The position numbers were made by a program, and so were the translations under genes. Shown here piece by piece: positions 1 through 64,000 of a DNA stretch of 64,000 nucleotides; the stretch's first letter is position 1; every line of letters starts with the position of its first letter. The notes beneath the pieces are model-generated. The model did not search any database and had not been told where the DNA came from. It saw only the letters and a list, made by a program, of their open reading frames with translations. Source of the DNA: Candidatus Methanogaster sp. (GTDB taxonomy: Archaea; Halobacteriota; Methanosarcinia; Methanosarcinales; Methanogasteraceae); NCBI GenBank assembly GCA_003194445.1, contig PQXF01000007.1, positions 1-64,000 on the forward strand, read 5' to 3'.

Positions 1-149
1 GTATGGGACATGCCTGTAAGTTTTACAACTTTCGTGATTCCGCCCCACCCAAGTTCAAGCGCTTTAGCCGCTGCAAACCGCCGTGCTTGAACTTCATCCG
101 CTCCGGACAAGGCTTTCAACCATGATGTGGGTTGTGCGTGATCATCCAT
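1..149 (-). CDS. Transposase N-terminal fragment (runs off window)
   Basis: Manual translation of reverse complement; RRFAAAKALELGWGGIxxVxxLTGMS pattern as in Rhodopirellula-type/ISAzo13 transposases. Confidence 0.55.
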   Translation of the reverse strand, partial: MDDHAQPTSWLKALSGADEVQARRFAAAKALELGWGGITKVVKLTGMSH

Positions 150-208
150 GCTTGTATATACGAGGGTTTGTCTAATAAACTTTGCTACTTTATTTTTCGG
201 TAACGACT
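1..208 (-). mobile_element. Partial insertion sequence at left window edge (possibly ISAzo13-like), inserted in hsdR
   Basis: HsdR reading frame is conserved up to ...DKPMRGHGL (codons ending near 209) and then switches to non-HsdR sequence (SRYRKIK*). Minus-strand ORF 149->1 reads MDDHAQPTSWLKALSGADEVQARRFAAAKALELGWGGITKVVKLTGMSH, resembling the N-terminus of ISAzo13-type transposases. Element continues off the edge. Confidence 0.6.
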
Positions 209-2164
209 AAGTCCGTGACCGCGCATCGGTTTGTCGATATACATCGTGTGAAGGCTTGGAACATCAAACCCGGTAAGCCACATATCCCTGACGATAACCA
301 GCTTAAGCGAGTCGGATGGGTCTTTCATCCGGTCCCCAAGCACTCTACGCCGCTGTTTTGTTCGAATATGCTCCTGCCACCCCAGCGGATCGCCTGCAGA
401 GCCAGTCATGACGACTTTTACAAAACCATTATCATCGTCTTCGTGATACCACTCCGGCATCAACCGGACGATCTCATCATGAAGTTTTACACAGATACGC
501 CTGCTCATGCAGACGATCATGCCTTTGCCGTCAAGCACTTCGAGGCGGTTTTCAAAGTGATCCACGATATCACGGGCGATAGACTGTATGCGCGTCTCAC
601 TCCCGACGATTGCTTCAAGTCTTGCCCATTTACTCTTCAATTTTTCTTTCTCGTAAGTTTCCTCGCCTTCTGTCACTTCTTCGAATTCAGGATCGATTTT
701 TGGCTTTTCTTCCGGTTTTAATTCGAGTTTTGCCAATCTGCTTTCGTAATATATCCGCACCGTCACCTCGTCTTCCACAGCCTGCTCTATGTCATAGATA
801 TCGATATAATACCCAAATACTGTCGGAGTGCTTCTATCCTCCTTCTCTATCGGAGTTCCGGTAAAACCGATGAATGAAGCATTGGGCAGGGCGTCTCTCG
901 TATGCTTTGCGAAACCATCGATGAAATCGTACTGGCTCCGGTGCGCCTCATCAGCGATGACTGTGATATTTCTCCTTTCGGAAAGCAGGGGGAATCTGTC
1001 GCCTTTCTTTTCAGGAAGAAATTTCTGTATCGTTGTGAAGACAACACCGCCAGAGGCAACTTTGAGAAGATCTCGCAGATCGCCCCTCGATTTTGCCTGA
1101 ACTGGTTTTTGCCTGAGCAATTCATGACAACGGCTGAAAACGCCGAATAACTGATCATCCAAATCGTTTCTATCAGTTAATAGAACAACTGTTGGATTAT
1201 CCATGCTAAGTACGAGTTTTCCCGTGTAAAAAGCCATCGTAAGGCTCTTTCCAGAACCCTGTGTGTGCCAGATCACGCCGCAACGTCGGTCTCCTTCCGG
1301 GCTTGACGCCGCGGCTGTTGCCTCAACTGCCTTATTGACTGCATGATACTGGTGATAGGCAGCCAGTTTCTTTGAGATCCCCTGCTCCGTATCTTCAAAG
1401 ACCACAAAATGCCGTATCAGGTCGAGCAATACTTTTTTGCCAAGCATCCCTCTGAAGAGCACTTCAAGCTGGGGCACCGCCGATGGGGCAGTCTCTACTC
1501 CGTCGATTGTCTTCCACGGCATGAACCACTCCCTGCCAGACGTTATGGTTCCAGCCCGTGCCTCCGTTCCATCGCTTACGATCAGGATCTCGTTGTAATG
1601 GAATAGCGAAGGTATCTGAGCTTTGTAGGTCTCGAACTGGTTGAAAGCCGTCCAGATGGTTGCGTTCTCGTCGGCAGGGTTTTTGAGTTCGATTACGATT
1701 AGCGGGAGCCCGTTTATGAACAGGACTATGTCGGGTCGTCTGTTATTGTTGTTCTCGATTACGGTGAACTGGTTTACTGCCAGGAACTCGTTCTTTTCAG
1801 GATTTTCAAAATCAAGGAGCCAGACCTTACCCCATGCAATGCTGTCGTCGTCCCTGCGGTATTCGATGTCAACACCCTCTACTATCATCTTGTGGAAATT
1901 GTGGTTGTTGGTGATGAGATCCGGGCTTTCAATCCTCAGCACTTTTTTGATGGCTTCTTCCCTTGCAACGATCGGGATGTCGGGATTGAACCTGTCGATT
2001 GCATCTCTTAACCTTTCGACTAATATTACGTCAGAATAGGCATTCCTTTCGGGTGTTCTGCCGTCTGGGGTGATATCCGGACCGTGGAGTGTGGAGTAGC
2101 CTAAGTTCGAGAGGATCTCAAGTGCGACTTCTTCGACTTCGGATTCTGTTATTGCAGAGGTCAT
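185..2164 (-). pseudogene. hsdR: Type I restriction enzyme R subunit (HsdR), 3' truncated by IS
   Basis: N-terminal nuclease region ([19 protein letters not shown]), motif [36 protein letters not shown], ending [25 protein letters not shown]; downstream ~350 aa absent. Confidence 0.9.
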
Positions 2165-2551
2165 AACTGATGGATTCTATCAATTTCCGGTATTTTATCG
2201 AAGTCGCTGTCAAAGGAGAGTATTCTCTTGATCCTCTGTTTTTTCATTATCTCGACGGATGCCGCATCAGCCAGCGATATTGAGCCGTCGTACATAAGAA
2301 AGGTATCCACTGCTTTTGTGAGGATTCCCGCATCCATAAATGTTATTTTGCAGTTGTCTGTAAAATATTCATAAAGAATCTTGCCTGCCTTTCCGCCTTC
2401 CAGCGACCCCACCAGCGTGACGCTTTCACTTACGATAAGGTCGGATATCATCATCGGCTCGTTAATTTTTGGAACGAGTTTCAGTGCGTCTTTATGCCAC
2501 TGGTCTCTCTCTTGATAGGGCGATAAAGTATGAGGAGTCTGCGAAGATCAT
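2161..2551 (-). pseudogene. vapC: PIN-domain VapC-like toxin with frameshift in an AG-repeat tract
   Basis: ATG at 2551 gives MIFADSSYFIALSRER then shifts. Restoring one AG unit gives ...SRERDQWHKDALKLVPKINEPMMISDLIVSES...SLADAASVEIMKKQRIKRILSFDSDFDKIPEI, a PIN domain. Start overlaps the upstream AbrB-type gene (ATGA). Confidence 0.75.
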
Positions 2552-2790
2552 TTAAGTCCCTTCTGGATCACCTTCTTGGATTCAACCGCATCCCCTCCGG
2601 ATTTTACTATGCCTACTATATCCTGCAAGGTTCTTTTTTTTCTTGGCTGTACCAGTATTCCCTGCTCGGTATCTATCCATTCCATGACATCCCCTGGCAT
2701 TATTCCGTGGGCTTTTCTGATCTTTGCAGGTACAACGGTTTGGTATCCTTTTGAGATTACTGTTTCGCTAAGCATTTTATGTTCACACAA
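2548..2790 (-). CDS. vapB: AbrB/MazE-type antitoxin (VapB-like)
   Basis: SETVISKGYQTVVPAKIRKAHGIMPGDVMEW swapped-hairpin DNA-binding motif; ATGA overlap with PIN gene. Confidence 0.8.
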   Translation of the reverse strand: MCEHKMLSETVISKGYQTVVPAKIRKAHGIMPGDVMEWIDTEQGILVQPRKKRTLQDIVGIVKSGGDAVESKKVIQKGLK

Positions 2791-2861
2791 TTGTTTTTGT
2801 TTTCAAGATATTTAGTTGTTTGGGTGAGGTCGGGAGGAGGGGTGTTTCACGGGCGGGTATT

Positions 2862-3014
2862 CTATACAAAACTTTCGATATAAAGGTCTATGGCTTCTTT
2901 GATGTTCGCCTGCGCTTCTCCAAGGGTTTCTCCCTGAGAAGTCACGCCGAGTACGGGACATCTCGCAATGAAGAATTCGTCTTCTTTGTGATCGATATCA
3001 GGAATGTTCTCATA
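2862..3014 (-). pseudogene. HicB-like antitoxin remnant, frameshifted near start
   Basis: Manual translation: ...DEFFIARCPVLGVTSQGETLGEAQANIKEAIDLYIESFV*; the plausible ATG (3014, MRTFLIS...) is in a different frame. Confidence 0.6.
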
Positions 3015-3037
3015 TTAGCTTCCGGTTCTGTTGTGAA

Positions 3038-3346
3038 TCAATCCTTCACTTTTGGCTCTGATACTCGGACGCGCCCACTCTCGATGAGAATTTGTTGCAA
3101 ATCGTCTGTGGAGAGCGGACATTCGATTAAATCGAGCATTTGCTGTTTACTGGCAAGCCCAATCTGTTTGCGCCGTTCAGCCATCAGTCCGTCATTGAAT
3201 TCCTTCTCCCCATGACTTGTTCGAGTGCGAACTGATGTTTTTTTGCCATCAAGGTAGTACCAGAACAGGTTGTGGTGAGTCCTATCAGAAACAAAACCCT
3301 TCCTCTCGATTGCGGCAATGAATTTGGATGTAGGATAAACAGCCAT
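3038..3346 (-). CDS. HicA-like toxin candidate
   Basis: Small basic protein with TSKFIAAIERKGFVSDRTHHNLFWYYLDGKKTSVRTRTSHGEKE, HicA/YcfA-like layout; 2-nt spacing from upstream gene. Confidence 0.45.
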   Translation of the reverse strand: MAVYPTSKFIAAIERKGFVSDRTHHNLFWYYLDGKKTSVRTRTSHGEKEFNDGLMAERRKQIGLASKQQMLDLIECPLSTDDLQQILIESGRVRVSEPKVKD

Positions 3347-3348
3347 TT

Positions 3349-4422
3349 TTAGATCTCCTCGACTCTAACAGAATCTGCCTTGAGTAGATCACGAAGTTCA
3401 ATTGCGTCTGGTGTCAGTTTTTCATCCGGTTCATCTATCAGACCCTCGTATAGGAAAGCGAACTCTTCCCCAAGCTGGCGCAGTGCTTCCTGCCGATCCT
3501 CTGAAAACGCGTGTAAGCCATAGCGTGGGCACTCATACACCCACAGGTTATTGCGATATTCCGGAGAGCAGATTACGGGCTCCCTGAGGATGAAACGCCT
3601 GTCATTGAAGTGGAATGACGATGTCCGGAATGGCGAGAGGTCTATTGTTGAGACATCCAGCACTTCGTCGATCTGGCGAACCGCCCCGTCATCGCCCAAC
3701 TGCGCCCGCCCTTTAACTTCGACAATAGAGCCAGCAACGAGTTGTGTAATAGTTTCCTCTATCTCAGTAGGATAATAACACACAATTTCCCTCTGTTGGC
3801 GGCGGATAACGATATGTCGCCTACCTGCAAGCACCCGAATCTCCACAAGATCTCCGCTTATGGTTTGGACCTCTACAACATCATCGTCTTCGAATATCTG
3901 TTGAATGAAGCTTCGAGATTCGGAAGTAAGGCGAGCATAAGTCTTTCCGGATCCATTTCCCAGAGACACCCAGAAATCGTCAGTATCGCGGGGACAAAGT
4001 GCTTCAATAGACTTTATAGCACGAAGACGCGCCCCACCATCCGGCATGATCGAGACAAGATTTGAACTATCGCCCGCACTGATGGATACCGTTACCTGTC
4101 GCAGCGTATCAAGCGCACGCAATCCTTCATCAACTTCTGTTCCCGAGAGCGTGGTCTGCACCGATGATGGCGGCGGGATCTCTGCTACCACGGTAAGACT
4201 GCCTTTGCGGGACTCGCAGAAGAGCAATTCACACGATGCAATGATGCGCTTTGACCAGTTGCCACGCTGCGCTACCGGACCTCCTGACCGTGCCAGCGCC
4301 ACGTTGAAGAGTGTTTTCTGGAGTGCGTTTAGTTTACCGGCGAGTGCTGCAAGAGGGATTTTTCCATCCTCGACATCCGGACCGCCGATGGTTAGGGTTA
4401 GTTGTCTTTCGGTGTTGGGCAT
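3349..4422 (-). CDS. Uncharacterised protein with possible C-terminal HicB-like segment
   Basis: Complete 357-aa ORF; C-terminal NNLWVYECPRYGLHAFSEDRQEALRQLGEEFAFLYEGL resembles HicB-type partial RNase-H fold antitoxins; adjacent to HicA-like gene. Confidence 0.4.
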   Translation of the reverse strand: MPNTERQLTLTIGGPDVEDGKIPLAALAGKLNALQKTLFNVALARSGGPVAQRGNWSKRIIASCELLFCESRKGSLTVVAEIPPPSSVQTTLSGTEVDEGLRALDTLRQVTVSISAGDSSNLVSIMPDGGARLRAIKSIEALCPRDTDDFWVSLGNGSGKTYARLTSESRSFIQQIFEDDDVVEVQTISGDLVEIRVLAGRRHIVIRRQQREIVCYYPTEIEETITQLVAGSIVEVKGRAQLGDDGAVRQIDEVLDVSTIDLSPFRTSSFHFNDRRFILREPVICSPEYRNNLWVYECPRYGLHAFSEDRQEALRQLGEEFAFLYEGLIDEPDEKLTPDAIELRDLLKADSVRVEEI

Positions 4423-4529
4423 GTTTGGTCTCCTTTGTGGGTTGGTCGGGTTGTGTTTACGATATATTGCTTCTGATAGGGGATTTTGGGGTGGGTTCTT
4501 TGAGTTCGGACTCTGTGAATCTGGGCACG

Positions 4530-7500
4530 TTACCTCTGTTCACCTGATAAGAGTCCCCATACATTCCTGTAATCCGAGCCGGACAAATGAGAACCTTCTG
4601 GCCGGATATGTTTCCAGTCGTCTTCGTCCATGTTCTTCAAAAACTCTCTCGCTTCACGTACGCCGGCTGTATCAGCCGCTTGACCGAAGTTCGCTCTAAA
4701 CTCCCTGCCCAAGTTTTCAGCGACACTTCGCGGGGCGAAATTCATTCGCATCAGAACAGCCTCCTCAGTCTTCACTCCATGGTAGATCATCGCCGGCAGG
4801 GTATTGATCCTCCGACATTCACTCTCGGGAAGTGAATCGAAATCGACGCCCGACATCTGGCTTAATGCGGAAAGTCCCCATGTTCCAGTGTTAACGAGAT
4901 TTCGATAAATCGCTTTACAGGCATCAGTAATAGCTTTGGTTTCATTGCCTTCGAAAAACTGCCGCGCAATGCTCTGAATACTTTCTCCTGAAACCCATGC
5001 ATTGGTAATATTAGCGATTTGCTTCTTTTCAATGCCTTCGCCACCAATCTCTGTAAGGGATTTTAATTGCGGTACCTTTAGCATTACGCCAAATAAATCA
5101 GCCAATCCGCTTCCAGAACCAAATAAACTATCCGGGGTCCAGTCCGCTGCTGTAAGTTTTCGTTCCAACTGATTCAAGCCAGCAAGAGCTTTTCCTACAC
5201 CTTCAGGTGAAAAACCAGTCATGTCTGCCAGTTCTACCTGTCCCGGATTATCAGCCAGTTTTCTTGCGTAGTTTCTTGTAGCATCCAAAAGAGCATTTGC
5301 TTTTTCTTTACCGTCTTGGGAAGAACTTAACACCCCATAACCGTAGGTGTTTCTAAGTAATTGATCAGTATCAGCAAGAACGGCGTCGAGATTTTTCTTC
5401 TCATTCCACAGGTGAGCGACATAGCATCGGAAATCATCCCACTGCTCTTCCTGAATGACAGTACTAAGATCGTTGAGATTGCCCGCCTTTTCAAGCTCCT
5501 TCAACATGTTGACAAGACGAGATACCAGCTCTCCTGTTGTCTTGCTAACATATTCAACGATTTTTTCTGGATTTTTACCTGCTGCAAGACCTACCACACC
5601 GACACTATCATGCCCCATGCGTCCGGCACGACCTGATAGATTCCAAAAATCCCTTGGTTTCATTTCCTTGCCGTAAGGCAAAAATCGAGAAGATAAAAAG
5701 ACAGATGAGACTGGAAAGTTGATCCCTTGCGCTATTGTGGTGGTAGTGCAAAGAACACGCAGTTTTCCTTCCTCAGCCAACCATTCGATTAGCGCCCGAA
5801 CTTCATCGGAGAGTCCGGCATGATGTACACCGACACCACGGAAAAGCATTTCGACAAGTTCAAAATCAGGGCTGATTTCAGTCCTTAAAAATTTTTGTAC
5901 CAACTCAATTTCTGAACAATCCGAAGATATTGGTTCCAAAGTCTCACTAATCTTTCGCGCCATGGACCAAACTGAGTCAACGCGAGTCGCAACAGCAATA
6001 CTGGTTCCTCGTTCCGACATAATTTTCGCCATTGCCGCAGTTTCCAGACTTTGATTGAGTTTACTCTTTGGAATTTTTAGTGGCTTAACACTCCCAACCA
6101 AATGTTCACCTTCTAAATGGATTGTTTTTGGGGTCGTTGTTAGTGTCTGATATTTCAACCTCCAGCCTGCACGGACTGAATCATCTGGTTCTGCTTGGAA
6201 GATTCCTACGATGCGTTCGTTTGGCTTCCACGGTGTGGTGCCCATACTGATCGTGCGCCCAGCGTTCACATCGTGCGCCAGCCAACGAGCCAGTGTTTCC
6301 GCCTTCTCGACATAAGGCATCAGCAGCAAGAAATTGGCGGAACTCTGATACTCTTGCTTGATAGTTGCAAGCAAAAGCTCTATGCGTAGTCCCCGCGTCT
6401 CGTCTTCTATATTGTGTGCCTCATCCATCACAATCAAGGCAAGCGGACGCGATACTTTCTTGTTTCGGATCACTAACTGGAGCTTTTCCGGTGTGGCTAC
6501 AATAATATCAAACGTTCGTCCACCGTCATGACCTGACAGAAGGTCATCTTCAAATGTGTCAATCTCTACCGCACCGGTCAGTTGCTCGACCTGCACACCA
6601 ATGGGCTCAAAATCACGCCGCAAACGGCGAGTAATCTGTGCAGTCAAAGCGCGTGTTGGTGCTACATAAGCAACCCAGCCGCGAGGTTCGGCATCGAACT
6701 GATTTAGTGCCTGTAATATCCTGAACTGTGCAAGCAGTGTTTTTCCACCGGATGTTGGCATTTCAACCACAACCGCCGTGCTAGCTTGGTCCAGCAATCC
6801 CTGTTCCTGTAATGCGGTTCGCTGTGGAGGCAACAGTTCAAACAACGCTTGCTGTTTTGTGGCATTTTTAACAAATTGTGCCACTCGCGAATTGACCGCT
6901 CGGGCAACCCACCAGATTGACCCGGCTACCATCTGCCGGGAAGCGACGTGTAACCAGCGCAACAAAACTTCCAACTGGGCATCATGGGCAGCGGTGGCTG
7001 CCTCGATCCCCGATTCAAAGTGCTTGTCCAGTTGTGTGGCGATGTTTGATGGTTCACCTTGCAACATATAAACAGACAGAAGCTCAGTGCTCTTAGCCCA
7101 ATGGTATAATGCTACCAAGCGCAATGCCATGGCTCGGTCACCCGCATTGGAACCATTGTTCAGCACACCGGATTCATAGGTTTTCTGATCTTCCCGCAGT
7201 CCGATGATGGTGTAACGAATATTATCCAGATCATTCCACCCTTTTTTACGAAACAGACTGATCCAACACTCGAATAATTTGTATAACAGTCGCCGATCCC
7301 ATGGAACATCCGCCACCGAAGGCGCAGGTATGTTCTGCTCATTTTCGTTGTACCAGCGGCGTAGGTCTGACCAGCGATCCCCGCAATAAGCCAGTGCGGA
7401 AAGGTGAAGAATGTGGAAAATAGACTCCCCATTTTGTTCTGGCAGGTTGAAGAGGCGACGAATTTCAAACGCACGCCATGCGCCTGCCACACACTGCTGC

Positions 7501-7760
7501 CGGAGTTCATCATCTGTACTGGTCGGGTTCAAAACTGCACCCAATCCCTCGATGGCTGCCATTTCATAAGCCATTGCCAGACGGCGCAACAAATCAGAAT
7601 CATAGTCAGGCTCTGCAAAGTCGATCTGCATTTGTCTGCCAACTGCATGTTTGACCAAACGAGCATCAACTACTTTAAGACCTCTGTCACGTTCGACTTC
7701 TCCTACCGCCAGAACGGCCCAGTGATTATCTACTTTACGAAGGGAGTCGTTATTGATCAT
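4530..7760 (-). CDS. DEAH-box SF2 helicase, HamB-like (Hachiman defence)
   Basis: TSGGKTLLAQFRIL (motif I), LIVMDEAHNIED (motif II), GVGVHHAGLSDEVRALIEWLAEEGKLRVLCTTTTIAQGINFP, NLSGRAGRMGHDSVGVV (motif VI); overlaps the upstream HamA-like gene by 11 nt. Confidence 0.6.
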   Translation of the reverse strand: MINNDSLRKVDNHWAVLAVGEVERDRGLKVVDARLVKHAVGRQMQIDFAEPDYDSDLLRRLAMAYEMAAIEGLGAVLNPTSTDDELRQQCVAGAWRAFEIRRLFNLPEQNGESIFHILHLSALAYCGDRWSDLRRWYNENEQNIPAPSVADVPWDRRLLYKLFECWISLFRKKGWNDLDNIRYTIIGLREDQKTYESGVLNNGSNAGDRAMALRLVALYHWAKSTELLSVYMLQGEPSNIATQLDKHFESGIEAATAAHDAQLEVLLRWLHVASRQMVAGSIWWVARAVNSRVAQFVKNATKQQALFELLPPQRTALQEQGLLDQASTAVVVEMPTSGGKTLLAQFRILQALNQFDAEPRGWVAYVAPTRALTAQITRRLRRDFEPIGVQVEQLTGAVEIDTFEDDLLSGHDGGRTFDIIVATPEKLQLVIRNKKVSRPLALIVMDEAHNIEDETRGLRIELLLATIKQEYQSSANFLLLMPYVEKAETLARWLAHDVNAGRTISMGTTPWKPNERIVGIFQAEPDDSVRAGWRLKYQTLTTTPKTIHLEGEHLVGSVKPLKIPKSKLNQSLETAAMAKIMSERGTSIAVATRVDSVWSMARKISETLEPISSDCSEIELVQKFLRTEISPDFELVEMLFRGVGVHHAGLSDEVRALIEWLAEEGKLRVLCTTTTIAQGINFPVSSVFLSSRFLPYGKEMKPRDFWNLSGRAGRMGHDSVGVVGLAAGKNPEKIVEYVSKTTGELVSRLVNMLKELEKAGNLNDLSTVIQEEQWDDFRCYVAHLWNEKKNLDAVLADTDQLLRNTYGYGVLSSSQDGKEKANALLDATRNYARKLADNPGQVELADMTGFSPEGVGKALAGLNQLERKLTAADWTPDSLFGSGSGLADLFGVMLKVPQLKSLTEIGGEGIEKKQIANITNAWVSGESIQSIARQFFEGNETKAITDACKAIYRNLVNTGTWGLSALSQMSGVDFDSLPESECRRINTLPAMIYHGVKTEEAVLMRMNFAPRSVAENLGREFRANFGQAADTAGVREAREFLKNMDEDDWKHIRPEGSHLSGSDYRNVWGLLSGEQR

Positions 7761-8556
7761 CGTGTGCCACCCCCGCCCTCATCGCCAGCACCTTTTCACC
7801 CAGCGAACCGATACTGCCAGACGGCATATAAAGCGCCAGCAGTTCAATCGACATCGGTTGTGGGCAGTCTTCGCCTAATTTGCCTACTCGTGCACGTAAA
7901 TCGTCTTCATGCGGTTCTACATCGCGCAGAAGCACTCCGAATAGCCCGACATCTGCATTATCGGTATTGTAACGCTTAAAGGCATTGATAAACTTGTCCT
8001 TCCACGATGCGTTTACTGCACGATGCCACAGGTATTTTACCAGATCATCACGGATGCCGACCTTGTCCCGTAAATCCTCAAGCTGCTGCTTAAGACCGGT
8101 TCTGCCATACATCGCCCCAGGTGGGTATTTATTTTCGCTTGAAGTCTTGACTTCCCCAAAGGCAAAACGTTCAGTCACTCCATCGCAATGGATACCCACT
8201 AGATCAGCACCTGGTAAGCTCGAACCGGATTTCCGTTCATCTCGACCATCGGGCCACGGAAATGTGCAGGTGCGATGGTGCGTAAGATATGATTCAGCCA
8301 ATGCTTCACCCACACGCCATGACTCATGTTCCCGGTTGTTTTCGAGAACTCTTTTTACGCATTCTGGATTAAATTCCGTGCTGGGCAAACCCGATAATAT
8401 GTTTGTAAGATCAGCCGTCCCAGCGTCATCAAATATTACTTCAGCGACCGGACCAGCCAAAGCAGACTCCAGTTCACTTGTTGTGTAAGACATGCCGCAA
8501 CCAGTGATTGGCGCGGTACCAAGTGTGTATTCGACGGTTCCAGTTGCCAGCATCAT
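7750..8556 (-). CDS. HamA-like (DUF1837-type) nuclease effector
   Basis: 268 aa with GADLVGIHC...ERFAFGEVKTSSENKYPP, consistent with D...ExK PD-(D/E)xK-like active site; paired with SF2 helicase; ATGA overlap with hsdS stop. Confidence 0.5.
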   Translation of the reverse strand: MMLATGTVEYTLGTAPITGCGMSYTTSELESALAGPVAEVIFDDAGTADLTNILSGLPSTEFNPECVKRVLENNREHESWRVGEALAESYLTHHRTCTFPWPDGRDERKSGSSLPGADLVGIHCDGVTERFAFGEVKTSSENKYPPGAMYGRTGLKQQLEDLRDKVGIRDDLVKYLWHRAVNASWKDKFINAFKRYNTDNADVGLFGVLLRDVEPHEDDLRARVGKLGEDCPQPMSIELLALYMPSGSIGSLGEKVLAMRAGVAHDDQ

Positions 8557-9848
8557 TCAATGACCTCCACCAGTTTATCCACATCCGGTACGCGCAGTTC
8601 GCCGGACATCAGTTTTGGGAGGAGCGCATCGCGGATTGCTGCGATGGCACGGGATTGATGAATGTTTGAGACGATCATTTCAGTAATTAGATTGATTTTG
8701 ATGTTAAACGCTTCGACGACGTTTACAATAGGTACAATGATTTCGTATTGAGCAAGATCCTTCCAATTCGCTCTCGGCATTTTTGTACCAGTAGAGATTG
8801 TATCTGTGTATTGTATCACTTCATCGCTAGACATGTGACCAAGCACGAAACCAAACCACGACTGGTGTTTAGGCACAATAACGAGAATGTCTGTCGAACA
8901 TACCCCGTCGATTGCGGCGATGCCAACCTTATGAAAATATGGCCTTAACTTACCGAATGGTATCTCTCCACTCTGGAATTGGAACTTACCACTGGTTACG
9001 TCACCGACACACCCCCATTTTCCCAATGCAATACTCTTTCGTGGCATATGCTCAAGACCAACATACGATGTGTCTGCTAATATCGCTGAAGGCTTTACAC
9101 CACGTCGTGGGTTTTCAGCAATATCTCCTATTGTTCCAACCCCCCACCCCTCCGGCACCTCTCCCATCTCCGAATCCACCATCTCGCCGCCGCTGGATCT
9201 GTACGGCTTGCCGTCCTCGTTCGGGAACTCGAAGTCGACGAACCAGTGCTTGAAGATCGCCTGCCCGATCTGCTCGAGGGTCGCGTTCATCTGGCGGTTG
9301 AGCTCGATCTTGTCGTCTAAATCAGAAAGAATTTTTGCGATTGCTTTTTGTTCAGTAATTGGTGGAAGCGCAATTATCAGGCGATTAAAAACATCATTTT
9401 GCACCCTTTGTCTGCCCGATGTTCCCACCATTGATTTTATTGCCGTGTCTCTTACTTTAGGCAATCTCGAAAGATAATAAACGAATTCATTTGTTGTTTT
9501 AGCGTCCTTTCCAGAGAGTACTATAAATTCAGTCGAACCAAAACCAACTTCATCCTCGTTGAGTATATCGACAAAAGCAGTCTTGCCATTTTCCAAACAC
9601 GGAGTTATTCTTGCCATTAAAGTATCTCGGTTTTGAAATTTTGAGCCGCCCTTGAATTCTTTGACGAGATGGGTTTGGATTTTCTTATCAAATTCCTTTA
9701 AATCTGCCATAGAAACATATTTTGCTTCTGTTCCTTTCCTAAGGCTCCTCTTTGGATTCACATTCACTACATCAGAAAATATATTTGGATTCCACTCTAC
9801 CGGAATCCTTTCAATTCCAGTTTCTTTGAATCCTTGTTTTCGAATCAT
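8553..9848 (-). CDS. hsdS: Type I restriction enzyme S subunit (HsdS)
   Basis: Two half-TRDs, LPPITEQKAIAKILSDLDDKIELNRQMNATLEQIGQAIFKHWFVDFEFPNEDGKPYRSSGGEM central conserved region, IRDALLPKLMSGELRVPD end. Confidence 0.93.
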   Translation of the reverse strand: MIRKQGFKETGIERIPVEWNPNIFSDVVNVNPKRSLRKGTEAKYVSMADLKEFDKKIQTHLVKEFKGGSKFQNRDTLMARITPCLENGKTAFVDILNEDEVGFGSTEFIVLSGKDAKTTNEFVYYLSRLPKVRDTAIKSMVGTSGRQRVQNDVFNRLIIALPPITEQKAIAKILSDLDDKIELNRQMNATLEQIGQAIFKHWFVDFEFPNEDGKPYRSSGGEMVDSEMGEVPEGWGVGTIGDIAENPRRGVKPSAILADTSYVGLEHMPRKSIALGKWGCVGDVTSGKFQFQSGEIPFGKLRPYFHKVGIAAIDGVCSTDILVIVPKHQSWFGFVLGHMSSDEVIQYTDTISTGTKMPRANWKDLAQYEIIVPIVNVVEAFNIKINLITEMIVSNIHQSRAIAAIRDALLPKLMSGELRVPDVDKLVEVIE

Positions 9849-9898
9849 CTTTTTCCACCAAAAATAAACTTATCATCGATTTAATATTCATCTTCATC

Positions 9899-10438
9899 TT
9901 AGTCAGATTTTAATAACAAATATCCAATAGCTAATAATCCAAGAAACTTCAACGCTTGCCCTTGTTTTTTACTTTGAACATTACGAACGATGAATTGATA
10001 CAACCTATTCATTTCTGCTAATTGCTTTGTTGGGTCGTGGAAGTTTAGATAATTAACACCTTCCAACATACCCGTCGGTTTCGTAGAATCCAGTAAGATT
10101 GGAATGACATATTTATTACGCGACTTTGCTGCCCCTATCTCTTGCTGAACATAGTTTGACTCTACAGCAGATTCACTAAAAAATACAAGAAAAATATCCG
10201 CATCTTCAATCTTTTTGATAATTGTTTGATTTACTAACGAACCAGGCATAATACTTCTTTCTGCAAAAAATATATTCACACCTCGTATAGTTGAAATTTG
10301 ATTAACTAACGGTTGGATTTTAGCAGAATCATTCGTACTGTAACTTACAAAAATATTAAAATCTCCAGCTCCACCTTCTTTTTTCCATGCTTCTTTTTTT
10401 GTCAAAAATTGTGCATACCTATTTTCATCAGCACTCAT
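9899..10438 (-). CDS. TIR-domain protein with C-terminal transmembrane segment
   Basis: DFNIFVSYSTNDSAKIQPLVNQI...VNIFFAERSIMPGSLVNQTIIKKIEDADIFLVFFSESAVESNYVQQEIGAA; C-terminal ALKFLGLLAIGYLLL hydrophobic stretch. Confidence 0.85.
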   Translation of the reverse strand: MSADENRYAQFLTKKEAWKKEGGAGDFNIFVSYSTNDSAKIQPLVNQISTIRGVNIFFAERSIMPGSLVNQTIIKKIEDADIFLVFFSESAVESNYVQQEIGAAKSRNKYVIPILLDSTKPTGMLEGVNYLNFHDPTKQLAEMNRLYQFIVRNVQSKKQGQALKFLGLLAIGYLLLKSD

Positions 10439-10489
10439 TTATAACAACCTCCCGATCTCCGTCTCCTTGAACTCCGCACCAGAACCCAT
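10439..10489 (-). pseudogene. Possible remnant of an HsdS N-terminus immediately before the TIR gene
   Basis: Minus-strand MGSGAEFKETEIGRLL* (xFKETEIGRxP is a recurrent HsdS N-terminal motif), stop directly adjacent to TIR ATG. Confidence 0.4.
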
Positions 10490-10539
10490 CCCCCGCTTTC
10501 CCGCATCATCACCCGCTCCTATCCGGCTCGCCCGCCCCT

Positions 10540-11943
10540 TCACCTGCCGACCACCTCCCAGTGCCCACCCTTTGCCGGACCGATTCGTGTAATAATGTTG
10601 TTCTTTTTCAATTTCGCAATCTGCATCTCAATTGCCCGTGATGATACACCAAGCTTTTCTGCAATCTCTTTTGCACTGATCGATGGATTTTCTTTGATAA
10701 GCAGAATGATTTTCTCCGAAGTTTTCTCCGAAGTTTTCTCCGAACTTCTTCTAGGAACTTCTTCTGGGAACTGGTTCCCGGTAGTACCCACGAAAGCTCC
10801 CTCATACTCAGGGCTTCTGTAAAACACGGTGGAAAAACCGCCCCTTTCCTTCCTGAATTCCACCTTAACGTCATTCTCTGTGCATTCATCATATATCCGC
10901 CTGATGCCTGTACCCCACCGCTCAACATCCTTGCTAAAATAAAGGATCTCAGAGATTAGTGGGTTCCGTTGTACCGATTCGGCATCCCCGTGGATATAAT
11001 CCGATGGCTCAAACCTTGCAGTGAATTCCCCGGGATTGTATATCTTTATCCGGTCCTTGAATATCGCAACTTTGTTGCTCTCAGCCCTAAAATAATCCCT
11101 GTGGCACAATGAATTAACAAGCGCCTCCCTTAGGGCATCAACCGGTATCTCAGGAATCTCAACTCGTTTAAAATCCTTAAACTCCACCCTCCAGTTCATC
11201 CTCTCAGATATGTACAGCTCGCATTGTCTCAGGATGTCAAACAGGGTGCCCCTGAAGACCTTGATGTCAAGGAAAGTTGTCTTATTAGTACCCGCAAACA
11301 CCGCAACCTGAACCTCCAGAGGATTGTCCTCACAAAAGAGAACCTCAGCAGCATTCAAAACCCTGTTGTCCGAAATGAGCTTAAGCTTCCGTAATGTCGT
11401 CTTAACATCCTTAAAATCAAAATTGATCCGTTCCACAGACTGTCCCTTTCCAACATATCTTTTCAACAGAGCTTCGTCTATTTCTGAGACTTCGACGTCA
11501 GAATATTGATTATCCCAGCGCAATCCGGATTTATTTCTCATCAGGAACAAATTTTCAAGTTCCCTTGCAGATACTTTCCTATCATCATCGCCCACCCGCA
11601 TATACGCCCTGCCGTACGCGAAATATGGGGATTCGTTACCCTGAAATATAACGCGGACACAGTCCTTACCGTCTAATATAACCCTGCTGATCTCCGGATA
11701 TATCCTCGGCTCAATATTATCGGACACTGTCTTTGAAACATCCCGTATCGTCTGCTCGCCGACATCCTGCCCGACAACTGTTCCATCGTTCTTAATCCCG
11801 AAATATAGCTCACCCTTCCGGTGTTTATTAAGAATAGCAGCAATTGAAATGATGGCTTCCTTTAATTCCGATGTGGATTTCTTTAATTCCAATGTTTCAT
11901 TTTCTTCAAAATCCGTGTTTGAATCCATATTTTGCTGCCTCAA
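10540..11943 (-). CDS. AlbA_2 (Schlafen AlbA-type) domain transcriptional regulator/RecG-like protein
   Basis: ENETLELKKSTSELKEAIISIAAILNKHRKGELYFGIKNDGTVVGQDVG...; ALREALVNSLCHRDYF; C-terminal winged helix (SAKEIAEKLGVSSRAIEMQIAKLKKNNIITRIGPAKGGHWEV). Confidence 0.85.
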   Translation of the reverse strand: MRQQNMDSNTDFEENETLELKKSTSELKEAIISIAAILNKHRKGELYFGIKNDGTVVGQDVGEQTIRDVSKTVSDNIEPRIYPEISRVILDGKDCVRVIFQGNESPYFAYGRAYMRVGDDDRKVSARELENLFLMRNKSGLRWDNQYSDVEVSEIDEALLKRYVGKGQSVERINFDFKDVKTTLRKLKLISDNRVLNAAEVLFCEDNPLEVQVAVFAGTNKTTFLDIKVFRGTLFDILRQCELYISERMNWRVEFKDFKRVEIPEIPVDALREALVNSLCHRDYFRAESNKVAIFKDRIKIYNPGEFTARFEPSDYIHGDAESVQRNPLISEILYFSKDVERWGTGIRRIYDECTENDVKVEFRKERGGFSTVFYRSPEYEGAFVGTTGNQFPEEVPRRSSEKTSEKTSEKIILLIKENPSISAKEIAEKLGVSSRAIEMQIAKLKKNNIITRIGPAKGGHWEVVGR

Positions 11944-11962
11944 GATATTCTAATCTATTCCA

Positions 11963-12346
11963 TCATATCGCTTCTATCTCATAATTTCTCTTCAGTTCGT
12001 CAAGAAATCCCTTTTCCAGATAGATCATGATGAAATATTCCTTTGAATCAACGTCTATCCCTCGTATCCCTATTTCAAGCATATCTCTGACGACCAATTC
12101 ATCATATAAAATACCAAATAAATTCATATTTTTTCTAAATATAATCACGAAATAATCTTTCGCAGTCTCATCGATCAAATTCAATACCGTTTTAAAATCT
12201 TTATCCGATCTGATTCTGGCAAAACTAACACCGGCGTCTAACATGGTTACTTCAGTAAGGACTCCATTGTTATCTGCCCAACTCATGATGTTTCTAATAT
12301 TTGCCAGACGATCATCCTTCAGTTTATAAAATACATCTCGTCCCAT
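11963..12346 (-). CDS. Uncharacterised 127-aa protein between hsdM and AlbA_2 gene
   Basis: Complete ORF inside the island, same strand; no recognised family. Confidence 0.5.
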   Translation of the reverse strand: MGRDVFYKLKDDRLANIRNIMSWADNNGVLTEVTMLDAGVSFARIRSDKDFKTVLNLIDETAKDYFVIIFRKNMNLFGILYDELVVRDMLEIGIRGIDVDSKEYFIMIYLEKGFLDELKRNYEIEAI

Positions 12347-12404
12347 ATTATTTGCAACCAGTTTATAGTGTCTTTCCTATCCCAATTTTAAATGGATTAT
12401 CAAA

Positions 12405-13964
12405 TCAAAGTTCGTACCCAAGCCCCGCAAGATTCTTCCGTATATCCTCTTCCAATCCACTCGACTTCTCAAAATGCCCGGAAAGTTCCGTAGTAAGCCG
12501 TTTCATCTTCCCATCAAATGGCTCGCCATCATCTTCCACCGCCTCTGCGCCTACATACCGCCCCGGAGTCAGGATGTGTCCGTGTTTCCTGATCTCATCG
12601 AGCGTAACCGCTCTGCAGAACCCGGGCACGTCTTCATAGTCTCCGCATTCCCCACCTTCCCCGCGCCATGTGTGATATGTGGACGCTATCCTCCCGATCT
12701 CCTCATCGGTAAGCTCCTTGTGCCTCCGGTCAACCATAACGCCCATTTTCCGGGCATCGATAAACAGAACTTCGCCACTCCGGTCCCTGAACCTGTGGTT
12801 CTTCTTATCCCGCGTAACAAACCAGAGGCATGCAGGAATCTGTGTGTTGTAGAACAATTGACCCGGCAGAGCAACCATACAGTCAACCAGATCCGCTTCG
12901 ACAATCTTTTTCCGAATCTCCCCCTCCCCACCAGTGTTAGAAGACATAGAGCCGTTAGCGAGCACAAATCCGGTTATCCCTGTTGGCGACAGATGATATA
13001 TAAAATGCTCTACCCATGCAAAGTTGGCGTTTCCTGTAGGCGGGACTCCGAATTTCCACCGTACATCGTCTCGCAGAAGTTCGCCTTTCCAATCGCTGTC
13101 ATTAAAAGGCGGATTGGCAAGGATAAAATCTGCTTTCAAATCTTTGTGTGCATCGTTTAAGAAACTGCCAACATTATTCCACTGGACATTCGCATCGATC
13201 CCGCGAATCGCAAGGTTCATCTTGCAGAGCCGCCACGTTGTCTGGTTTGATTCCTGCCCGTAGACCGAGATATCACCAATTCTTCCGCCATGCGCCTTTA
13301 CGAATTTCTCACTCTGGACAAACATGCCGCCAGAACCGCAGCAGGGGTCAAAGACCCTGCCTTTATATGGCTCGATCATCTCAACAAGAACCCTGACAAT
13401 CGATCTGGGGGTGTAGAACTGCCCGCCCTTCTTCCCTTCCGCATCTGCGAACTGTCCAAGGAAGTATTCATAAACTCGCCCCAGGATGTCCTTTGATCTA
13501 CTTTCATAATCCCCAAGACCAATCGTTCCGATGAGGTCGATCAACTCCCCAAGCCTCTGTTTATCAAGGGCTGGTCTCGCATAATTTTTAGGCAGAACGC
13601 CTTTTAAGATAGGATTATCCTTTTCGACCGCATCCATCGCATCATCGATCAGTTTGCCGATATCAGGTTGTTTCGCAGCGTTCCGGAGGTGATCCCATCG
13701 AGCAACTCCTGGAACCCAGAAGACATTCTCTGCCCGGTATTCGTCAGGATCTTCCGGGTCGGCTCCAGCAGCAGAATCTCTGACTAAGAAGACGTGTTGC
13801 TCTTCGAAAGCGTCGGAAATATATTTAAGAAATATTAAACCGAGAACAACATGCTTGTATTCGGCAGCATCCATGTTGTTTCTCAGTTTATCTGCCGCCT
13901 GCCAGAGTTTCTCTTCAAAACCAAGATTTGCCCCGTTTGAACGCTTATCCTTAATTTTAACCAT
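12405..13964 (-). CDS. hsdM: Type I restriction-modification DNA methyltransferase M subunit
   Basis: [28 protein letters not shown] (NPPF), N-terminal [35 protein letters not shown]. Confidence 0.95.
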
Positions 13965-14104
13965 ATTTACACCTTGATACCGTACGTTTTAGTCTATTGT
14001 GCTTGCACAAATATAGGTTGTGGTTGCTTCCGCGGACGATTCCACGATTACACAGTCTGCCTAAAAATGCGGCATATTCGGATCACAGCGCATAGCCAAC
14101 TGCA

Positions 14105-14398
14105 CCCAGGCCCACATCCGCGATCATCGCGGTAAAGATCACTGCACGGCACAAAGCCGATGCGACATACCCAATCGTTGCCGCAGCGTCCATCATCGCC
14201 AAGGTGCAGCGGGATCGCGCGGTCAGGACGCTCGGGAGGGAAGTCGGGGATTTCGGCAGTGGGTATCCATCCGATCCAAAGACCATCCGGTTCATGCGGG
14301 AGTGGTTCCGAGAACACAAGAGTTTTCCGGAGTGGGTGCGGCATTCGTGGAAGACTACGAGCAACGTGGTAGCGGCGGCAGCGCAGAGAACGCTGTGA
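14105..14398 (+). pseudogene. rnhB: RNase HII C-terminal remnant (5' truncated)
   Basis: Manual translation: VKITARHKADATYPIVAAASIIAKVQRDRAVRTLGREVGDFGSGYPSDPKTIRFMREWFREHKSFPEWVRHSWKTT..., hallmark RNase HII C-terminal motifs; N-terminal catalytic half absent. Confidence 0.8.
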
Positions 14399-14530
14399 TC
14401 GGACGATCGATTGTTACGCGGTACCTTAGTATGGCGGGTGTGGCGGTCGGGGTGATGTCCCTAACCGAAGATCGAGACTTTACAATTTCTTCCGGTCGAG
14501 TTAAAAAATGTCCGGATCTGAACACCACGC

Positions 14531-14544
14531 GTTAGCACTAACGA
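14531..14544. promoter_or_regulatory. 14-nt palindrome upstream of AOR gene, candidate operator
   Basis: CGTTAG-CA-CTAACG, ~85 nt before the likely AOR start and upstream of a TATA-like TTCATATAC. Confidence 0.3.
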
Positions 14545-14629
14545 GATACCAACAATCTTATCACCCCCTCCACACATTCATATACGGCAGCTCGGATATG
14601 AGTTGCAAAAAACAGTCAGGAGGGTAGCT

Positions 14630-16444
14630 ATGAACGGATATATGGAAAAGATTCTGGATGTAGATTTGAATTCCGGCAGACTCGCTGACCGATCTATCGA
14701 TGAAAAAACCGCACGTAAGTTCCTTGGAGGTAAGGGGCTCGGGCTTACGATCATTTATGACGAGCTAAAGCCCGATGTCGATGCGCTTGGTCCTGATAAC
14801 ATCATCGTCTTCGCGACAGGACCTGCAACAGGCACCAGTTTTCCGACCGGCGGCAGATACCATGTGATGGCGATGAAGTCCCCGCTCACAGGCTCCGTTG
14901 GAAGTGCGAACTCGGGCGGCAGATGGGGTCCTCTCTTAAAGGCAGCCGGGTACGATGCTGTTGTTGTGAGAGGTGCATCGGATGCGCCGGTGTACCTCAT
15001 GATAATCGATGGCGAGGCAGAACTGGTGGACGCTCCAAGATTATGGGGGAAGACTACATTCCAGGCGACCGATGAGATTGTGGCAGAGGCAGGACAGAAG
15101 GCATCGGTCGCATGCATCGGACCTGCCGGCGAGAATCTGGCAGCGATCTCGTGCATCGTCAATGACAACTACAGGGCAGCAGGCAGGACCGGCATGGGTG
15201 CTGTCATGGGTAGCAAGAAGTTAAAGGCGATCGCGGTATACGGCACCGGAAAGGCGACGGTTGCAAGACCGGATGAGATGAAGGAACAGGTAAAGAGCGC
15301 TCTACAGAAGCTAAATGAGAACCCGGTCACCGGCACTGGTGGAGGGCTTCAAACTTACGGAACAGCAGTGCTCGTCAATGCCTTAAACGAACAGGGTGCA
15401 TATCCTTCGCGGAACTTCCGGACCGGATATTTTCCTGATGCTGATAAGCAGAGTGGCGAAACGCTTGCTGAGAAGTATCTCACCGGAAAGAAGGCGTGTT
15501 GGGGCTGTCCGATCGGTTGCGGCAGGTCCACATCAGTCCCGGATGGTGCATTCAGCGTGACACGCGGAGAGGGACCGGAATACGAGACGATATTCGCATT
15601 CGGGTCGGACTGCGGAATAACAGAACTCGATGCGATCACGAAAGCCAACCACCTCTGCAACGAACTCGGGCTCGACACCATCTCCACCGGTGCGACGATC
15701 GCATGTGCAATGGAACTTGTGGAGAATGGAAATATCCCTGAATCGAGACTCCATGGCCTCAATCTGGCGTTTGGAAACGCAGGCGCGATGGTGGAAGCAG
15801 TATGGATGACCGCATACCGTGCAGGGATCGGTGATGACCTTGCTTGCGGATCGCGGTCTTTAGCAGAGAAATACGGGGCACCCGAACTATCGATGACCGT
15901 GAAAGGTCTTGAAATTCCTGCGTATGATCCGCGTGCCATACAGGGTATCGGTCTTAACTATGCGACCGCCAACCGCGGCGGCTGCCATGTGAGCGGCTAT
16001 ACAGTATCGCCAGAGGTTTTGGGGCTTCCTGAGAAGCTGGATCCATACACGACAGAAGGAAAAGCGCAGTGGGTCAAGACGTTTCAGGATTTCACATCGG
16101 TTGTCAACTCGTCAGTGGTCTGCCTCTTCAACACGTTCGCGCTTGGACTGCCCGATTACGCGGGAATGCTCTCATGCATCACAGGATGGGACATTGGCGA
16201 TCAGGAACTGCTGATGATCGGCGAGCGGGTGACCAACCTTGAGCGGCTGATCCTCAACCGGTACGGATTTGATGAGAAGGATGATACACTACCCAAGAGA
16301 CTCACGAGCGATCCGATGCCTGAGGGACCTGCCAGCGGTCGGGTATCGCAGCTCTCGACAATGCTTCCCGAATACTACGAACTCCGCGGATGGGAGCATG
16401 GCAAGCCCGGATCAGAGAAATTAAGGGAACTTGGACTTTCGTAG
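14630..16444 (+). CDS. Tungsten-dependent aldehyde:ferredoxin oxidoreductase family protein
   Basis: LGGKGLGLTIIYDEL, GGRWGPLLKAAGYDAVVVRG, CIGPAGENL, GRTGMGAVMGSKKLKAI, CWGCPIGC...; RBS AGGAGGG before ATG 14630. Confidence 0.93.
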   Translation: MNGYMEKILDVDLNSGRLADRSIDEKTARKFLGGKGLGLTIIYDELKPDVDALGPDNIIVFATGPATGTSFPTGGRYHVMAMKSPLTGSVGSANSGGRWGPLLKAAGYDAVVVRGASDAPVYLMIIDGEAELVDAPRLWGKTTFQATDEIVAEAGQKASVACIGPAGENLAAISCIVNDNYRAAGRTGMGAVMGSKKLKAIAVYGTGKATVARPDEMKEQVKSALQKLNENPVTGTGGGLQTYGTAVLVNALNEQGAYPSRNFRTGYFPDADKQSGETLAEKYLTGKKACWGCPIGCGRSTSVPDGAFSVTRGEGPEYETIFAFGSDCGITELDAITKANHLCNELGLDTISTGATIACAMELVENGNIPESRLHGLNLAFGNAGAMVEAVWMTAYRAGIGDDLACGSRSLAEKYGAPELSMTVKGLEIPAYDPRAIQGIGLNYATANRGGCHVSGYTVSPEVLGLPEKLDPYTTEGKAQWVKTFQDFTSVVNSSVVCLFNTFALGLPDYAGMLSCITGWDIGDQELLMIGERVTNLERLILNRYGFDEKDDTLPKRLTSDPMPEGPASGRVSQLSTMLPEYYELRGWEHGKPGSEKLRELGLS

Positions 16445-16477
16445 GCGGCAGATATACATCGGACTGTATCAGGGGGG

Positions 16478-17173
16478 TCAATCGTCCGTAACGATCCAGA
16501 CCCCTTCCATGACCCAGTTCTCGCTTCCCCGACGTAGGATCTCCTCAGGGACCGCGCTAATCGCTGCGATCGCTTCATCCTCTGTCATCCCAAAGACCCC
16601 CCCAAGCGCGATCATCTCCCTCGGTGCCCGGAGGTCGTAGATCGACTGCGCATTGCTCGCAAGGATCATCGGCGCACCGTACTTGCGTGCGAGCTTGAGG
16701 TTGTGCCTGAAATTCGTGAGTGCTCGAACCCGCGCCCTTCCGCGCATCCTGATTATTGAATCGAGATTGAACTCGATTGCCACCCGGTTTTCAGATGCAA
16801 ACCGCATGAGCACATGATTCAGCCGCTCGTCCGGATGCGATAGGATATCGACAGCAGGGCTCTCGACTGCTGCACGGTTGATCTTCTCGTTTCCGCCATG
16901 CACAGAAAGCACAGAGACGCGGGGACGGTATCTCTGGATCATCTGCCTCAGGTGGTGCGGGTTCTTTGCGACGATCTCGATTCCCGAATAGACCGCGATT
17001 TTGGGATGATCAGTCATCTCCGGTTCCTGCGGATGGTGCGGTGTGTGATTCGTGATCGCGATTCCCGCGTAGCCGTATCCTGCCGCAGTCTCTGCCATCG
17101 CCTCTGGCGAACCTTCACATTCGGGCGCGGTGTGGATGCTAAAGTCGTAGAACTTTCTGGTGCGGATCGTCAT
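16478..17173 (-). CDS. rnp3: Ribonuclease P protein component 3 (Rpp30 homologue)
   Basis: KFYDFSIHT...GYGYAGIAITNH..., VSVLSVHGGNEKINRAAVE...VDILSHP, AIEFNL, PMILASNAQSIYDLRAPREMIAL. Confidence 0.88.
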   Translation of the reverse strand: MTIRTRKFYDFSIHTAPECEGSPEAMAETAAGYGYAGIAITNHTPHHPQEPEMTDHPKIAVYSGIEIVAKNPHHLRQMIQRYRPRVSVLSVHGGNEKINRAAVESPAVDILSHPDERLNHVLMRFASENRVAIEFNLDSIIRMRGRARVRALTNFRHNLKLARKYGAPMILASNAQSIYDLRAPREMIALGGVFGMTEDEAIAAISAVPEEILRRGSENWVMEGVWIVTDD

Positions 17174-17185
17174 CTCTTTATCCTT

Positions 17186-18034
17186 CTATTCACTATTTTC
17201 GCTACCTTTCGTCGTAATTTCCTCACATACTGGTTTCTGCTGGTATCCTGAGGGGGTCTGGTATGCCCAGCGGTACACGTTTCTAACCATAGTTTCGTTG
17301 GTGTGCAAATCCTCATCGATAACAAAATAGTACTTATCATACAATGTTGAGTTTGAATAACCGAACATTTCACACCCGTAACCCGGATGCCATGCTAATG
17401 ATAGTGTCGAGCAGTTAAATTCTTCTTTCTCGTATTCTATTGCATCATACCCACTCAGCCAATCTTTTGCTGTATCTGCCAAGGCATCCTGTTGTTCCTT
17501 TGACACGTTCCCTATGCGCTGTGCTATGTAGGCGGGTTGTGTTGCAAAAGGAACTTCCTGTATACGTAATACTCCTTTTCTGTCTTCAAATACATACGCA
17601 TCCACATACACACCAGGTGAAGCATAGATTGTCCACTTACCTGTCTTAACTGCTTTTATCGTTGCATTAAACTGATATCTCTTATCTTTTGAAAGGGTAC
17701 TCCGATTGGTGGGCAGATTATTTTCTACAAATACAAATCCTTCCGGAAGTACGATACCCTCGGACACATTTACTTTCAGATCTACCGACGGGGCAAGGAC
17801 GTACACGAAGCTCACGGTCTCGTTTAATACGGGTCCTTTTGGAAAACCAGAGAAATGAAGATTGGCTCTGATCGGGAGATGCGCTATGACCGAGTCGGTT
17901 ACACACTCTTCTTTATCACTCGTCAACTCCGGCACGAAGACCGTCAAAGACAAGACAGTAACGGCCAACGCTAATGTAACAAAAACTGCGATTAATACTA
18001 ACAATATTTTTATACTTCTATTCATAGTTTTCAC
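17186..18034 (-). CDS. Exported Ig-like paralogous protein, copy A
   Basis: Signal anchor MNRSIKILLVLIAVFVTLALAVTVL; shared core VNVSEGIVLPEGFVFVENNLPT...; shared C-terminus GCEMFGYSNSTLYDKYYFVIDEDLHTNETMVRNVYRWAYQTPSGYQQKPVCEEI. Confidence 0.75.
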   Translation of the reverse strand: MKTMNRSIKILLVLIAVFVTLALAVTVLSLTVFVPELTSDKEECVTDSVIAHLPIRANLHFSGFPKGPVLNETVSFVYVLAPSVDLKVNVSEGIVLPEGFVFVENNLPTNRSTLSKDKRYQFNATIKAVKTGKWTIYASPGVYVDAYVFEDRKGVLRIQEVPFATQPAYIAQRIGNVSKEQQDALADTAKDWLSGYDAIEYEKEEFNCSTLSLAWHPGYGCEMFGYSNSTLYDKYYFVIDEDLHTNETMVRNVYRWAYQTPSGYQQKPVCEEITTKGSENSE

Positions 18035-18851
18035 CTCCTTTCACCGTAATTTCTTCGCATACTGGTTTCTGATGGTATCTTGATGGAGTCTGGTATGCCC
18101 AGCGGTACACGTTTCTGATTTTGGTTTTGTTGGTGTGCTGATCTTCTTCGATGGCAAAATAATACTTGTCATACAGTTTCGAATTTGAATAACCCAACAT
18201 TTCACAACCATAGCACTTAATATTAACATTGTGGATCCTTGATGCAGGCCATGATATTATCGTGCAGTTAAATTCTTCTTTTTCAGATCGTTGTATATCA
18301 TGTTCATTCAGCCAATTTTTTGTTATATCCATGAAAATATCATGATGTTCCTGCGTTATATTCTCTTTAAGACGGGATCTTGTGATGGGTTCTTTAGCTT
18401 TCCAAACTTTTTGTATCCATACCGTCGACACCTCGCCTCCGAATGCAACATTTACATTTGCATATACGCCAGGTGAAGCATAAACCATCCAATTTCCAAT
18501 ATCAACTGTTTTTATCTTTGCACCATACCTATATTTCTTGCCTTTTTTAAGCGTGATCTGACCGATTGGCAGATTATTCTCCACGAAAACGATTCCTTCC
18601 GGAAGAATGAGACCTTCTGAAACGTTTACTTTCACATCCACCAATGGATTCAAGGTGTATGTGATATCTACAGTCCGATTTAATATTGGTTCGTCAGGAA
18701 AACCAAGATCAGCTCTGATCGGGATATGGGATATGACTTGGTCGGTTACGTACTCTTCCTTTTCATCCGCCAGACTCTGCACAAATATGGATAGCAGGAT
18801 GACGATAGAAATCACAACCAGTGCCAGTGATGCTTTTGTGATTTTATTCAT
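18018..18851 (-). CDS. Exported Ig-like paralogous protein, copy B
   Basis: MNKITKASLALVVISIVILLSIFVQS signal; same core and C-terminus; overlaps copy A start and dockerin-module stop. Confidence 0.75.
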   Translation of the reverse strand: MNKITKASLALVVISIVILLSIFVQSLADEKEEYVTDQVISHIPIRADLGFPDEPILNRTVDITYTLNPLVDVKVNVSEGLILPEGIVFVENNLPIGQITLKKGKKYRYGAKIKTVDIGNWMVYASPGVYANVNVAFGGEVSTVWIQKVWKAKEPITRSRLKENITQEHHDIFMDITKNWLNEHDIQRSEKEEFNCTIISWPASRIHNVNIKCYGCEMLGYSNSKLYDKYYFAIEEDQHTNKTKIRNVYRWAYQTPSRYHQKPVCEEITVKGGENYE

Positions 18852-19584
18852 CGTTCACCCCTTTCACCACAGCTTGCGAAACCATCAGCGCATCAAGTGA
18901 GGTAATCACCCCATCCGAATTCACATCTGCTGCAGGGTCACTGTTGGTGCCGCAGGCAGCCATTTGCAGAATAAGCAGCGCATCCGCAGCCGAGACTTTT
19001 CCATCGCGATTGACATCACCCTTCAAAGGCACATCTACCAACTCGCTGTGCGTATTCATCCCACCTGTGCCGTTGACGACGGTCAAAGTTGCATTATAGA
19101 CACCTGCCCGGTCATACGTATGGGTCGGATTTGTTGATGCATTATAGATCTCATCCGGCGTCCCATCGCCAAAGTTCCATCGCCATTCGGTGATATTATC
19201 GCCGAGAGACGGGTCTGTAAAGGATACATTGGTGCCGGACCCATGAACAGTGTATGAGAATAAAGCGTTCAGTGGAAGAGTTGCAAGTTCGGTTCTTGGT
19301 ATTCTCATATTTTTGTCAGGAACTACCTGTTTACTCATGGTAGAATTCGCCCATGATAGAACAAAGGATGCATTACCCATGGAATGATGATACCATATCG
19401 CAAAATCGTGCCAGCCTTTGCATAGACGGGTGCTGCTGTTTGCTTCTGCATGGTCGCTGAATATGCGGTTGGAAAATATGTCGGTGTGGTTGATCTTCAT
19501 ACCAACAGTTCCCTCTTCGCTCGCGACGTAGAACGTGTATGTGTCGTTGCCTGGTATGTACATCTGTCCGCTCCATACCATCAT
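18844..19584 (-). CDS. Truncated PA14-PKD-dockerin module, copy 1
   Basis: GNDTYTFYVASEEGTVGMKINHTDIFSN (PA14), FSYTVHGSGTNVSFTDPSLGDNITEWRWNFGDGTPDE...HTYDRAGVYNATLTV (PKD), GDVNRDGKVSAADALLILQMA...DVNSDGVITSLDALMVSQAV (dockerin). Confidence 0.75.
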   Translation of the reverse strand: MMVWSGQMYIPGNDTYTFYVASEEGTVGMKINHTDIFSNRIFSDHAEANSSTRLCKGWHDFAIWYHHSMGNASFVLSWANSTMSKQVVPDKNMRIPRTELATLPLNALFSYTVHGSGTNVSFTDPSLGDNITEWRWNFGDGTPDEIYNASTNPTHTYDRAGVYNATLTVVNGTGGMNTHSELVDVPLKGDVNRDGKVSAADALLILQMAACGTNSDPAADVNSDGVITSLDALMVSQAVVKGVNDE

Positions 19585-19589
19585 CCAGT

Positions 19590-19664
19590 CTGCACAAATA
19601 TAGCCAGCAGGATGACGATAAAAATCACAGCCAGCGTCAGTGATGCTTTTGCGATTTTATTCAT
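19590..19664 (-). pseudogene. Orphan signal-peptide segment fused out of frame to PA14 module copy 1
   Basis: Minus-strand ATG at 19664: MNKIAKASLTLAVIFIVILLAIFVQTG*, matching the signal sequence of the Ig-like paralogues; joins ...DWMMVWSGQMYIPGN in another frame. Confidence 0.7.
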
Positions 19665-19667
19665 TAC

Positions 19668-20483
19668 TCACCCCATTGCATTCGTCATAACCTCTTCACA
19701 TACTGGTTTCTGCTGGTAGCCTGAGGGGGTCTGGTATGCCCAGCGGTACACGTTTCTGATTTTGGTTTTGTTGGTGTTTAAATCCTCGTCGATAACAAAA
19801 TAGTATTTGTCATACAGTTTCGAGTTTGAATAACCTAACATTTCACATCCGTAGCACTTAATATCAATATTATGGATCCTTGATGAAGGTCTTGATATCA
19901 TAGCGCACTTAAATTCTTCTTTTTTGTATTCATGTGCGCCATATTCTATCAGCCAACTTTTTACTTCCACCATCAGATTATTTTGTTGCACCTCTGAGGT
20001 AGTCCCTCTAAGACGATATCTAGTGAGGGGTATTGTAGCATCCACAACTTTGTAGATAACTGCTGATGCCCGGTCTTCAAATATATTCACATCTGCATGC
20101 ACCCCAGGCGAAGCATAAACCATCCAATTTCCTATCTCAACTGTTTTTATCTTTGCACCATATCTATACTTCTTGCCTTTTTTAAGCGTGATCTGACCGG
20201 TTGGCAGATTATTCTCCATGAACACGAGACCTTCCGGAAGAACGAGACCCTCCGAAACATTTACCTTTACATCTGCTGATGGTGTCAAAGTATAGGTGAT
20301 ATCCGCAGTCTGGTTTAATGCTGGCGCAAAGAAAGTAAGGTCAGCTCTGAGTGGGATGTGAGCTATTACCGGATCGGTCACATACTCCTTCTTTTCATCC
20401 GCCAGACTCTGCACAAATATGACTAGCAGGATGACGATAGAAATCACAACCAGTGCCAGTGATGCTTTTGCGATTTTATTCAT
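19668..20483 (-). CDS. Exported Ig-like paralogous protein, copy C
   Basis: MNKIAKASLALVVISIVILLVIFVQSLADEKKEYVTDPVIAHIPL; shared core and C-terminus. Confidence 0.75.
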   Translation of the reverse strand: MNKIAKASLALVVISIVILLVIFVQSLADEKKEYVTDPVIAHIPLRADLTFFAPALNQTADITYTLTPSADVKVNVSEGLVLPEGLVFMENNLPTGQITLKKGKKYRYGAKIKTVEIGNWMVYASPGVHADVNIFEDRASAVIYKVVDATIPLTRYRLRGTTSEVQQNNLMVEVKSWLIEYGAHEYKKEEFKCAMISRPSSRIHNIDIKCYGCEMLGYSNSKLYDKYYFVIDEDLNTNKTKIRNVYRWAYQTPSGYQQKPVCEEVMTNAMG

Positions 20484-21285
20484 CGTTCACCCCTTTCATC
20501 ACAGCTTGCGAAACCATCAGCGCATCAAGTGAGGTAATCGCCCCATCCAAATTTACATCTGCTGCAGGGTCACTGTTGGTGCCGCAGGCAGCCATTTGCA
20601 GAATAAGCAGCGCATCCGCAGCCGAGACTTTTCCGTCGTGATTGGCATCACCCTTTAAAGGCACATCTACCAACTCGCTGTGCGTATTCATCCCACCTGT
20701 GCCGTTGACGACGGTCAAAGTTGCATTATATACACCTACCCGGTCATACGTATGGGTCGGATTTGTCGACGCATTATAGATTTCATCCGGCGTCCCATCG
20801 CCAAAGTTCCACCGCCATTCGGTGATATTGTCGCCGAGAGACAGGTCTGCAAAGGATACATTGGTGCTGAACCTATGAACAGTGTATGAGAATAAAGCGT
20901 TCAGCGGAAGACTTGCAAGTTCGGTTCTTGATGTTCGCATATTTTTGTCAGGAACTACCTGTTTACCCATGGTAGAATTCGCCCATGATAGGGCAAAGGA
21001 TGCATTACCCATGGCATGATGATACCATATCGCAAAATCGTGCCAGCCTTTGGATAGACGGGTGCTGCTGTTTGCTTCTGCATGGTCGCTGAATATGCGG
21101 TTGGAAAATATGTCGGTGTGGTTGATCTTCATACCAACAGTTCCCTCTTCGCTCGCAACGTAGAACGTGTATGTGTCGTTGCCTGGTACGTAGATCTGTC
21201 CGCTCCATACCGCCATCCAGTTATCTACATTCACATCGGGATATGGGGAACCCATGCCCCAACTGAAGTTCAACTCTGTCGTCAC
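20476..21285 (-). CDS. Truncated PA14-PKD-dockerin module, copy 2
   Basis: TTELNFSWGMGSPYPDVNVDNWMAVWSGQIYVPGNDTYTF... near-identical to copies 1 and 3; dockerin end GVNDE*. Confidence 0.75.
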   Translation of the reverse strand: MTTELNFSWGMGSPYPDVNVDNWMAVWSGQIYVPGNDTYTFYVASEEGTVGMKINHTDIFSNRIFSDHAEANSSTRLSKGWHDFAIWYHHAMGNASFALSWANSTMGKQVVPDKNMRTSRTELASLPLNALFSYTVHRFSTNVSFADLSLGDNITEWRWNFGDGTPDEIYNASTNPTHTYDRVGVYNATLTVVNGTGGMNTHSELVDVPLKGDANHDGKVSAADALLILQMAACGTNSDPAADVNLDGAITSLDALMVSQAVMKGVNDE

Positions 21286-21374
21286 TTGTCAACTCCAGCA
21301 CGACTACAGCCGATGTCAATGCAACCAAAACAAGGAGCAGTACCAACAATATTTTTTATACTTCTATTCGCCAT
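21286..21374 (-). pseudogene. Orphan signal-peptide segment fused out of frame to PA14 module copy 2
   Basis: ATG 21374 MANRSIKNIV... carries A6 instead of the A5 in copy A (AGTATAAAAATATTG). Removing one A gives RSIKILLVLLLVLVALTSAVVVLELTSDDR, a copy-A-type signal sequence. Confidence 0.6.
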
Positions 21375-22176
21375 TTCTGCCACCTTTCATCGTGATCTCT
21401 TCACATACAGGTTTCTGCTGGTATCCTGAGGGGGTCTGGTATGCCCAGCGGTACACGTTTCTGATTTTAGTTTTGTTGGTGTGCTGATCTTCTTCGATAA
21501 CGAAATAGTACTTGTCATACAGTTTCGAGTTTGAATAACTCAACACTTCGCATCCATAACACCGAATATCCGGGTTTGCCGAGATTATCGTGCAATTAAA
21601 TTCTTCATTCCCATATTCAACTGCACCATATTCCCGTAACCAATTTTTTGTAATATTCATTAAAATATCCTGCCCTTCCTTTGATACTTTCGCCCTAAGA
21701 CGAAATCGGGTGAGTGGCACTGTAGCGTCAAAAACTCCCTGTCCAACCACCGACGAGATAGCACCTTCAAATACATTCACATCTGCATATACGCCGGGTG
21801 AAGCATAGATTCTCCAAATTCCAGTCTTGACTGATTTTATCTTTGAATTGAACGTATACTTCCGGCCTTTTCTAAGCGTAATCTGACCGGTTTGCAGATT
21901 ATTTTCTACAAATACAATACCTTCTGGAAGAACGATACCCTCTGAAACATCCGCCTTCACATCTACTGAGGGGGTTAGGGTGTATTTTAGGTTCATTAAT
22001 GCTGGGTCGTCTGGATCAAAAGAGAAACGGAGGTGAGCTTCGAGAGGGATATGGGCTATTACCGGATCGGTCACATACTCCTTCTTTTCATCCGCCAGAC
22101 TCTGCACAAATATGACTAGCAGGATGACGATAGAAATCACAACCAGTGCCAGTGATGCTTTTGCGATTTTATTCAT
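21364..22176 (-). CDS. Exported Ig-like paralogous protein, copy D
   Basis: Signal peptide identical to copy C; divergent middle; shared C-terminus CYGCEVLSYSNSKLYDKYYFVIEEDQHTNKTKIRNVYRWAYQTPSGYQQKPVCEEI. Confidence 0.75.
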   Translation of the reverse strand: MNKIAKASLALVVISIVILLVIFVQSLADEKKEYVTDPVIAHIPLEAHLRFSFDPDDPALMNLKYTLTPSVDVKADVSEGIVLPEGIVFVENNLQTGQITLRKGRKYTFNSKIKSVKTGIWRIYASPGVYADVNVFEGAISSVVGQGVFDATVPLTRFRLRAKVSKEGQDILMNITKNWLREYGAVEYGNEEFNCTIISANPDIRCYGCEVLSYSNSKLYDKYYFVIEEDQHTNKTKIRNVYRWAYQTPSGYQQKPVCEEITMKGGRNGE

Positions 22177-24961
22177 CGTTCACCCCTTTCATCACAGCTT
22201 GCGAAACCATCAGCGCATCAAGTGAGGTAATCGCCCCATCCAAATTTACATCTGCTACAGGGTCACTGTTGGTGCCGCAGGCAGCCATTTGCAGAATAAG
22301 CAGCGCATCCGCAGCCGAGAGTTTTCCATCATGATTGGCATCACCTTTTATAGGCACATCTACCAACTCGCTATGCGTATCCATCCCACCGGTGCCATTG
22401 AAAACGGTCAGAGTTGTATTATAGACGCCTGCCCGGTTATATGCATGATCAGGATTTGTTGACGCATTATATGTTTCATCTGCCGCCCCATCGCCAAAGT
22501 TCCATTTCCATTCGGTGATATTATCACCGAGAGATAGGTCTGTAAAGGATACATTGGTGCCGGACCCATGAACAGTGTATGAGAATAAAGCGTTCAGCGG
22601 AAGACTTGCAAGTTCGGTTCTCGGCGTTCGCATATTTTTGTCAGGAACTACCTGTTTACTCATGGTAGAATTCGCCCATGATAGAACAAAGGATGCATTA
22701 CCCATGGCATGATGATACCATATCGCAAAATCGTGCCAGCCTTTGGATAGACGGGTGCTGCTGTTTGCTTCTGCATGGTCGCTGAATATATGGTTGGAAA
22801 ATATGTCGGTGCGGTTGATCTTCATACCAACAGTCCCCTCTTCGCTCGCGACGTAGAACGTGTATGTGTCGTTGCCTGGTATGTACATCTGTCCGCTCCA
22901 TACCGCCATCCAGTTATCCACGTTCACATCAGGATATGGGGAACCCGTACCCCAACTGAAGTTCAATTCTGTCGTCTCAGTCCCGAGTTTTACCAGATGC
23001 GCACCAGTTACATCGTAATTGTAATATTCGGCATGGTGGCACATCAGGTATATCGCGCATTCGGGATCAAATTTGAAGCCATACGAATCTGCACCTGAAC
23101 TATCGCAGTACACTATGATGCGACCCATTTCGTCGCGGATAGTTATCGGCTCTGCTGGCTCATGTCGGAACTCAGGTGTACTTCCCCAGACCGGCAACCC
23201 AGGATATCGCTCGCCCGCATATATCGTGAAATAGTCTCCGGGACCCATATACACATAGTCTAAGTTTACCATGATGCCGGATATATTCCCAAGCATACTA
23301 TAATAAGGTCCGATTTTCCAGTGTTTGTAATAGTTAGTAGGTAGATATTCGCCTGATACTTCCACACCTGCTTCCATAAAGCCTCCTATCGGGACGAATT
23401 CCCAGGTATCAAGAGGTCCGTAGACCTTTGTCTTGTATGGCATAATGGTATTTTCCCAAATGCATATCAGTACATCTTCAAGAAAAGGAAGTGTATTCAA
23501 TGAAAGCGAGTTTACAGACCTTTTTACAAAATCGTCAAATCGCCCACCAGTTTCTTTGGTTTGGCGTGCTGCTTGAAAGATGGTTAAGATCTTTGTAGCT
23601 TTTGCAGTGATCTTTACACCCGGATGTTTTTCGAGTTTGAGAATAAGGTCAATAGAAGTCATCATGTCACTCAGCACGCTCAATGCCTCATCAGTTAGAT
23701 CATCTCGCTGCATCTGCCTCCCTACTTCGACCTTCATTTCTCTCAGGAGTTGTATATCTTCAGGGGTTAAACATACCGGCACGTCGCCAACATAACCACA
23801 TACAACTTTTGACGGAATATTCACAGTAATATTGGCAGAGACCTCATGAGGGTCGCCACGCATCCAGTATGCAGTAAGTGTAGTTTCCCCTGAGAGGTTT
23901 ATGTTGGCGGTATCCACATATACGTGAAAATCGAGCGTACAAGGCGCGTCTGCAGAGAGCGTAGGAGGATTGGAGACGCACACCCCGCCTAAAATTTGAT
24001 CGGAAGGTCCATAAACTGTAACAGGACATTCGGGACTCGAATCTACCTCCGGAACAACAGTGCAGCCAAAGGAAATATATCTATTTCCATCGGCATCCTT
24101 ACGTATCGCTGGCGTAGCTCCATCCGCCGGATAGTCAATAGTGAGCCTTGATCCGTACCTACAGAACGTCCAGACATCACTTTCGGCAGTTAATCCGAGT
24201 TCATCTATTGCGACCACTTTCCAATAGTATGTTTTATACATCTCAAACGGGCCACTAAAACATGGATACGGCATGTTTTGGAATATCAGGTCCATCGAGG
24301 ATGACGAAGTTCCCAGATAAGCGTTGTATTTGACGGTACCATCTCCGTTTGGGTCTCCACCGGTCCATGATAGTTCCGTACTTGCACTCGCGCCTCCGGA
24401 ACCATCAGCTGGCGAAGGGTTAGATGGCTTGTACGGTGGTTTGTTTGGAGTACCTATCAACTTTATATAAGTGATATTGACATGTCCGTTTACATCAGGC
24501 CATGGATCACATGAACCGCCATGTGGATGACTGCTGTAATCAGCATCTTCATATACACAAACACGATATTCGTCGCTCCAGTCCAGGTCGCTCCAGAAAT
24601 CGCCAATGTCAAGAGATTTTGTTGTCCATGAGGAGTATTCTTCAGGGGAATGGTAGAACTCCCAAGTCCCATACCATTTTCCATCATGTTCATAACCGAA
24701 GCCGACCTCAATCCCCGCATCGTCACCGTCATCAGAATATGATTTGAATCTGTATTTTAGTTTTGGGTTATAATATCCATAAAACGGGTTTTCAGAGAAG
24801 CTGTGGTACATCGTTTGTGCGCAGGTATACATGGGAAATTCCTCAATAGACCACCATGTATACGGTAAATAGACGCTACCTTCATCCCATCCCATCTTCA
24901 GTTGGCCATACCAGGGGTGCCATCTCCCGTCAAACGGATCAGTGCTGAAGTCATCTTCCAT
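22169..24961 (-). CDS. Large surface protein: LamG-like/FN3-like, PA14, PKD, C-terminal dockerin (full-length copy 3)
   Basis: DDFSTDPFDGRWHPWYGQ start; PYKPSNPSPADGSGGASASTELSWTGGDPNGDGTVKYNAYLG; PA14; PKD; dockerin GDANHDGKLSAADALLILQMA...GAITSLDALMVSQAVMKG. Confidence 0.8.
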   Translation of the reverse strand: MEDDFSTDPFDGRWHPWYGQLKMGWDEGSVYLPYTWWSIEEFPMYTCAQTMYHSFSENPFYGYYNPKLKYRFKSYSDDGDDAGIEVGFGYEHDGKWYGTWEFYHSPEEYSSWTTKSLDIGDFWSDLDWSDEYRVCVYEDADYSSHPHGGSCDPWPDVNGHVNITYIKLIGTPNKPPYKPSNPSPADGSGGASASTELSWTGGDPNGDGTVKYNAYLGTSSSSMDLIFQNMPYPCFSGPFEMYKTYYWKVVAIDELGLTAESDVWTFCRYGSRLTIDYPADGATPAIRKDADGNRYISFGCTVVPEVDSSPECPVTVYGPSDQILGGVCVSNPPTLSADAPCTLDFHVYVDTANINLSGETTLTAYWMRGDPHEVSANITVNIPSKVVCGYVGDVPVCLTPEDIQLLREMKVEVGRQMQRDDLTDEALSVLSDMMTSIDLILKLEKHPGVKITAKATKILTIFQAARQTKETGGRFDDFVKRSVNSLSLNTLPFLEDVLICIWENTIMPYKTKVYGPLDTWEFVPIGGFMEAGVEVSGEYLPTNYYKHWKIGPYYSMLGNISGIMVNLDYVYMGPGDYFTIYAGERYPGLPVWGSTPEFRHEPAEPITIRDEMGRIIVYCDSSGADSYGFKFDPECAIYLMCHHAEYYNYDVTGAHLVKLGTETTELNFSWGTGSPYPDVNVDNWMAVWSGQMYIPGNDTYTFYVASEEGTVGMKINRTDIFSNHIFSDHAEANSSTRLSKGWHDFAIWYHHAMGNASFVLSWANSTMSKQVVPDKNMRTPRTELASLPLNALFSYTVHGSGTNVSFTDLSLGDNITEWKWNFGDGAADETYNASTNPDHAYNRAGVYNTTLTVFNGTGGMDTHSELVDVPIKGDANHDGKLSAADALLILQMAACGTNSDPVADVNLDGAITSLDALMVSQAVMKGVNDE

Positions 24962-25179
24962 ATCACCACCTCATCAACTTTCCCTGAATAGCTGCTTGCC
25001 TCCGTCAAACCATGAGTTTGTATTTCGGTAATTTCCGGCGGCATAGCTCCAAAGCAAGTTTCGCATTCTGCGTCGGTCGTGTTCATGGCTATCGCCGGCA
25101 CCGTCGGTGCGCATATCATAAACATGCTTATCATGAGGATAAATCCAGACTTCGTTATCACTTTATTCATCTCAATCAC
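24898..25179 (-). CDS. Signal-peptide-bearing ORF overlapping the large dockerin protein in another frame
   Basis: MNKVITKSGFILMISMFMICAPTVPAIAMNTTDAECE...; terminates inside the 5' end of the 930-aa ORF. Confidence 0.55.
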   Translation of the reverse strand: MIEMNKVITKSGFILMISMFMICAPTVPAIAMNTTDAECETCFGAMPPEITEIQTHGLTEASSYSGKVDEVVIWKMTSALIRLTGDGTPGMAN

Positions 25180-25533
25180 CTGATATTTCTATGCTTCTTG
25201 TCATTATCTACTCGCCCGCACTCCGGGGCAAGCAAAAGCACAGGATACAGGACGTTGCTCGAAAAGCGGCACAGGATTCTGATATTTCGGTATATCGTTT
25301 CATGGTGGGTATCTCCGGAATGTTATTTATCACACCAGTCTAATCACATAAATACATTTTGCTCGGGCAACCGGGATTTGCTCCGAAAATAGTCATGCCA
25401 CCAAGATAACCTCGGGAATCGTGGGCGATAGACGCTTTTGAATAGGGTTAAGTCACCTGAACTTCCCAGTTTACACCTCTAAATACGCAATATCGCAAGA
25501 ATAAAATTTTACAGTATTGCACTACCCTCATAC

Positions 25534-27157
25534 GGCACAATCGAATTTTCTAGTGATAGAATAGGATACTCCCTCCCAAAAGCTTTTTAACCATGGGAGG
25601 GAATACGTGTATTGGCTATACAATGGCAATTCTAAACTGCACACTATTAAACTTTGCCCATGTGGGCATACTCTACCCAATCTTCGAGAAGTACTCGAAT
25701 GACTTCGAATACACCACAAACGGAATATTCAGGAGAATTGTGTCACCAGACTGTCCGAAATGTGGACATCGGATGAATCACAATGGATACAACGAGCATT
25801 GCAAAAAAGGACTTGGTAGCGTAAAGATCGGGAGATATCTCTGCCCTATTTGCAAGGAACCGCTCGAAGAATCTCGCAGCTGCTGGGAACAACTGAAAAC
25901 CGACTTCTTCAGTGTCTTGGAAAACATTTACCAGCGCTTGTGGATTCAAAATGTATCATATGATGGCATATCCGCGGTGATGGAACTCATATTTCCCAGA
26001 GGAAGAGATACTATTCACAACGATTTCACGGATTCAGTCGAAAGTGCGTATATCCCGCCAATAGAGGATATTCAGATCATTCATTATGACGAACAGCATC
26101 CAAAAATGGGCATAACCAGAAAATTTTCGCCTGACATTACTGGACGGTGTTACCGGTAGACCGATAGCGGACGAACTCTATGGTGACAAGAGTCCTGATA
26201 CCATTACAACCTTTCTTAAGGCACATCTCGACCCAACAAAGAAGACTTTCGTTGTAACTGACCTTTATTCAAGTTATCCTGGAGTATTCGGAAAATTCAA
26301 CGGATGAGAACCTGATTCATCAGTTGTGCCTCCTTCATCTGAACAAGCTGATAGTGGGCAATTTTCCGAAACACGGAACCATCGAGCAGGAATTGATTAA
26401 ATACCGACTGTTAAACATTTTTTACAACAGAGATGCGGAGATTGAGGTTCTGGAAGGGATGGCAAAAGAAGAACAGATGATGATCCTGAAGGGCGACGTG
26501 AAGTATATGGCGTGGCTAAAAAGTAATATGTCTATTTTCAGGCAGTCTGTACACGAACGTGAACTGAAACGTAGACGTAAGGACGAAAATCTTGAGCAGA
26601 GGACATTTTTCGAGGCTGTGAAGGTGTTTGCTACGTTGATGGTGGAGATAGATTCTTTTGATGCAGTTATACAGAAACGATTGAGGATGATTGAAAAGAA
26701 TTGGAAACATCTCACAGAGTTCTATTTCGTGGAAGACGCGCCAGCAACTAATAATTTGGTCGAGAACTACTATTCGACAAGTCTGAAGACGCATAGGAAG
26801 AAGCAACTCAGAACTGAGAGAGGGATTAGGAACCAGATGAAACTATCAGCGATTAAGAGGGCAGGAGTACTGGGTAAGTGCGAAAAGACGCTTCTGGAGG
26901 TATTTTTGATGTTTGTGCCGTTTCTGGATACTGGTTGAAGATTATTAGTCGTGAATCGTGAATAATGTGTGGGTGTCATTAGCAGTGGCTATCGATTTTT
27001 GACTGGCGTGCATGCAGTTTTCGTGGTTTTATCGGGAAAACGTGGTAAATCTGGTCTGGATTCTCTGGTCTGAGACTTTCATTACATACTGATGAGGGAG
27101 TTTAGGTGGATGTGGTGGGCGGAAAGTATGGATATCACTAGATTTTTCGACAGTGCC
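25534..27157 (+). mobile_element. Complete insertion sequence (1624 bp) with 25-bp imperfect IRs and 9-bp TSD
   Basis: Left IR GGCACAATCGAATTTTCTAGTGATA (25534-25558); right IR reverse complement GGCACTGTCGAAAAATCTAGTGATA (27133-27157), 20/25 match; CCCTCATAC flanks at 25525-25533 and 27158-27166. Confidence 0.88.
25593..26938 (+). pseudogene. DDE-type transposase with N-terminal zinc finger, at least two frameshifts
   Basis: CPKCGHRMNHNGYNEHCKKG...CPICKEPLEE; DEQHPKMG...; a middle frame LDGVTGRPIADELYGDKSPDTITTFLKAHLDPTKKTFVVTDLYSSYPGVFGKF; then ENLIHQLCLLHLNKLIVGNFPKH...NNLVENYYSTSLKTHRKKQLRTERGIRNQMKLSAIKR. Confidence 0.8.
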
Positions 27158-27547
27158 CCCTCATACGAGGGTGGCTTTTGCAGCATCTTAAGATAACTCT
27201 GGCCTATCTTGGCAACAGGAGAGAATATCCACTATCAAGCAGATGCCTCGACCTTTTGGATACTGTAGCCCATTCCTTCCGGTTCTTGAATCATAGAACA
27301 CTTCCTCGCATCAGACTTTCGGTTTTGAGCAGCTTCAGCTCCAAGATCCTTATATGGCTCACCCGTGGACAGGATATAACTCGATTTTCGGTGAAACGTA
27401 AATTACAGCCCAAAAGGTGTCACGCAGGTATGGTACGTCCCACCTTTTTAAAACGTCTATTCTTCAATCGCGTTGTTATCATTGGTAATTCTATATGTGT
27501 TCTGTGACTATAAAGGGACAAGTTATTTCAATTCACCGAAAGTCAGG

Positions 27548-28069
27548 TCACCGAAATTCGGGATGTAAACACAGTAACTTCTTTGCGAGCATTCTCGACT
27601 GCGAATGAAAACATCTCACATTTCCAAGCGCTAATGGATGGACCTTATTTGCTAAAACATTAAACGCCTGAACTAATTCATCCTCGTGGTGAATTCCTAC
27701 ATCATCTTTGATCAAAGAGATGAAAGCCGTGACATCCTCAACACGTATCCCCAATAGTTCATTTGGATTTCCTGGATTGAGCGGGTTGTACTCATTTCTA
27801 ACCGTGGGATCAGTTGGGCCCAACATACCCATTGGATGTATAATAATTGAATTCGTTCCAAGTGCGGTTAAAGTAGCGGCACTGAATGCCCGGTGAGGAA
27901 CAATAACATTGAATTCGTCACAATGTTCTCTAATTAACGTTACAAGCCTCCATGGAACCGTACCATCACTGCCATTACTGTGCAGAAAAGGATCAATTCT
28001 TGTTTCTTCTTTCAGCGTAGCGATTCTTCTTAAATGCTCGTAGATAATTCGTATGGAATCCATTGCCAT
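27548..28069 (-). pseudogene. Serine dehydrogenase proteinase (SDH_protease/ClpP-like) fragment
   Basis: LHSNGSDGTVPWRLVTLIREHCDEFNVIVPHRAFSAATLTALGTNSIIIHPMGMLGPTDPTV.NEYNP...; C-terminus ends abruptly (LLCLHPEFR*). Confidence 0.65.
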
Positions 28070-28334
28070 GGGAGTTTCAAGACCGGGTCGTGTGAGGGTG
28101 ACGTAACTGATAAGATACGTACCTCTCTCATACTATATATCTCGAATAAGCCAATATCTGTCTTGTTCTGTCATATCAAACCGCAATCACGTTCTTTGTT
28201 GTTGCGCCCTTGTTATGTAACACATCCTATGACGTACCATGGTACAAAAACCTACCACCGACAGCCACGGTACGTTCCATTCGCTGCAATCAGAACACTA
28301 TGACATAGAGCAGGGACATAGAGCAGGGCGATGG

Positions 28335-29828
28335 TCACACCTTTCCCCGCACCATGATCAGCCGGTTGATCGCATTCACAAGCGCCTCGACCGATGCCAG
28401 CACGATATCCTCTCTCGCGGCACCCGCGCTCACGATCCTGCCTGTTTCATCCTCTACCGCAATCGTCACCTCTGCAAGCGCGTCAGAACCGCCTGAGATC
28501 GCTTCGAGTTTGAAATCGTGTAGACGTATCTTCCCCCCTTCGCCGAGCAGATTCCGTACGGCATTTAAGGCAGCATCCACAGGACCGACGCCGATGTTTG
28601 CCACAACCTTCATATCCCCACCAACAATTGCCTTCACAGACGCAGTCGGCGTGATTATATTTCCGGTCATCACCGAAACCTCCATTAGGTCGATGAACTG
28701 CTCTTTTCCGGAGACCTCCCCGAGAATGGACTCGGTGACGGCGTAGAGGTCTGCATCGGTGACCGGTTTGCCCTTGTCTCCAAGTTCCTTGATCCTTCCA
28801 AGTATCTCTGCCAGTTGCTCCTCGTTTGTTACGAATCCTGCCAACTCGATCGCCTGCTTCACAGCGTGCTTGCCAGCATGTTTCCCGAGAACGATCCTGC
28901 GCTTCTGCCCGACCATCTCTGGCGTCATCACTCCTGGCTCGAATGTGTCGGTACGCACGAGTACGCCGTGCGTGTGGATGCCTGATTCATGCGCAAACGC
29001 ATTCTCGCCAACCACCGGCATCAGCTGTGAAACCCTTACACCGGTATACTGCTCGACCATGCGCGAGGTCTCGAAGAGGTATTCGGTCATAACATTCGTC
29101 CTTGCCCCATAAATCGTGTGCAGGGTCATCACGGTCTCTGCAAGATCCGCGTTTCCCGCGCGCTCTCCAAGCCCGTTTATCGTCACCTGAACTTGAGTGG
29201 CGCCTGCTTCGACTGCTGCGATGCTGTTTGCAACCGCAAGCCCGTAGTCGTTGTGGCAGTGCACATCAAGCGGAAGCGACACCGACTTCTTGATCTCTTC
29301 GATCAGCCGGTACATCGCAGACGGCACCATCACGCCCACGGTGTCAGGGACGTTGATAACATCGCAGCCTACCGCCTCGACGGCTTCACATATCTCGATT
29401 AAGTAGTCCACATCGGTCCGTGTTGCGTCCATCGCTGAGAACATGCATGTCGCGCCGTGATCCTTGATGTACTGCACCGCATCGACTGCAAGACCCACAA
29501 CCTCTTCTCTCGACTTGCCGATGGTGTGTATCCGCTGGACATCGGAAGTGGATACGAATGTATGTACCATGCCGACATCGCAGTCGAGGCACGCATCGAT
29601 GTCTGCCTTTATCACTCTTGATAGTCCGCATATCGTCACGTCCATTCCGGCTTTCGCGATTCTTGCGACCGCGTCCTTCTCGCCTGCCGATGCGATCGGG
29701 AAGCCCGCCTCTATGATATCGATGCCGAGTTTGTCCAGTTGCATTGCGATAGCGAGTTTCTCTTCGAGAGAGAGCGATACGCCAGGCGTCTGCTCACCGT
29801 CACGCAGCGTGGTATCGAAGATGCGCAC
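28335..29828 (-). CDS. 2-isopropylmalate synthase/(R)-citramalate synthase family
   Basis: IFDTTLRDGEQTPGVSLSLEEKLAIA, VDVHCHNDYGLAVANS, GLGERAGNA, HESGIHTHGVL, LGKHAGKHAVK and C-terminal regulatory domain; start codon uncertain. Confidence 0.92.
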   Translation of the reverse strand: MRIFDTTLRDGEQTPGVSLSLEEKLAIAMQLDKLGIDIIEAGFPIASAGEKDAVARIAKAGMDVTICGLSRVIKADIDACLDCDVGMVHTFVSTSDVQRIHTIGKSREEVVGLAVDAVQYIKDHGATCMFSAMDATRTDVDYLIEICEAVEAVGCDVINVPDTVGVMVPSAMYRLIEEIKKSVSLPLDVHCHNDYGLAVANSIAAVEAGATQVQVTINGLGERAGNADLAETVMTLHTIYGARTNVMTEYLFETSRMVEQYTGVRVSQLMPVVGENAFAHESGIHTHGVLVRTDTFEPGVMTPEMVGQKRRIVLGKHAGKHAVKQAIELAGFVTNEEQLAEILGRIKELGDKGKPVTDADLYAVTESILGEVSGKEQFIDLMEVSVMTGNIITPTASVKAIVGGDMKVVANIGVGPVDAALNAVRNLLGEGGKIRLHDFKLEAISGGSDALAEVTIAVEDETGRIVSAGAAREDIVLASVEALVNAINRLIMVRGKV

Positions 29829-30307
29829 GCGTACGTCGTGGAGTTTTTCAGTGCGGTAAAAAACGATCCCTCACATTGATTTCTGTCATTTAAATCCTCC
29901 GGATGTTGAGAGATGTTGGTTTGTCCGGTCAGGATATAAAATCTTTGGTGTGGTGTGTGGCGAGTCCATCGGGGGCATTCACTTTCACCCCGCTCTTAGA
30001 TTACTGATTTATATATGTGGGGTTGATGTGTATATCGAGGACTTGCACAGCCCTACACGATTCTGGGCAGCCCTGCATCACCCTTCCCCTCTTTTTATTT
30101 TTTTGGGTTGTTTTAGCTACCGCGTGGTTTCGGAAGTGCAAAGGCGTTATCTGGCACAATGTTTTGTGTAGACGCGAATTCACGATAAATAGCGGTTTCG
30201 AGAACACGCGCCGGATGTGTTGGCAGCTCATGTTTATGTTATCTGCCATACAAAGGAATATCAGTCACCCACGGGGCTGTAGAATGATATTGTGAGAGAA
30301 TTGACGT

Positions 30308-31864
30308 ATGCCGCCTAACAACAACGAAATCGAAAAACGGCTGTGGGAAGCTGCTGATGAGATGCGAGCCAATTCGAAGCTGAAAGCATCTGAATACTCA
30401 GTTCCGGTGCTTGGGATGATCTTTCTCCGTTACGCTGACCACAAATTCAGTAACGCTGAGAAGGAGCTTGTCGGAAAGGAAACAGGTCGCAGGCAGATCG
30501 GCAAGCTGGATTATCAGGCACGAGGTGTACTCTACCTGCCCCATGATGCACGTTTTCAGAACCTCCTCCTGCTTCCCGAGGGTGAGAACATTGGCATGGC
30601 GATCAATAACGCTATGCGGGCAATCGAGCGCGAGAATCCTGATCTGAAGGATGTTCTGCCAAAGACATATAACCGCATGGAGAACGCCACGTTAATCGAA
30701 CTCTTAAAGCTCATGGCATCTATCCCGATGGACATCGAAGGCGACGCGTTCGGAAAGATCTATGAGTACTTTCTGGGCAAGTTTGTCATGAGCGAGGGGC
30801 AGAAGGGCGGCGAGTTCTTCACGCCGACCACGCTTGTCAAGCTCATCGTTGAGATCATCGAACCATATCATGGCAGAATCTTTGATCCTGCTTGCGGATC
30901 AGGCGGCATGTTTGTCCAGAGCGCCAGACACGTTGCGAAGCGCAGGGCGAACCCAAGTGCCCAGTTAAGCATATATGGTCAGGAACGTGTCGCAGAGACC
31001 GTCCGTCTCTGCAAGATGAACCTCGCTGTTCACGGTCTGGACGGTGATATCAGACAGGGCAACACATACTACGAAGACTTACACACAAGCTGCGACAAGT
31101 TCGACTTCGTGATGGCAAATCCACCATTCAACGTGAAGAAGATAGATAAGGAGCGGATTAAAGACGATCCGCGCTTTCCTTTTGGCATGCCCAAACCAGA
31201 CAACGGCAATTACATCTGGATTCAGGTCTTCTACAGCGCACTGAAAAAAAGCGGTCGTGCAGGATTTGTGATGGCAAACTCCGCCTCTGACGCCCGCGGG
31301 ACTGAACTGGAGATCCGCAAGGATCTTATCAAAGCAGGCATGGTGGACGTGATGGTGGCTGTTAGCTCCAACTTCTTCTACACGGTCACGCTGCCATGCA
31401 CACTCTGGTTCCTGTACCGTGGCAAAAAAGAGACCGATCGGGCGGATAAAGTCCTGTTCATCGATGCACGGCACATCTTTACACAGGTTGACCGCGCCCA
31501 CCGCGAGTTCACTCCTGAGCAGATCGAGTTCCTTTCTAACATCGTGCGGCTCTACCGGGGCGAGGATCCGGAGACGACAAACGGCAGTGCATCGAGGATG
31601 GGTGACACGTTCCCGGACGGCACGTACAGAGACGTGCCGGGGCTGTGCAGGGTGGCGACACTCGACGAGATCGAAGTGCAGGGGTGGAGCCTGAACCCGG
31701 GACGGTATGTAGGCGTGGCGGGGCGTGAGGAGGACGACTTTGTCTTTGCCGAGCGTCTGGAGGAGTTGGATGAGGAACTGGAGATTCTCAACGTCGAGGC
31801 GCGGGAACTGGAAGCGCGGATAGCTGATAATGTGGCGAAGCTCCTGGAGGGTGTGAGCGAATGA
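30308..31864 (+). CDS. hsdM: Second type I R-M methyltransferase M subunit
   Basis: [63 protein letters not shown]; no intact hsdS/hsdR follows. Confidence 0.94.
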
Positions 31865-32048
31865 GCGAAATGGCTCTGCCGCACTACAAACGAATTCGAC
31901 AGACACTGTCTGGCAAATCAAACCAGTCATGTTGCACCCTGCCGACACATCCGGATAACGAGAGTATACGGAAACTTTTATCCAGCTTATTGGGACAAAC
32001 AAAGACTGCAACCGTATGTTGTAAAAAATTGGTTGGAGGGAGTAGCGA

Positions 32049-32495
32049 ATGAGTGAGTTGGTTCCGGATGGATATACGATTCTTCTAAGCGATATTAAGC
32101 AGCGTATCCGCACAGCACAGTACGAGGCTCTGAAAACAGTCAACAAGGAACTGATATTGCTTTACTGGGACATTGGGCGGATGATTGTTGAGCGGCAGGA
32201 AGGCAGTACATGGGGAAAATCGGTGGTGGAACAATTAACAAAAGACCTGCAAGCCGAGTTCACTGGAATCAAAGGATTCTCAGCCCAGAATCTGTGGTAT
32301 ATGCGGCAGTTCTACTACAACTACAGTGACCATCCAAAACTCCAACGAATCGTTGGAGAAATTGGCTGGGGTCACAACCTCACGATTTTGAATAAGTGCA
32401 AAGACTATCTGGAACGTGAGTTTTACATCCGCATGACCCGGAAATTCGGCTGGAGCAGGGACGTACTGGTCCACCAGATCGAGAACCAGACTTAG
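32049..32495 (+). pseudogene. DUF1016 (YhcG-type) N-terminal domain protein, C-terminal nuclease half missing
   Basis: ELILLYWDIGRMIVERQEGSTWGKSVVEQLTKDLQAEFTGIKGFSAQNLWYMRQFY...WGHNLTILNKCKD...REFYIRMTRKFGWSRDVLVHQIENQT*; ends at domain boundary. Confidence 0.8.
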
Positions 32496-32722
32496 TACCA
32501 ACATATCTACGACTCGTACTTCGGATCGGGTCAGAGTGTTTATGCGCCTGCCGCTCTCGCAGCTTGAAGCGTCAGTGAACCGATCTGTGCAGTCTCTGCC
32601 TCTGGATATTGAGTACCAGCATGGCGTATGTCCGGGTTTTGCGGTAACCAGCGACTGCTCGCAGCCCTACCGCCCTTGCAGTAAAAACAGATATACCATG
32701 ACCGCACCCAGATTAACAAACC

Positions 32723-34027
32723 ATGAAGATCACGATCGTCTCCCCTGAACTCTACACGTATGGCTCGATGGTGATCGGCGGAATCCTTCAAGACGCAGGA
32801 TTCGACGTAACGCTCACCAAAAATACGGATGTCAGCGCGGATACTGACATAATACTACTGAGCCTATACTCGACACTCCATCTCCTTGACCGCGAGATCA
32901 GGGAGTTTACAGAGCAGAGCAGCAAACCGATCTATGTCGGCGGTCCGATCAGCGCGTATCCCGACATCATTCTTGGAGAACTGGATGTGGATGGCGTTAT
33001 CATCGGGGAAGGCGAGGAGTCGACGCTTGAACTGCTAAACAACGGAGTTTCGGAAGATATCTCCGGAATCGCATTCAGAAACGATGGCGAGATCGTCCGG
33101 ACCGAGCCCAAACCTGCAAAACTCGATAGACCGATGCCGCTTATACCGGATGATATCAGCGACCAGAGTATCAGGGGCGCGAATGTGTATATCGAGACGC
33201 ACAGGGGTTGCATCGGAGCATGTGGCTTCTGTCAGGTCCCGGCGTTCTTTGGAAGGAAGATTCGGAGCCGTGAGATTGCGGACATCATCGCGGAGATAAA
33301 GGAGTTTAAGCGGTGTGGCGTTCGAAGAATCGCGATCAGTGGCGGAACGAGTTCGCTGTACCAGTACGACCCGCATGAAAAATCGGTCAATGCGAGCGCG
33401 TTTGTCGAACTGCTGCAAGCGATCGCAGAGGTGATGGGAGGAAGAAATGTCTCGGTTCCGGACATCAGGGTTGATTATGTCAATGAGGAGACGCTCCATG
33501 CGATCCACGACTTCACGATGGGCTGGGTCTATTACGGGATCGAGTCAGGAAGCAACAAGATGCTTAAGGAGATGCGGAAAGGGGTTGATGCGGAGAATAA
33601 CGTTTATGCGATCGAACTGGCGCAGCAGTGCGGCGTGAAGGTTGCAGGAAGTTTCATCGTCGGCTATCCGGGCGAGACTGCCGAAGATTACCAGTTGACA
33701 AAGGACTTAATCGAGGACACGTTCCTGGATGATGTCTTCATAAGCATCGCAGAGCCGATCCCGGAGACTCATCTTGCAGATCTCGTGCTAAAAACAGATG
33801 ATTCGGAGAACCCGACGTTTATTACACATACCGGCGAGTACAAAGCGCTGAAACTGACAGAGAGCGAGACGCGGTGCTTCGATCTCACGCTTCATGCCCA
33901 GATGTGCAAGTCAATGCCAGGTCTCCTGACCGATCAACTGTATCAGGCGTGTCTCGATGACGCCAGACAGCAGGGGCGCGATGTGCGTGCGGTAACGAGG
34001 CTGCTGCAGAAGTATCGCGGGAAATAA
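32723..34027 (+). CDS. B12-binding domain/radical SAM protein (MJ_0865-like)
   Basis: N-terminal IVSPELYTYGSMVIGGILQDAGFDV...; CIGACGFCQVP (CxxxCxxC); GIESGSNKMLKEMRKG; GSFIVGYPGET. Confidence 0.75.
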   Translation: MKITIVSPELYTYGSMVIGGILQDAGFDVTLTKNTDVSADTDIILLSLYSTLHLLDREIREFTEQSSKPIYVGGPISAYPDIILGELDVDGVIIGEGEESTLELLNNGVSEDISGIAFRNDGEIVRTEPKPAKLDRPMPLIPDDISDQSIRGANVYIETHRGCIGACGFCQVPAFFGRKIRSREIADIIAEIKEFKRCGVRRIAISGGTSSLYQYDPHEKSVNASAFVELLQAIAEVMGGRNVSVPDIRVDYVNEETLHAIHDFTMGWVYYGIESGSNKMLKEMRKGVDAENNVYAIELAQQCGVKVAGSFIVGYPGETAEDYQLTKDLIEDTFLDDVFISIAEPIPETHLADLVLKTDDSENPTFITHTGEYKALKLTESETRCFDLTLHAQMCKSMPGLLTDQLYQACLDDARQQGRDVRAVTRLLQKYRGK

Positions 34028-34041
34028 CCTGCGGCATCCTT

Positions 34042-35010
34042 TCATGCCTTCGCTTTTTTCCGGATTCCAAACTTGAGCGCATCTCTCGGACATGCATCGA
34101 TACATACGCCGCAAGCAAAGCAGTCGGGTTGCAACGTGTCACCATCCACAATCGCTTTGATAGACGGGCATGGTGACTTTAAAATACATTTCTTGCAGTC
34201 ATTGCACTTTCCCCTATCAAGACGCACACGGAAGATGCTTACCTGCTCAAGAAGCCACGTCAGGAGACCGACTGGACATACAAGATAGCAGAACGGGCGG
34301 TACACAAATACTGATGCGACCAGAACCGCGCCAACCAGAACTGCCAGCACCGCTTCGAACTGCCAGTCGAAGAGCTCGAACGGATTTAATATGTTCTGGT
34401 ACGTATAAAGATCGTAACCTGTTGTCAGAATCATGATTAAACTGATGGCAAATAGCGAAATCCGGATACTGTTCGAGATCTTAAACGGTAACTTGATCTT
34501 CTTCCCGGGTGGCACCGGAATCCTGTTTATGATCTCTTGCAGCGCCCCAAACGGGCAGACCCATCCACAGAACAGTTTCGCTCCGATGAGCGACAAGCCG
34601 CCGATGAAGGCGAGCATCGTTGCTTTCTTAAGCGTGATCGCACCGCCGGTTGCGAGAGCCGTTACCGGGTCCACCACTGCGCGCAGTGGGTTTGGCTGGT
34701 GCATGATCACCAGCACTCCGAAGAGCACAAAGACGACGCACATCAGGAGAGTTCGGATGTTCGGATTGATTTTGATCGTTTTTAGAAGTATCAGTCCTGA
34801 AAGTACAGAAATTCCTCCGATAATGAATTTTATCGAGGATAACCCTGCCAGAATGGATGAAACATCGGTGTTTCTGCTGCCACCTATTCCACTGCCGTCG
34901 CCACCCCCTCCTCCCCCTCTTCCTCCACCTTCTGCCAGAATAGGAGCATAAACGAGGATTGTGAGAAGAGTGATGCAGAAGACTGATAGATAGATCGTAT
35001 TTCGTTTCAT
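34042..35010 (-). CDS. NapH/polyferredoxin-like membrane 4Fe-4S protein
   Basis: CGWVCPFGALQE, RPFCYLVCPVGLL, CNDCKKC, CFACGVCIDACP; several TM segments; Gly-rich N-terminal loop. Confidence 0.85.
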   Translation of the reverse strand: MKRNTIYLSVFCITLLTILVYAPILAEGGGRGGGGGGDGSGIGGSRNTDVSSILAGLSSIKFIIGGISVLSGLILLKTIKINPNIRTLLMCVVFVLFGVLVIMHQPNPLRAVVDPVTALATGGAITLKKATMLAFIGGLSLIGAKLFCGWVCPFGALQEIINRIPVPPGKKIKLPFKISNSIRISLFAISLIMILTTGYDLYTYQNILNPFELFDWQFEAVLAVLVGAVLVASVFVYRPFCYLVCPVGLLTWLLEQVSIFRVRLDRGKCNDCKKCILKSPCPSIKAIVDGDTLQPDCFACGVCIDACPRDALKFGIRKKAKA

Positions 35011-35110
35011 ATTCCGGTCCTACTATATATGGCGATTTCAGTGTTCAAAAGATTTTCGATCCTTGAAAAATAAAAAAAGTGCGCGGCCATTCCACGCACA
35101 CAGTACAGAC

Positions 35111-35518
35111 TTATCGATTACGCCCTTTACCTTCTCCACCATTACCGCGACCGCTTCCATCTCGCGGCGGCTCATAATCGTCGTCCTTTCCGTTCGGGAT
35201 GCCGTCGTTGTCATCGTCTCTGCCGTTGGCGCCGAAATTGTCACAGACGCCATCGCCATCAGCGTCTACAAACTCCATGCCGCATCCGCATCCACCGCGT
35301 CCACGTCCGCAGTCGCCGAGATTGTCACAGACGCCATCGCCATCAGCGTCTACGAATCCTGGGCGTATGCCGATATTATCACATATCCCATCGCCGTCGG
35401 CATCCACGTATTGGGCGCCGCCAGCGCCGCCACCCTGACCGTACTGGGCAGCAGCAACTCCTATGGAGAGTGCGACCAGTGCAACGATCAGGATTCCAGT
35501 CATTGTTCTTATCTTCAT
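35111..35518 (-). CDS. Exported Asp-rich calcium-binding repeat protein (FVDADGDGVCDN repeats)
   Basis: Signal peptide MKIRTMTGILIVALVALSIGVAAA; three YVDADGDGICDN/FVDADGDGVCDN repeats plus DDDNDGIPNGKDDD. Confidence 0.8.
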   Translation of the reverse strand: MKIRTMTGILIVALVALSIGVAAAQYGQGGGAGGAQYVDADGDGICDNIGIRPGFVDADGDGVCDNLGDCGRGRGGCGCGMEFVDADGDGVCDNFGANGRDDDNDGIPNGKDDDYEPPRDGSGRGNGGEGKGRNR

Positions 35519-35825
35519 TTTGTTTTCACCTTGTTCGAGTTTAGCCCATCCGGGCAATACTCAATCAATGGTGTGCATATATATAATTATTCCAGAATTA
35601 TATCCAAATCTCGCCAGAATCATGCCCAAATTCAGCCCAAAATGGGATGCAGACCTTATATTCTAACGCAAGCGTCGACGACAGAGCCGTTACCACTGAG
35701 TGCGCAGGGGGTTGAACACGGTCGCGAAACTCTTGCGCCATCAGCGTTGCTTTGCAGACCGCTGTGATAAATCACTTTATTTTCAGACAATGTCCCCTAT
35801 AATCACGCCAAAATCATACCCAAAT

Positions 35826-36134
35826 TCATTCCGAACTGAGGTACAGCAGCACCAGAAGCGCCATAAATTCGAGTATGTCCGGTATCACGTCAAGCGGCCC
35901 AAGTACGCACATCCGACGCCCGCACGCGGCAGCATGCATGCATGGAGTCGACATGACCGCCTGCAAGAACAGGAGGGACGCAAATATCATCAAGCCCAAC
36001 GTGAACTTCGATTTGATCTGTGCGTAACTTCGGACATAAATAGCCAGCAATAAAACCAGCAGCACCACGTTTGCTGTGGTCATCACCGTCTTGACATTCA
36101 TTATGAAAACCGGATCGTACATAGATAGTTGCAT
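35826..36134 (-). CDS. Small membrane protein
   Basis: Hydrophobic 102-aa ORF with three TM-like stretches; same strand as the adjacent HTH gene. Confidence 0.5.
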   Translation of the reverse strand: MQLSMYDPVFIMNVKTVMTTANVVLLVLLLAIYVRSYAQIKSKFTLGLMIFASLLFLQAVMSTPCMHAAACGRRMCVLGPLDVIPDILEFMALLVLLYLSSE

Positions 36135-36146
36135 GTTATAGTCTCC

Positions 36147-36434
36147 TCACTTGAATTTATTCCCAATTTTCTCCCAGATCTCTTCAAATAGCGCGTAATT
36201 CTCCTCCATCACCGGGGATAGAAAATACATCGCGCCATAGCCGTTTCCTGTGGCTGTGACCACGCTGTTCTTGGAAAGAACCTTCAGGTGATACCTTACC
36301 GTCTTATAGTCCAGTTCCAGCACCTCTGACAACTGGTTGGCATTGTATGGGCGGTCACGCAGCGCATCGATCATTCTGGCGCGGTTAACTCCGCCTTTTG
36401 TGCCTGCGATCAGCCACCAGAGTACGCGCTCCAT
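36147..36434 (-). CDS. Winged-helix (ArsR-like) transcriptional regulator
   Basis: Internal start MERVLWW at 36434: [32 protein letters not shown]. Confidence 0.75.
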
Positions 36435-36534
36435 GGCATAGAGTTGGAAGGCATGTTTTATATCACAACCGATCAGAACTCTGGACAAGTCCCATAGCCG
36501 TAAATAATAATCCCGAAGAACAATGGTGATCCGG

Positions 36535-37137
36535 ATGAACGAACTAAGTACACTCATACTAGAACTGCGGCAGATAGCGCTTGATAGCGGCGCAAACGAT
36601 CTGCGGCTGATCGCAACCGATACCATAAAAACAGCGGCATGGGTGCGGCTCAAATGCAGATACGGATGCAAGGCGTACGGCAAGCACCTCTCGTGCCCGC
36701 CATACTCGCCAACGCCAGAGGAGACCGGAAAGGTACTTCTGGACTACAAAGATGCCGTGCTCATCGAGTTTGTTGGGCTTCCGAAGGAGACAACAGTCGA
36801 TCCGAGGCATATCCACCACTATCTCTGGGATCTTATCCTGCAGATTCAGGATGTGATCTTCAACCTCGAGCGGCATGCATTCCTATCCGGTTGCTACAAG
36901 GCATTCGGATTTGGAGCGTATCCATGTTCACTCTGTGAGACCTGCCTACCAGAGGAAGGCGATGTCGATTTCCACACCGTAAAGCGGCTCTGCAGGCATC
37001 AGGACCGGTTGAGACCGTCGATGGAGGCAAGCGGCATCGATGTGTATGCCACCGTGCGTGCGGCTGGATTCGAACTTGACGTGGTTAGATCGTTTGACGA
37101 GACGATCAAGACGTTTGGGCTGGTACTGCTTCGGTAG
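36535..37137 (+). CDS. DUF2284 metal-binding protein
   Basis: [24 protein letters not shown]...[26 protein letters not shown]; Cys-rich pattern. Confidence 0.8.
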
Positions 37138-37591
37138 CCAGAACTTAATAGAGAACCTACAAAAAGAGCGCCCCAATCCAATCTCCGGAAACGACCCCCT
37201 CCCCAATCCCTACTTTTCTTCCGTTTGCGATCGCAAGATCCCAAGCCCACCTGCCTCCTGATCACGAGGTTACGCCTTTTGGCGGCGTCCCGTGAGGAGA
37301 TCGTGTGCGGTGGCGAGATCGCAGGCAAGAGGGCACTGGTCATGGAATTTTCATAGTGGCATTCTGTCAAACACCATCTTCTTGATGAAACTTGCGAAAC
37401 GGATCGAAAAGTGGTGAAACTGTCTGTCAAATACCACCATCCAAAGCCAGATCATACGAAAAGGTTATGTACTGTGAGTGCCAAGATGTGGTTGATCAAT
37501 TAATTTATCGATGCAGCTTATGGGATTTGAGTAGTTCAGTTCTGTGCGCTTTTCTAAGTTGGTTGGTTTAAACTAAGAAGGAGGAAGAAAA

Positions 37592-37801
37592 TTGTTTAGA
37601 GGAGAACAATCCTACGATGCACCAGTTGCCGAAGGCACGGAGTATGATGTCACCATAGAAGACATTGCCAGAGAAGGAGATGGCATAGCCCGTGTACAAG
37701 GCTTTGTGATCTTTGTGCCAGGCACAAAGATCGGAGACAACGTCAAGATCAAAGTTGACAAAGTCATGAGACGGTTTGCAATCGCGTCTGTACCAGACTA
37801 A
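37592..37801 (+). CDS. TRAM-domain small RNA-binding protein
   Basis: YDVTIEDIAREGDGIARVQGFVIFVPGTKIGDNVKIKVDKVMRRFAIASV; GGAGGAAG RBS and TTG start. Confidence 0.9.
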   Translation: MFRGEQSYDAPVAEGTEYDVTIEDIAREGDGIARVQGFVIFVPGTKIGDNVKIKVDKVMRRFAIASVPD

Positions 37802-38000
37802 GCTATAAATCGTTCAGAGTTTAATACTAAGTTCCGGGCGTGCATCCCATGTTGCTGAACCGCAATGGTTCAACAGGCGGCGCACACACCCGGAACAATT
37901 TTTTTTATATCGGGTGTGGATCGATCCACGCATTACGCAGATTATGGACGACCGATTGTTTTTTTCGGCTGCGCAACAATAGACTACTTTTGCAATCAGG

Positions 38001-39032
38001 TTACTTGGAATCCTGTGAAAAAATACAGCCAAGCATCTCTTTTGTGAATTCAAACGTCCCTGTGATCCCGACCGACTCAGGAAGATCCCCGAGTCCCGCC
38101 CTTATGATCAGATCGCCTATCTCGTGATCGATAACCTTTGCGATCCCGAGTATCGATGTCGTCGGGCGCGGATTCACATCCACCACATAGAGTTCGTCGC
38201 CTGCAACGATATCGACCCCAACATACCCTCTGCACCCAAGTACATCTGCCGCTTTTGCGGCTGTATCCATGACCTCACCCCACCGTGGTGTCTGGTAAGG
38301 CACAATCCCGCCGTTGTACTCGATGGTCTCGGTTCCGATCTCGACCATCTGCTTGTTCACAGTGAGAGCAAGCGCGGTTTTGCCGATGATCAGGCTCGCG
38401 CTCAGGTGTTCTCCCGGTACAAGTTCGGTTACGATGAAATCATCGCTCAAATTAACTTTTCCCGATAATGCCCATCCCTCTCGGGCTGTGACATCGATGG
38501 GTTGCTCCTGGCGATCCATTACGATCGAGATCCCTTCTGAAGCACAGCCTGATCTCGGCTTGATCACGTACCGCGCGCCAGCACCTGCGCCATCCGCACA
38601 ACAACCACCTGCACCCATACCCACATCATCGATGACCCCGGGCACAGCGATGCCGTTATCCGACAGGATGCGAGAGCAAACGAGTTTATCGGCACAGTTT
38701 CTCACGGACTTGCTCGGGCAGCCGAGATTGATCGTGCTTTCTTCAACGATCCTGGTTAAGTCAGCAAGAATCTCATCCGGTGCGATCACGATCCCGGCAT
38801 CGCAGGTATGCGCAATCCGTTCGATCGCTGTTGCGAAGCCGTCATCATCACAGCCATCATCGCACACGACCACATCTCCACTGACTCCCTGAACCTGCTC
38901 CCGGGCAGGATACCGCACCAGATGCCTGCCTGCCGCGAAACTGTTCGCGAGAGTTGCGAGCATCGCGCACCCTTCACCAAGTATGTCGGGGTCCCCCGTT
39001 GCGACCGCGTACTCGGCGACCATGACCTTCAT
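38001..39032 (-). CDS. mfnD: ATP-grasp ligase, tyramine-glutamate ligase (MfnD)-like
   Basis: MKVMVAEYAVATG...; VRNCADKLVCSRILSDNGIAVP; YVIKPRSGCASEGI; VPGEHLSASLI; YVVDVNPRPTTS. Confidence 0.72.
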   Translation of the reverse strand: MKVMVAEYAVATGDPDILGEGCAMLATLANSFAAGRHLVRYPAREQVQGVSGDVVVCDDGCDDDGFATAIERIAHTCDAGIVIAPDEILADLTRIVEESTINLGCPSKSVRNCADKLVCSRILSDNGIAVPGVIDDVGMGAGGCCADGAGAGARYVIKPRSGCASEGISIVMDRQEQPIDVTAREGWALSGKVNLSDDFIVTELVPGEHLSASLIIGKTALALTVNKQMVEIGTETIEYNGGIVPYQTPRWGEVMDTAAKAADVLGCRGYVGVDIVAGDELYVVDVNPRPTTSILGIAKVIDHEIGDLIIRAGLGDLPESVGITGTFEFTKEMLGCIFSQDSK

Positions 39033-39577
39033 TATATGATGCCGGTTCCGTAACCTGTGGCTAATTTTCTCGTCTCGATTCTGCCACACTCAGGGCATTT
39101 GAGTTTCGAGTCGTGTCGAACCATCGCGGTCCTGCAGTTCGAACAGAGTGCCTTCATGACGCCCATATCCGGCTCTGATGTGTCAAGGCGCATGTTCTTG
39201 AGATCGACTATCTTTGCTTTCAAGATGTCGAAGATCCCGAACTCGTGCGCGATTTCCTTGACGTAACCCCTCTTGACGTTGGATACGTGGACGACAGCAG
39301 ACCCAACATTCGGGATCTCCCGGTCGACGACGCCCTTTGCACCGGCGATCGTCACCATCGCAAGCGAGTCACGCAGTCCCACGATCTGCCCGATGACTAT
39401 ATCCCCTTTCCGGAGGACTGGGGGCGTGTTCGTGCACGGGATCACGGAAACCGACCTGCGAACAGTATTGACTCTGGTAGTTCCTGCGATGGCTGCGTAG
39501 ACGCCGCCAGTCTTCTCATAAGTCTGTGCGCCGGCGCGGAACTCTTCAGTGGTTCCTATGAAATCGCCCGGAAGCAC
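39032..39577 (-). CDS. csl4: Exosome RNA-binding protein Csl4
   Basis: LPGDFIGTTEEF, KGDIVIGQIVGLRDSLAMVTI, C-terminal zinc ribbon CSNCRTAMVRHDSKLKCPECGRIETRKLA. Confidence 0.9.
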   Translation of the reverse strand: MLPGDFIGTTEEFRAGAQTYEKTGGVYAAIAGTTRVNTVRRSVSVIPCTNTPPVLRKGDIVIGQIVGLRDSLAMVTIAGAKGVVDREIPNVGSAVVHVSNVKRGYVKEIAHEFGIFDILKAKIVDLKNMRLDTSEPDMGVMKALCSNCRTAMVRHDSKLKCPECGRIETRKLATGYGTGII

Positions 39578-39801
39578 AAACTTGTCAGAACTATCCGAGG
39601 TGCCATTACTAACGGTGTTATCGACCGTGGCACTATCCGTACCCTCGGTAATGCTCTGCTCTTCGGACTGTGAAGCCGATGAATCGTCTATTGTAGGCGA
39701 CTCATTACTATCCCCGGCATCTTCGCTATTCTTCGCTACCTTCCGTAAAACGGTTCGTTTCTTTAGTTTAATATGAATCCCTCATTTATATTCAATATTG
39801 T

Positions 39802-41253
39802 TTAGTAGGTTCGAGCCATCAGCGTGACCACTCCATCTCTTCCGCAGACCACACAGTGTCCTTTCGTTGCTGCCTCTGATCCTGCTGACCCGACAGGGAC
39901 TCCAAGCATACGAAGCCCGGTCACATCTTCTATCTCATGTCCACAATCCGGATCCTGACACCAGCATAGCCGCAAAATCCCCTGCGCCTCAAGCTCTAAC
40001 GCCTCGTCAAGTGTCTCACAGTCAAATATCCTCGAATCGAACTTCTGCGATGCAGCAGTGTACATATCAGCAAGCATTATGTCCATGCAGTCCAGTACCT
40101 CGCCAGCGATCCGGTCGATCGGCACCGATCGTTTATCGGCAGTATCCCTGCGCACCATCATAACCGCGTTCTTGGCAATGTCTCTCGGACCGATCTCGAT
40201 CCTTACCGGCACGCCTTTGAGTTCCCATCTGTAGTACTTGGCGCCGGGATGCTCGTCGCGGTCATCGACCTTCACGCGAAGTCCGTGACCGGTAAGCGTG
40301 TCGCGCACGGATGCGCATGCGCTCAGCACCGCTTCGTTCGAATCGCGGTTTCCGAAGATGATCGGCACGATCGCAACCTGCACAGGCGCGATCTCCGGAG
40401 GCAGCACAAGCCCGCGATCATCACCGTGAACGCTGATTGCGGCAGCGACGCTCCGCTCCGAGATCCCATAGCAGGTCTGGTGTGCGTACACCTGCTCGCC
40501 GTCCACATCCTCATAAGTGATCTCGAACGTCTTTGCGAAGTTATCCCCGAGGTGGTGCGCGGTTCCTATCTGGAGAACCCTGCCATCCGGCATCAGCGTG
40601 TCGACCGCAAGCGTGTAGTCTGCGCCAGGGAACTTATCCCACTCGGGGCGCTTTGAAACGATTGTGGGGACGGAAATCCGCCTGTAAAACTCCTGGTATA
40701 ACTCAATCGCCCGATCCACATGTTTTGCTGCGTCATCCCAGTCGGCGTGCACGGTGTGTGCCTCCTTAAACGACGTGATCTCGCGCAGACGGATGAGCGG
40801 GCGGGTGTGCTTGGTCTCGTACCGGAACGTGTTCACGATCTGGTAGAGTTTTAGCGGCATGTCCACATGAGACCTGACCCAGAGTTTGTACATCGGATAG
40901 ATCGCGGTCTCGCTTGTAGGTCTGAGCGCAAGCTTCATCTCAAGCGGGGTTACGCCGCCGTGTGTGACCCAGTAGACCTCGTCCTCAAATCCCTTGATAT
41001 GCTCTGCTTCCTTCATAAATTCGTTTTCAGGAATCAGAAGCGGGAACAGTGCCTCCTCATGACCATCGTTATCCAGAAGTTCTCTGATGATCGAATAAAT
41101 ATTTTTTCGTAGTGAAAATCCGAACGGGGGCCACACATAAAGCCCCTTCACCGGATACCTGATGTCCATGATCTCGGCAGCGGCAAGAAGTTCGTGATAC
41201 CACTCGCTGAAACTCGACTTCGGTGGAAGTTTTGGTTGCTGCACATTTTTCAT
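39802..41253 (-). CDS. proS: Prolyl-tRNA synthetase (archaeal/eukaryotic type)
   Basis: [66 protein letters not shown]. Confidence 0.97.
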
Positions 41254-41329
41254 TGGGTGAAATTATGGGTGGTGTGGACATAAACCTTGTGGGGGTGGAT
41301 ATGGATATTCGCTCATGGGGTGTGAATCA

Positions 41330-41870
41330 GCATCTGACGACAAGAGGCGGTTTTTCGGGGAATACTATTCATGGCAGGTAACAGCAGATGGGGGCAATAC
41401 CGGACGAATCAACAGGCAGTTGAGTAATCGCCCTTTTTATGATATGTGCGCTATAAACCAAAACCCTCCAGGTCGGACAACTTGGCATACTCACCACGGG
41501 CTAAAAATATCATCCATTGCTCCGGTTGCACTATCAATGCCTGAAAACTTGGGTCTCCACATGCCCACCTTCAGGAGCAATTTCAGTATTAATAATATAT
41601 GGAACTGATGACTCATCGGCACCCTGGGACGATGGTGATATGGCTTGGGACCGGGAAACGGTCATATATATAGACGAAACAGTGAGGTATTGGGTAGCCT
41701 CTAACAACTGCTCTTCATCGCCAGAAATCATTTGGGAATCGAATAAATACTCACAAGATGATACCCGGGTGCTGCGGGATGTATATGGCAAAGGGAGGGG
41801 TGGAATGGAGGTAATACTTTACGCCATCGAGGGTGGAAGACATGCTTGGTCTGGTGGTTATCAATATTAG
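41330..41870 (+). pseudogene. PHB-depolymerase/feruloyl-esterase-like C-terminal remnant, frameshifted
   Basis: IIYGTDDSSAPWDDGDMAWDRETVIYIDETVRYWVASNNCS...GGMEVILYAIEGGRHAWSGG; upstream GLKISSIAPVALSMPENL in another frame. Confidence 0.6.
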
Positions 41871-41995
41871 CCGAAAGGATTGTTAGTAAAATAAATAAGG
41901 ATATAGATACGAATGAAGTTATATGGAATTTTTTTCATAGCAGCCAAACGCAGGTCAGACATTCGTCTTCTATCTATATTGCCACCGATTTCAAA

Positions 41996-42751
41996 TCATA
42001 GAAGTGTCATCATGCAGCTGGATATTAGATCGCCGTAGACGACGGCAGCCACAAATCCCGCCGTGATCGGGATCATAAACGGCAGTCCGGGCGTCACCCA
42101 GACACGTTTGCCAATCAATCCCCTTGATGCGAACTGCTCCAATCGTTCCAGGACCGGATCATCGATATCGATGCCACGTCTTGTGAACTTCTTCTTAACC
42201 TCCCCGCCTTCACATTCAAAATCCTCGATCAGTCTGACGTGCCGGTCCTTCAAATCAGATATCCTGCACTTATATCCTACAACCAGGTACCACGGTTTTT
42301 CCATGATCTCGCGCGCCGATAATGTGCAGAGGTTGTATGTAAGGATTCCGAGCGGCACGACGATGGTTAGCAAGACTGCATTCGCAAGCGTGCTGAATGC
42401 GAAGATATCGAGAGGCGGTACGCCGCTTAACGGAAGCCTGAATCCGAAGACCGTCATATCCGGAAAAGCCGGAAAGATAAACGATAGCGCGATCAGCGCT
42501 TTTGCATCCGCGCCTCCGAATGCGCCGAGCTGGAACAAGATGTACACAAATACGTAGATGCCCACAACCGAGACTGTCATAGATATAATGTATCTGCTCC
42601 CTTGCGCGAGAGCGTCTGCGATTACAAGTGGCAGGGCGGCAACGAAGACCACGCCCCAGAGTTCATTTGGCACGGTTCTGGTCTTAAGGTCACATCGGCA
42701 TGAGTACAACAGGAATGCCAGACAGATAAAGAGTTTTATCAGATCGATCAT
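41996..42751 (-). CDS. Prepilin/preflagellin peptidase (A24 family)
   Basis: DLKTRTVPNELW (D motif), GAFGGADAKALIALS (GxxD motif), multi-TM. Confidence 0.85.
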   Translation of the reverse strand: MIDLIKLFICLAFLLYSCRCDLKTRTVPNELWGVVFVAALPLVIADALAQGSRYIISMTVSVVGIYVFVYILFQLGAFGGADAKALIALSFIFPAFPDMTVFGFRLPLSGVPPLDIFAFSTLANAVLLTIVVPLGILTYNLCTLSAREIMEKPWYLVVGYKCRISDLKDRHVRLIEDFECEGGEVKKKFTRRGIDIDDPVLERLEQFASRGLIGKRVWVTPGLPFMIPITAGFVAAVVYGDLISSCMMTLL

Positions 42752-42854
42752 ACGCCCACGTTATATGGATTTAACCTGAACCGTATTTTATTCTTTTGGG
42801 TGCGTCCCGGTTTATAGGACGCTACCTGGAGATCGAAAAATCCATCACGCGTCT

Positions 42855-42990
42855 CCCGGAACCGCACCCATCAACACCCTCCACCTGGCAATGTCCCCTA
42901 CTGTCATCACATCGACCGATCCGGCCCTCCATCTCGAGATGTGCGTTCGCGCATCGACCATCTCATAATCAATATCCCAGAGCCCGAAAT
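42855..42990 (-). pseudogene. Highly degraded third copy of the cobN 3' end
   Basis: CCCGGAACCGCACCCATC...CCACCTGGCAATGTCCCCTACTGTCATCACATCGACCGATCCGGCCCTCCATCTCGAGATGTGCGTTCGCGCATCGACCATCTC...ATCCCAGAGCCC aligns along its length by eye to 49168ff and 46722ff. Confidence 0.65.
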
Positions 42991-43026
42991 CGATTTCTTT
43001 TCCTGTTTCGTTTCACGAACTCAATT

Positions 43027-43800
43027 TTAATCGCCGAAAGACCTTATCGGTATTATATACGGCTTATCCGCTTCGTGTTTCACGATAACCTCCACGCCGT
43101 AAACCGATTGTATGTTATCAGCGGTCAGCACCGATACAGGATCACCTACATCCCGGATGCTGCCTCCGTTTAACATTATTATACGATCTGAATACCTTGC
43201 AGCAAGATTGAGGTCATGAATCGCCATCATCACAGAAATCCCCTTCTTGCTCACCAGTTCTCGCATTATCTCCATCACCTCGAGCTGATGCTTGATATCA
43301 AGGTTGCTTGTAGGCTCATCGAGCAGAACAATCCCGGAATCCTGTGCAAGTGCTCTTGCGATTAGGACCTTCTGCTGCTGCCCACCACTGATCTCGTTAA
43401 AGTCCCGCATCGCAAGATGCTTGATCTTAAGCATCGTGAGAACCTCTAGAACCCTGTCTATGTCTTCTTCGCTTGAACGCCAGCCCAGATGCGGTCTTCT
43501 TCCCATGAGAACGGTGTCAAAGACGGTCGCGGGAAAGACTGTTGAAACGCTCTGTGGAACGTATCCGATCCCCTTCGCAATCTCCATCCGGTCCATGGTC
43601 TCCAGATCCTGCCCGTCCAGCAACACGGTTCCGTGCTCTGGCACGAGGATCCGGTCGATGCACCGGATGAACGTGGATTTGCCGGCACCGTTCGGACCAA
43701 CAATTCCAAGCACCTCGGATGAACCGAGTTCCATCGTTATATGATCAAGGATCCGTGCGCTCCCGTAACTGAATACAAGGTCTTTTATCTGTAATCTCAC
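43027..43800 (-). CDS. ABC transporter ATPase (BtuD/FecE type)
   Basis: GPNGAGKSTFIRC, ISGGQQQKVLIARALAQDSGIVLLDEPTSNLD. Confidence 0.95.
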   Translation of the reverse strand: MRLQIKDLVFSYGSARILDHITMELGSSEVLGIVGPNGAGKSTFIRCIDRILVPEHGTVLLDGQDLETMDRMEIAKGIGYVPQSVSTVFPATVFDTVLMGRRPHLGWRSSEEDIDRVLEVLTMLKIKHLAMRDFNEISGGQQQKVLIARALAQDSGIVLLDEPTSNLDIKHQLEVMEIMRELVSKKGISVMMAIHDLNLAARYSDRIIMLNGGSIRDVGDPVSVLTADNIQSVYGVEVIVKHEADKPYIIPIRSFGD

Positions 43801-44870
43801 CAGTACTCCCTCCGCTTTCTCACGATCAGATAAAAGAAGAACGGGACGCCAATAAACGATGTCATCACCCCGACAGGGAGGATGACCGGCGGTATGATAC
43901 TTCTGGAAACTGCATCTGCTCCGACAAGTAAAACCGCGCCGACAAGCCCCGATGCAGGAAGCAGGAATCTGTTATCGCCTCCGATTACCATGCGCGTGAT
44001 GTGCGGCGCAACCAGCCCGATGAACATGATCGTACCTGTGAAGCAGACGACGGATGCGGTCACGAGCGATGCAAGAATCATCGTAACCATCCTTGTACGC
44101 TCGACATTCACACCAAGACTCTTTGCTGTCTCATCGCCCGCACCCATCACATTGAGGTCCCACGATCTCCACATCAGAAGCGGGATGCAACATAAAAGCA
44201 CAATTACTGACATGGTCAGTTCGTCCCACGATGCCCGGTCAAGCTCGCCGAGCATCCAGAAGATGACTTCCTTGACAGCCTCTGCCTCACCAAAGTACTG
44301 GAGAAGTGCGGTCATCGCAGAGAAGAAATACCCAATCGCAATGCCGGCAAGGATCATGGTCTCCGGTCTGGCTCCTCTGTGCCGCGCAATTCCGATAATG
44401 ATGGCTGATGCGATCAACGCGAAGATGAATGCGTTTACCACAACCAGATACCTGCCTCCGGCGATGCCCACATCGAGCAGTATCCCGAGCGCTGCGCCAA
44501 AACCGGCAGCCGATGCGATTCCAAGCGTATACGGGCTTGCGAGTGGATTTCTGAGTATCCCCTGCATAGTTGCGCCTGCAAATGCAAGCCCCACGCCTGC
44601 CGCGACCCCCATCAGGATGCGCCGTAACCTGTTGTCCCACACAATCGCCTTGATCGCTCCTACATCGATCGTCTCTGTCGGACTCGGAGCAAAATGCGCA
44701 GGCAGGAATTTGTGGAGGATAGTAGCATAGACATCCGCGGCAGGAATATCTGCCGATCCAAGCAGGGCTGATACGGCTGCTATGAGGATCAAGAGGATCA
44801 GGAAGACCACGATGAATAGGATCTTCCTTCCGATGAACCGTGTGTACTGTTCTTTTATTTCAGATGACAT
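43797..44870 (-). CDS. ABC transporter permease (BtuC/FecCD type)
   Basis: RILMGVAAGVGLAFAGATMQGILRNPLASPYTLGIASAAGFGAALG; FIGLVAPHITRMVIG. Confidence 0.95.
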   Translation of the reverse strand: MSSEIKEQYTRFIGRKILFIVVFLILLILIAAVSALLGSADIPAADVYATILHKFLPAHFAPSPTETIDVGAIKAIVWDNRLRRILMGVAAGVGLAFAGATMQGILRNPLASPYTLGIASAAGFGAALGILLDVGIAGGRYLVVVNAFIFALIASAIIIGIARHRGARPETMILAGIAIGYFFSAMTALLQYFGEAEAVKEVIFWMLGELDRASWDELTMSVIVLLCCIPLLMWRSWDLNVMGAGDETAKSLGVNVERTRMVTMILASLVTASVVCFTGTIMFIGLVAPHITRMVIGGDNRFLLPASGLVGAVLLVGADAVSRSIIPPVILPVGVMTSFIGVPFFFYLIVRKRREYW

Positions 44871-44876
44871 TTCACC

Positions 44877-46037
44877 TCAGGTAGGGTACACGAAGACACG
44901 ATCCTGCACATCGACGTCCTGAAATCGTTCCATGTACTCCCTGTGTATCGCATCCGGGTCAAGGTCTGCAAACATGTCCGGATAGAACCACTGTGCCATA
45001 TATACCACGCCAACAAAGTACCTTGGTCCGGTGTAGATGTCTGATGTGAGTATGTGTACGCGGTCGTTCTCCACTGCTTCCATATACTTCCATCCGGGGC
45101 GGCTCGCAATCTCGCTTAACATAATTGCAGGTTCTGTTACATTCTCATAACTATCCTTTGCTGACTTGACCATGACATCGGGATTTACAGCGATCAACCA
45201 CTCGGAATCGATCTTCGGATACGACCCTGTGAGATTGCAAGCGATGTTTCTGCCGCCTGCCGCAACACACATCTGATCTCCGCCGGTGCCACTTGAGACC
45301 GTCTTGTAATCAGAATAACCCTCTATGTACACATCTTGCCTTTCGGAAACTCCTTTCAGGCGTTCATCGATCAGATCCATATAATGCTGGTAGAATCCGA
45401 TCAGTTCCTCTGATTCTTCATCCTTCTCCAGAATGTAACCGAGTCTCGCAACCTCGTCGGTCATATTCTCAGGAACATAGAAGTTCAGGCGGATAACCGT
45501 GATCTCTGTTCTTTCGAGCTTGTCTTCGAGTTTCTCAACGCTTGGCCATTTGCCATACGCAAGCACGATGTCAGGGTTAAGTGCGATTAACATCTCGCAA
45601 TCAGGATCGTTCCACTTTCCGATCGTCGGAAGCGATGCGAACTCTGGAAAGAGCGCATCCTCCGCAAGGTCTGTGCTGATCCCGACCACGCTCTGCCCTG
45701 CGCCAAGCGATCTGATCACTTCGGTTCCATCACTTGTAAGGGGGATGATTCGATTTATTGGCTTGTAGATGGTTACATTCTCTCCGTTTGCGCACAGAAT
45801 CGTTCTCGGGTAATATAGGTGGATGTGAGCGGATTCTCGCAAATCCTCAAGATCAAGGGCACTTCCTGATCCGCCAAGATATGCGAAATCAAGATAATCA
45901 AGAATCGAATCTGTGAGTTCTGCTTCTGATATTATGCGATCTCCATCCGCGTCACCCGGGATCGGTTGTGCTGATGCAAGAGCGGAAGCGGAAAGAAAGA
46001 TCAGGAGAAGAATGGCAGTCGGGATCATCGCCTTCAT
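44877..46037 (-). CDS. ABC transporter substrate-binding protein (BtuF/FecB type) with N-terminal EF-hand/dockerin-like segment
   Basis: Signal peptide; PGDADGDRIISEAELTDSILDYL; then NRIIPLTSDGTEVIRSLGAGQSVVGIS...PTIGKWNDPDCEMLIALNPDIVLAYG. Confidence 0.9.
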   Translation of the reverse strand: MKAMIPTAILLLIFLSASALASAQPIPGDADGDRIISEAELTDSILDYLDFAYLGGSGSALDLEDLRESAHIHLYYPRTILCANGENVTIYKPINRIIPLTSDGTEVIRSLGAGQSVVGISTDLAEDALFPEFASLPTIGKWNDPDCEMLIALNPDIVLAYGKWPSVEKLEDKLERTEITVIRLNFYVPENMTDEVARLGYILEKDEESEELIGFYQHYMDLIDERLKGVSERQDVYIEGYSDYKTVSSGTGGDQMCVAAGGRNIACNLTGSYPKIDSEWLIAVNPDVMVKSAKDSYENVTEPAIMLSEIASRPGWKYMEAVENDRVHILTSDIYTGPRYFVGVVYMAQWFYPDMFADLDPDAIHREYMERFQDVDVQDRVFVYPT

Positions 46038-46522
46038 GTATGCCGCCTCCCTATCATATATACCGCAAGCACCACCAGTATCAGTGACACCGCTACGAAC
46101 CCGGGGGTGCCGTGTTCTGATGATGGCGATGATGTCTGCGTGGGTTTGTGCGCAGACGTCCCTATCTCGCCTCCGCCAACCATTCCACTCTCATTGCTCA
46201 AGAGATCGACCCATATTCCAGTGATGTCGTCAGGCTGCCCTGATGACCGCACCTGATACGTAACCGAGGTCTCATTGGTCACAGAAAATGCGATTTCATC
46301 TCCTGAAACCCTGACCTGATCTTCAGGGTGCGTTGTGCCGAGATATGTAACGCCATCCGGAAGCGTCTCCACGATCCCGCAGATCGTGATGTTGTTTGTG
46401 GTTAGCGTCACACCAAACTCATCCGGTGCAACCTCTGAGACTGCACGATCAACACCGACATCACATAAAATCGGTGGTACCAATATAAGCATTGCAAACA
46501 ATGCTGTTATATATATCCTCAT
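46034..46522 (-). CDS. Exported protein with PGF-CTERM-like sorting signal
   Basis: Signal peptide MRIYITALFAMLILVPPILC; C-terminal STxxxxSPSSEHGTPGFVAVSLILVVLAVYMIGRRHT; ATGA-type overlap with substrate-binding protein gene. Confidence 0.7.
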   Translation of the reverse strand: MRIYITALFAMLILVPPILCDVGVDRAVSEVAPDEFGVTLTTNNITICGIVETLPDGVTYLGTTHPEDQVRVSGDEIAFSVTNETSVTYQVRSSGQPDDITGIWVDLLSNESGMVGGGEIGTSAHKPTQTSSPSSEHGTPGFVAVSLILVVLAVYMIGRRHT

Positions 46523-46721
46523 TATGTATCTCCTTCATCCAGACAAATCATAACGTTCTACTACTATTATTACGGATGATTATACTACTTTTGTTGCGGG
46601 ATGTATTTTCATCATATCCCTCTCATTAACCAACACCTTCAGTAATATAAACTTTGTGTTCTGTAAAATTTTGTTCATCGCAAGCATCCAGCCGATTGAG
46701 AGCTCCAACGTCACAGCCACG

Positions 46722-46996
46722 TTTCACCCCAGAACCGCGCCCATCTTTGCCTTCCACCCGGCGACCTCTTCTACCGTTACCACATCGATCGATCCAGCCC
46801 TCCATCCCGGGATATGCATCTTTAAGCCCATCGACCACCTCGGGGTCCGCGTCCCAGAGCCCCTGCTCTGCCGCCTCAAGAAGCCGTCTTCCGATCTCAT
46901 CGAGCGCGTAGGGGTTATTCTCCTCGAAGAACTGGCGCATCTCGTCATCAAGCACGAACGTCCGTGTGATGTCATCGAAGATCCAGTCATCCGTTT
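46722..46996 (-). pseudogene. Partial duplicate of cobN 3' end
   Basis: MLDDEMRQFFEENNPYALDEIGRRLLEAAEQGLWDADPEVVDGLKDAYPGMEGWI matches the intact CobN C-terminus (MRQFFEENNPYALEEIGRRLLEAAERGLWDADPEVLDGLKDAYLEMEGWI), with an internal deletion of several dozen bp and a frameshift. Confidence 0.9.
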
Positions 46997-47144
46997 AGTA
47001 ACACTTTCTAATACTTTTAAGATTTAAATTAACATTTATTATATTATTATAACAGTATTTGTACAAATTTGTGGCAGTAAGCTGTAGATTTTTGGATAAT
47101 ACCCCATTTACTAACCGATTTGGAGGGATATGGTTGGGACAAGA

Positions 47145-47155
47145 CTTATATAATG
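47145..47155 (+). promoter_or_regulatory. Archaeal TATA box-like CTTATATAATG upstream of the DUF3344 gene
   Basis: AT-rich TTATATAA element ~100 bp before ATG; GGAGGT RBS directly before start. Confidence 0.45.
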
Positions 47156-47250
47156 TTATGCTGTCTGAATATATACCGTAATATCAATACTATGGATATC
47201 TCGAATTATTTCGAGATTAATAACATGTAGATAGATATAGGAGGTATAAA

Positions 47251-48855
47251 ATGAAAAGAACGATATCTTTGGTATGCATCGCTGTTCTCATGATGGTTGC
47301 ACCTGCGCTGGCAGCTCCGGATCTGAGCGTGACTGACATTCATGTTAATTTCGGAGATGAGCGCAGTGATGATATAGTCCGGGTCTACGTCAATTGCGAA
47401 AATACCATCTCTGCGGTCGTACAGAACGCAGGTCCTGATGAGGTAACAGATGGTTTTGAGGTCTGCTTTGCGGCGGATGGTGCCGTGATCGGTTGTGCGG
47501 ACATGACAGGCGGTCTTGCGGCAGATACGAACACGACGGTCAGCATCGACTGGACTCCGACATGCGCGGATTATCCGGTTACACCAGGGTTCCCGCCACA
47601 GTCACTCCCGCTCACGATAATAGTGACTGCTGACTGCAACTGCAGTAGCTGTCCGAACTGTATGGATGATGGAAGCTCCGGAACGATAGATGAGACTAAC
47701 GAGACAGATAACACACGGTCACTGGTTATTCCGGCTATTCAGGAGTTTTCCGGATACGATGTCATTGGCGGAGTTGTGAACAACGGCTACATGAGCAAGA
47801 ACTTCGACTGTGACACCACAGAAGAGCCACTGTATCTTGCCGGGTATTTCGACACGGTTGGCGGAGGTATGACAGCTAACGTGAGCGGCACAAAGATCAG
47901 CACCTTCGCTACACAGGCGACCGATACAAGGGTTCACCACATCGATCTGCCAGATGGTGCAGCGGTGCTTGGTGCGAGACTCTATGTGCACTGGTACGAC
48001 GAATGGGACAACTATAAGACGCACCCGACCGGATGCCTTGCAAATTTAAGTGTGAACTTCAATGGAATAGACCTGATGCCCGAAGTGCTATATTATGATT
48101 CAAAGGGATTCGCAAAGCATCAATCACCGAAGGGGTGTTCCGTATTCAATATAACATCGCTTGTGAGCGGATCCGGCGACTACACGGCGATTGTCAAGAA
48201 CATCGAACCAATCGGATGCAACAACACCACGCTGCTTGGCGAGGTACTTGGCGTGTTCTATACGGGTGCACATGGCTATAGGGTTCAGCTATGGGTGCTG
48301 GAAGGAACTGACTACCTCATGGCAGCAGACGAGACACACGGTGACAATAACTATTCTATCTCGCCAGAGATGGCAACATCAACGGTAGCGCTTCCCGGGG
48401 AGATCGATCTGACTGACATCATCGATACAAAATTATCCACGTTCGTTATACAAGGGATGGCAAATGGATCTGACCTGCTCGTCAATGGGGAGGTCATCAA
48501 GACCGATGCATGGAATACGTCCACAGAGGCGTATCCGGGAAGCAAGATAAATATAGAGATAACCTCGGTTCTCTCGGAGCTACTTTCAAGCAACAACAGC
48601 ATGGGATTCCGTGACAATGGTAGCGACGGTATGCAGGCAGCCTGTGCAGCTCTTATGGTTGTGCATAGGTCTGAACCGATGCCGGGCGACGTCAACGGTG
48701 ACGAAGTTCTGACAACTGCCGACGCTGTGCTGGCGCTGCAAATGGCTGTCAGCAGCGAGTACTCAGGCGTTGCGGATGTCAACGACGACGACGCCATCAC
48801 ATCGATTGACGCACTGATGATCTTGCAGGCGGTAGTTAAGAACATCGAGCTATAA
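47251..48855 (+). CDS. Secreted CARDB-like/DUF3344-like protein with C-terminal dockerin
   Basis: Signal peptide; CARDB-like N-terminal region; IPAIQEFSGYDVIGGVVNNGYMSKNFDCDTTEEPLYLAGYFDTVGGG...; dockerin GDVNGDEVLTTADAVLALQMA...DVNDDDAITSIDALMILQAV. Confidence 0.82.
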   Translation: MKRTISLVCIAVLMMVAPALAAPDLSVTDIHVNFGDERSDDIVRVYVNCENTISAVVQNAGPDEVTDGFEVCFAADGAVIGCADMTGGLAADTNTTVSIDWTPTCADYPVTPGFPPQSLPLTIIVTADCNCSSCPNCMDDGSSGTIDETNETDNTRSLVIPAIQEFSGYDVIGGVVNNGYMSKNFDCDTTEEPLYLAGYFDTVGGGMTANVSGTKISTFATQATDTRVHHIDLPDGAAVLGARLYVHWYDEWDNYKTHPTGCLANLSVNFNGIDLMPEVLYYDSKGFAKHQSPKGCSVFNITSLVSGSGDYTAIVKNIEPIGCNNTTLLGEVLGVFYTGAHGYRVQLWVLEGTDYLMAADETHGDNNYSISPEMATSTVALPGEIDLTDIIDTKLSTFVIQGMANGSDLLVNGEVIKTDAWNTSTEAYPGSKINIEITSVLSELLSSNNSMGFRDNGSDGMQAACAALMVVHRSEPMPGDVNGDEVLTTADAVLALQMAVSSEYSGVADVNDDDAITSIDALMILQAVVKNIEL

Positions 48856-48958
48856 AACGCTCGATGATCTATTTTTGTAACTACTCTTGGTACCTAAACC
48901 ACTATCGGGGAACTTCACACCAGGGACATGGGGCATACTGTAACCAAACCGGGAATTT

Positions 48959-49029
48959 AACCGCAGAGTGCGCAGAGAGGGAATAAACGGTTAAATGCTT
49001 CTATCGTTCCTCCGCGCCCTCCGCGGTTA
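48959..49029. repeat. Imperfect inverted repeat (AACCGCAGAGTGCGCAGAG... / ...CTCCGCGCCCTCCGCGGTTA)
   Basis: Left arm 48959-48980 pairs with right arm 49009-49029; intergenic; resembles the dispersed CCGCAGAGxGCGCAGAG class of palindromes. Confidence 0.7.
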
Positions 49030-49167
49030 TTTTTCCTGCCAGAAAGTACAGGATCGCAATCGGGAGACCAGTCAGCATACCTGAGTAGTTACCTATTTTT
49101 TTTATTCCGTAAGACTTTGCACGTAACTAACATCCGCTGATTGAGGGATCCCACTTCACACCACATC

Positions 49168-52100
49168 TCATCCCAGAACCGCGCCCATCTTTGCCTTCCA
49201 CCCGGCGACCTCTTCTACGGTTACCACATCGATCGATCCGCCCTGCATATCTCCGGTCACATCGCCCATCCGCTCTTCTATCCACCCCTCCATCTCGAGA
49301 TATGCATCTTTAAGCCCATCGAGCACCTCGGGGTCAGCATCCCAGAGCCCCCGCTCTGCCGCCTCAAGAAGCCGCCTTCCGATCTCCTCGAGCGCGTAGG
49401 GGTTATTCTCTTCAAAGAACTGGCGCATCTCATCATCGAGCACGAACGTCCGCGTAATATCATCGAAGATCCAGTCATCGACCTCCTGTGTGGTCGCTTC
49501 CCAGCCATAGACGCGCCCGATCCGCTTCGAGATGTCGCCTGCGCCCTTGTAGCCGTGATTCATCACTCCCCGGATCCACTTCGGGTTTAAGAGCTTTGTC
49601 CGCACAACCCGCCGCAGCTCATCTGCAAGCGTTCTCACCTCGACCCGGTTCACGTCGCGGGTATCTCCATAGTACGCGGAGACCTCGTGACCTGAAACCT
49701 CCCTTGCAGCAGTGGTAAGCCCGCCGTGCGTTCCAAAGTAGCAGCAGCACCCACAGAGGTCATATTCGTCCGTAACCGTCTTGTTAAACGTGAGATCAAC
49801 TGTGCGGAGTTGAGATGCAAACTTATCATGAGATTCCGCGCCGAATACACCTTTCCCATACTCGTACCCGTTCCAGTACAGGTACACATCGGACAGATCC
49901 TTATCCTCCTTCCAGGCAGATGCATAAACAGCGAGATTTACGCCGTTTCCGTACGTTCCTGGCTTGCTTGAGAATATCCGTGCTCCACCGCTACCGGCAG
50001 TTCCGGTTCCGGTTACATCCCCTGCCTCATCCACATCTTCATCCTCTGCTTCTGCCCCGCCTGATGCATGTTTCTTGATGTAATTCATGTCATCTGGCTC
50101 ATCAAGTACAGAGATCTCCCGTATTGCTTCATCAAGGAACTCTACGCAGTTATAGAAGCAGTCCCGCGTGATTCCGCTCACCCTGATCGTGACATCGATC
50201 CTCGGGCGACCGAGTTCCTCAAGCGGGATGATTATGTATCCATTCACCCGACTGCCGTCCCAGACCGGCTCTGCGCCTACGAGGTGCATGATCTGCGCAA
50301 GCTGCTCCCCGTCCGCCCACATAATGTCAGATGCCATCCAGTACATCGCGATATTCTCCGGAATCTTGCCATGCTCTTCCACGTACTTGGCAATCACGCC
50401 GTCTGCAAGTTGCTCCCCTATCCTCCACGCTGCCTTTGTCGGTATCTTGAACGGATCGAGCGAGTAGAAGTTCCTTCCTGTCGGGAGAATATCAGGTTTC
50501 CCCCTCGTTATGAGTCCGGATGGTCCAGGCTCGATGTATCCGGCATCAAAGCCGTGGAAGAGCGCACCGATCTCATCGGATGCATCGATCGCCGAAGAGA
50601 TGTCAGAAATCTTGTCCCTTACCTGCGAGATTGCAGATTCGTTCGTATTCTTCAATCGATCTCCAAACACCTTCTCAAGAATCTCAAGACCGGACGACTC
50701 TCCAGACATCACATCTTCTAAAAATTCATGTATCAGTTCCTTTCCAAGCGCATCAGCCTCTGACAGGACATCAACCGGAGCTTCGGATATCTCAACATCC
50801 ATGCCCATCAGGTCAAATACCGCTTTTCGCAGTTCCGAATCGTATCTGAGTATCGAGTTAATCAGCTCAATCTTCCTGTCGCCCTTTGGGGTCTCGCCGA
50901 ATATATGCATCCCATCAGGGATCTGGCTATTGTAGATGCGGGTTATCGCCCCGTGTGCGAGATCAACGATTCCCTCAAACGCTACTCCATCTTCCACCAG
51001 TTTTTCAAGTTGTAGCTCTTCGGAGAGTTTTGTGCTGATCAGGAGGTCCTTGATGACATGCTGTGCGGCATGGGCTCTTCCTTTGTCGGCATCTTTTGTC
51101 TTATTATACTCTGCGATCTGGTCTTCCAACTCCTTTAACTCGCCATAGACGCCGCTTCCGGTCATAACAGTCTGCATATGATCGATCAGCGTCGCATAAC
51201 TCCGCCTCTTTGCAATCGTGCCTTCAGGGGGATTGTCAGAGTTGTAGATGTACAGGTGCGGAATATTTCCGATCGCAATGTCAGGATAGCAGCTTCCTGA
51301 GAGCGCAACTGACTTTCCTGGCAGGAACTCAAGGTTTCCGTGCGTTCCGACATGCACGATCACGTCTGCGCCAAACTCGTCTTCGAGATACCGGTATGTA
51401 GCCATGTACTGGTGCGGTGGTGGGATCTCCGGGTCGTGCAGAATCTTGCAGACAGTCCCATCGCATCGCGATCCGGCACATCCCCGCTTTGGCTGGATGC
51501 AGACCACAGCATTTCCGTATGTAACGCCGGTCACAACGATCTTGCCATCGTAGACCATCGCAGCGGGAACGCCGTCCTTTGCTTCGCCAGGAGGGTTTCC
51601 CCACACCTCGCACATCCGTGCCCTGACATCGTGCTCAAGTGTGCTAAACCATTCCGCATACTCCGCCTTCGTAACCATCGCAAGGACCCCTCCCTTCGCA
51701 ACGATCTCCTCGATGGTGGTCCACCGAAACTCTGCGATCGCCTTCCTGTCCAAGATGGTATCGATCAATTCCTTGCCGCTCCCGGGTGGATCGACCGAGT
51801 ACCCGCTCTCTTTCATGCAATTAAGTATCCTTGCAACGCTCTCAAGAGTGTCGAGATGAGCACCAGCACCGATGGTCGCCTCCAGGCTTGCGCACGGGCT
51901 GTTGTGCAGAATGAATGCAACTTTTCGCTTCTGTTCTGGTTTGTCCTTAAGTGCGATCCATTTCCTGATCCTGTTCACGACCTTGTTCACCCGATCCTCG
52001 ATTATGGTGTGCCGCTCAAACTCGGTTCCATACTCTTCTCCGGATGTTGCAACGCCGATTATTATCGGTTCGATCACACCCTCGAACTCGGGCATCGCAA

Positions 52101-52962
52101 CACTCCAGCCGATCTCGGTACTGCTCAGCCCAAGGACATCTGCCCCCCACTCTTCTTCGTTCGCATGGTACGACATCAACGGATGGAAGACTGGCACATC
52201 GAGTCTTTTCAGCACCTCCACGGATCCTGCATCATCATCTCCGAGATTGAAGACCGACTGGAGGTTTATGAGCGCATCGATCCTGCCCATGAAGAACTCT
52301 TCGATGACCTCCCGATCCGGTCTGGAACCAAGTTCGACATCGCCAATCCCGTGACAGAATACCGGAATTGTAAAATACTCCTTTTCAAGTTCGCGGATCA
52401 ATGAATTTACGATTTCAAGATCTTTATTTTCCCAGTATCTCCGGTTGAACAGGATGCCGACGGTATTCTTTGACTCTTTGGGTTTATACCACTGTAGATA
52501 CTCTTCGATCTCATCGAAAGTCCTGCCCGCATCAGGGTGATATACGCCCTGCCACATCACCTCTTCCGGAGGATTGTAGACGTAATCCAGACCCAGGACT
52601 TCAAATCCTATGTACTGAAGCATGTTTTTTATATTTGTAAGTCCGCTATGGACGTAATAGGCGTTGACTGTTGCTGTAATCTTTAATGAAACGTTTGAAA
52701 GCTGCCAGAATGCCGGATCGTAACCAAAAGAGATTATCGGGATGTTCGGGTCTAACGTTTCGATGACGTCATCCCAGACCGCATCGTTCGTGGGACGGAG
52801 AATTATAACATCTGCGTGCTCAAACGATTGTGTACATCGCTTTCGCTTCTCATCGTCCTCAAGATCTCGGGCAGACCATGCACTGATCTCCATTCCAAGT
52901 TCCGCACATGCCTCGGCAAGCAGTGCTATATCGCTGCCCCATGTTATCGATGTTATCTTCAT
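49168..52962 (-). CDS. cobN: Cobaltochelatase CobN-like subunit
   Basis: MKITSITWGSDIALLAEACAELG...; VAFILHNSPCASLEATIGAGAHLDTLESVARIL; GFHVGTHGNLEFLPGKSVALS-type motif VHVGTHGNLEFLPGK; C-terminal NPKWIRGVMNHGYKGAGDISKR. Confidence 0.95.
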   Translation of the reverse strand: MKITSITWGSDIALLAEACAELGMEISAWSARDLEDDEKRKRCTQSFEHADVIILRPTNDAVWDDVIETLDPNIPIISFGYDPAFWQLSNVSLKITATVNAYYVHSGLTNIKNMLQYIGFEVLGLDYVYNPPEEVMWQGVYHPDAGRTFDEIEEYLQWYKPKESKNTVGILFNRRYWENKDLEIVNSLIRELEKEYFTIPVFCHGIGDVELGSRPDREVIEEFFMGRIDALINLQSVFNLGDDDAGSVEVLKRLDVPVFHPLMSYHANEEEWGADVLGLSSTEIGWSVAMPEFEGVIEPIIIGVATSGEEYGTEFERHTIIEDRVNKVVNRIRKWIALKDKPEQKRKVAFILHNSPCASLEATIGAGAHLDTLESVARILNCMKESGYSVDPPGSGKELIDTILDRKAIAEFRWTTIEEIVAKGGVLAMVTKAEYAEWFSTLEHDVRARMCEVWGNPPGEAKDGVPAAMVYDGKIVVTGVTYGNAVVCIQPKRGCAGSRCDGTVCKILHDPEIPPPHQYMATYRYLEDEFGADVIVHVGTHGNLEFLPGKSVALSGSCYPDIAIGNIPHLYIYNSDNPPEGTIAKRRSYATLIDHMQTVMTGSGVYGELKELEDQIAEYNKTKDADKGRAHAAQHVIKDLLISTKLSEELQLEKLVEDGVAFEGIVDLAHGAITRIYNSQIPDGMHIFGETPKGDRKIELINSILRYDSELRKAVFDLMGMDVEISEAPVDVLSEADALGKELIHEFLEDVMSGESSGLEILEKVFGDRLKNTNESAISQVRDKISDISSAIDASDEIGALFHGFDAGYIEPGPSGLITRGKPDILPTGRNFYSLDPFKIPTKAAWRIGEQLADGVIAKYVEEHGKIPENIAMYWMASDIMWADGEQLAQIMHLVGAEPVWDGSRVNGYIIIPLEELGRPRIDVTIRVSGITRDCFYNCVEFLDEAIREISVLDEPDDMNYIKKHASGGAEAEDEDVDEAGDVTGTGTAGSGGARIFSSKPGTYGNGVNLAVYASAWKEDKDLSDVYLYWNGYEYGKGVFGAESHDKFASQLRTVDLTFNKTVTDEYDLCGCCCYFGTHGGLTTAAREVSGHEVSAYYGDTRDVNRVEVRTLADELRRVVRTKLLNPKWIRGVMNHGYKGAGDISKRIGRVYGWEATTQEVDDWIFDDITRTFVLDDEMRQFFEENNPYALEEIGRRLLEAAERGLWDADPEVLDGLKDAYLEMEGWIEERMGDVTGDMQGGSIDVVTVEEVAGWKAKMGAVLG

Positions 52963-52963
52963 A

Positions 52964-55126
52964 TCAGCACCACATCGAATGGATATCAACGAGCATCTCC
53001 TGCTCAGTTGCAACGATATTCCGAACAGTCCCGGATGAAAGATCCTCAACCGAATAATACCTGCCGCCAGCGTGCTCTGCAATATCCTTGCAATATCCAA
53101 GCTGCATCTTCACAAACGATCTGCCAGCAGATTCGGTATCAAGAACAACTACGTGAACCCCTGCAGATCTCGCGTCTTCTGCGATCCCAAGCAGTTCTTC
53201 TTTGACCCCCGCGTCCCCGAGTGCTACATTCGCACGCCCGTCCGAGATCAGAATCATTATCGGAATCGTCTCCTCGTTCTTCTTTAGCTCTGCACGTAGC
53301 AGTTTTAGTCCTGTGCTTAGACCTGCAGAAAGTGGCGTCTTCCCGCCCGTCGGGAGATCATGGAGCTGCTTGAATGCAAGATCAGCGCTTCGAGAAAGTG
53401 GGAGCACCACATCAGCATCATTGCCGCGAAACGCGACCATTCCCAGCCGATCGCGCTGCTGGTATGAGTCCAGAAGGAGCGAGAGCACTGCACCTTTTGC
53501 ACTCTCCATCCGGTTCGACGCGCCCATCGAGCCTGACGCATCCACCACAAAAAGGGTTGCGGTGGATACCTTCCCGACCCTGATCTTCTCTCTGATGTCC
53601 TGATCCCTGATGAGGATGGCTGCCGCCCCATCCTCGCCGGTACACCGGTCACTCTGGTGCGGCGCAGCAGCGCAGATCGTGCCGTCGATCGCGACATCGG
53701 TGGGTCTGCCGCTGGGCAGGGTGTGGCGTGCATATCTGCCACGGTTATACAGCGCAAGCGTTGGAATCCTTCTCCCTGATGTCTTTCTGCGGTACGTCCT
53801 GTCTCGCTTCTGCTTCGGCCTCACGGCTCCGGCATCGATCGGGCTGCCGATCTCAAAGACCGACTCCTGCGACGTACCCTCTTCATCCCCGGAACCGGGC
53901 GGACCCTGACTCTCCTCCCTCCCCTGTTCATGCTCATGTTCCTGCCCGTGCTTGTGTTCATGCTCATGTTCCTGCGTGTGTTCGTTCTCGTGCTTCTCTT
54001 CGGGTTGCTCGCTTTCCTCGCCCGGTTTCTGCTTCTCATAACTCTTCTCTTCCATCATACGGTCGAGTTTCTCGGTATCGAGTTCTGGCGGCTCAAACGG
54101 TTTCTTTCGCATCCTGTGTGGCAGCGCAAGTTCCATGGCTTCCTTTATGTCACCGAGCGTGACCTCGGTACGGCTGTCGAATGCCGCAATCGTCTTTGCG
54201 GTCCGCGTGACAACGATCTCTGCCCTGTGCGTCCTGACGCCAAGTTCGATGCACATCTCGGCAGTGGTTCTCAGGAGATCGTCGCTGATCCGGGCGTCCG
54301 GAAGAATCGTTTCTGCATTCGATATCTTCTCGCTAAGCTCCCTCTGTGAATCCTCGCAACTCTCCCTGAACCCCTCGGGATCGGCATCAAACTGCTCTGC
54401 AACCTTCACGATCGCAACACGCTCGTCCACGTCGCTTAAACTCTCGACATTCGCCTGTAACCCGAACCGATCCAGCAACTGCGGCCGTATCTCACCTTCC
54501 TCGGGGTTCATCGTCCCGACGAGAATGAACCTTGACGGGTGGCTCACGCTGATCCCTTCCCGCTCGACCACATTCACAGCCATCGCAGCCGAATCAAGGA
54601 GAACGTCTGCAACATGGTCGTCGAGGAGGTTGATCTCGTCGATATACAGGATGCCGCGATTTGCTGCGGCAAGTATTCCGGGTTCGAGTGCACTTATCCC
54701 TTCCTTTATCGCTTTCTCGATGTTAAGCGTGCCAACGACTCGATCCTCAGTACAACCGAGCGGCAGATCGACGACCCGCCTCTTTCTGGTCACGGTATTG
54801 AGTTTTCCACCATCCGCCGCTTTCTCGTAGCAGATATCGCACATCTCATCAGGGTTATCAGGATTACAATTAAACGGGCAGTTCCCTACCACCTTGATCT
54901 CGGGAAGCAGTTCTGCAAGAGCCCGAACCGCTGTTGACTTCGCGGTCCCCTTCTCGCCCCGTATCAGAACGCCCCCGATCTTTGGGTTTATGGCGTTTAG
55001 TATCAGTGCTTTTTTCATCCGCTCCTGTCCGACAATTGCTGTGAATGGCAGTACCTGTCTTCTTATGTGGTGCATCCCTTTGCCTCCGTTTGACCGCTCT
55101 TGCGAGACCGGTCTGTTTGTTATCAA
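52964..55126 (-). CDS. Mg/Co-chelatase ChlI-ChlD fusion (AAA+ and VWA domains)
   Basis: [48 protein letters not shown]; acidic/His-rich linker [47 protein letters not shown]. Confidence 0.95.
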
Positions 55127-55345
55127 TCTCGATTGCCAGTATCGTATTTTATGACGGTAATAGCAAAGGTAACACTGAAGGGTTACTATTTAACAGTTTT
55201 GTGGCATCAGCCCAACCCCACCCGGATTCCGGGGCGGTCCCGCAATTCAAAACTGCAATAAAAAGAATCCTTTATAGGGGGTTATATAAAAAATAAGCAT
55301 CCGATTTCGAAAGATGTCAGATATCCACTTGTGAAATCGCCTCGG

Positions 55346-55669
55346 TCATTCAGGAAGCAACTCTGACAGGTCTCCGTAAAATTTGAGCAGCAACTGGGTC
55401 ACCGGATTCTCCTCGTCCAGCGTGAACGTGCGGATCTGTTTCCCAACCTTCTTTTCGGTGATGATCTCGATTGCAAGCAGCGGTTCGATAACTCGTGAAA
55501 CACTCGAATGCGATAGTCCGGTCTCCTCTGCGATTCCTGATAGGTAGGTGTATGTGCTCCGGTTCTTTATGAGATTCTCAAGAACGATCATCTGCGCCGT
55601 CCTCCCGAATGCTTTTTCAAGTGCGCTCATAGGTCTAAGTATGCGTCCATTATTTATAAGATTACTCAT
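55346..55669 (-). CDS. Winged-helix (MarR-like) transcriptional regulator
   Basis: LSGIAEETGLSHSSVSRVIEPLLAIEIITEKKVGKQIRTFTL. Confidence 0.75.
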   Translation of the reverse strand: MSNLINNGRILRPMSALEKAFGRTAQMIVLENLIKNRSTYTYLSGIAEETGLSHSSVSRVIEPLLAIEIITEKKVGKQIRTFTLDEENPVTQLLLKFYGDLSELLPE

Positions 55670-56051
55670 TTTTGAGTTTGGTATGGCGTTGTTACAGCAC
55701 GTCTTATAATCAATCGGCAGACTAGAAAAACGGGACGGACGAGCCTGTAAACTTGATCAGGTGTTTGGAACCGCACATCTTTAATTTAATTGAAGAGTTT
55801 TTCGGTTCCTCCATTTTTTGGGTCTCGAAAAGATTTATACAGGCTCTCCTGCGCATGTCCTGGTATATACACTATGGCATGCGAACAGATTGTGGTGCGG
55901 GAAGGGGGTGGGGCGTAGGTGCAGAGATGGTGACCCCGAGTACAGCAGAACCGATGGCATGGGTTGCGCAGCACAACCATTTTCGAAGATCTGAAAACAT
56001 GCGCGTCAGAACCCAACACTAAATAACTCGGTAGCCACACCAATTAGCAAG

Positions 56052-57101
56052 ATGCACAAACCATCAAACCCCCTCTCCAGATACCATCACGTCTCTGCCG
56101 GAACCGAAGAGGCACGATTCTCGACTGCAAAGAACTTTCCCGCCGATTTCGACCTCGAAGCACCACTAAGCGATCTCTGGAGCATCCACGGCGATGCGAT
56201 GGGCGACTTTAATCGAGCGTACCGATTGGATATGTCAGATCGATCAGATCGATCAGACCGACCGGAAAGAGAGAAGAAACCGAACGGAAGATCCCTGCTC
56301 GATCTCAAGATCAAGATCGCAGACCGGATGCTTGAGAATTGTCACTTCTGTGACCGGAGATGTGGCACAAACCGGAAGAAAGGGGAGAAAGGGTACTGCC
56401 GACTTGGTGCGGTCTCGAGATACTCGTCAGAGTTTCTCCATTACGGCGAGGAGCCGGAACTTGTGCCATCGCACACGGTCTTCCTCTCAGGCTGCGTCTT
56501 CTCGTGCGTGTACTGTCAGAACTGGGAGATATCTACCCATCCTGATCTTGGAATCCCGATCCTTCCAAAAGACGTTGCAAGAATCGCTGCAACAAGGCGT
56601 GGTCTTGGCGCAAGGAACCTGAACTTTGTGACTCCGACGCCGCATCTTCACACCGTACTGCGCATTCTCGCCGAGATGAGAGTAAACGTCCCGATCGTGT
56701 GGAATTCGAACATGTACCACTCGGAAGAGGCTGCAAAACTCCTCTGCGGCGTTGTTGATGTTTACCTTGGAGATTTCAAGTATGGAAACGACGAATGCGC
56801 AAAGAGATACTCGAATGCCGATCATTATTGGGATACTGTCACGAGAAACTTCCTCTACGCTTATGGAGACTCAGAGATCCTGCTGCGACAGCTGGTGCTT
56901 CCCGGACACATCGAATGCTGCACCGCACCGATTATTGATTGGGTGCATGATCACATACCCGATGTCAGGTTTAACCTGATGTTCCAGTACGTCCCAGCGT
57001 ATCTGGCACGCCAGTATCCGGAGATTGCCAGATCGCTCACAGAGGGTGAGTGCGAGCAAGCGGACAAGTTGCTTGCCGAGAGCGGGGTCTACAGTGATTG
57101 A
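56052..57101 (+). CDS. Radical SAM protein, PflA/PflX-like activating enzyme
   Basis: CHFCDRRCGTNRKKGEKGYCRLG; GCVFSCVYCQNWEIS (CxxxCxxC); FVTPTPHLHTVL. Confidence 0.85.
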   Translation: MHKPSNPLSRYHHVSAGTEEARFSTAKNFPADFDLEAPLSDLWSIHGDAMGDFNRAYRLDMSDRSDRSDRPEREKKPNGRSLLDLKIKIADRMLENCHFCDRRCGTNRKKGEKGYCRLGAVSRYSSEFLHYGEEPELVPSHTVFLSGCVFSCVYCQNWEISTHPDLGIPILPKDVARIAATRRGLGARNLNFVTPTPHLHTVLRILAEMRVNVPIVWNSNMYHSEEAAKLLCGVVDVYLGDFKYGNDECAKRYSNADHYWDTVTRNFLYAYGDSEILLRQLVLPGHIECCTAPIIDWVHDHIPDVRFNLMFQYVPAYLARQYPEIARSLTEGECEQADKLLAESGVYSD

Positions 57102-57152
57102 CAGTGGTTCGTATCGCATAATTTTAAGTACTCCTGCCACGGATTCATACCC

Positions 57153-57536
57153 ATGAAAGAACAGACCGAAGTCAGGAATCTCAAAGAGGGCAGATATGTG
57201 ATCATCGATGATGAAGTATGTACGATAAAATCTATCTCGAAATCGAAGCCCGGAAAACACGGGTCTGCCAAAGCACGGGTCGATACCATCGGGCTTTTCG
57301 ATGGACAGAAGCGGTCGATCGTGCATCCCGTAGGCGCCAAGATATTCGTGCCGATCGTCGAGCGGAAGAATGCACAGGTTCTCTCGGTCACAGGCGATGT
57401 CGCACAGTTGATGGATATGGCTGAATACACCACATTCGAACTCCCGATTCCCGCGGAGTACAAGGATCGCGTGGTGGAAGGGGGCGAGATCCAGTACATC
57501 ACAGCGCTTGGCAAGATACGAATCGATATGCGCTGA
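57153..57536 (+). CDS. Translation initiation factor aIF5A
   Basis: LKEGRYVIIDDEVCTIKSISKSKPGKHGSAKARVDTIGLFDGQKRS (hypusination loop KPGKHGSAK). Confidence 0.96.
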   Translation: MKEQTEVRNLKEGRYVIIDDEVCTIKSISKSKPGKHGSAKARVDTIGLFDGQKRSIVHPVGAKIFVPIVERKNAQVLSVTGDVAQLMDMAEYTTFELPIPAEYKDRVVEGGEIQYITALGKIRIDMR

Positions 57537-58450
57537 TGTTCGAACGCTCTGTCTTTGCGGATGCAGTCTCTACTTATGAAGACGCTCGCTTCGTGATATT
57601 CGGCGTGCCCTTCGATGCCACCTCCTCGTTTCGACGCGGAAGTGCTGATGCGCCTGATGCCATGCGGAAGGCGAGCTACAACTTTGAGACGTATAATGAT
57701 TTTTACGGCATCGATCTTGCTGACATTCCCACGCACGATCTCGGCAATCTCGATCTTGCTTATCTCGACCTTGGCCGCGGTCTCGATGATATGCTGTGCA
57801 TGACAGGGGACGCGGTCAGGGGGGTTATCAGGGACTCCAAAGTTCCTATTGTGCTTGGCGGCGAGCATACGCTGACCTACGGCTGTACAAGGGCTTTTTC
57901 CGAGGTATACGATGATATCGGGATCATTATCCTTGATGCGCATCTCGACCTGCGCGATGAGTACCTCGGGGCAAAACAGTCTCATGCGTGCGTTTCAAGA
58001 AACATCATCGACGATCTGACCGACCGGTGCGTCCTGATCGGGGTAAGAAGCGGATCAGCGGAGGAGTACCGGTATGCAAGGGAGAACGGGATTATGTGGC
58101 ATTCCGCAGACGAGGTCTCTGATGCGAGCATGGAGCCGGTGATGGGGCAGGCGATCGCTGCATTATCTGATCACGGCGCCCGCAGGATCTATCTCTCCAT
58201 CGATGCTGACGTGATCGACCCGGGATACGCACCCGGTGTCGGCAATCCTGAGCCGTTCGGGCTCGATCCGCGGGATCTGCGTGCCGCGATACGGATGGTT
58301 GCGCCGCATGTATGCGGGTTTGACATCGTCGAGATCAGCCCCGGGTACGATCATGGGGAGAGCGTAATTCTCGGCGCACGGCTGGTGCGGGAGTTTATCG
58401 CGGCAAAGAGCACACGGCAGAAGGTGGGGGGTGGTTTGCGAGTAAGATGA
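57536..58450 (+). CDS. speB: Agmatinase (ureohydrolase)
   Basis: GVPFDATSSFRRGSADAPDAMRKAS, LGGEHTLT, ILDAHLDLRDEY, YLSIDADVIDPGYAPGVGNPEPFGL. Confidence 0.93.
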   Translation: MFERSVFADAVSTYEDARFVIFGVPFDATSSFRRGSADAPDAMRKASYNFETYNDFYGIDLADIPTHDLGNLDLAYLDLGRGLDDMLCMTGDAVRGVIRDSKVPIVLGGEHTLTYGCTRAFSEVYDDIGIIILDAHLDLRDEYLGAKQSHACVSRNIIDDLTDRCVLIGVRSGSAEEYRYARENGIMWHSADEVSDASMEPVMGQAIAALSDHGARRIYLSIDADVIDPGYAPGVGNPEPFGLDPRDLRAAIRMVAPHVCGFDIVEISPGYDHGESVILGARLVREFIAAKSTRQKVGGGLRVR

Positions 58451-58834
58451 TACAAGGCAGAACCCCCCATTACTTGTAATGCCTCCAGCGCCGACGCTTG
58501 CGTTAGCGGGGGGGAATGCCGCCAATGTACCGTTAACAGTTAAATACGTTTCCAGCAATTATAACCTACCCCACAAGGTTGAAAGTGTTGGCAGGATGTC
58601 TGCTGTGTGCACCTCCTCCCCAAAAGGATGATTAACATCATGAAAACGGAAGCAATGGAACAAGACAAATGGTCGAAAGATCGAGAACGCTGCACGGATC
58701 ATTCCCTTCCGCGTGGGTGTGATCGTATCTCGTGGGCATGCGGGCATGCGGACAATCGCGGTGGCTTGCGGGCGATAAGACAGAGGGGGTTGGGGGCGGC
58801 TGAGATGCGGAACAGGGTATAGGGGGTGGAGAAC

Positions 58835-59872
58835 ATGAGGCGAATTGGATTTCACGATAGAGATAAAGAGATGAAAGAGATCCGGGATATTTTAGATGCA
58901 GAGCCGTCACTTATCACTTTTGTCTACGGGCCGATAAACTCCGGAAAAACTGCTTTGATCACTCATCTGATCGAAGAACTCCCAGAGGACTACGTCGTTT
59001 TCTATGTAAATCTTAGAGGAAAGTTCATATCAAATTATGATGACTTCGTCCGTGCTCTGTTCAAGTTGGATCGAGAGAAGAAAGAGTACAAAGAGATATT
59101 AAGGACGATATCAGAAGTATCGCTAAAAAGTTTGAAATTTACAGGAATACCAGTAACAGAAGGTGTTCTGGACTTGTTTTTCAAAGAGAAGACTTATGAT
59201 GATGTGTTTGAGTTTTTAGAAGATTATTTCACAGAGATAGCGAAGAATAAGGTTCCGGTGTTGATCGTGGATGAACTGCAAAAGATAGGGGATGTCAGGA
59301 TTAATACGCATCTGATTTACGAACTCTTCAATCTGTTTATTCGATTGACGAAGGAGCTGCATCTGTGTCATGTCTTTGCAGTAACGTCTGATTCGCTCTT
59401 TATCGAGCAGGTTTACAGCGAGGCGATGCTGGAAGGGCGATGCAGGTATCTGATGGTGGATGATTTTGATTACGAGACTGCCGCCGCGTTTCTTGACGGA
59501 CACGATTTTACAGATGATGAGCGGACGATTGCGTGGGGCTATTGCGGTGGTAAGCCTGTGTGTCTTCTGGAGTTGATGAATACGAAAGACGATCGAAAAG
59601 GAAAGGCAGAAGAGATGTTTAAAATAAGAAAGGGACAGATAGAAGAGGTTATATATTCACTAGAAGCTAATGATAAGAAGATGTTTGATGCGGTGCTGGG
59701 CATTCTTTCGGAATTTATTGTGAGCGAAAAGACTACATATAAATATTTAAATGATGAAATTAAGTTTTTGGTCAGAAAAAACATCATTTTTGCAGATTCG
59801 GTGAATAAGGAATTGGTACCGCAATCACAACTGACGCTGTCTGCGATGCGGGAGGTGATGCGGGATGTGTAG
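58835..59872 (+). CDS. Archaeal AAA ATPase (pfam01637-type)
   Basis: FHDRDKEMKEIRDIL...FVYGPINSGKTALITHLIEELP; VPVLIVDELQKIGD. Confidence 0.85.
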   Translation: MRRIGFHDRDKEMKEIRDILDAEPSLITFVYGPINSGKTALITHLIEELPEDYVVFYVNLRGKFISNYDDFVRALFKLDREKKEYKEILRTISEVSLKSLKFTGIPVTEGVLDLFFKEKTYDDVFEFLEDYFTEIAKNKVPVLIVDELQKIGDVRINTHLIYELFNLFIRLTKELHLCHVFAVTSDSLFIEQVYSEAMLEGRCRYLMVDDFDYETAAAFLDGHDFTDDERTIAWGYCGGKPVCLLELMNTKDDRKGKAEEMFKIRKGQIEEVIYSLEANDKKMFDAVLGILSEFIVSEKTTYKYLNDEIKFLVRKNIIFADSVNKELVPQSQLTLSAMREVMRDV

Positions 59873-59941
59873 AGTTGAGATGACTTCTGGGCTGCTGCTT
59901 TGGAATCGCATCTCGCGGGCGTGCGGACGAGGGGTGGCAGC

Positions 59942-61897
59942 ATGACCTGCGTGCGGCTGGTAGCTGCGGCGCTCGTGGTAGTGCTTGCGGCGGCGGGTGT
60001 GGCTGCGGGCGCTGAGTGGGATGTGTATCCGGGCGGTTCGATTCAGGATGCGATTGATGGCGCAGGGCCAGGAGATACAATTTATGTGCATGATGGGGCG
60101 TATGTCGAGAATGTGTGTGTGGACAAGCGGGTTACGTTGATCGGTGACGGTGCGGATGTGGTGACGGTGCTGGCGGCGGATGCGAAGGATCACGTGTTTG
60201 AGGTGACTGCGGATTGGGTGAATATCTCAGGGTTTGCTGTGAGCGGGACAACTGGATATTGGACTGGTGTTATTCGCCTCAATAATGCTGACCACTGCAA
60301 CATCTCTGAGAACAACTGCTCGAACAACCGGTACGGTATCTTCCTCCACTCTTCGAGCTACAACACGCTCATAAACAACACTGCAAACTCGAACATTGTG
60401 GATGGCATTTCCTTGTACCATTCGAGTAACTACAACGCGCTCACAGAGAACAACTGCTCAAACAACCGGTGCGGCATCTGCATAGACTCTTCGAGCTACA
60501 ACACGCTCACAAACCACAATGCAAATTCAAACGACAATGAGGGCATCTATTTATCCTCTTCGGGAAACAACAGACTCACAGGTAACAACGTCTCGAACAA
60601 TGGTGTCGGCATCTCGTTAGGTGGTTCAAGCAACAACAAGCTCACTAACAACACTGCAAACTCGAACAATTACAATGGCATCTACCTATCCTCTTCAAGC
60701 CACAACACAATAACAGAGAACAACTGCTGCTCAAACAAAGGTGATGGCATCCACCTATATTCTTCGAACAACTACAACACCCTCTCAGAGAACAACTGCT
60801 TGAATAACGGTAATGGCATCTTCCTGTATTCTTCGAGTCACAATATACTCACAAGTAACACCGCCTCGAACAACTGGTATGGTATTTGGCTGTATGCTTA
60901 TTCTTCGAGTAACAATACGCTGACAGATAACATTTTCATAAATAATGGCTTCTTTGTCGAGTTTTCTTATCACAACACTGTAGAAAACAATACAGTAAAC
61001 GGTAAGCCTCTTGTGTACCTTGAGGATACAAGAGATTATACGATTGCAAACGCTGGACAGGTAGTACTTGTGAACTGCAATAATATTACCGCAGAAAATC
61101 TGAATTTAGCCAATGCTAGTGTTGGCATCGAGCTATGGGGGACCGACAATAGCACAATATCTAACAACAACTGCTCGAACAACGGGTACGGCATCCGTCT
61201 TGATTATTCGAGCAACTATAACAAGGTCACAAACAACACTGCAAACTCGAACAGCATGGACGGTATCTTCCTATACACTTCTAGCAACTATAACATACTC
61301 ACGAGTAACACCGCCTCGAACAACTACTACGGCATCTCTCTATCCTCTTCGAGCGACAACACGCTCACAAATAACAACTGCTCGAACAGCGACGACGGTA
61401 TCCACATTTGTTATTCGAGCAACTGCAACACCCTCATAGGTAACACCGTATCGGGCAACGACCACGGCATTTACCTACTATCTTCGAGAAACAACCTCAT
61501 TCACCACAACAACGCCCTCAACAACGTACAAAACGCATATGATCACTGCACCAATCAGTGGAACTCCACAACCACTGGCAATTACTGGGATGACTACACC
61601 GGCACCGACAACAACACAGACGGCATCGGTGACAACCCATACCCGATCCCGGGCGGCAGCAGTGTGGATCGATATCCGCTGATGGTGCCGTGGAGCGACA
61701 CACCACAGAAAGGTGACCTCAACTCTAACGGCATCCTCACCCCTGCAGACGCCGCAATCACACTCGAGATCGCGGTCGGCAGCCGCCCGTGCAATGCAAC
61801 AATGTTTGCCGTCGCTGACGTCAGTGAAGACAACCGCGTCACTTCTCTCGACGCGCTCATGATCATGCAGGCGGCGGCAGGGGCGATCAGTTTATGA
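59942..61897 (+). CDS. NosD-like parallel beta-helix surface protein with C-terminal dockerin
   Basis: Signal peptide; WDVYPGGSIQDAIDGAGPGDTIYVHDGAYVENV; many ~22-aa NNxxSNNxxGIxLxSSSxNTLTxN repeats; dockerin GDLNSNGILTPADAAITLEIA...VTSLDALMIMQAA. Confidence 0.9.
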   Translation: MTCVRLVAAALVVVLAAAGVAAGAEWDVYPGGSIQDAIDGAGPGDTIYVHDGAYVENVCVDKRVTLIGDGADVVTVLAADAKDHVFEVTADWVNISGFAVSGTTGYWTGVIRLNNADHCNISENNCSNNRYGIFLHSSSYNTLINNTANSNIVDGISLYHSSNYNALTENNCSNNRCGICIDSSSYNTLTNHNANSNDNEGIYLSSSGNNRLTGNNVSNNGVGISLGGSSNNKLTNNTANSNNYNGIYLSSSSHNTITENNCCSNKGDGIHLYSSNNYNTLSENNCLNNGNGIFLYSSSHNILTSNTASNNWYGIWLYAYSSSNNTLTDNIFINNGFFVEFSYHNTVENNTVNGKPLVYLEDTRDYTIANAGQVVLVNCNNITAENLNLANASVGIELWGTDNSTISNNNCSNNGYGIRLDYSSNYNKVTNNTANSNSMDGIFLYTSSNYNILTSNTASNNYYGISLSSSSDNTLTNNNCSNSDDGIHICYSSNCNTLIGNTVSGNDHGIYLLSSRNNLIHHNNALNNVQNAYDHCTNQWNSTTTGNYWDDYTGTDNNTDGIGDNPYPIPGGSSVDRYPLMVPWSDTPQKGDLNSNGILTPADAAITLEIAVGSRPCNATMFAVADVSEDNRVTSLDALMIMQAAAGAISL

Positions 61898-61955
61898 TGA
61901 GTGATGCTTACGCGGCAATCCGGATGTCTCATACTTTAGTCAGGAGTGACGATTT

Positions 61956-63665
61956 ATGAGTATGAAGATACATGGCTGGACCGGAAACATTGCAACGATC
62001 GATCTTGATTGCGGGACGGTCAGGCAGGATAAACTCTCGCAAGAGGTTGCAAGAGACTTTCTTGGCGGAAGAGGGCTTGGCGCAGCCATCCTGTGCGAAA
62101 CAACAGACCCGAAAGCAGACGCGTTCGACGCCCCGCTCATACTCGCAGTGGGTCCGCTCACCGGCATCGCACCGATGTCAGGGCGGCATTCGTTTGTCAC
62201 GAAATCACCGCTCACCGGAACTATCGTCGACTCGAGCGGTGGCGGCTGGTTCGGGAGTGAATTAAAACGCGCAAGGGTCGACGCGGTAGTCATAAACGGG
62301 CAGTCAGAGACCCCGGTGTATATCAGTATCAATGATCACGACGTGCGCATCGAGGATGCATCCGATCTCTGGGGATTGAACGTACGCGAGACTACGAAGC
62401 GACTGGAAGCGCATGGCAAAGTGGCATGCATCGGGCGGGCGGGCGAGAAGTGCGTCCGGTTCGCAAACATCATGAACGACTACGTCCATGCATGTGGACG
62501 CGGCGGTATCGGCGCTGTGATGGGACATGCGAGATTAAAGGCGATCGTGGTGCACGGAAGCACCAAACCAAGCATTGCAGATGAAGTAGGATTTGAAGAA
62601 GTGAACAAGGAGATCTCACGGCTGCTACGTGCAAGCCCTCCACTAAAAAGCCTTTCAACGTACGGGACGCCGTCGCTTGTAAGCCTGATCAATTATCTCG
62701 GATTGATGCCGACTAAGAATTTCAGAGACGTCCGGTTCGATGTCGAGTCGATATCTGGCGATTACATCGAGGAGAACTACGAACTGAAGCGACGTTCCTG
62801 CTACAAATGTTCTGTTGCATGTAAACACATGACAAAGAAAGATATCGAGATTCCCGAGTACGAAACGATCGCTATGTTTGGTCCTGATTGTGATAACGAT
62901 GATTTTGATAAAATCGTGGATGCAAACCGGGTGTGCAACGATTACGGGATGGACACGATCTCGTGTGGCTCAACCATCGCCTGCCATCAGGAACTGCGCG
63001 GAAAGACGCACGGATTACCGGAACTGGCATCCATGATCGGGGAGCGGGAAGGGGTCGGCGATGAATTGAGTACGGGATCGAGAGAGTATGCGGACGCGGT
63101 GGGCGCAGGTGACGTAAGCATGTCTTCGAAAGGGATGGAGATACCAGGATACGACCCACGCGGCGCACTCGGGCAGTCGCTTGCGTATGCAACCTCAAAT
63201 CGCGGCGCATGTCACATGCGGGCGTATATGATTGCGCCGGAGATCATCGGCAAGCCGAAACTGATCGACCGGCACACCTTTGCAGGAAAGGCAGGGCTGC
63301 TAAGCATCTTCCAGAACCTCTCGGCTGCGATGGATTCGCTCACAGTCTGCCGGTTCTCATCCTTCGCACTCTCAGCGGAAGAGTATTCGAGCATCCTGAG
63401 TGTGGTCACGGGAATGCGGTACACCTCAGAAGATCTGCTGCGGGTGGGCGAGCGGATATGGAACCTCGAGCGGATATTTAACCTGCGTGCAGGGTTCACA
63501 CATGCGGACGATACGCTTCCCAAGCGTTTCTTCGGAGATGGCGGCATCGACCGCGGTGAATTCGAAGATGCGCTCTATGAGTACTACCGCTTTCGCGGAT
63601 GGGGGCATGATGGTGTGCCTGCCGGGTGGAAACTCGAGGAACTCGGTTTACAACCGGATTGGTAG
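61956..63665 (+). CDS. Second aldehyde:ferredoxin oxidoreductase family protein
   Basis: WTGNIATIDLDCGTVRQDKLSQEVARDFLGGRGLGAAIL; CIGRAGEKCVRFANIMND; GRGGIGAVMGHARLKAIVV; CYKCSVACKH. Confidence 0.92.
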   Translation: MSMKIHGWTGNIATIDLDCGTVRQDKLSQEVARDFLGGRGLGAAILCETTDPKADAFDAPLILAVGPLTGIAPMSGRHSFVTKSPLTGTIVDSSGGGWFGSELKRARVDAVVINGQSETPVYISINDHDVRIEDASDLWGLNVRETTKRLEAHGKVACIGRAGEKCVRFANIMNDYVHACGRGGIGAVMGHARLKAIVVHGSTKPSIADEVGFEEVNKEISRLLRASPPLKSLSTYGTPSLVSLINYLGLMPTKNFRDVRFDVESISGDYIEENYELKRRSCYKCSVACKHMTKKDIEIPEYETIAMFGPDCDNDDFDKIVDANRVCNDYGMDTISCGSTIACHQELRGKTHGLPELASMIGEREGVGDELSTGSREYADAVGAGDVSMSSKGMEIPGYDPRGALGQSLAYATSNRGACHMRAYMIAPEIIGKPKLIDRHTFAGKAGLLSIFQNLSAAMDSLTVCRFSSFALSAEEYSSILSVVTGMRYTSEDLLRVGERIWNLERIFNLRAGFTHADDTLPKRFFGDGGIDRGEFEDALYEYYRFRGWGHDGVPAGWKLEELGLQPDW

Positions 63666-63719
63666 CCCTCGACCAATCGAAAAGCTTTTAGGGGGGAGGT
63701 CGGTCAGAAGATATGTGGG

Positions 63720-63959
63720 ATGACGAATGTAGATATGAGAAGATGTAATAAAGCGAAACCCGTGGTATACACGGGCATCGTTGCCGTATGTGTGATTGTT
63801 AGTGTTGCCACGTTTACAGGATGCATCGGGGAAGAAACCGCCACAACCGGAGTATCAGCAACTCCAACACCAACCGCGTTTCTAAAAACCGATCCGGACA
63901 ATGCAACGATAGATAAAACGCCATGGATGAAGATCATCTTTCAGGACATTTTCTTTTAG
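63720..63959 (+). CDS. Small putative lipoprotein
   Basis: Hydrophobic segment followed by lipobox-like TFTGCIGEE and Thr/Pro-rich linker; ends at 63959, may be truncated. Confidence 0.45.
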   Translation: MTNVDMRRCNKAKPVVYTGIVAVCVIVSVATFTGCIGEETATTGVSATPTPTAFLKTDPDNATIDKTPWMKIIFQDIFF

Positions 63960-64000
63960 TTTCAACTATAAAACGCTTTGGTACACGTGCTATGGTGGCG

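Follow-up and report, generated by a model that had tools for sequence, protein, structure and literature searches.

A truncated rnhB duplicate at the edge of a Candidatus Methanogaster defence island may be one of two homology arms through which the island moves

The window analysed here, a stretch of 64,000 nucleotides, is part of contig C147 of a Candidatus Methanogaster (ANME-2c) MAG (G000), and its left end holds most of a defence island that closes, beyond the methyltransferase gene hsdM, on the remnants of two core genes (Table 1). The island amounts to ~15.2 kb plus one IS and encodes all three type I restriction-modification (RM) genes, hsdR, hsdS and hsdM (Pfam, PADLOC), together with a PDC-M23 candidate pair related to Hachiman helicases. 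Functionally, the type I system is probably restriction-deficient here, because a multi-copy IS with the target site duplication (TSD) TAAGT splits hsdR; hsdM and hsdS both seem whole. The Pfam and PADLOC scans of the island proteins turned up no integrase, the sequence in the IS gap being unassembled, and no tRNA was found; the sole IS found is internal to hsdR, and the island ends carry no known mobile-element machinery. Two island genes, at 3349-4422 and 3038-3346, have no Pfam or PADLOC match; the one that encodes 357 aa is kept in the relative G005 (96%), and in G004 and G002 a C-terminal remnant of 92 aa is left of it. Elsewhere in the window lie a direct repeat array at 17186-24961 (units of ~1.5-1.6 kb, 83-87% identical) with paired secreted-protein-like ORFs, and a second, distant type I hsdM at 30311-31840 (44% identical). 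In another genus of the family, the hsdM of locus L137 (G010:C79:1781-3330) is 89-94% identical to that of the window and rnhB just 74%, and because of this difference a cross-genus transfer of the G010 hsdM is probable.

Table 1. Features of the island and of its right-hand edge, in window coordinates.
Feature	Position	Strand	Evidence
End of the ~1.5-kb IS that splits the assembly between C89 and C147	1..207		Multi-copy ends at several contig ends; other end at C89:37103-37331
hsdR, N-terminal part, interrupted by the IS; remainder on C89 beside intact rnhB	185..2164	-	Pfam HSDR_N; TSD; uninterrupted hsdR in G001 and G002
Other cargo: PIN/MazE-like toxin-antitoxin, two genes without Pfam matches, PDC-M23B/A candidate defence pair (helicase and partner), hsdS, TIR, SLFN_AlbA_2, small ORF	2161..12346	-	Pfam, PADLOC
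hsdM, type I DNA methyltransferase, right-hand island gene	12405..13964	-	PF02384/PF12161; PADLOC MTase_I
Spacer between hsdM and the ubiA stub; G006 and G004 have a collinear hsdM-ubiA spacer	13965..14082		blastn
ubiA', 3' stub of a UbiA prenyltransferase gene, last ~25 codons	14083..14152	-	tblastn to ubiA residues 290-315; alignment to intact ubiA of G003/G004/G006
Joint, 9-bp microhomology common to ubiA (antisense) and rnhB (sense)	14141..14149		Alignment with the relatives' parental ubiA and rnhB
rnhB', 5'-truncated RNase HII gene duplicate, judged a pseudogene, about codons 132-218	14141..14398	+	PF01351; 261/264 bases identical to C89 rnhB
Whole direct repeat: rnhB 3' end and ~48 bp of 3' flank, forming the right-hand copy of the long target duplication	14141..14446	+	blastn against C89:35532-35838
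AOR-family gene (aldehyde ferredoxin oxidoreductase), native right neighbour of rnhB	14603..16444	+	PF01314/PF02730; directly after rnhB in island-free G003

Just past hsdM lies the plus-strand sequence in which the initial annotation, made from the letters of the window, had recognised only the C-terminus of RNase HII, and this reading holds: the peptide is in frame, and the RNase_HII profile PF01351 matches 14072-14359 (E 4e-22, 80 bits). The match takes in profile positions 102-199 of 199 only, so that the fragment, which comprises just the last ~85 residues, falls short of the full catalytic domain. Real rnhB homology spans 14141-14446, with the coding stop at 14398, and the rnhB part was refined accordingly; the segment 14083-14140 was rejected as rnhB, since it is the antisense 3' end of the UbiA prenyltransferase gene. 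Because the fragment has no N-terminal DEAGKGP active-site motif and no in-frame start upstream of the GTG at 14204, we judged it by inspection to be a non-functional pseudogene fragment.

The genome does contain another rnhB. A profile search of G000 for RNase HII returned three places, namely the window fragment, a separate and different RNase HII-like ORF on C114, and an intact rnhB on C89 (C89:35133-35789, profile match 35157-35750) whose C-terminal peptide is the same as that of the fragment. The repeat is 95.1% identical to its C89 counterpart over 307 bp (blastn); within its core (14141-14404) only 3 of 264 bases differ from the intact gene (98.9% identical), and the flank matches less well. 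Judged on the 261 identical bases, chance likeness is excluded, and loss of rnhB function was rejected because of the intact copy.

C89 terminates ~1.5 kb past the rnhB stop, within the C-terminal part of hsdR, and C147 starts with the N-terminal part of the same gene. At hsdR, both contigs end in the ends of the multi-copy IS, which recur at several contig ends; C169 carries both IS ends ~1.5 kb apart and in the expected orientation, TAAGT stands as a 5-bp direct repeat in the two hsdR halves where each meets the IS, and in G001 and G002 hsdR runs uninterrupted, without the IS, through the same point. Because of the IS ends, the TSD and the continuous hsdR of these relatives, we infer that C89 and C147 abut across one IS copy inside hsdR; the genomes compared are fragmented MAGs throughout, and the two contigs are joined in this way rather than by a single read. 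The order in G000 would then be hdr genes, full rnhB, hsdR, island, hsdM, ubiA 3' stub, rnhB 3' stub and AOR. The fragment is a boundary scar of the island beyond hsdM, as initially proposed. The accompanying suggestion of an island insertion or deletion through rnhB stands as regards insertion but not as regards a gene cut or lost, since rnhB is present in intact form at the opposite edge of the island, and what lies here is a direct duplicate of it.

A relative without the island, G003, has a single, intact rnhB directly beside AOR; homology to the window restarts at 14476, after a small extra deletion that follows the rnhB stop, a close hsdM was not found in this genome, and ubiA lies directly beside PAN (proteasome-activating ATPase). 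Since G003 has this single rnhB next to AOR, the island would have been inserted with a duplication of ~306 bp of rnhB and with rnhB function kept. On our reading, the rnhB/AOR junction either received the island or lost it, with the duplication accompanying the island, and no relative was found to have the truncation without adjacent island genes, the remnants of G001 and G005 both lying beside such genes. The use of a gene 3' end, the restored target gene and the far-side direct repeat are also what a classical genomic island would leave after site-specific integration into the rnhB 3' end, but a repeat of ~306 bp is far above the typical length of a short att core, the right end holds a housekeeping-gene stub, and the scanned proteins and the search for tRNAs yielded neither integrase nor tRNA, all of which makes such integration very improbable. 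Just upstream of AOR, the interval 14476-14514 is a reused breakpoint, at which G003, G004/G006 and G007 join different sequences.

Structurally, the right end of the island is composite. In G000 and G001, the alignment shows the ubiA end changing to rnhB inside ACTGCACGG, which is present in both parental genes. Across 17 family genomes searched for this pattern, the exact joint was found in G000 and G001, both times at rnhB/AOR, and a decayed variant, different at 3 of 33 bases, was found in G005 beside PAN and not AOR, so that the same joint occupies more than one homologous site. The G005 joint is placed between PAN and the island gene c23: on one side, 326 bp are collinear with the PAN-ubiA junction of G003 and then pass into rnhB at the same switch point; on the other, after an internal deletion, there follow a G004-like rnhB-to-island edge, c23, a DUF3644 gene and ubiA, of which the last 88 codons are on the contig before the gene runs off its end. 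The rnhB/AOR locus of G005 is unassembled.

In G004 and G006, the order is rnhB, island and intact ubiA, with the same spacer after hsdM and no rnhB stub (blastn: G006, 93.2% over window 11864-14152; G004, 89.9% over window 10023-14152). The left island junction of G000 is common to G006; the left edges differ in that G004 departs from the G006/G000 sequence ~10 bp past the rnhB stop. In a chromosome of the G004/G006 type, two copies of ACTGCACGG flank the island in direct orientation. That the whole arrangement is an assembly or binning artefact might be entertained for fragmented MAGs with contig ends within a multi-copy IS, but the joint recurs in the independent assemblies of G001 and G005, the hsdM-ubiA spacer is common to G006 and G004, and the site is empty in G003, and we hold an artefact to be scarcely credible.

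From these structures, we posit, as the simplest model, an integrase-free defence island with two homology arms, of which the rnhB fragment is probably one; the island would enter as a circle by a single crossover at either site. A segment made up of the rnhB 3' end, the island and the ubiA 3' end would have been joined end to end once, probably when a circle formed across the direct repeats of ACTGCACGG in a rnhB-island-ubiA chromosome of the G004/G006 order; equally possibly, the joint would have arisen in a first illegitimate insertion that was followed by a later pop-out and move. Entry into chromosomes would then be by single-crossover homologous recombination. Through the rnhB arm, it would give rnhB - island - ubiA'.rnhB' - AOR, the arrangement of G000 and G001; through the ubiA arm, it would give ubiA - island - rnhB'.ubiA' - PAN, that of G005. 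At every entry, the host gene would stay whole and a truncated duplicate would be left at the far edge, and recombination between the repeats would take the island out cleanly. Because one closed segment could enter through either arm, one joint would explain two loci. The relatives thus compared suggest that the island shuttles between two chromosomal sites, using the gene ends it carries for homologous recombination, the circle itself being deduced from genome structures alone. The broader proposition, that ANME-2c defence islands move as integrase-free circles with rnhB and ubiA 3' ends as homology arms and are inserted or removed at either site by host recombination, with the target gene unharmed, we put at about even chances.

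Two other routes to the joint have to be weighed against this. In one, a single illegitimate event with long target duplication would have joined the island and a piece of ubiA to rnhB-AOR through template switching, either microhomology-mediated or replicative, in which ~306 bp of rnhB were copied, and later moves would be unrelated. Long target duplications of variable length are reported for RM units whose movement involves no mobile element (PMC3874152, PMC3031569) and the joint does contain a 9-bp microhomology, but the same joint at ubiA/PAN in G005 is not explained by such an event itself, to which we give a modest chance. In the other, linear donor DNA of the G004/G006 type would have entered by homology-facilitated illegitimate recombination, with a homologous crossover in rnhB on the left and ubiA-rnhB microhomology joining on the right. 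A donor order of rnhB, island and ubiA does exist and the left junction is common to G006; this route nevertheless predicts the joint at the rnhB site only, against the ubiA/PAN joint of G005, and would need later conversion, as both rnhB copies of G000 are G000-like, so that we think it rather unlikely. The 3 of 33 mismatches of the G005 joint possibly reflect a repeated use of the same microhomology.

Movement through two arms explains the arrangement of G004 and G006 only in part. In G006 (L261 = C134, L128 = C146), AOR comes directly after mgsA, and PAN adjoins the stretch found behind mgsA in G000, G001 and G003; G004 has the mgsA-AOR junction too. A simple reciprocal inversion between rnhB/AOR and ubiA/PAN is insufficient, since the mgsA-AOR and PAN junctions need three breakpoints; the three-breakpoint rearrangement read in G006 takes in both island sites, and the G004/G006 rearrangement (mgsA-AOR and PAN-X junctions) needs further steps outside the two-arm model. 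In G001, a 5' remnant of hsdR adjoins PAN, which is consistent with an earlier residence of the island there.

Evolutionarily, the species tree groups G000 with G002 and G004 with G006 firmly and leaves G001 and G003 without firm placement; identities of island and core are both mostly about 90-96% in pairwise genome comparisons, and the right edge of the island is unassembled in G002. Because the joint is common to G000 and G001, while the sister of G000 is G002, we take the duplication to be old unless it was transferred. The two rnhB copies of G000 share ten private bases that occur in none of five relatives and differ at three, whereas those of G001 agree at only 92 of 112 aligned bases, and the remnant appears to decay by deletion in G001 and G005. 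A recent independent duplication in G000 was disfavoured, because in G001 the joint is identical and the sequence around it has diverged. The private bases shared in G000, set against the diverged copies of G001, suggest gene conversion from the intact rnhB within the G000 lineage as the simplest cause of the near-identity of the G000 remnant; gene conversion as such is documented for archaea (PMC8223754, PMC4632066).

Insertion with long target duplication, often with rearrangements, is described for RM gene complexes (by Nobusato et al. 2000 and Furuta et al. 2010, cited in PMC3031569 and PMC3874152). As there, RM genes are inserted here without an integrase or flanking IS, the target gene is duplicated directly over a long stretch (order 100 bp or more there, ~306 bp here), and a relative has an empty site, with ties to other rearrangements. 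RM genes, a long duplication, a single target in a relative and the lack of mobile-element machinery at the ends were all found in the present case, which we read as having the tested defining features of that form and as adding a second gene end and a second site. Here, by difference, the insert is a multi-system island of ~15 kb in an ANME archaeon, it carries a ubiA end, and the same joint occurs also at the ubiA locus. Hotspots without mobile elements are described whose content is renewed by recombination in the core genes on either side (2017, PMC5635113); they share with the present island the turnover of defence cargo between core genes without an integrase, for which host recombination is enough; there, however, a double crossover swaps cargo at one site, whereas the present island would enter one or the other of two sites by a single crossover and leave truncated gene-end duplicates. 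Circular intermediates with gene segments integrate by homologous recombination, for instance in the case of cfr(C) in Campylobacter coli (PMC10770853), where a circle likewise enters a new replicon through the gene segments it holds; that circle was studied experimentally, in contrast to the one proposed here. Our literature search found nothing joining ANME-2c with defence and restriction-modification. A structure of the same kind was seen elsewhere in G000 at L130, where two direct copies of the metG 5' end, each ~0.6 kb long (C158:2848-3454 and 4394-5017, 92.6%), enclose a ~0.94-kb insert that contains a NYN-domain gene; in G001, G003, G004 and G006, metG lies beside its neighbour and the insert is absent.

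Many defence islands have no visible mobility gene, and how such islands move is an open question. The structures described here suggest a route that would need host recombination and two captured gene ends alone, and a single genus shows the empty, the occupied and the decayed state. Where a core gene is cut short at the edge of an island, it may be a duplicate and not a loss, and gene conversion can give an old scar a recent look.
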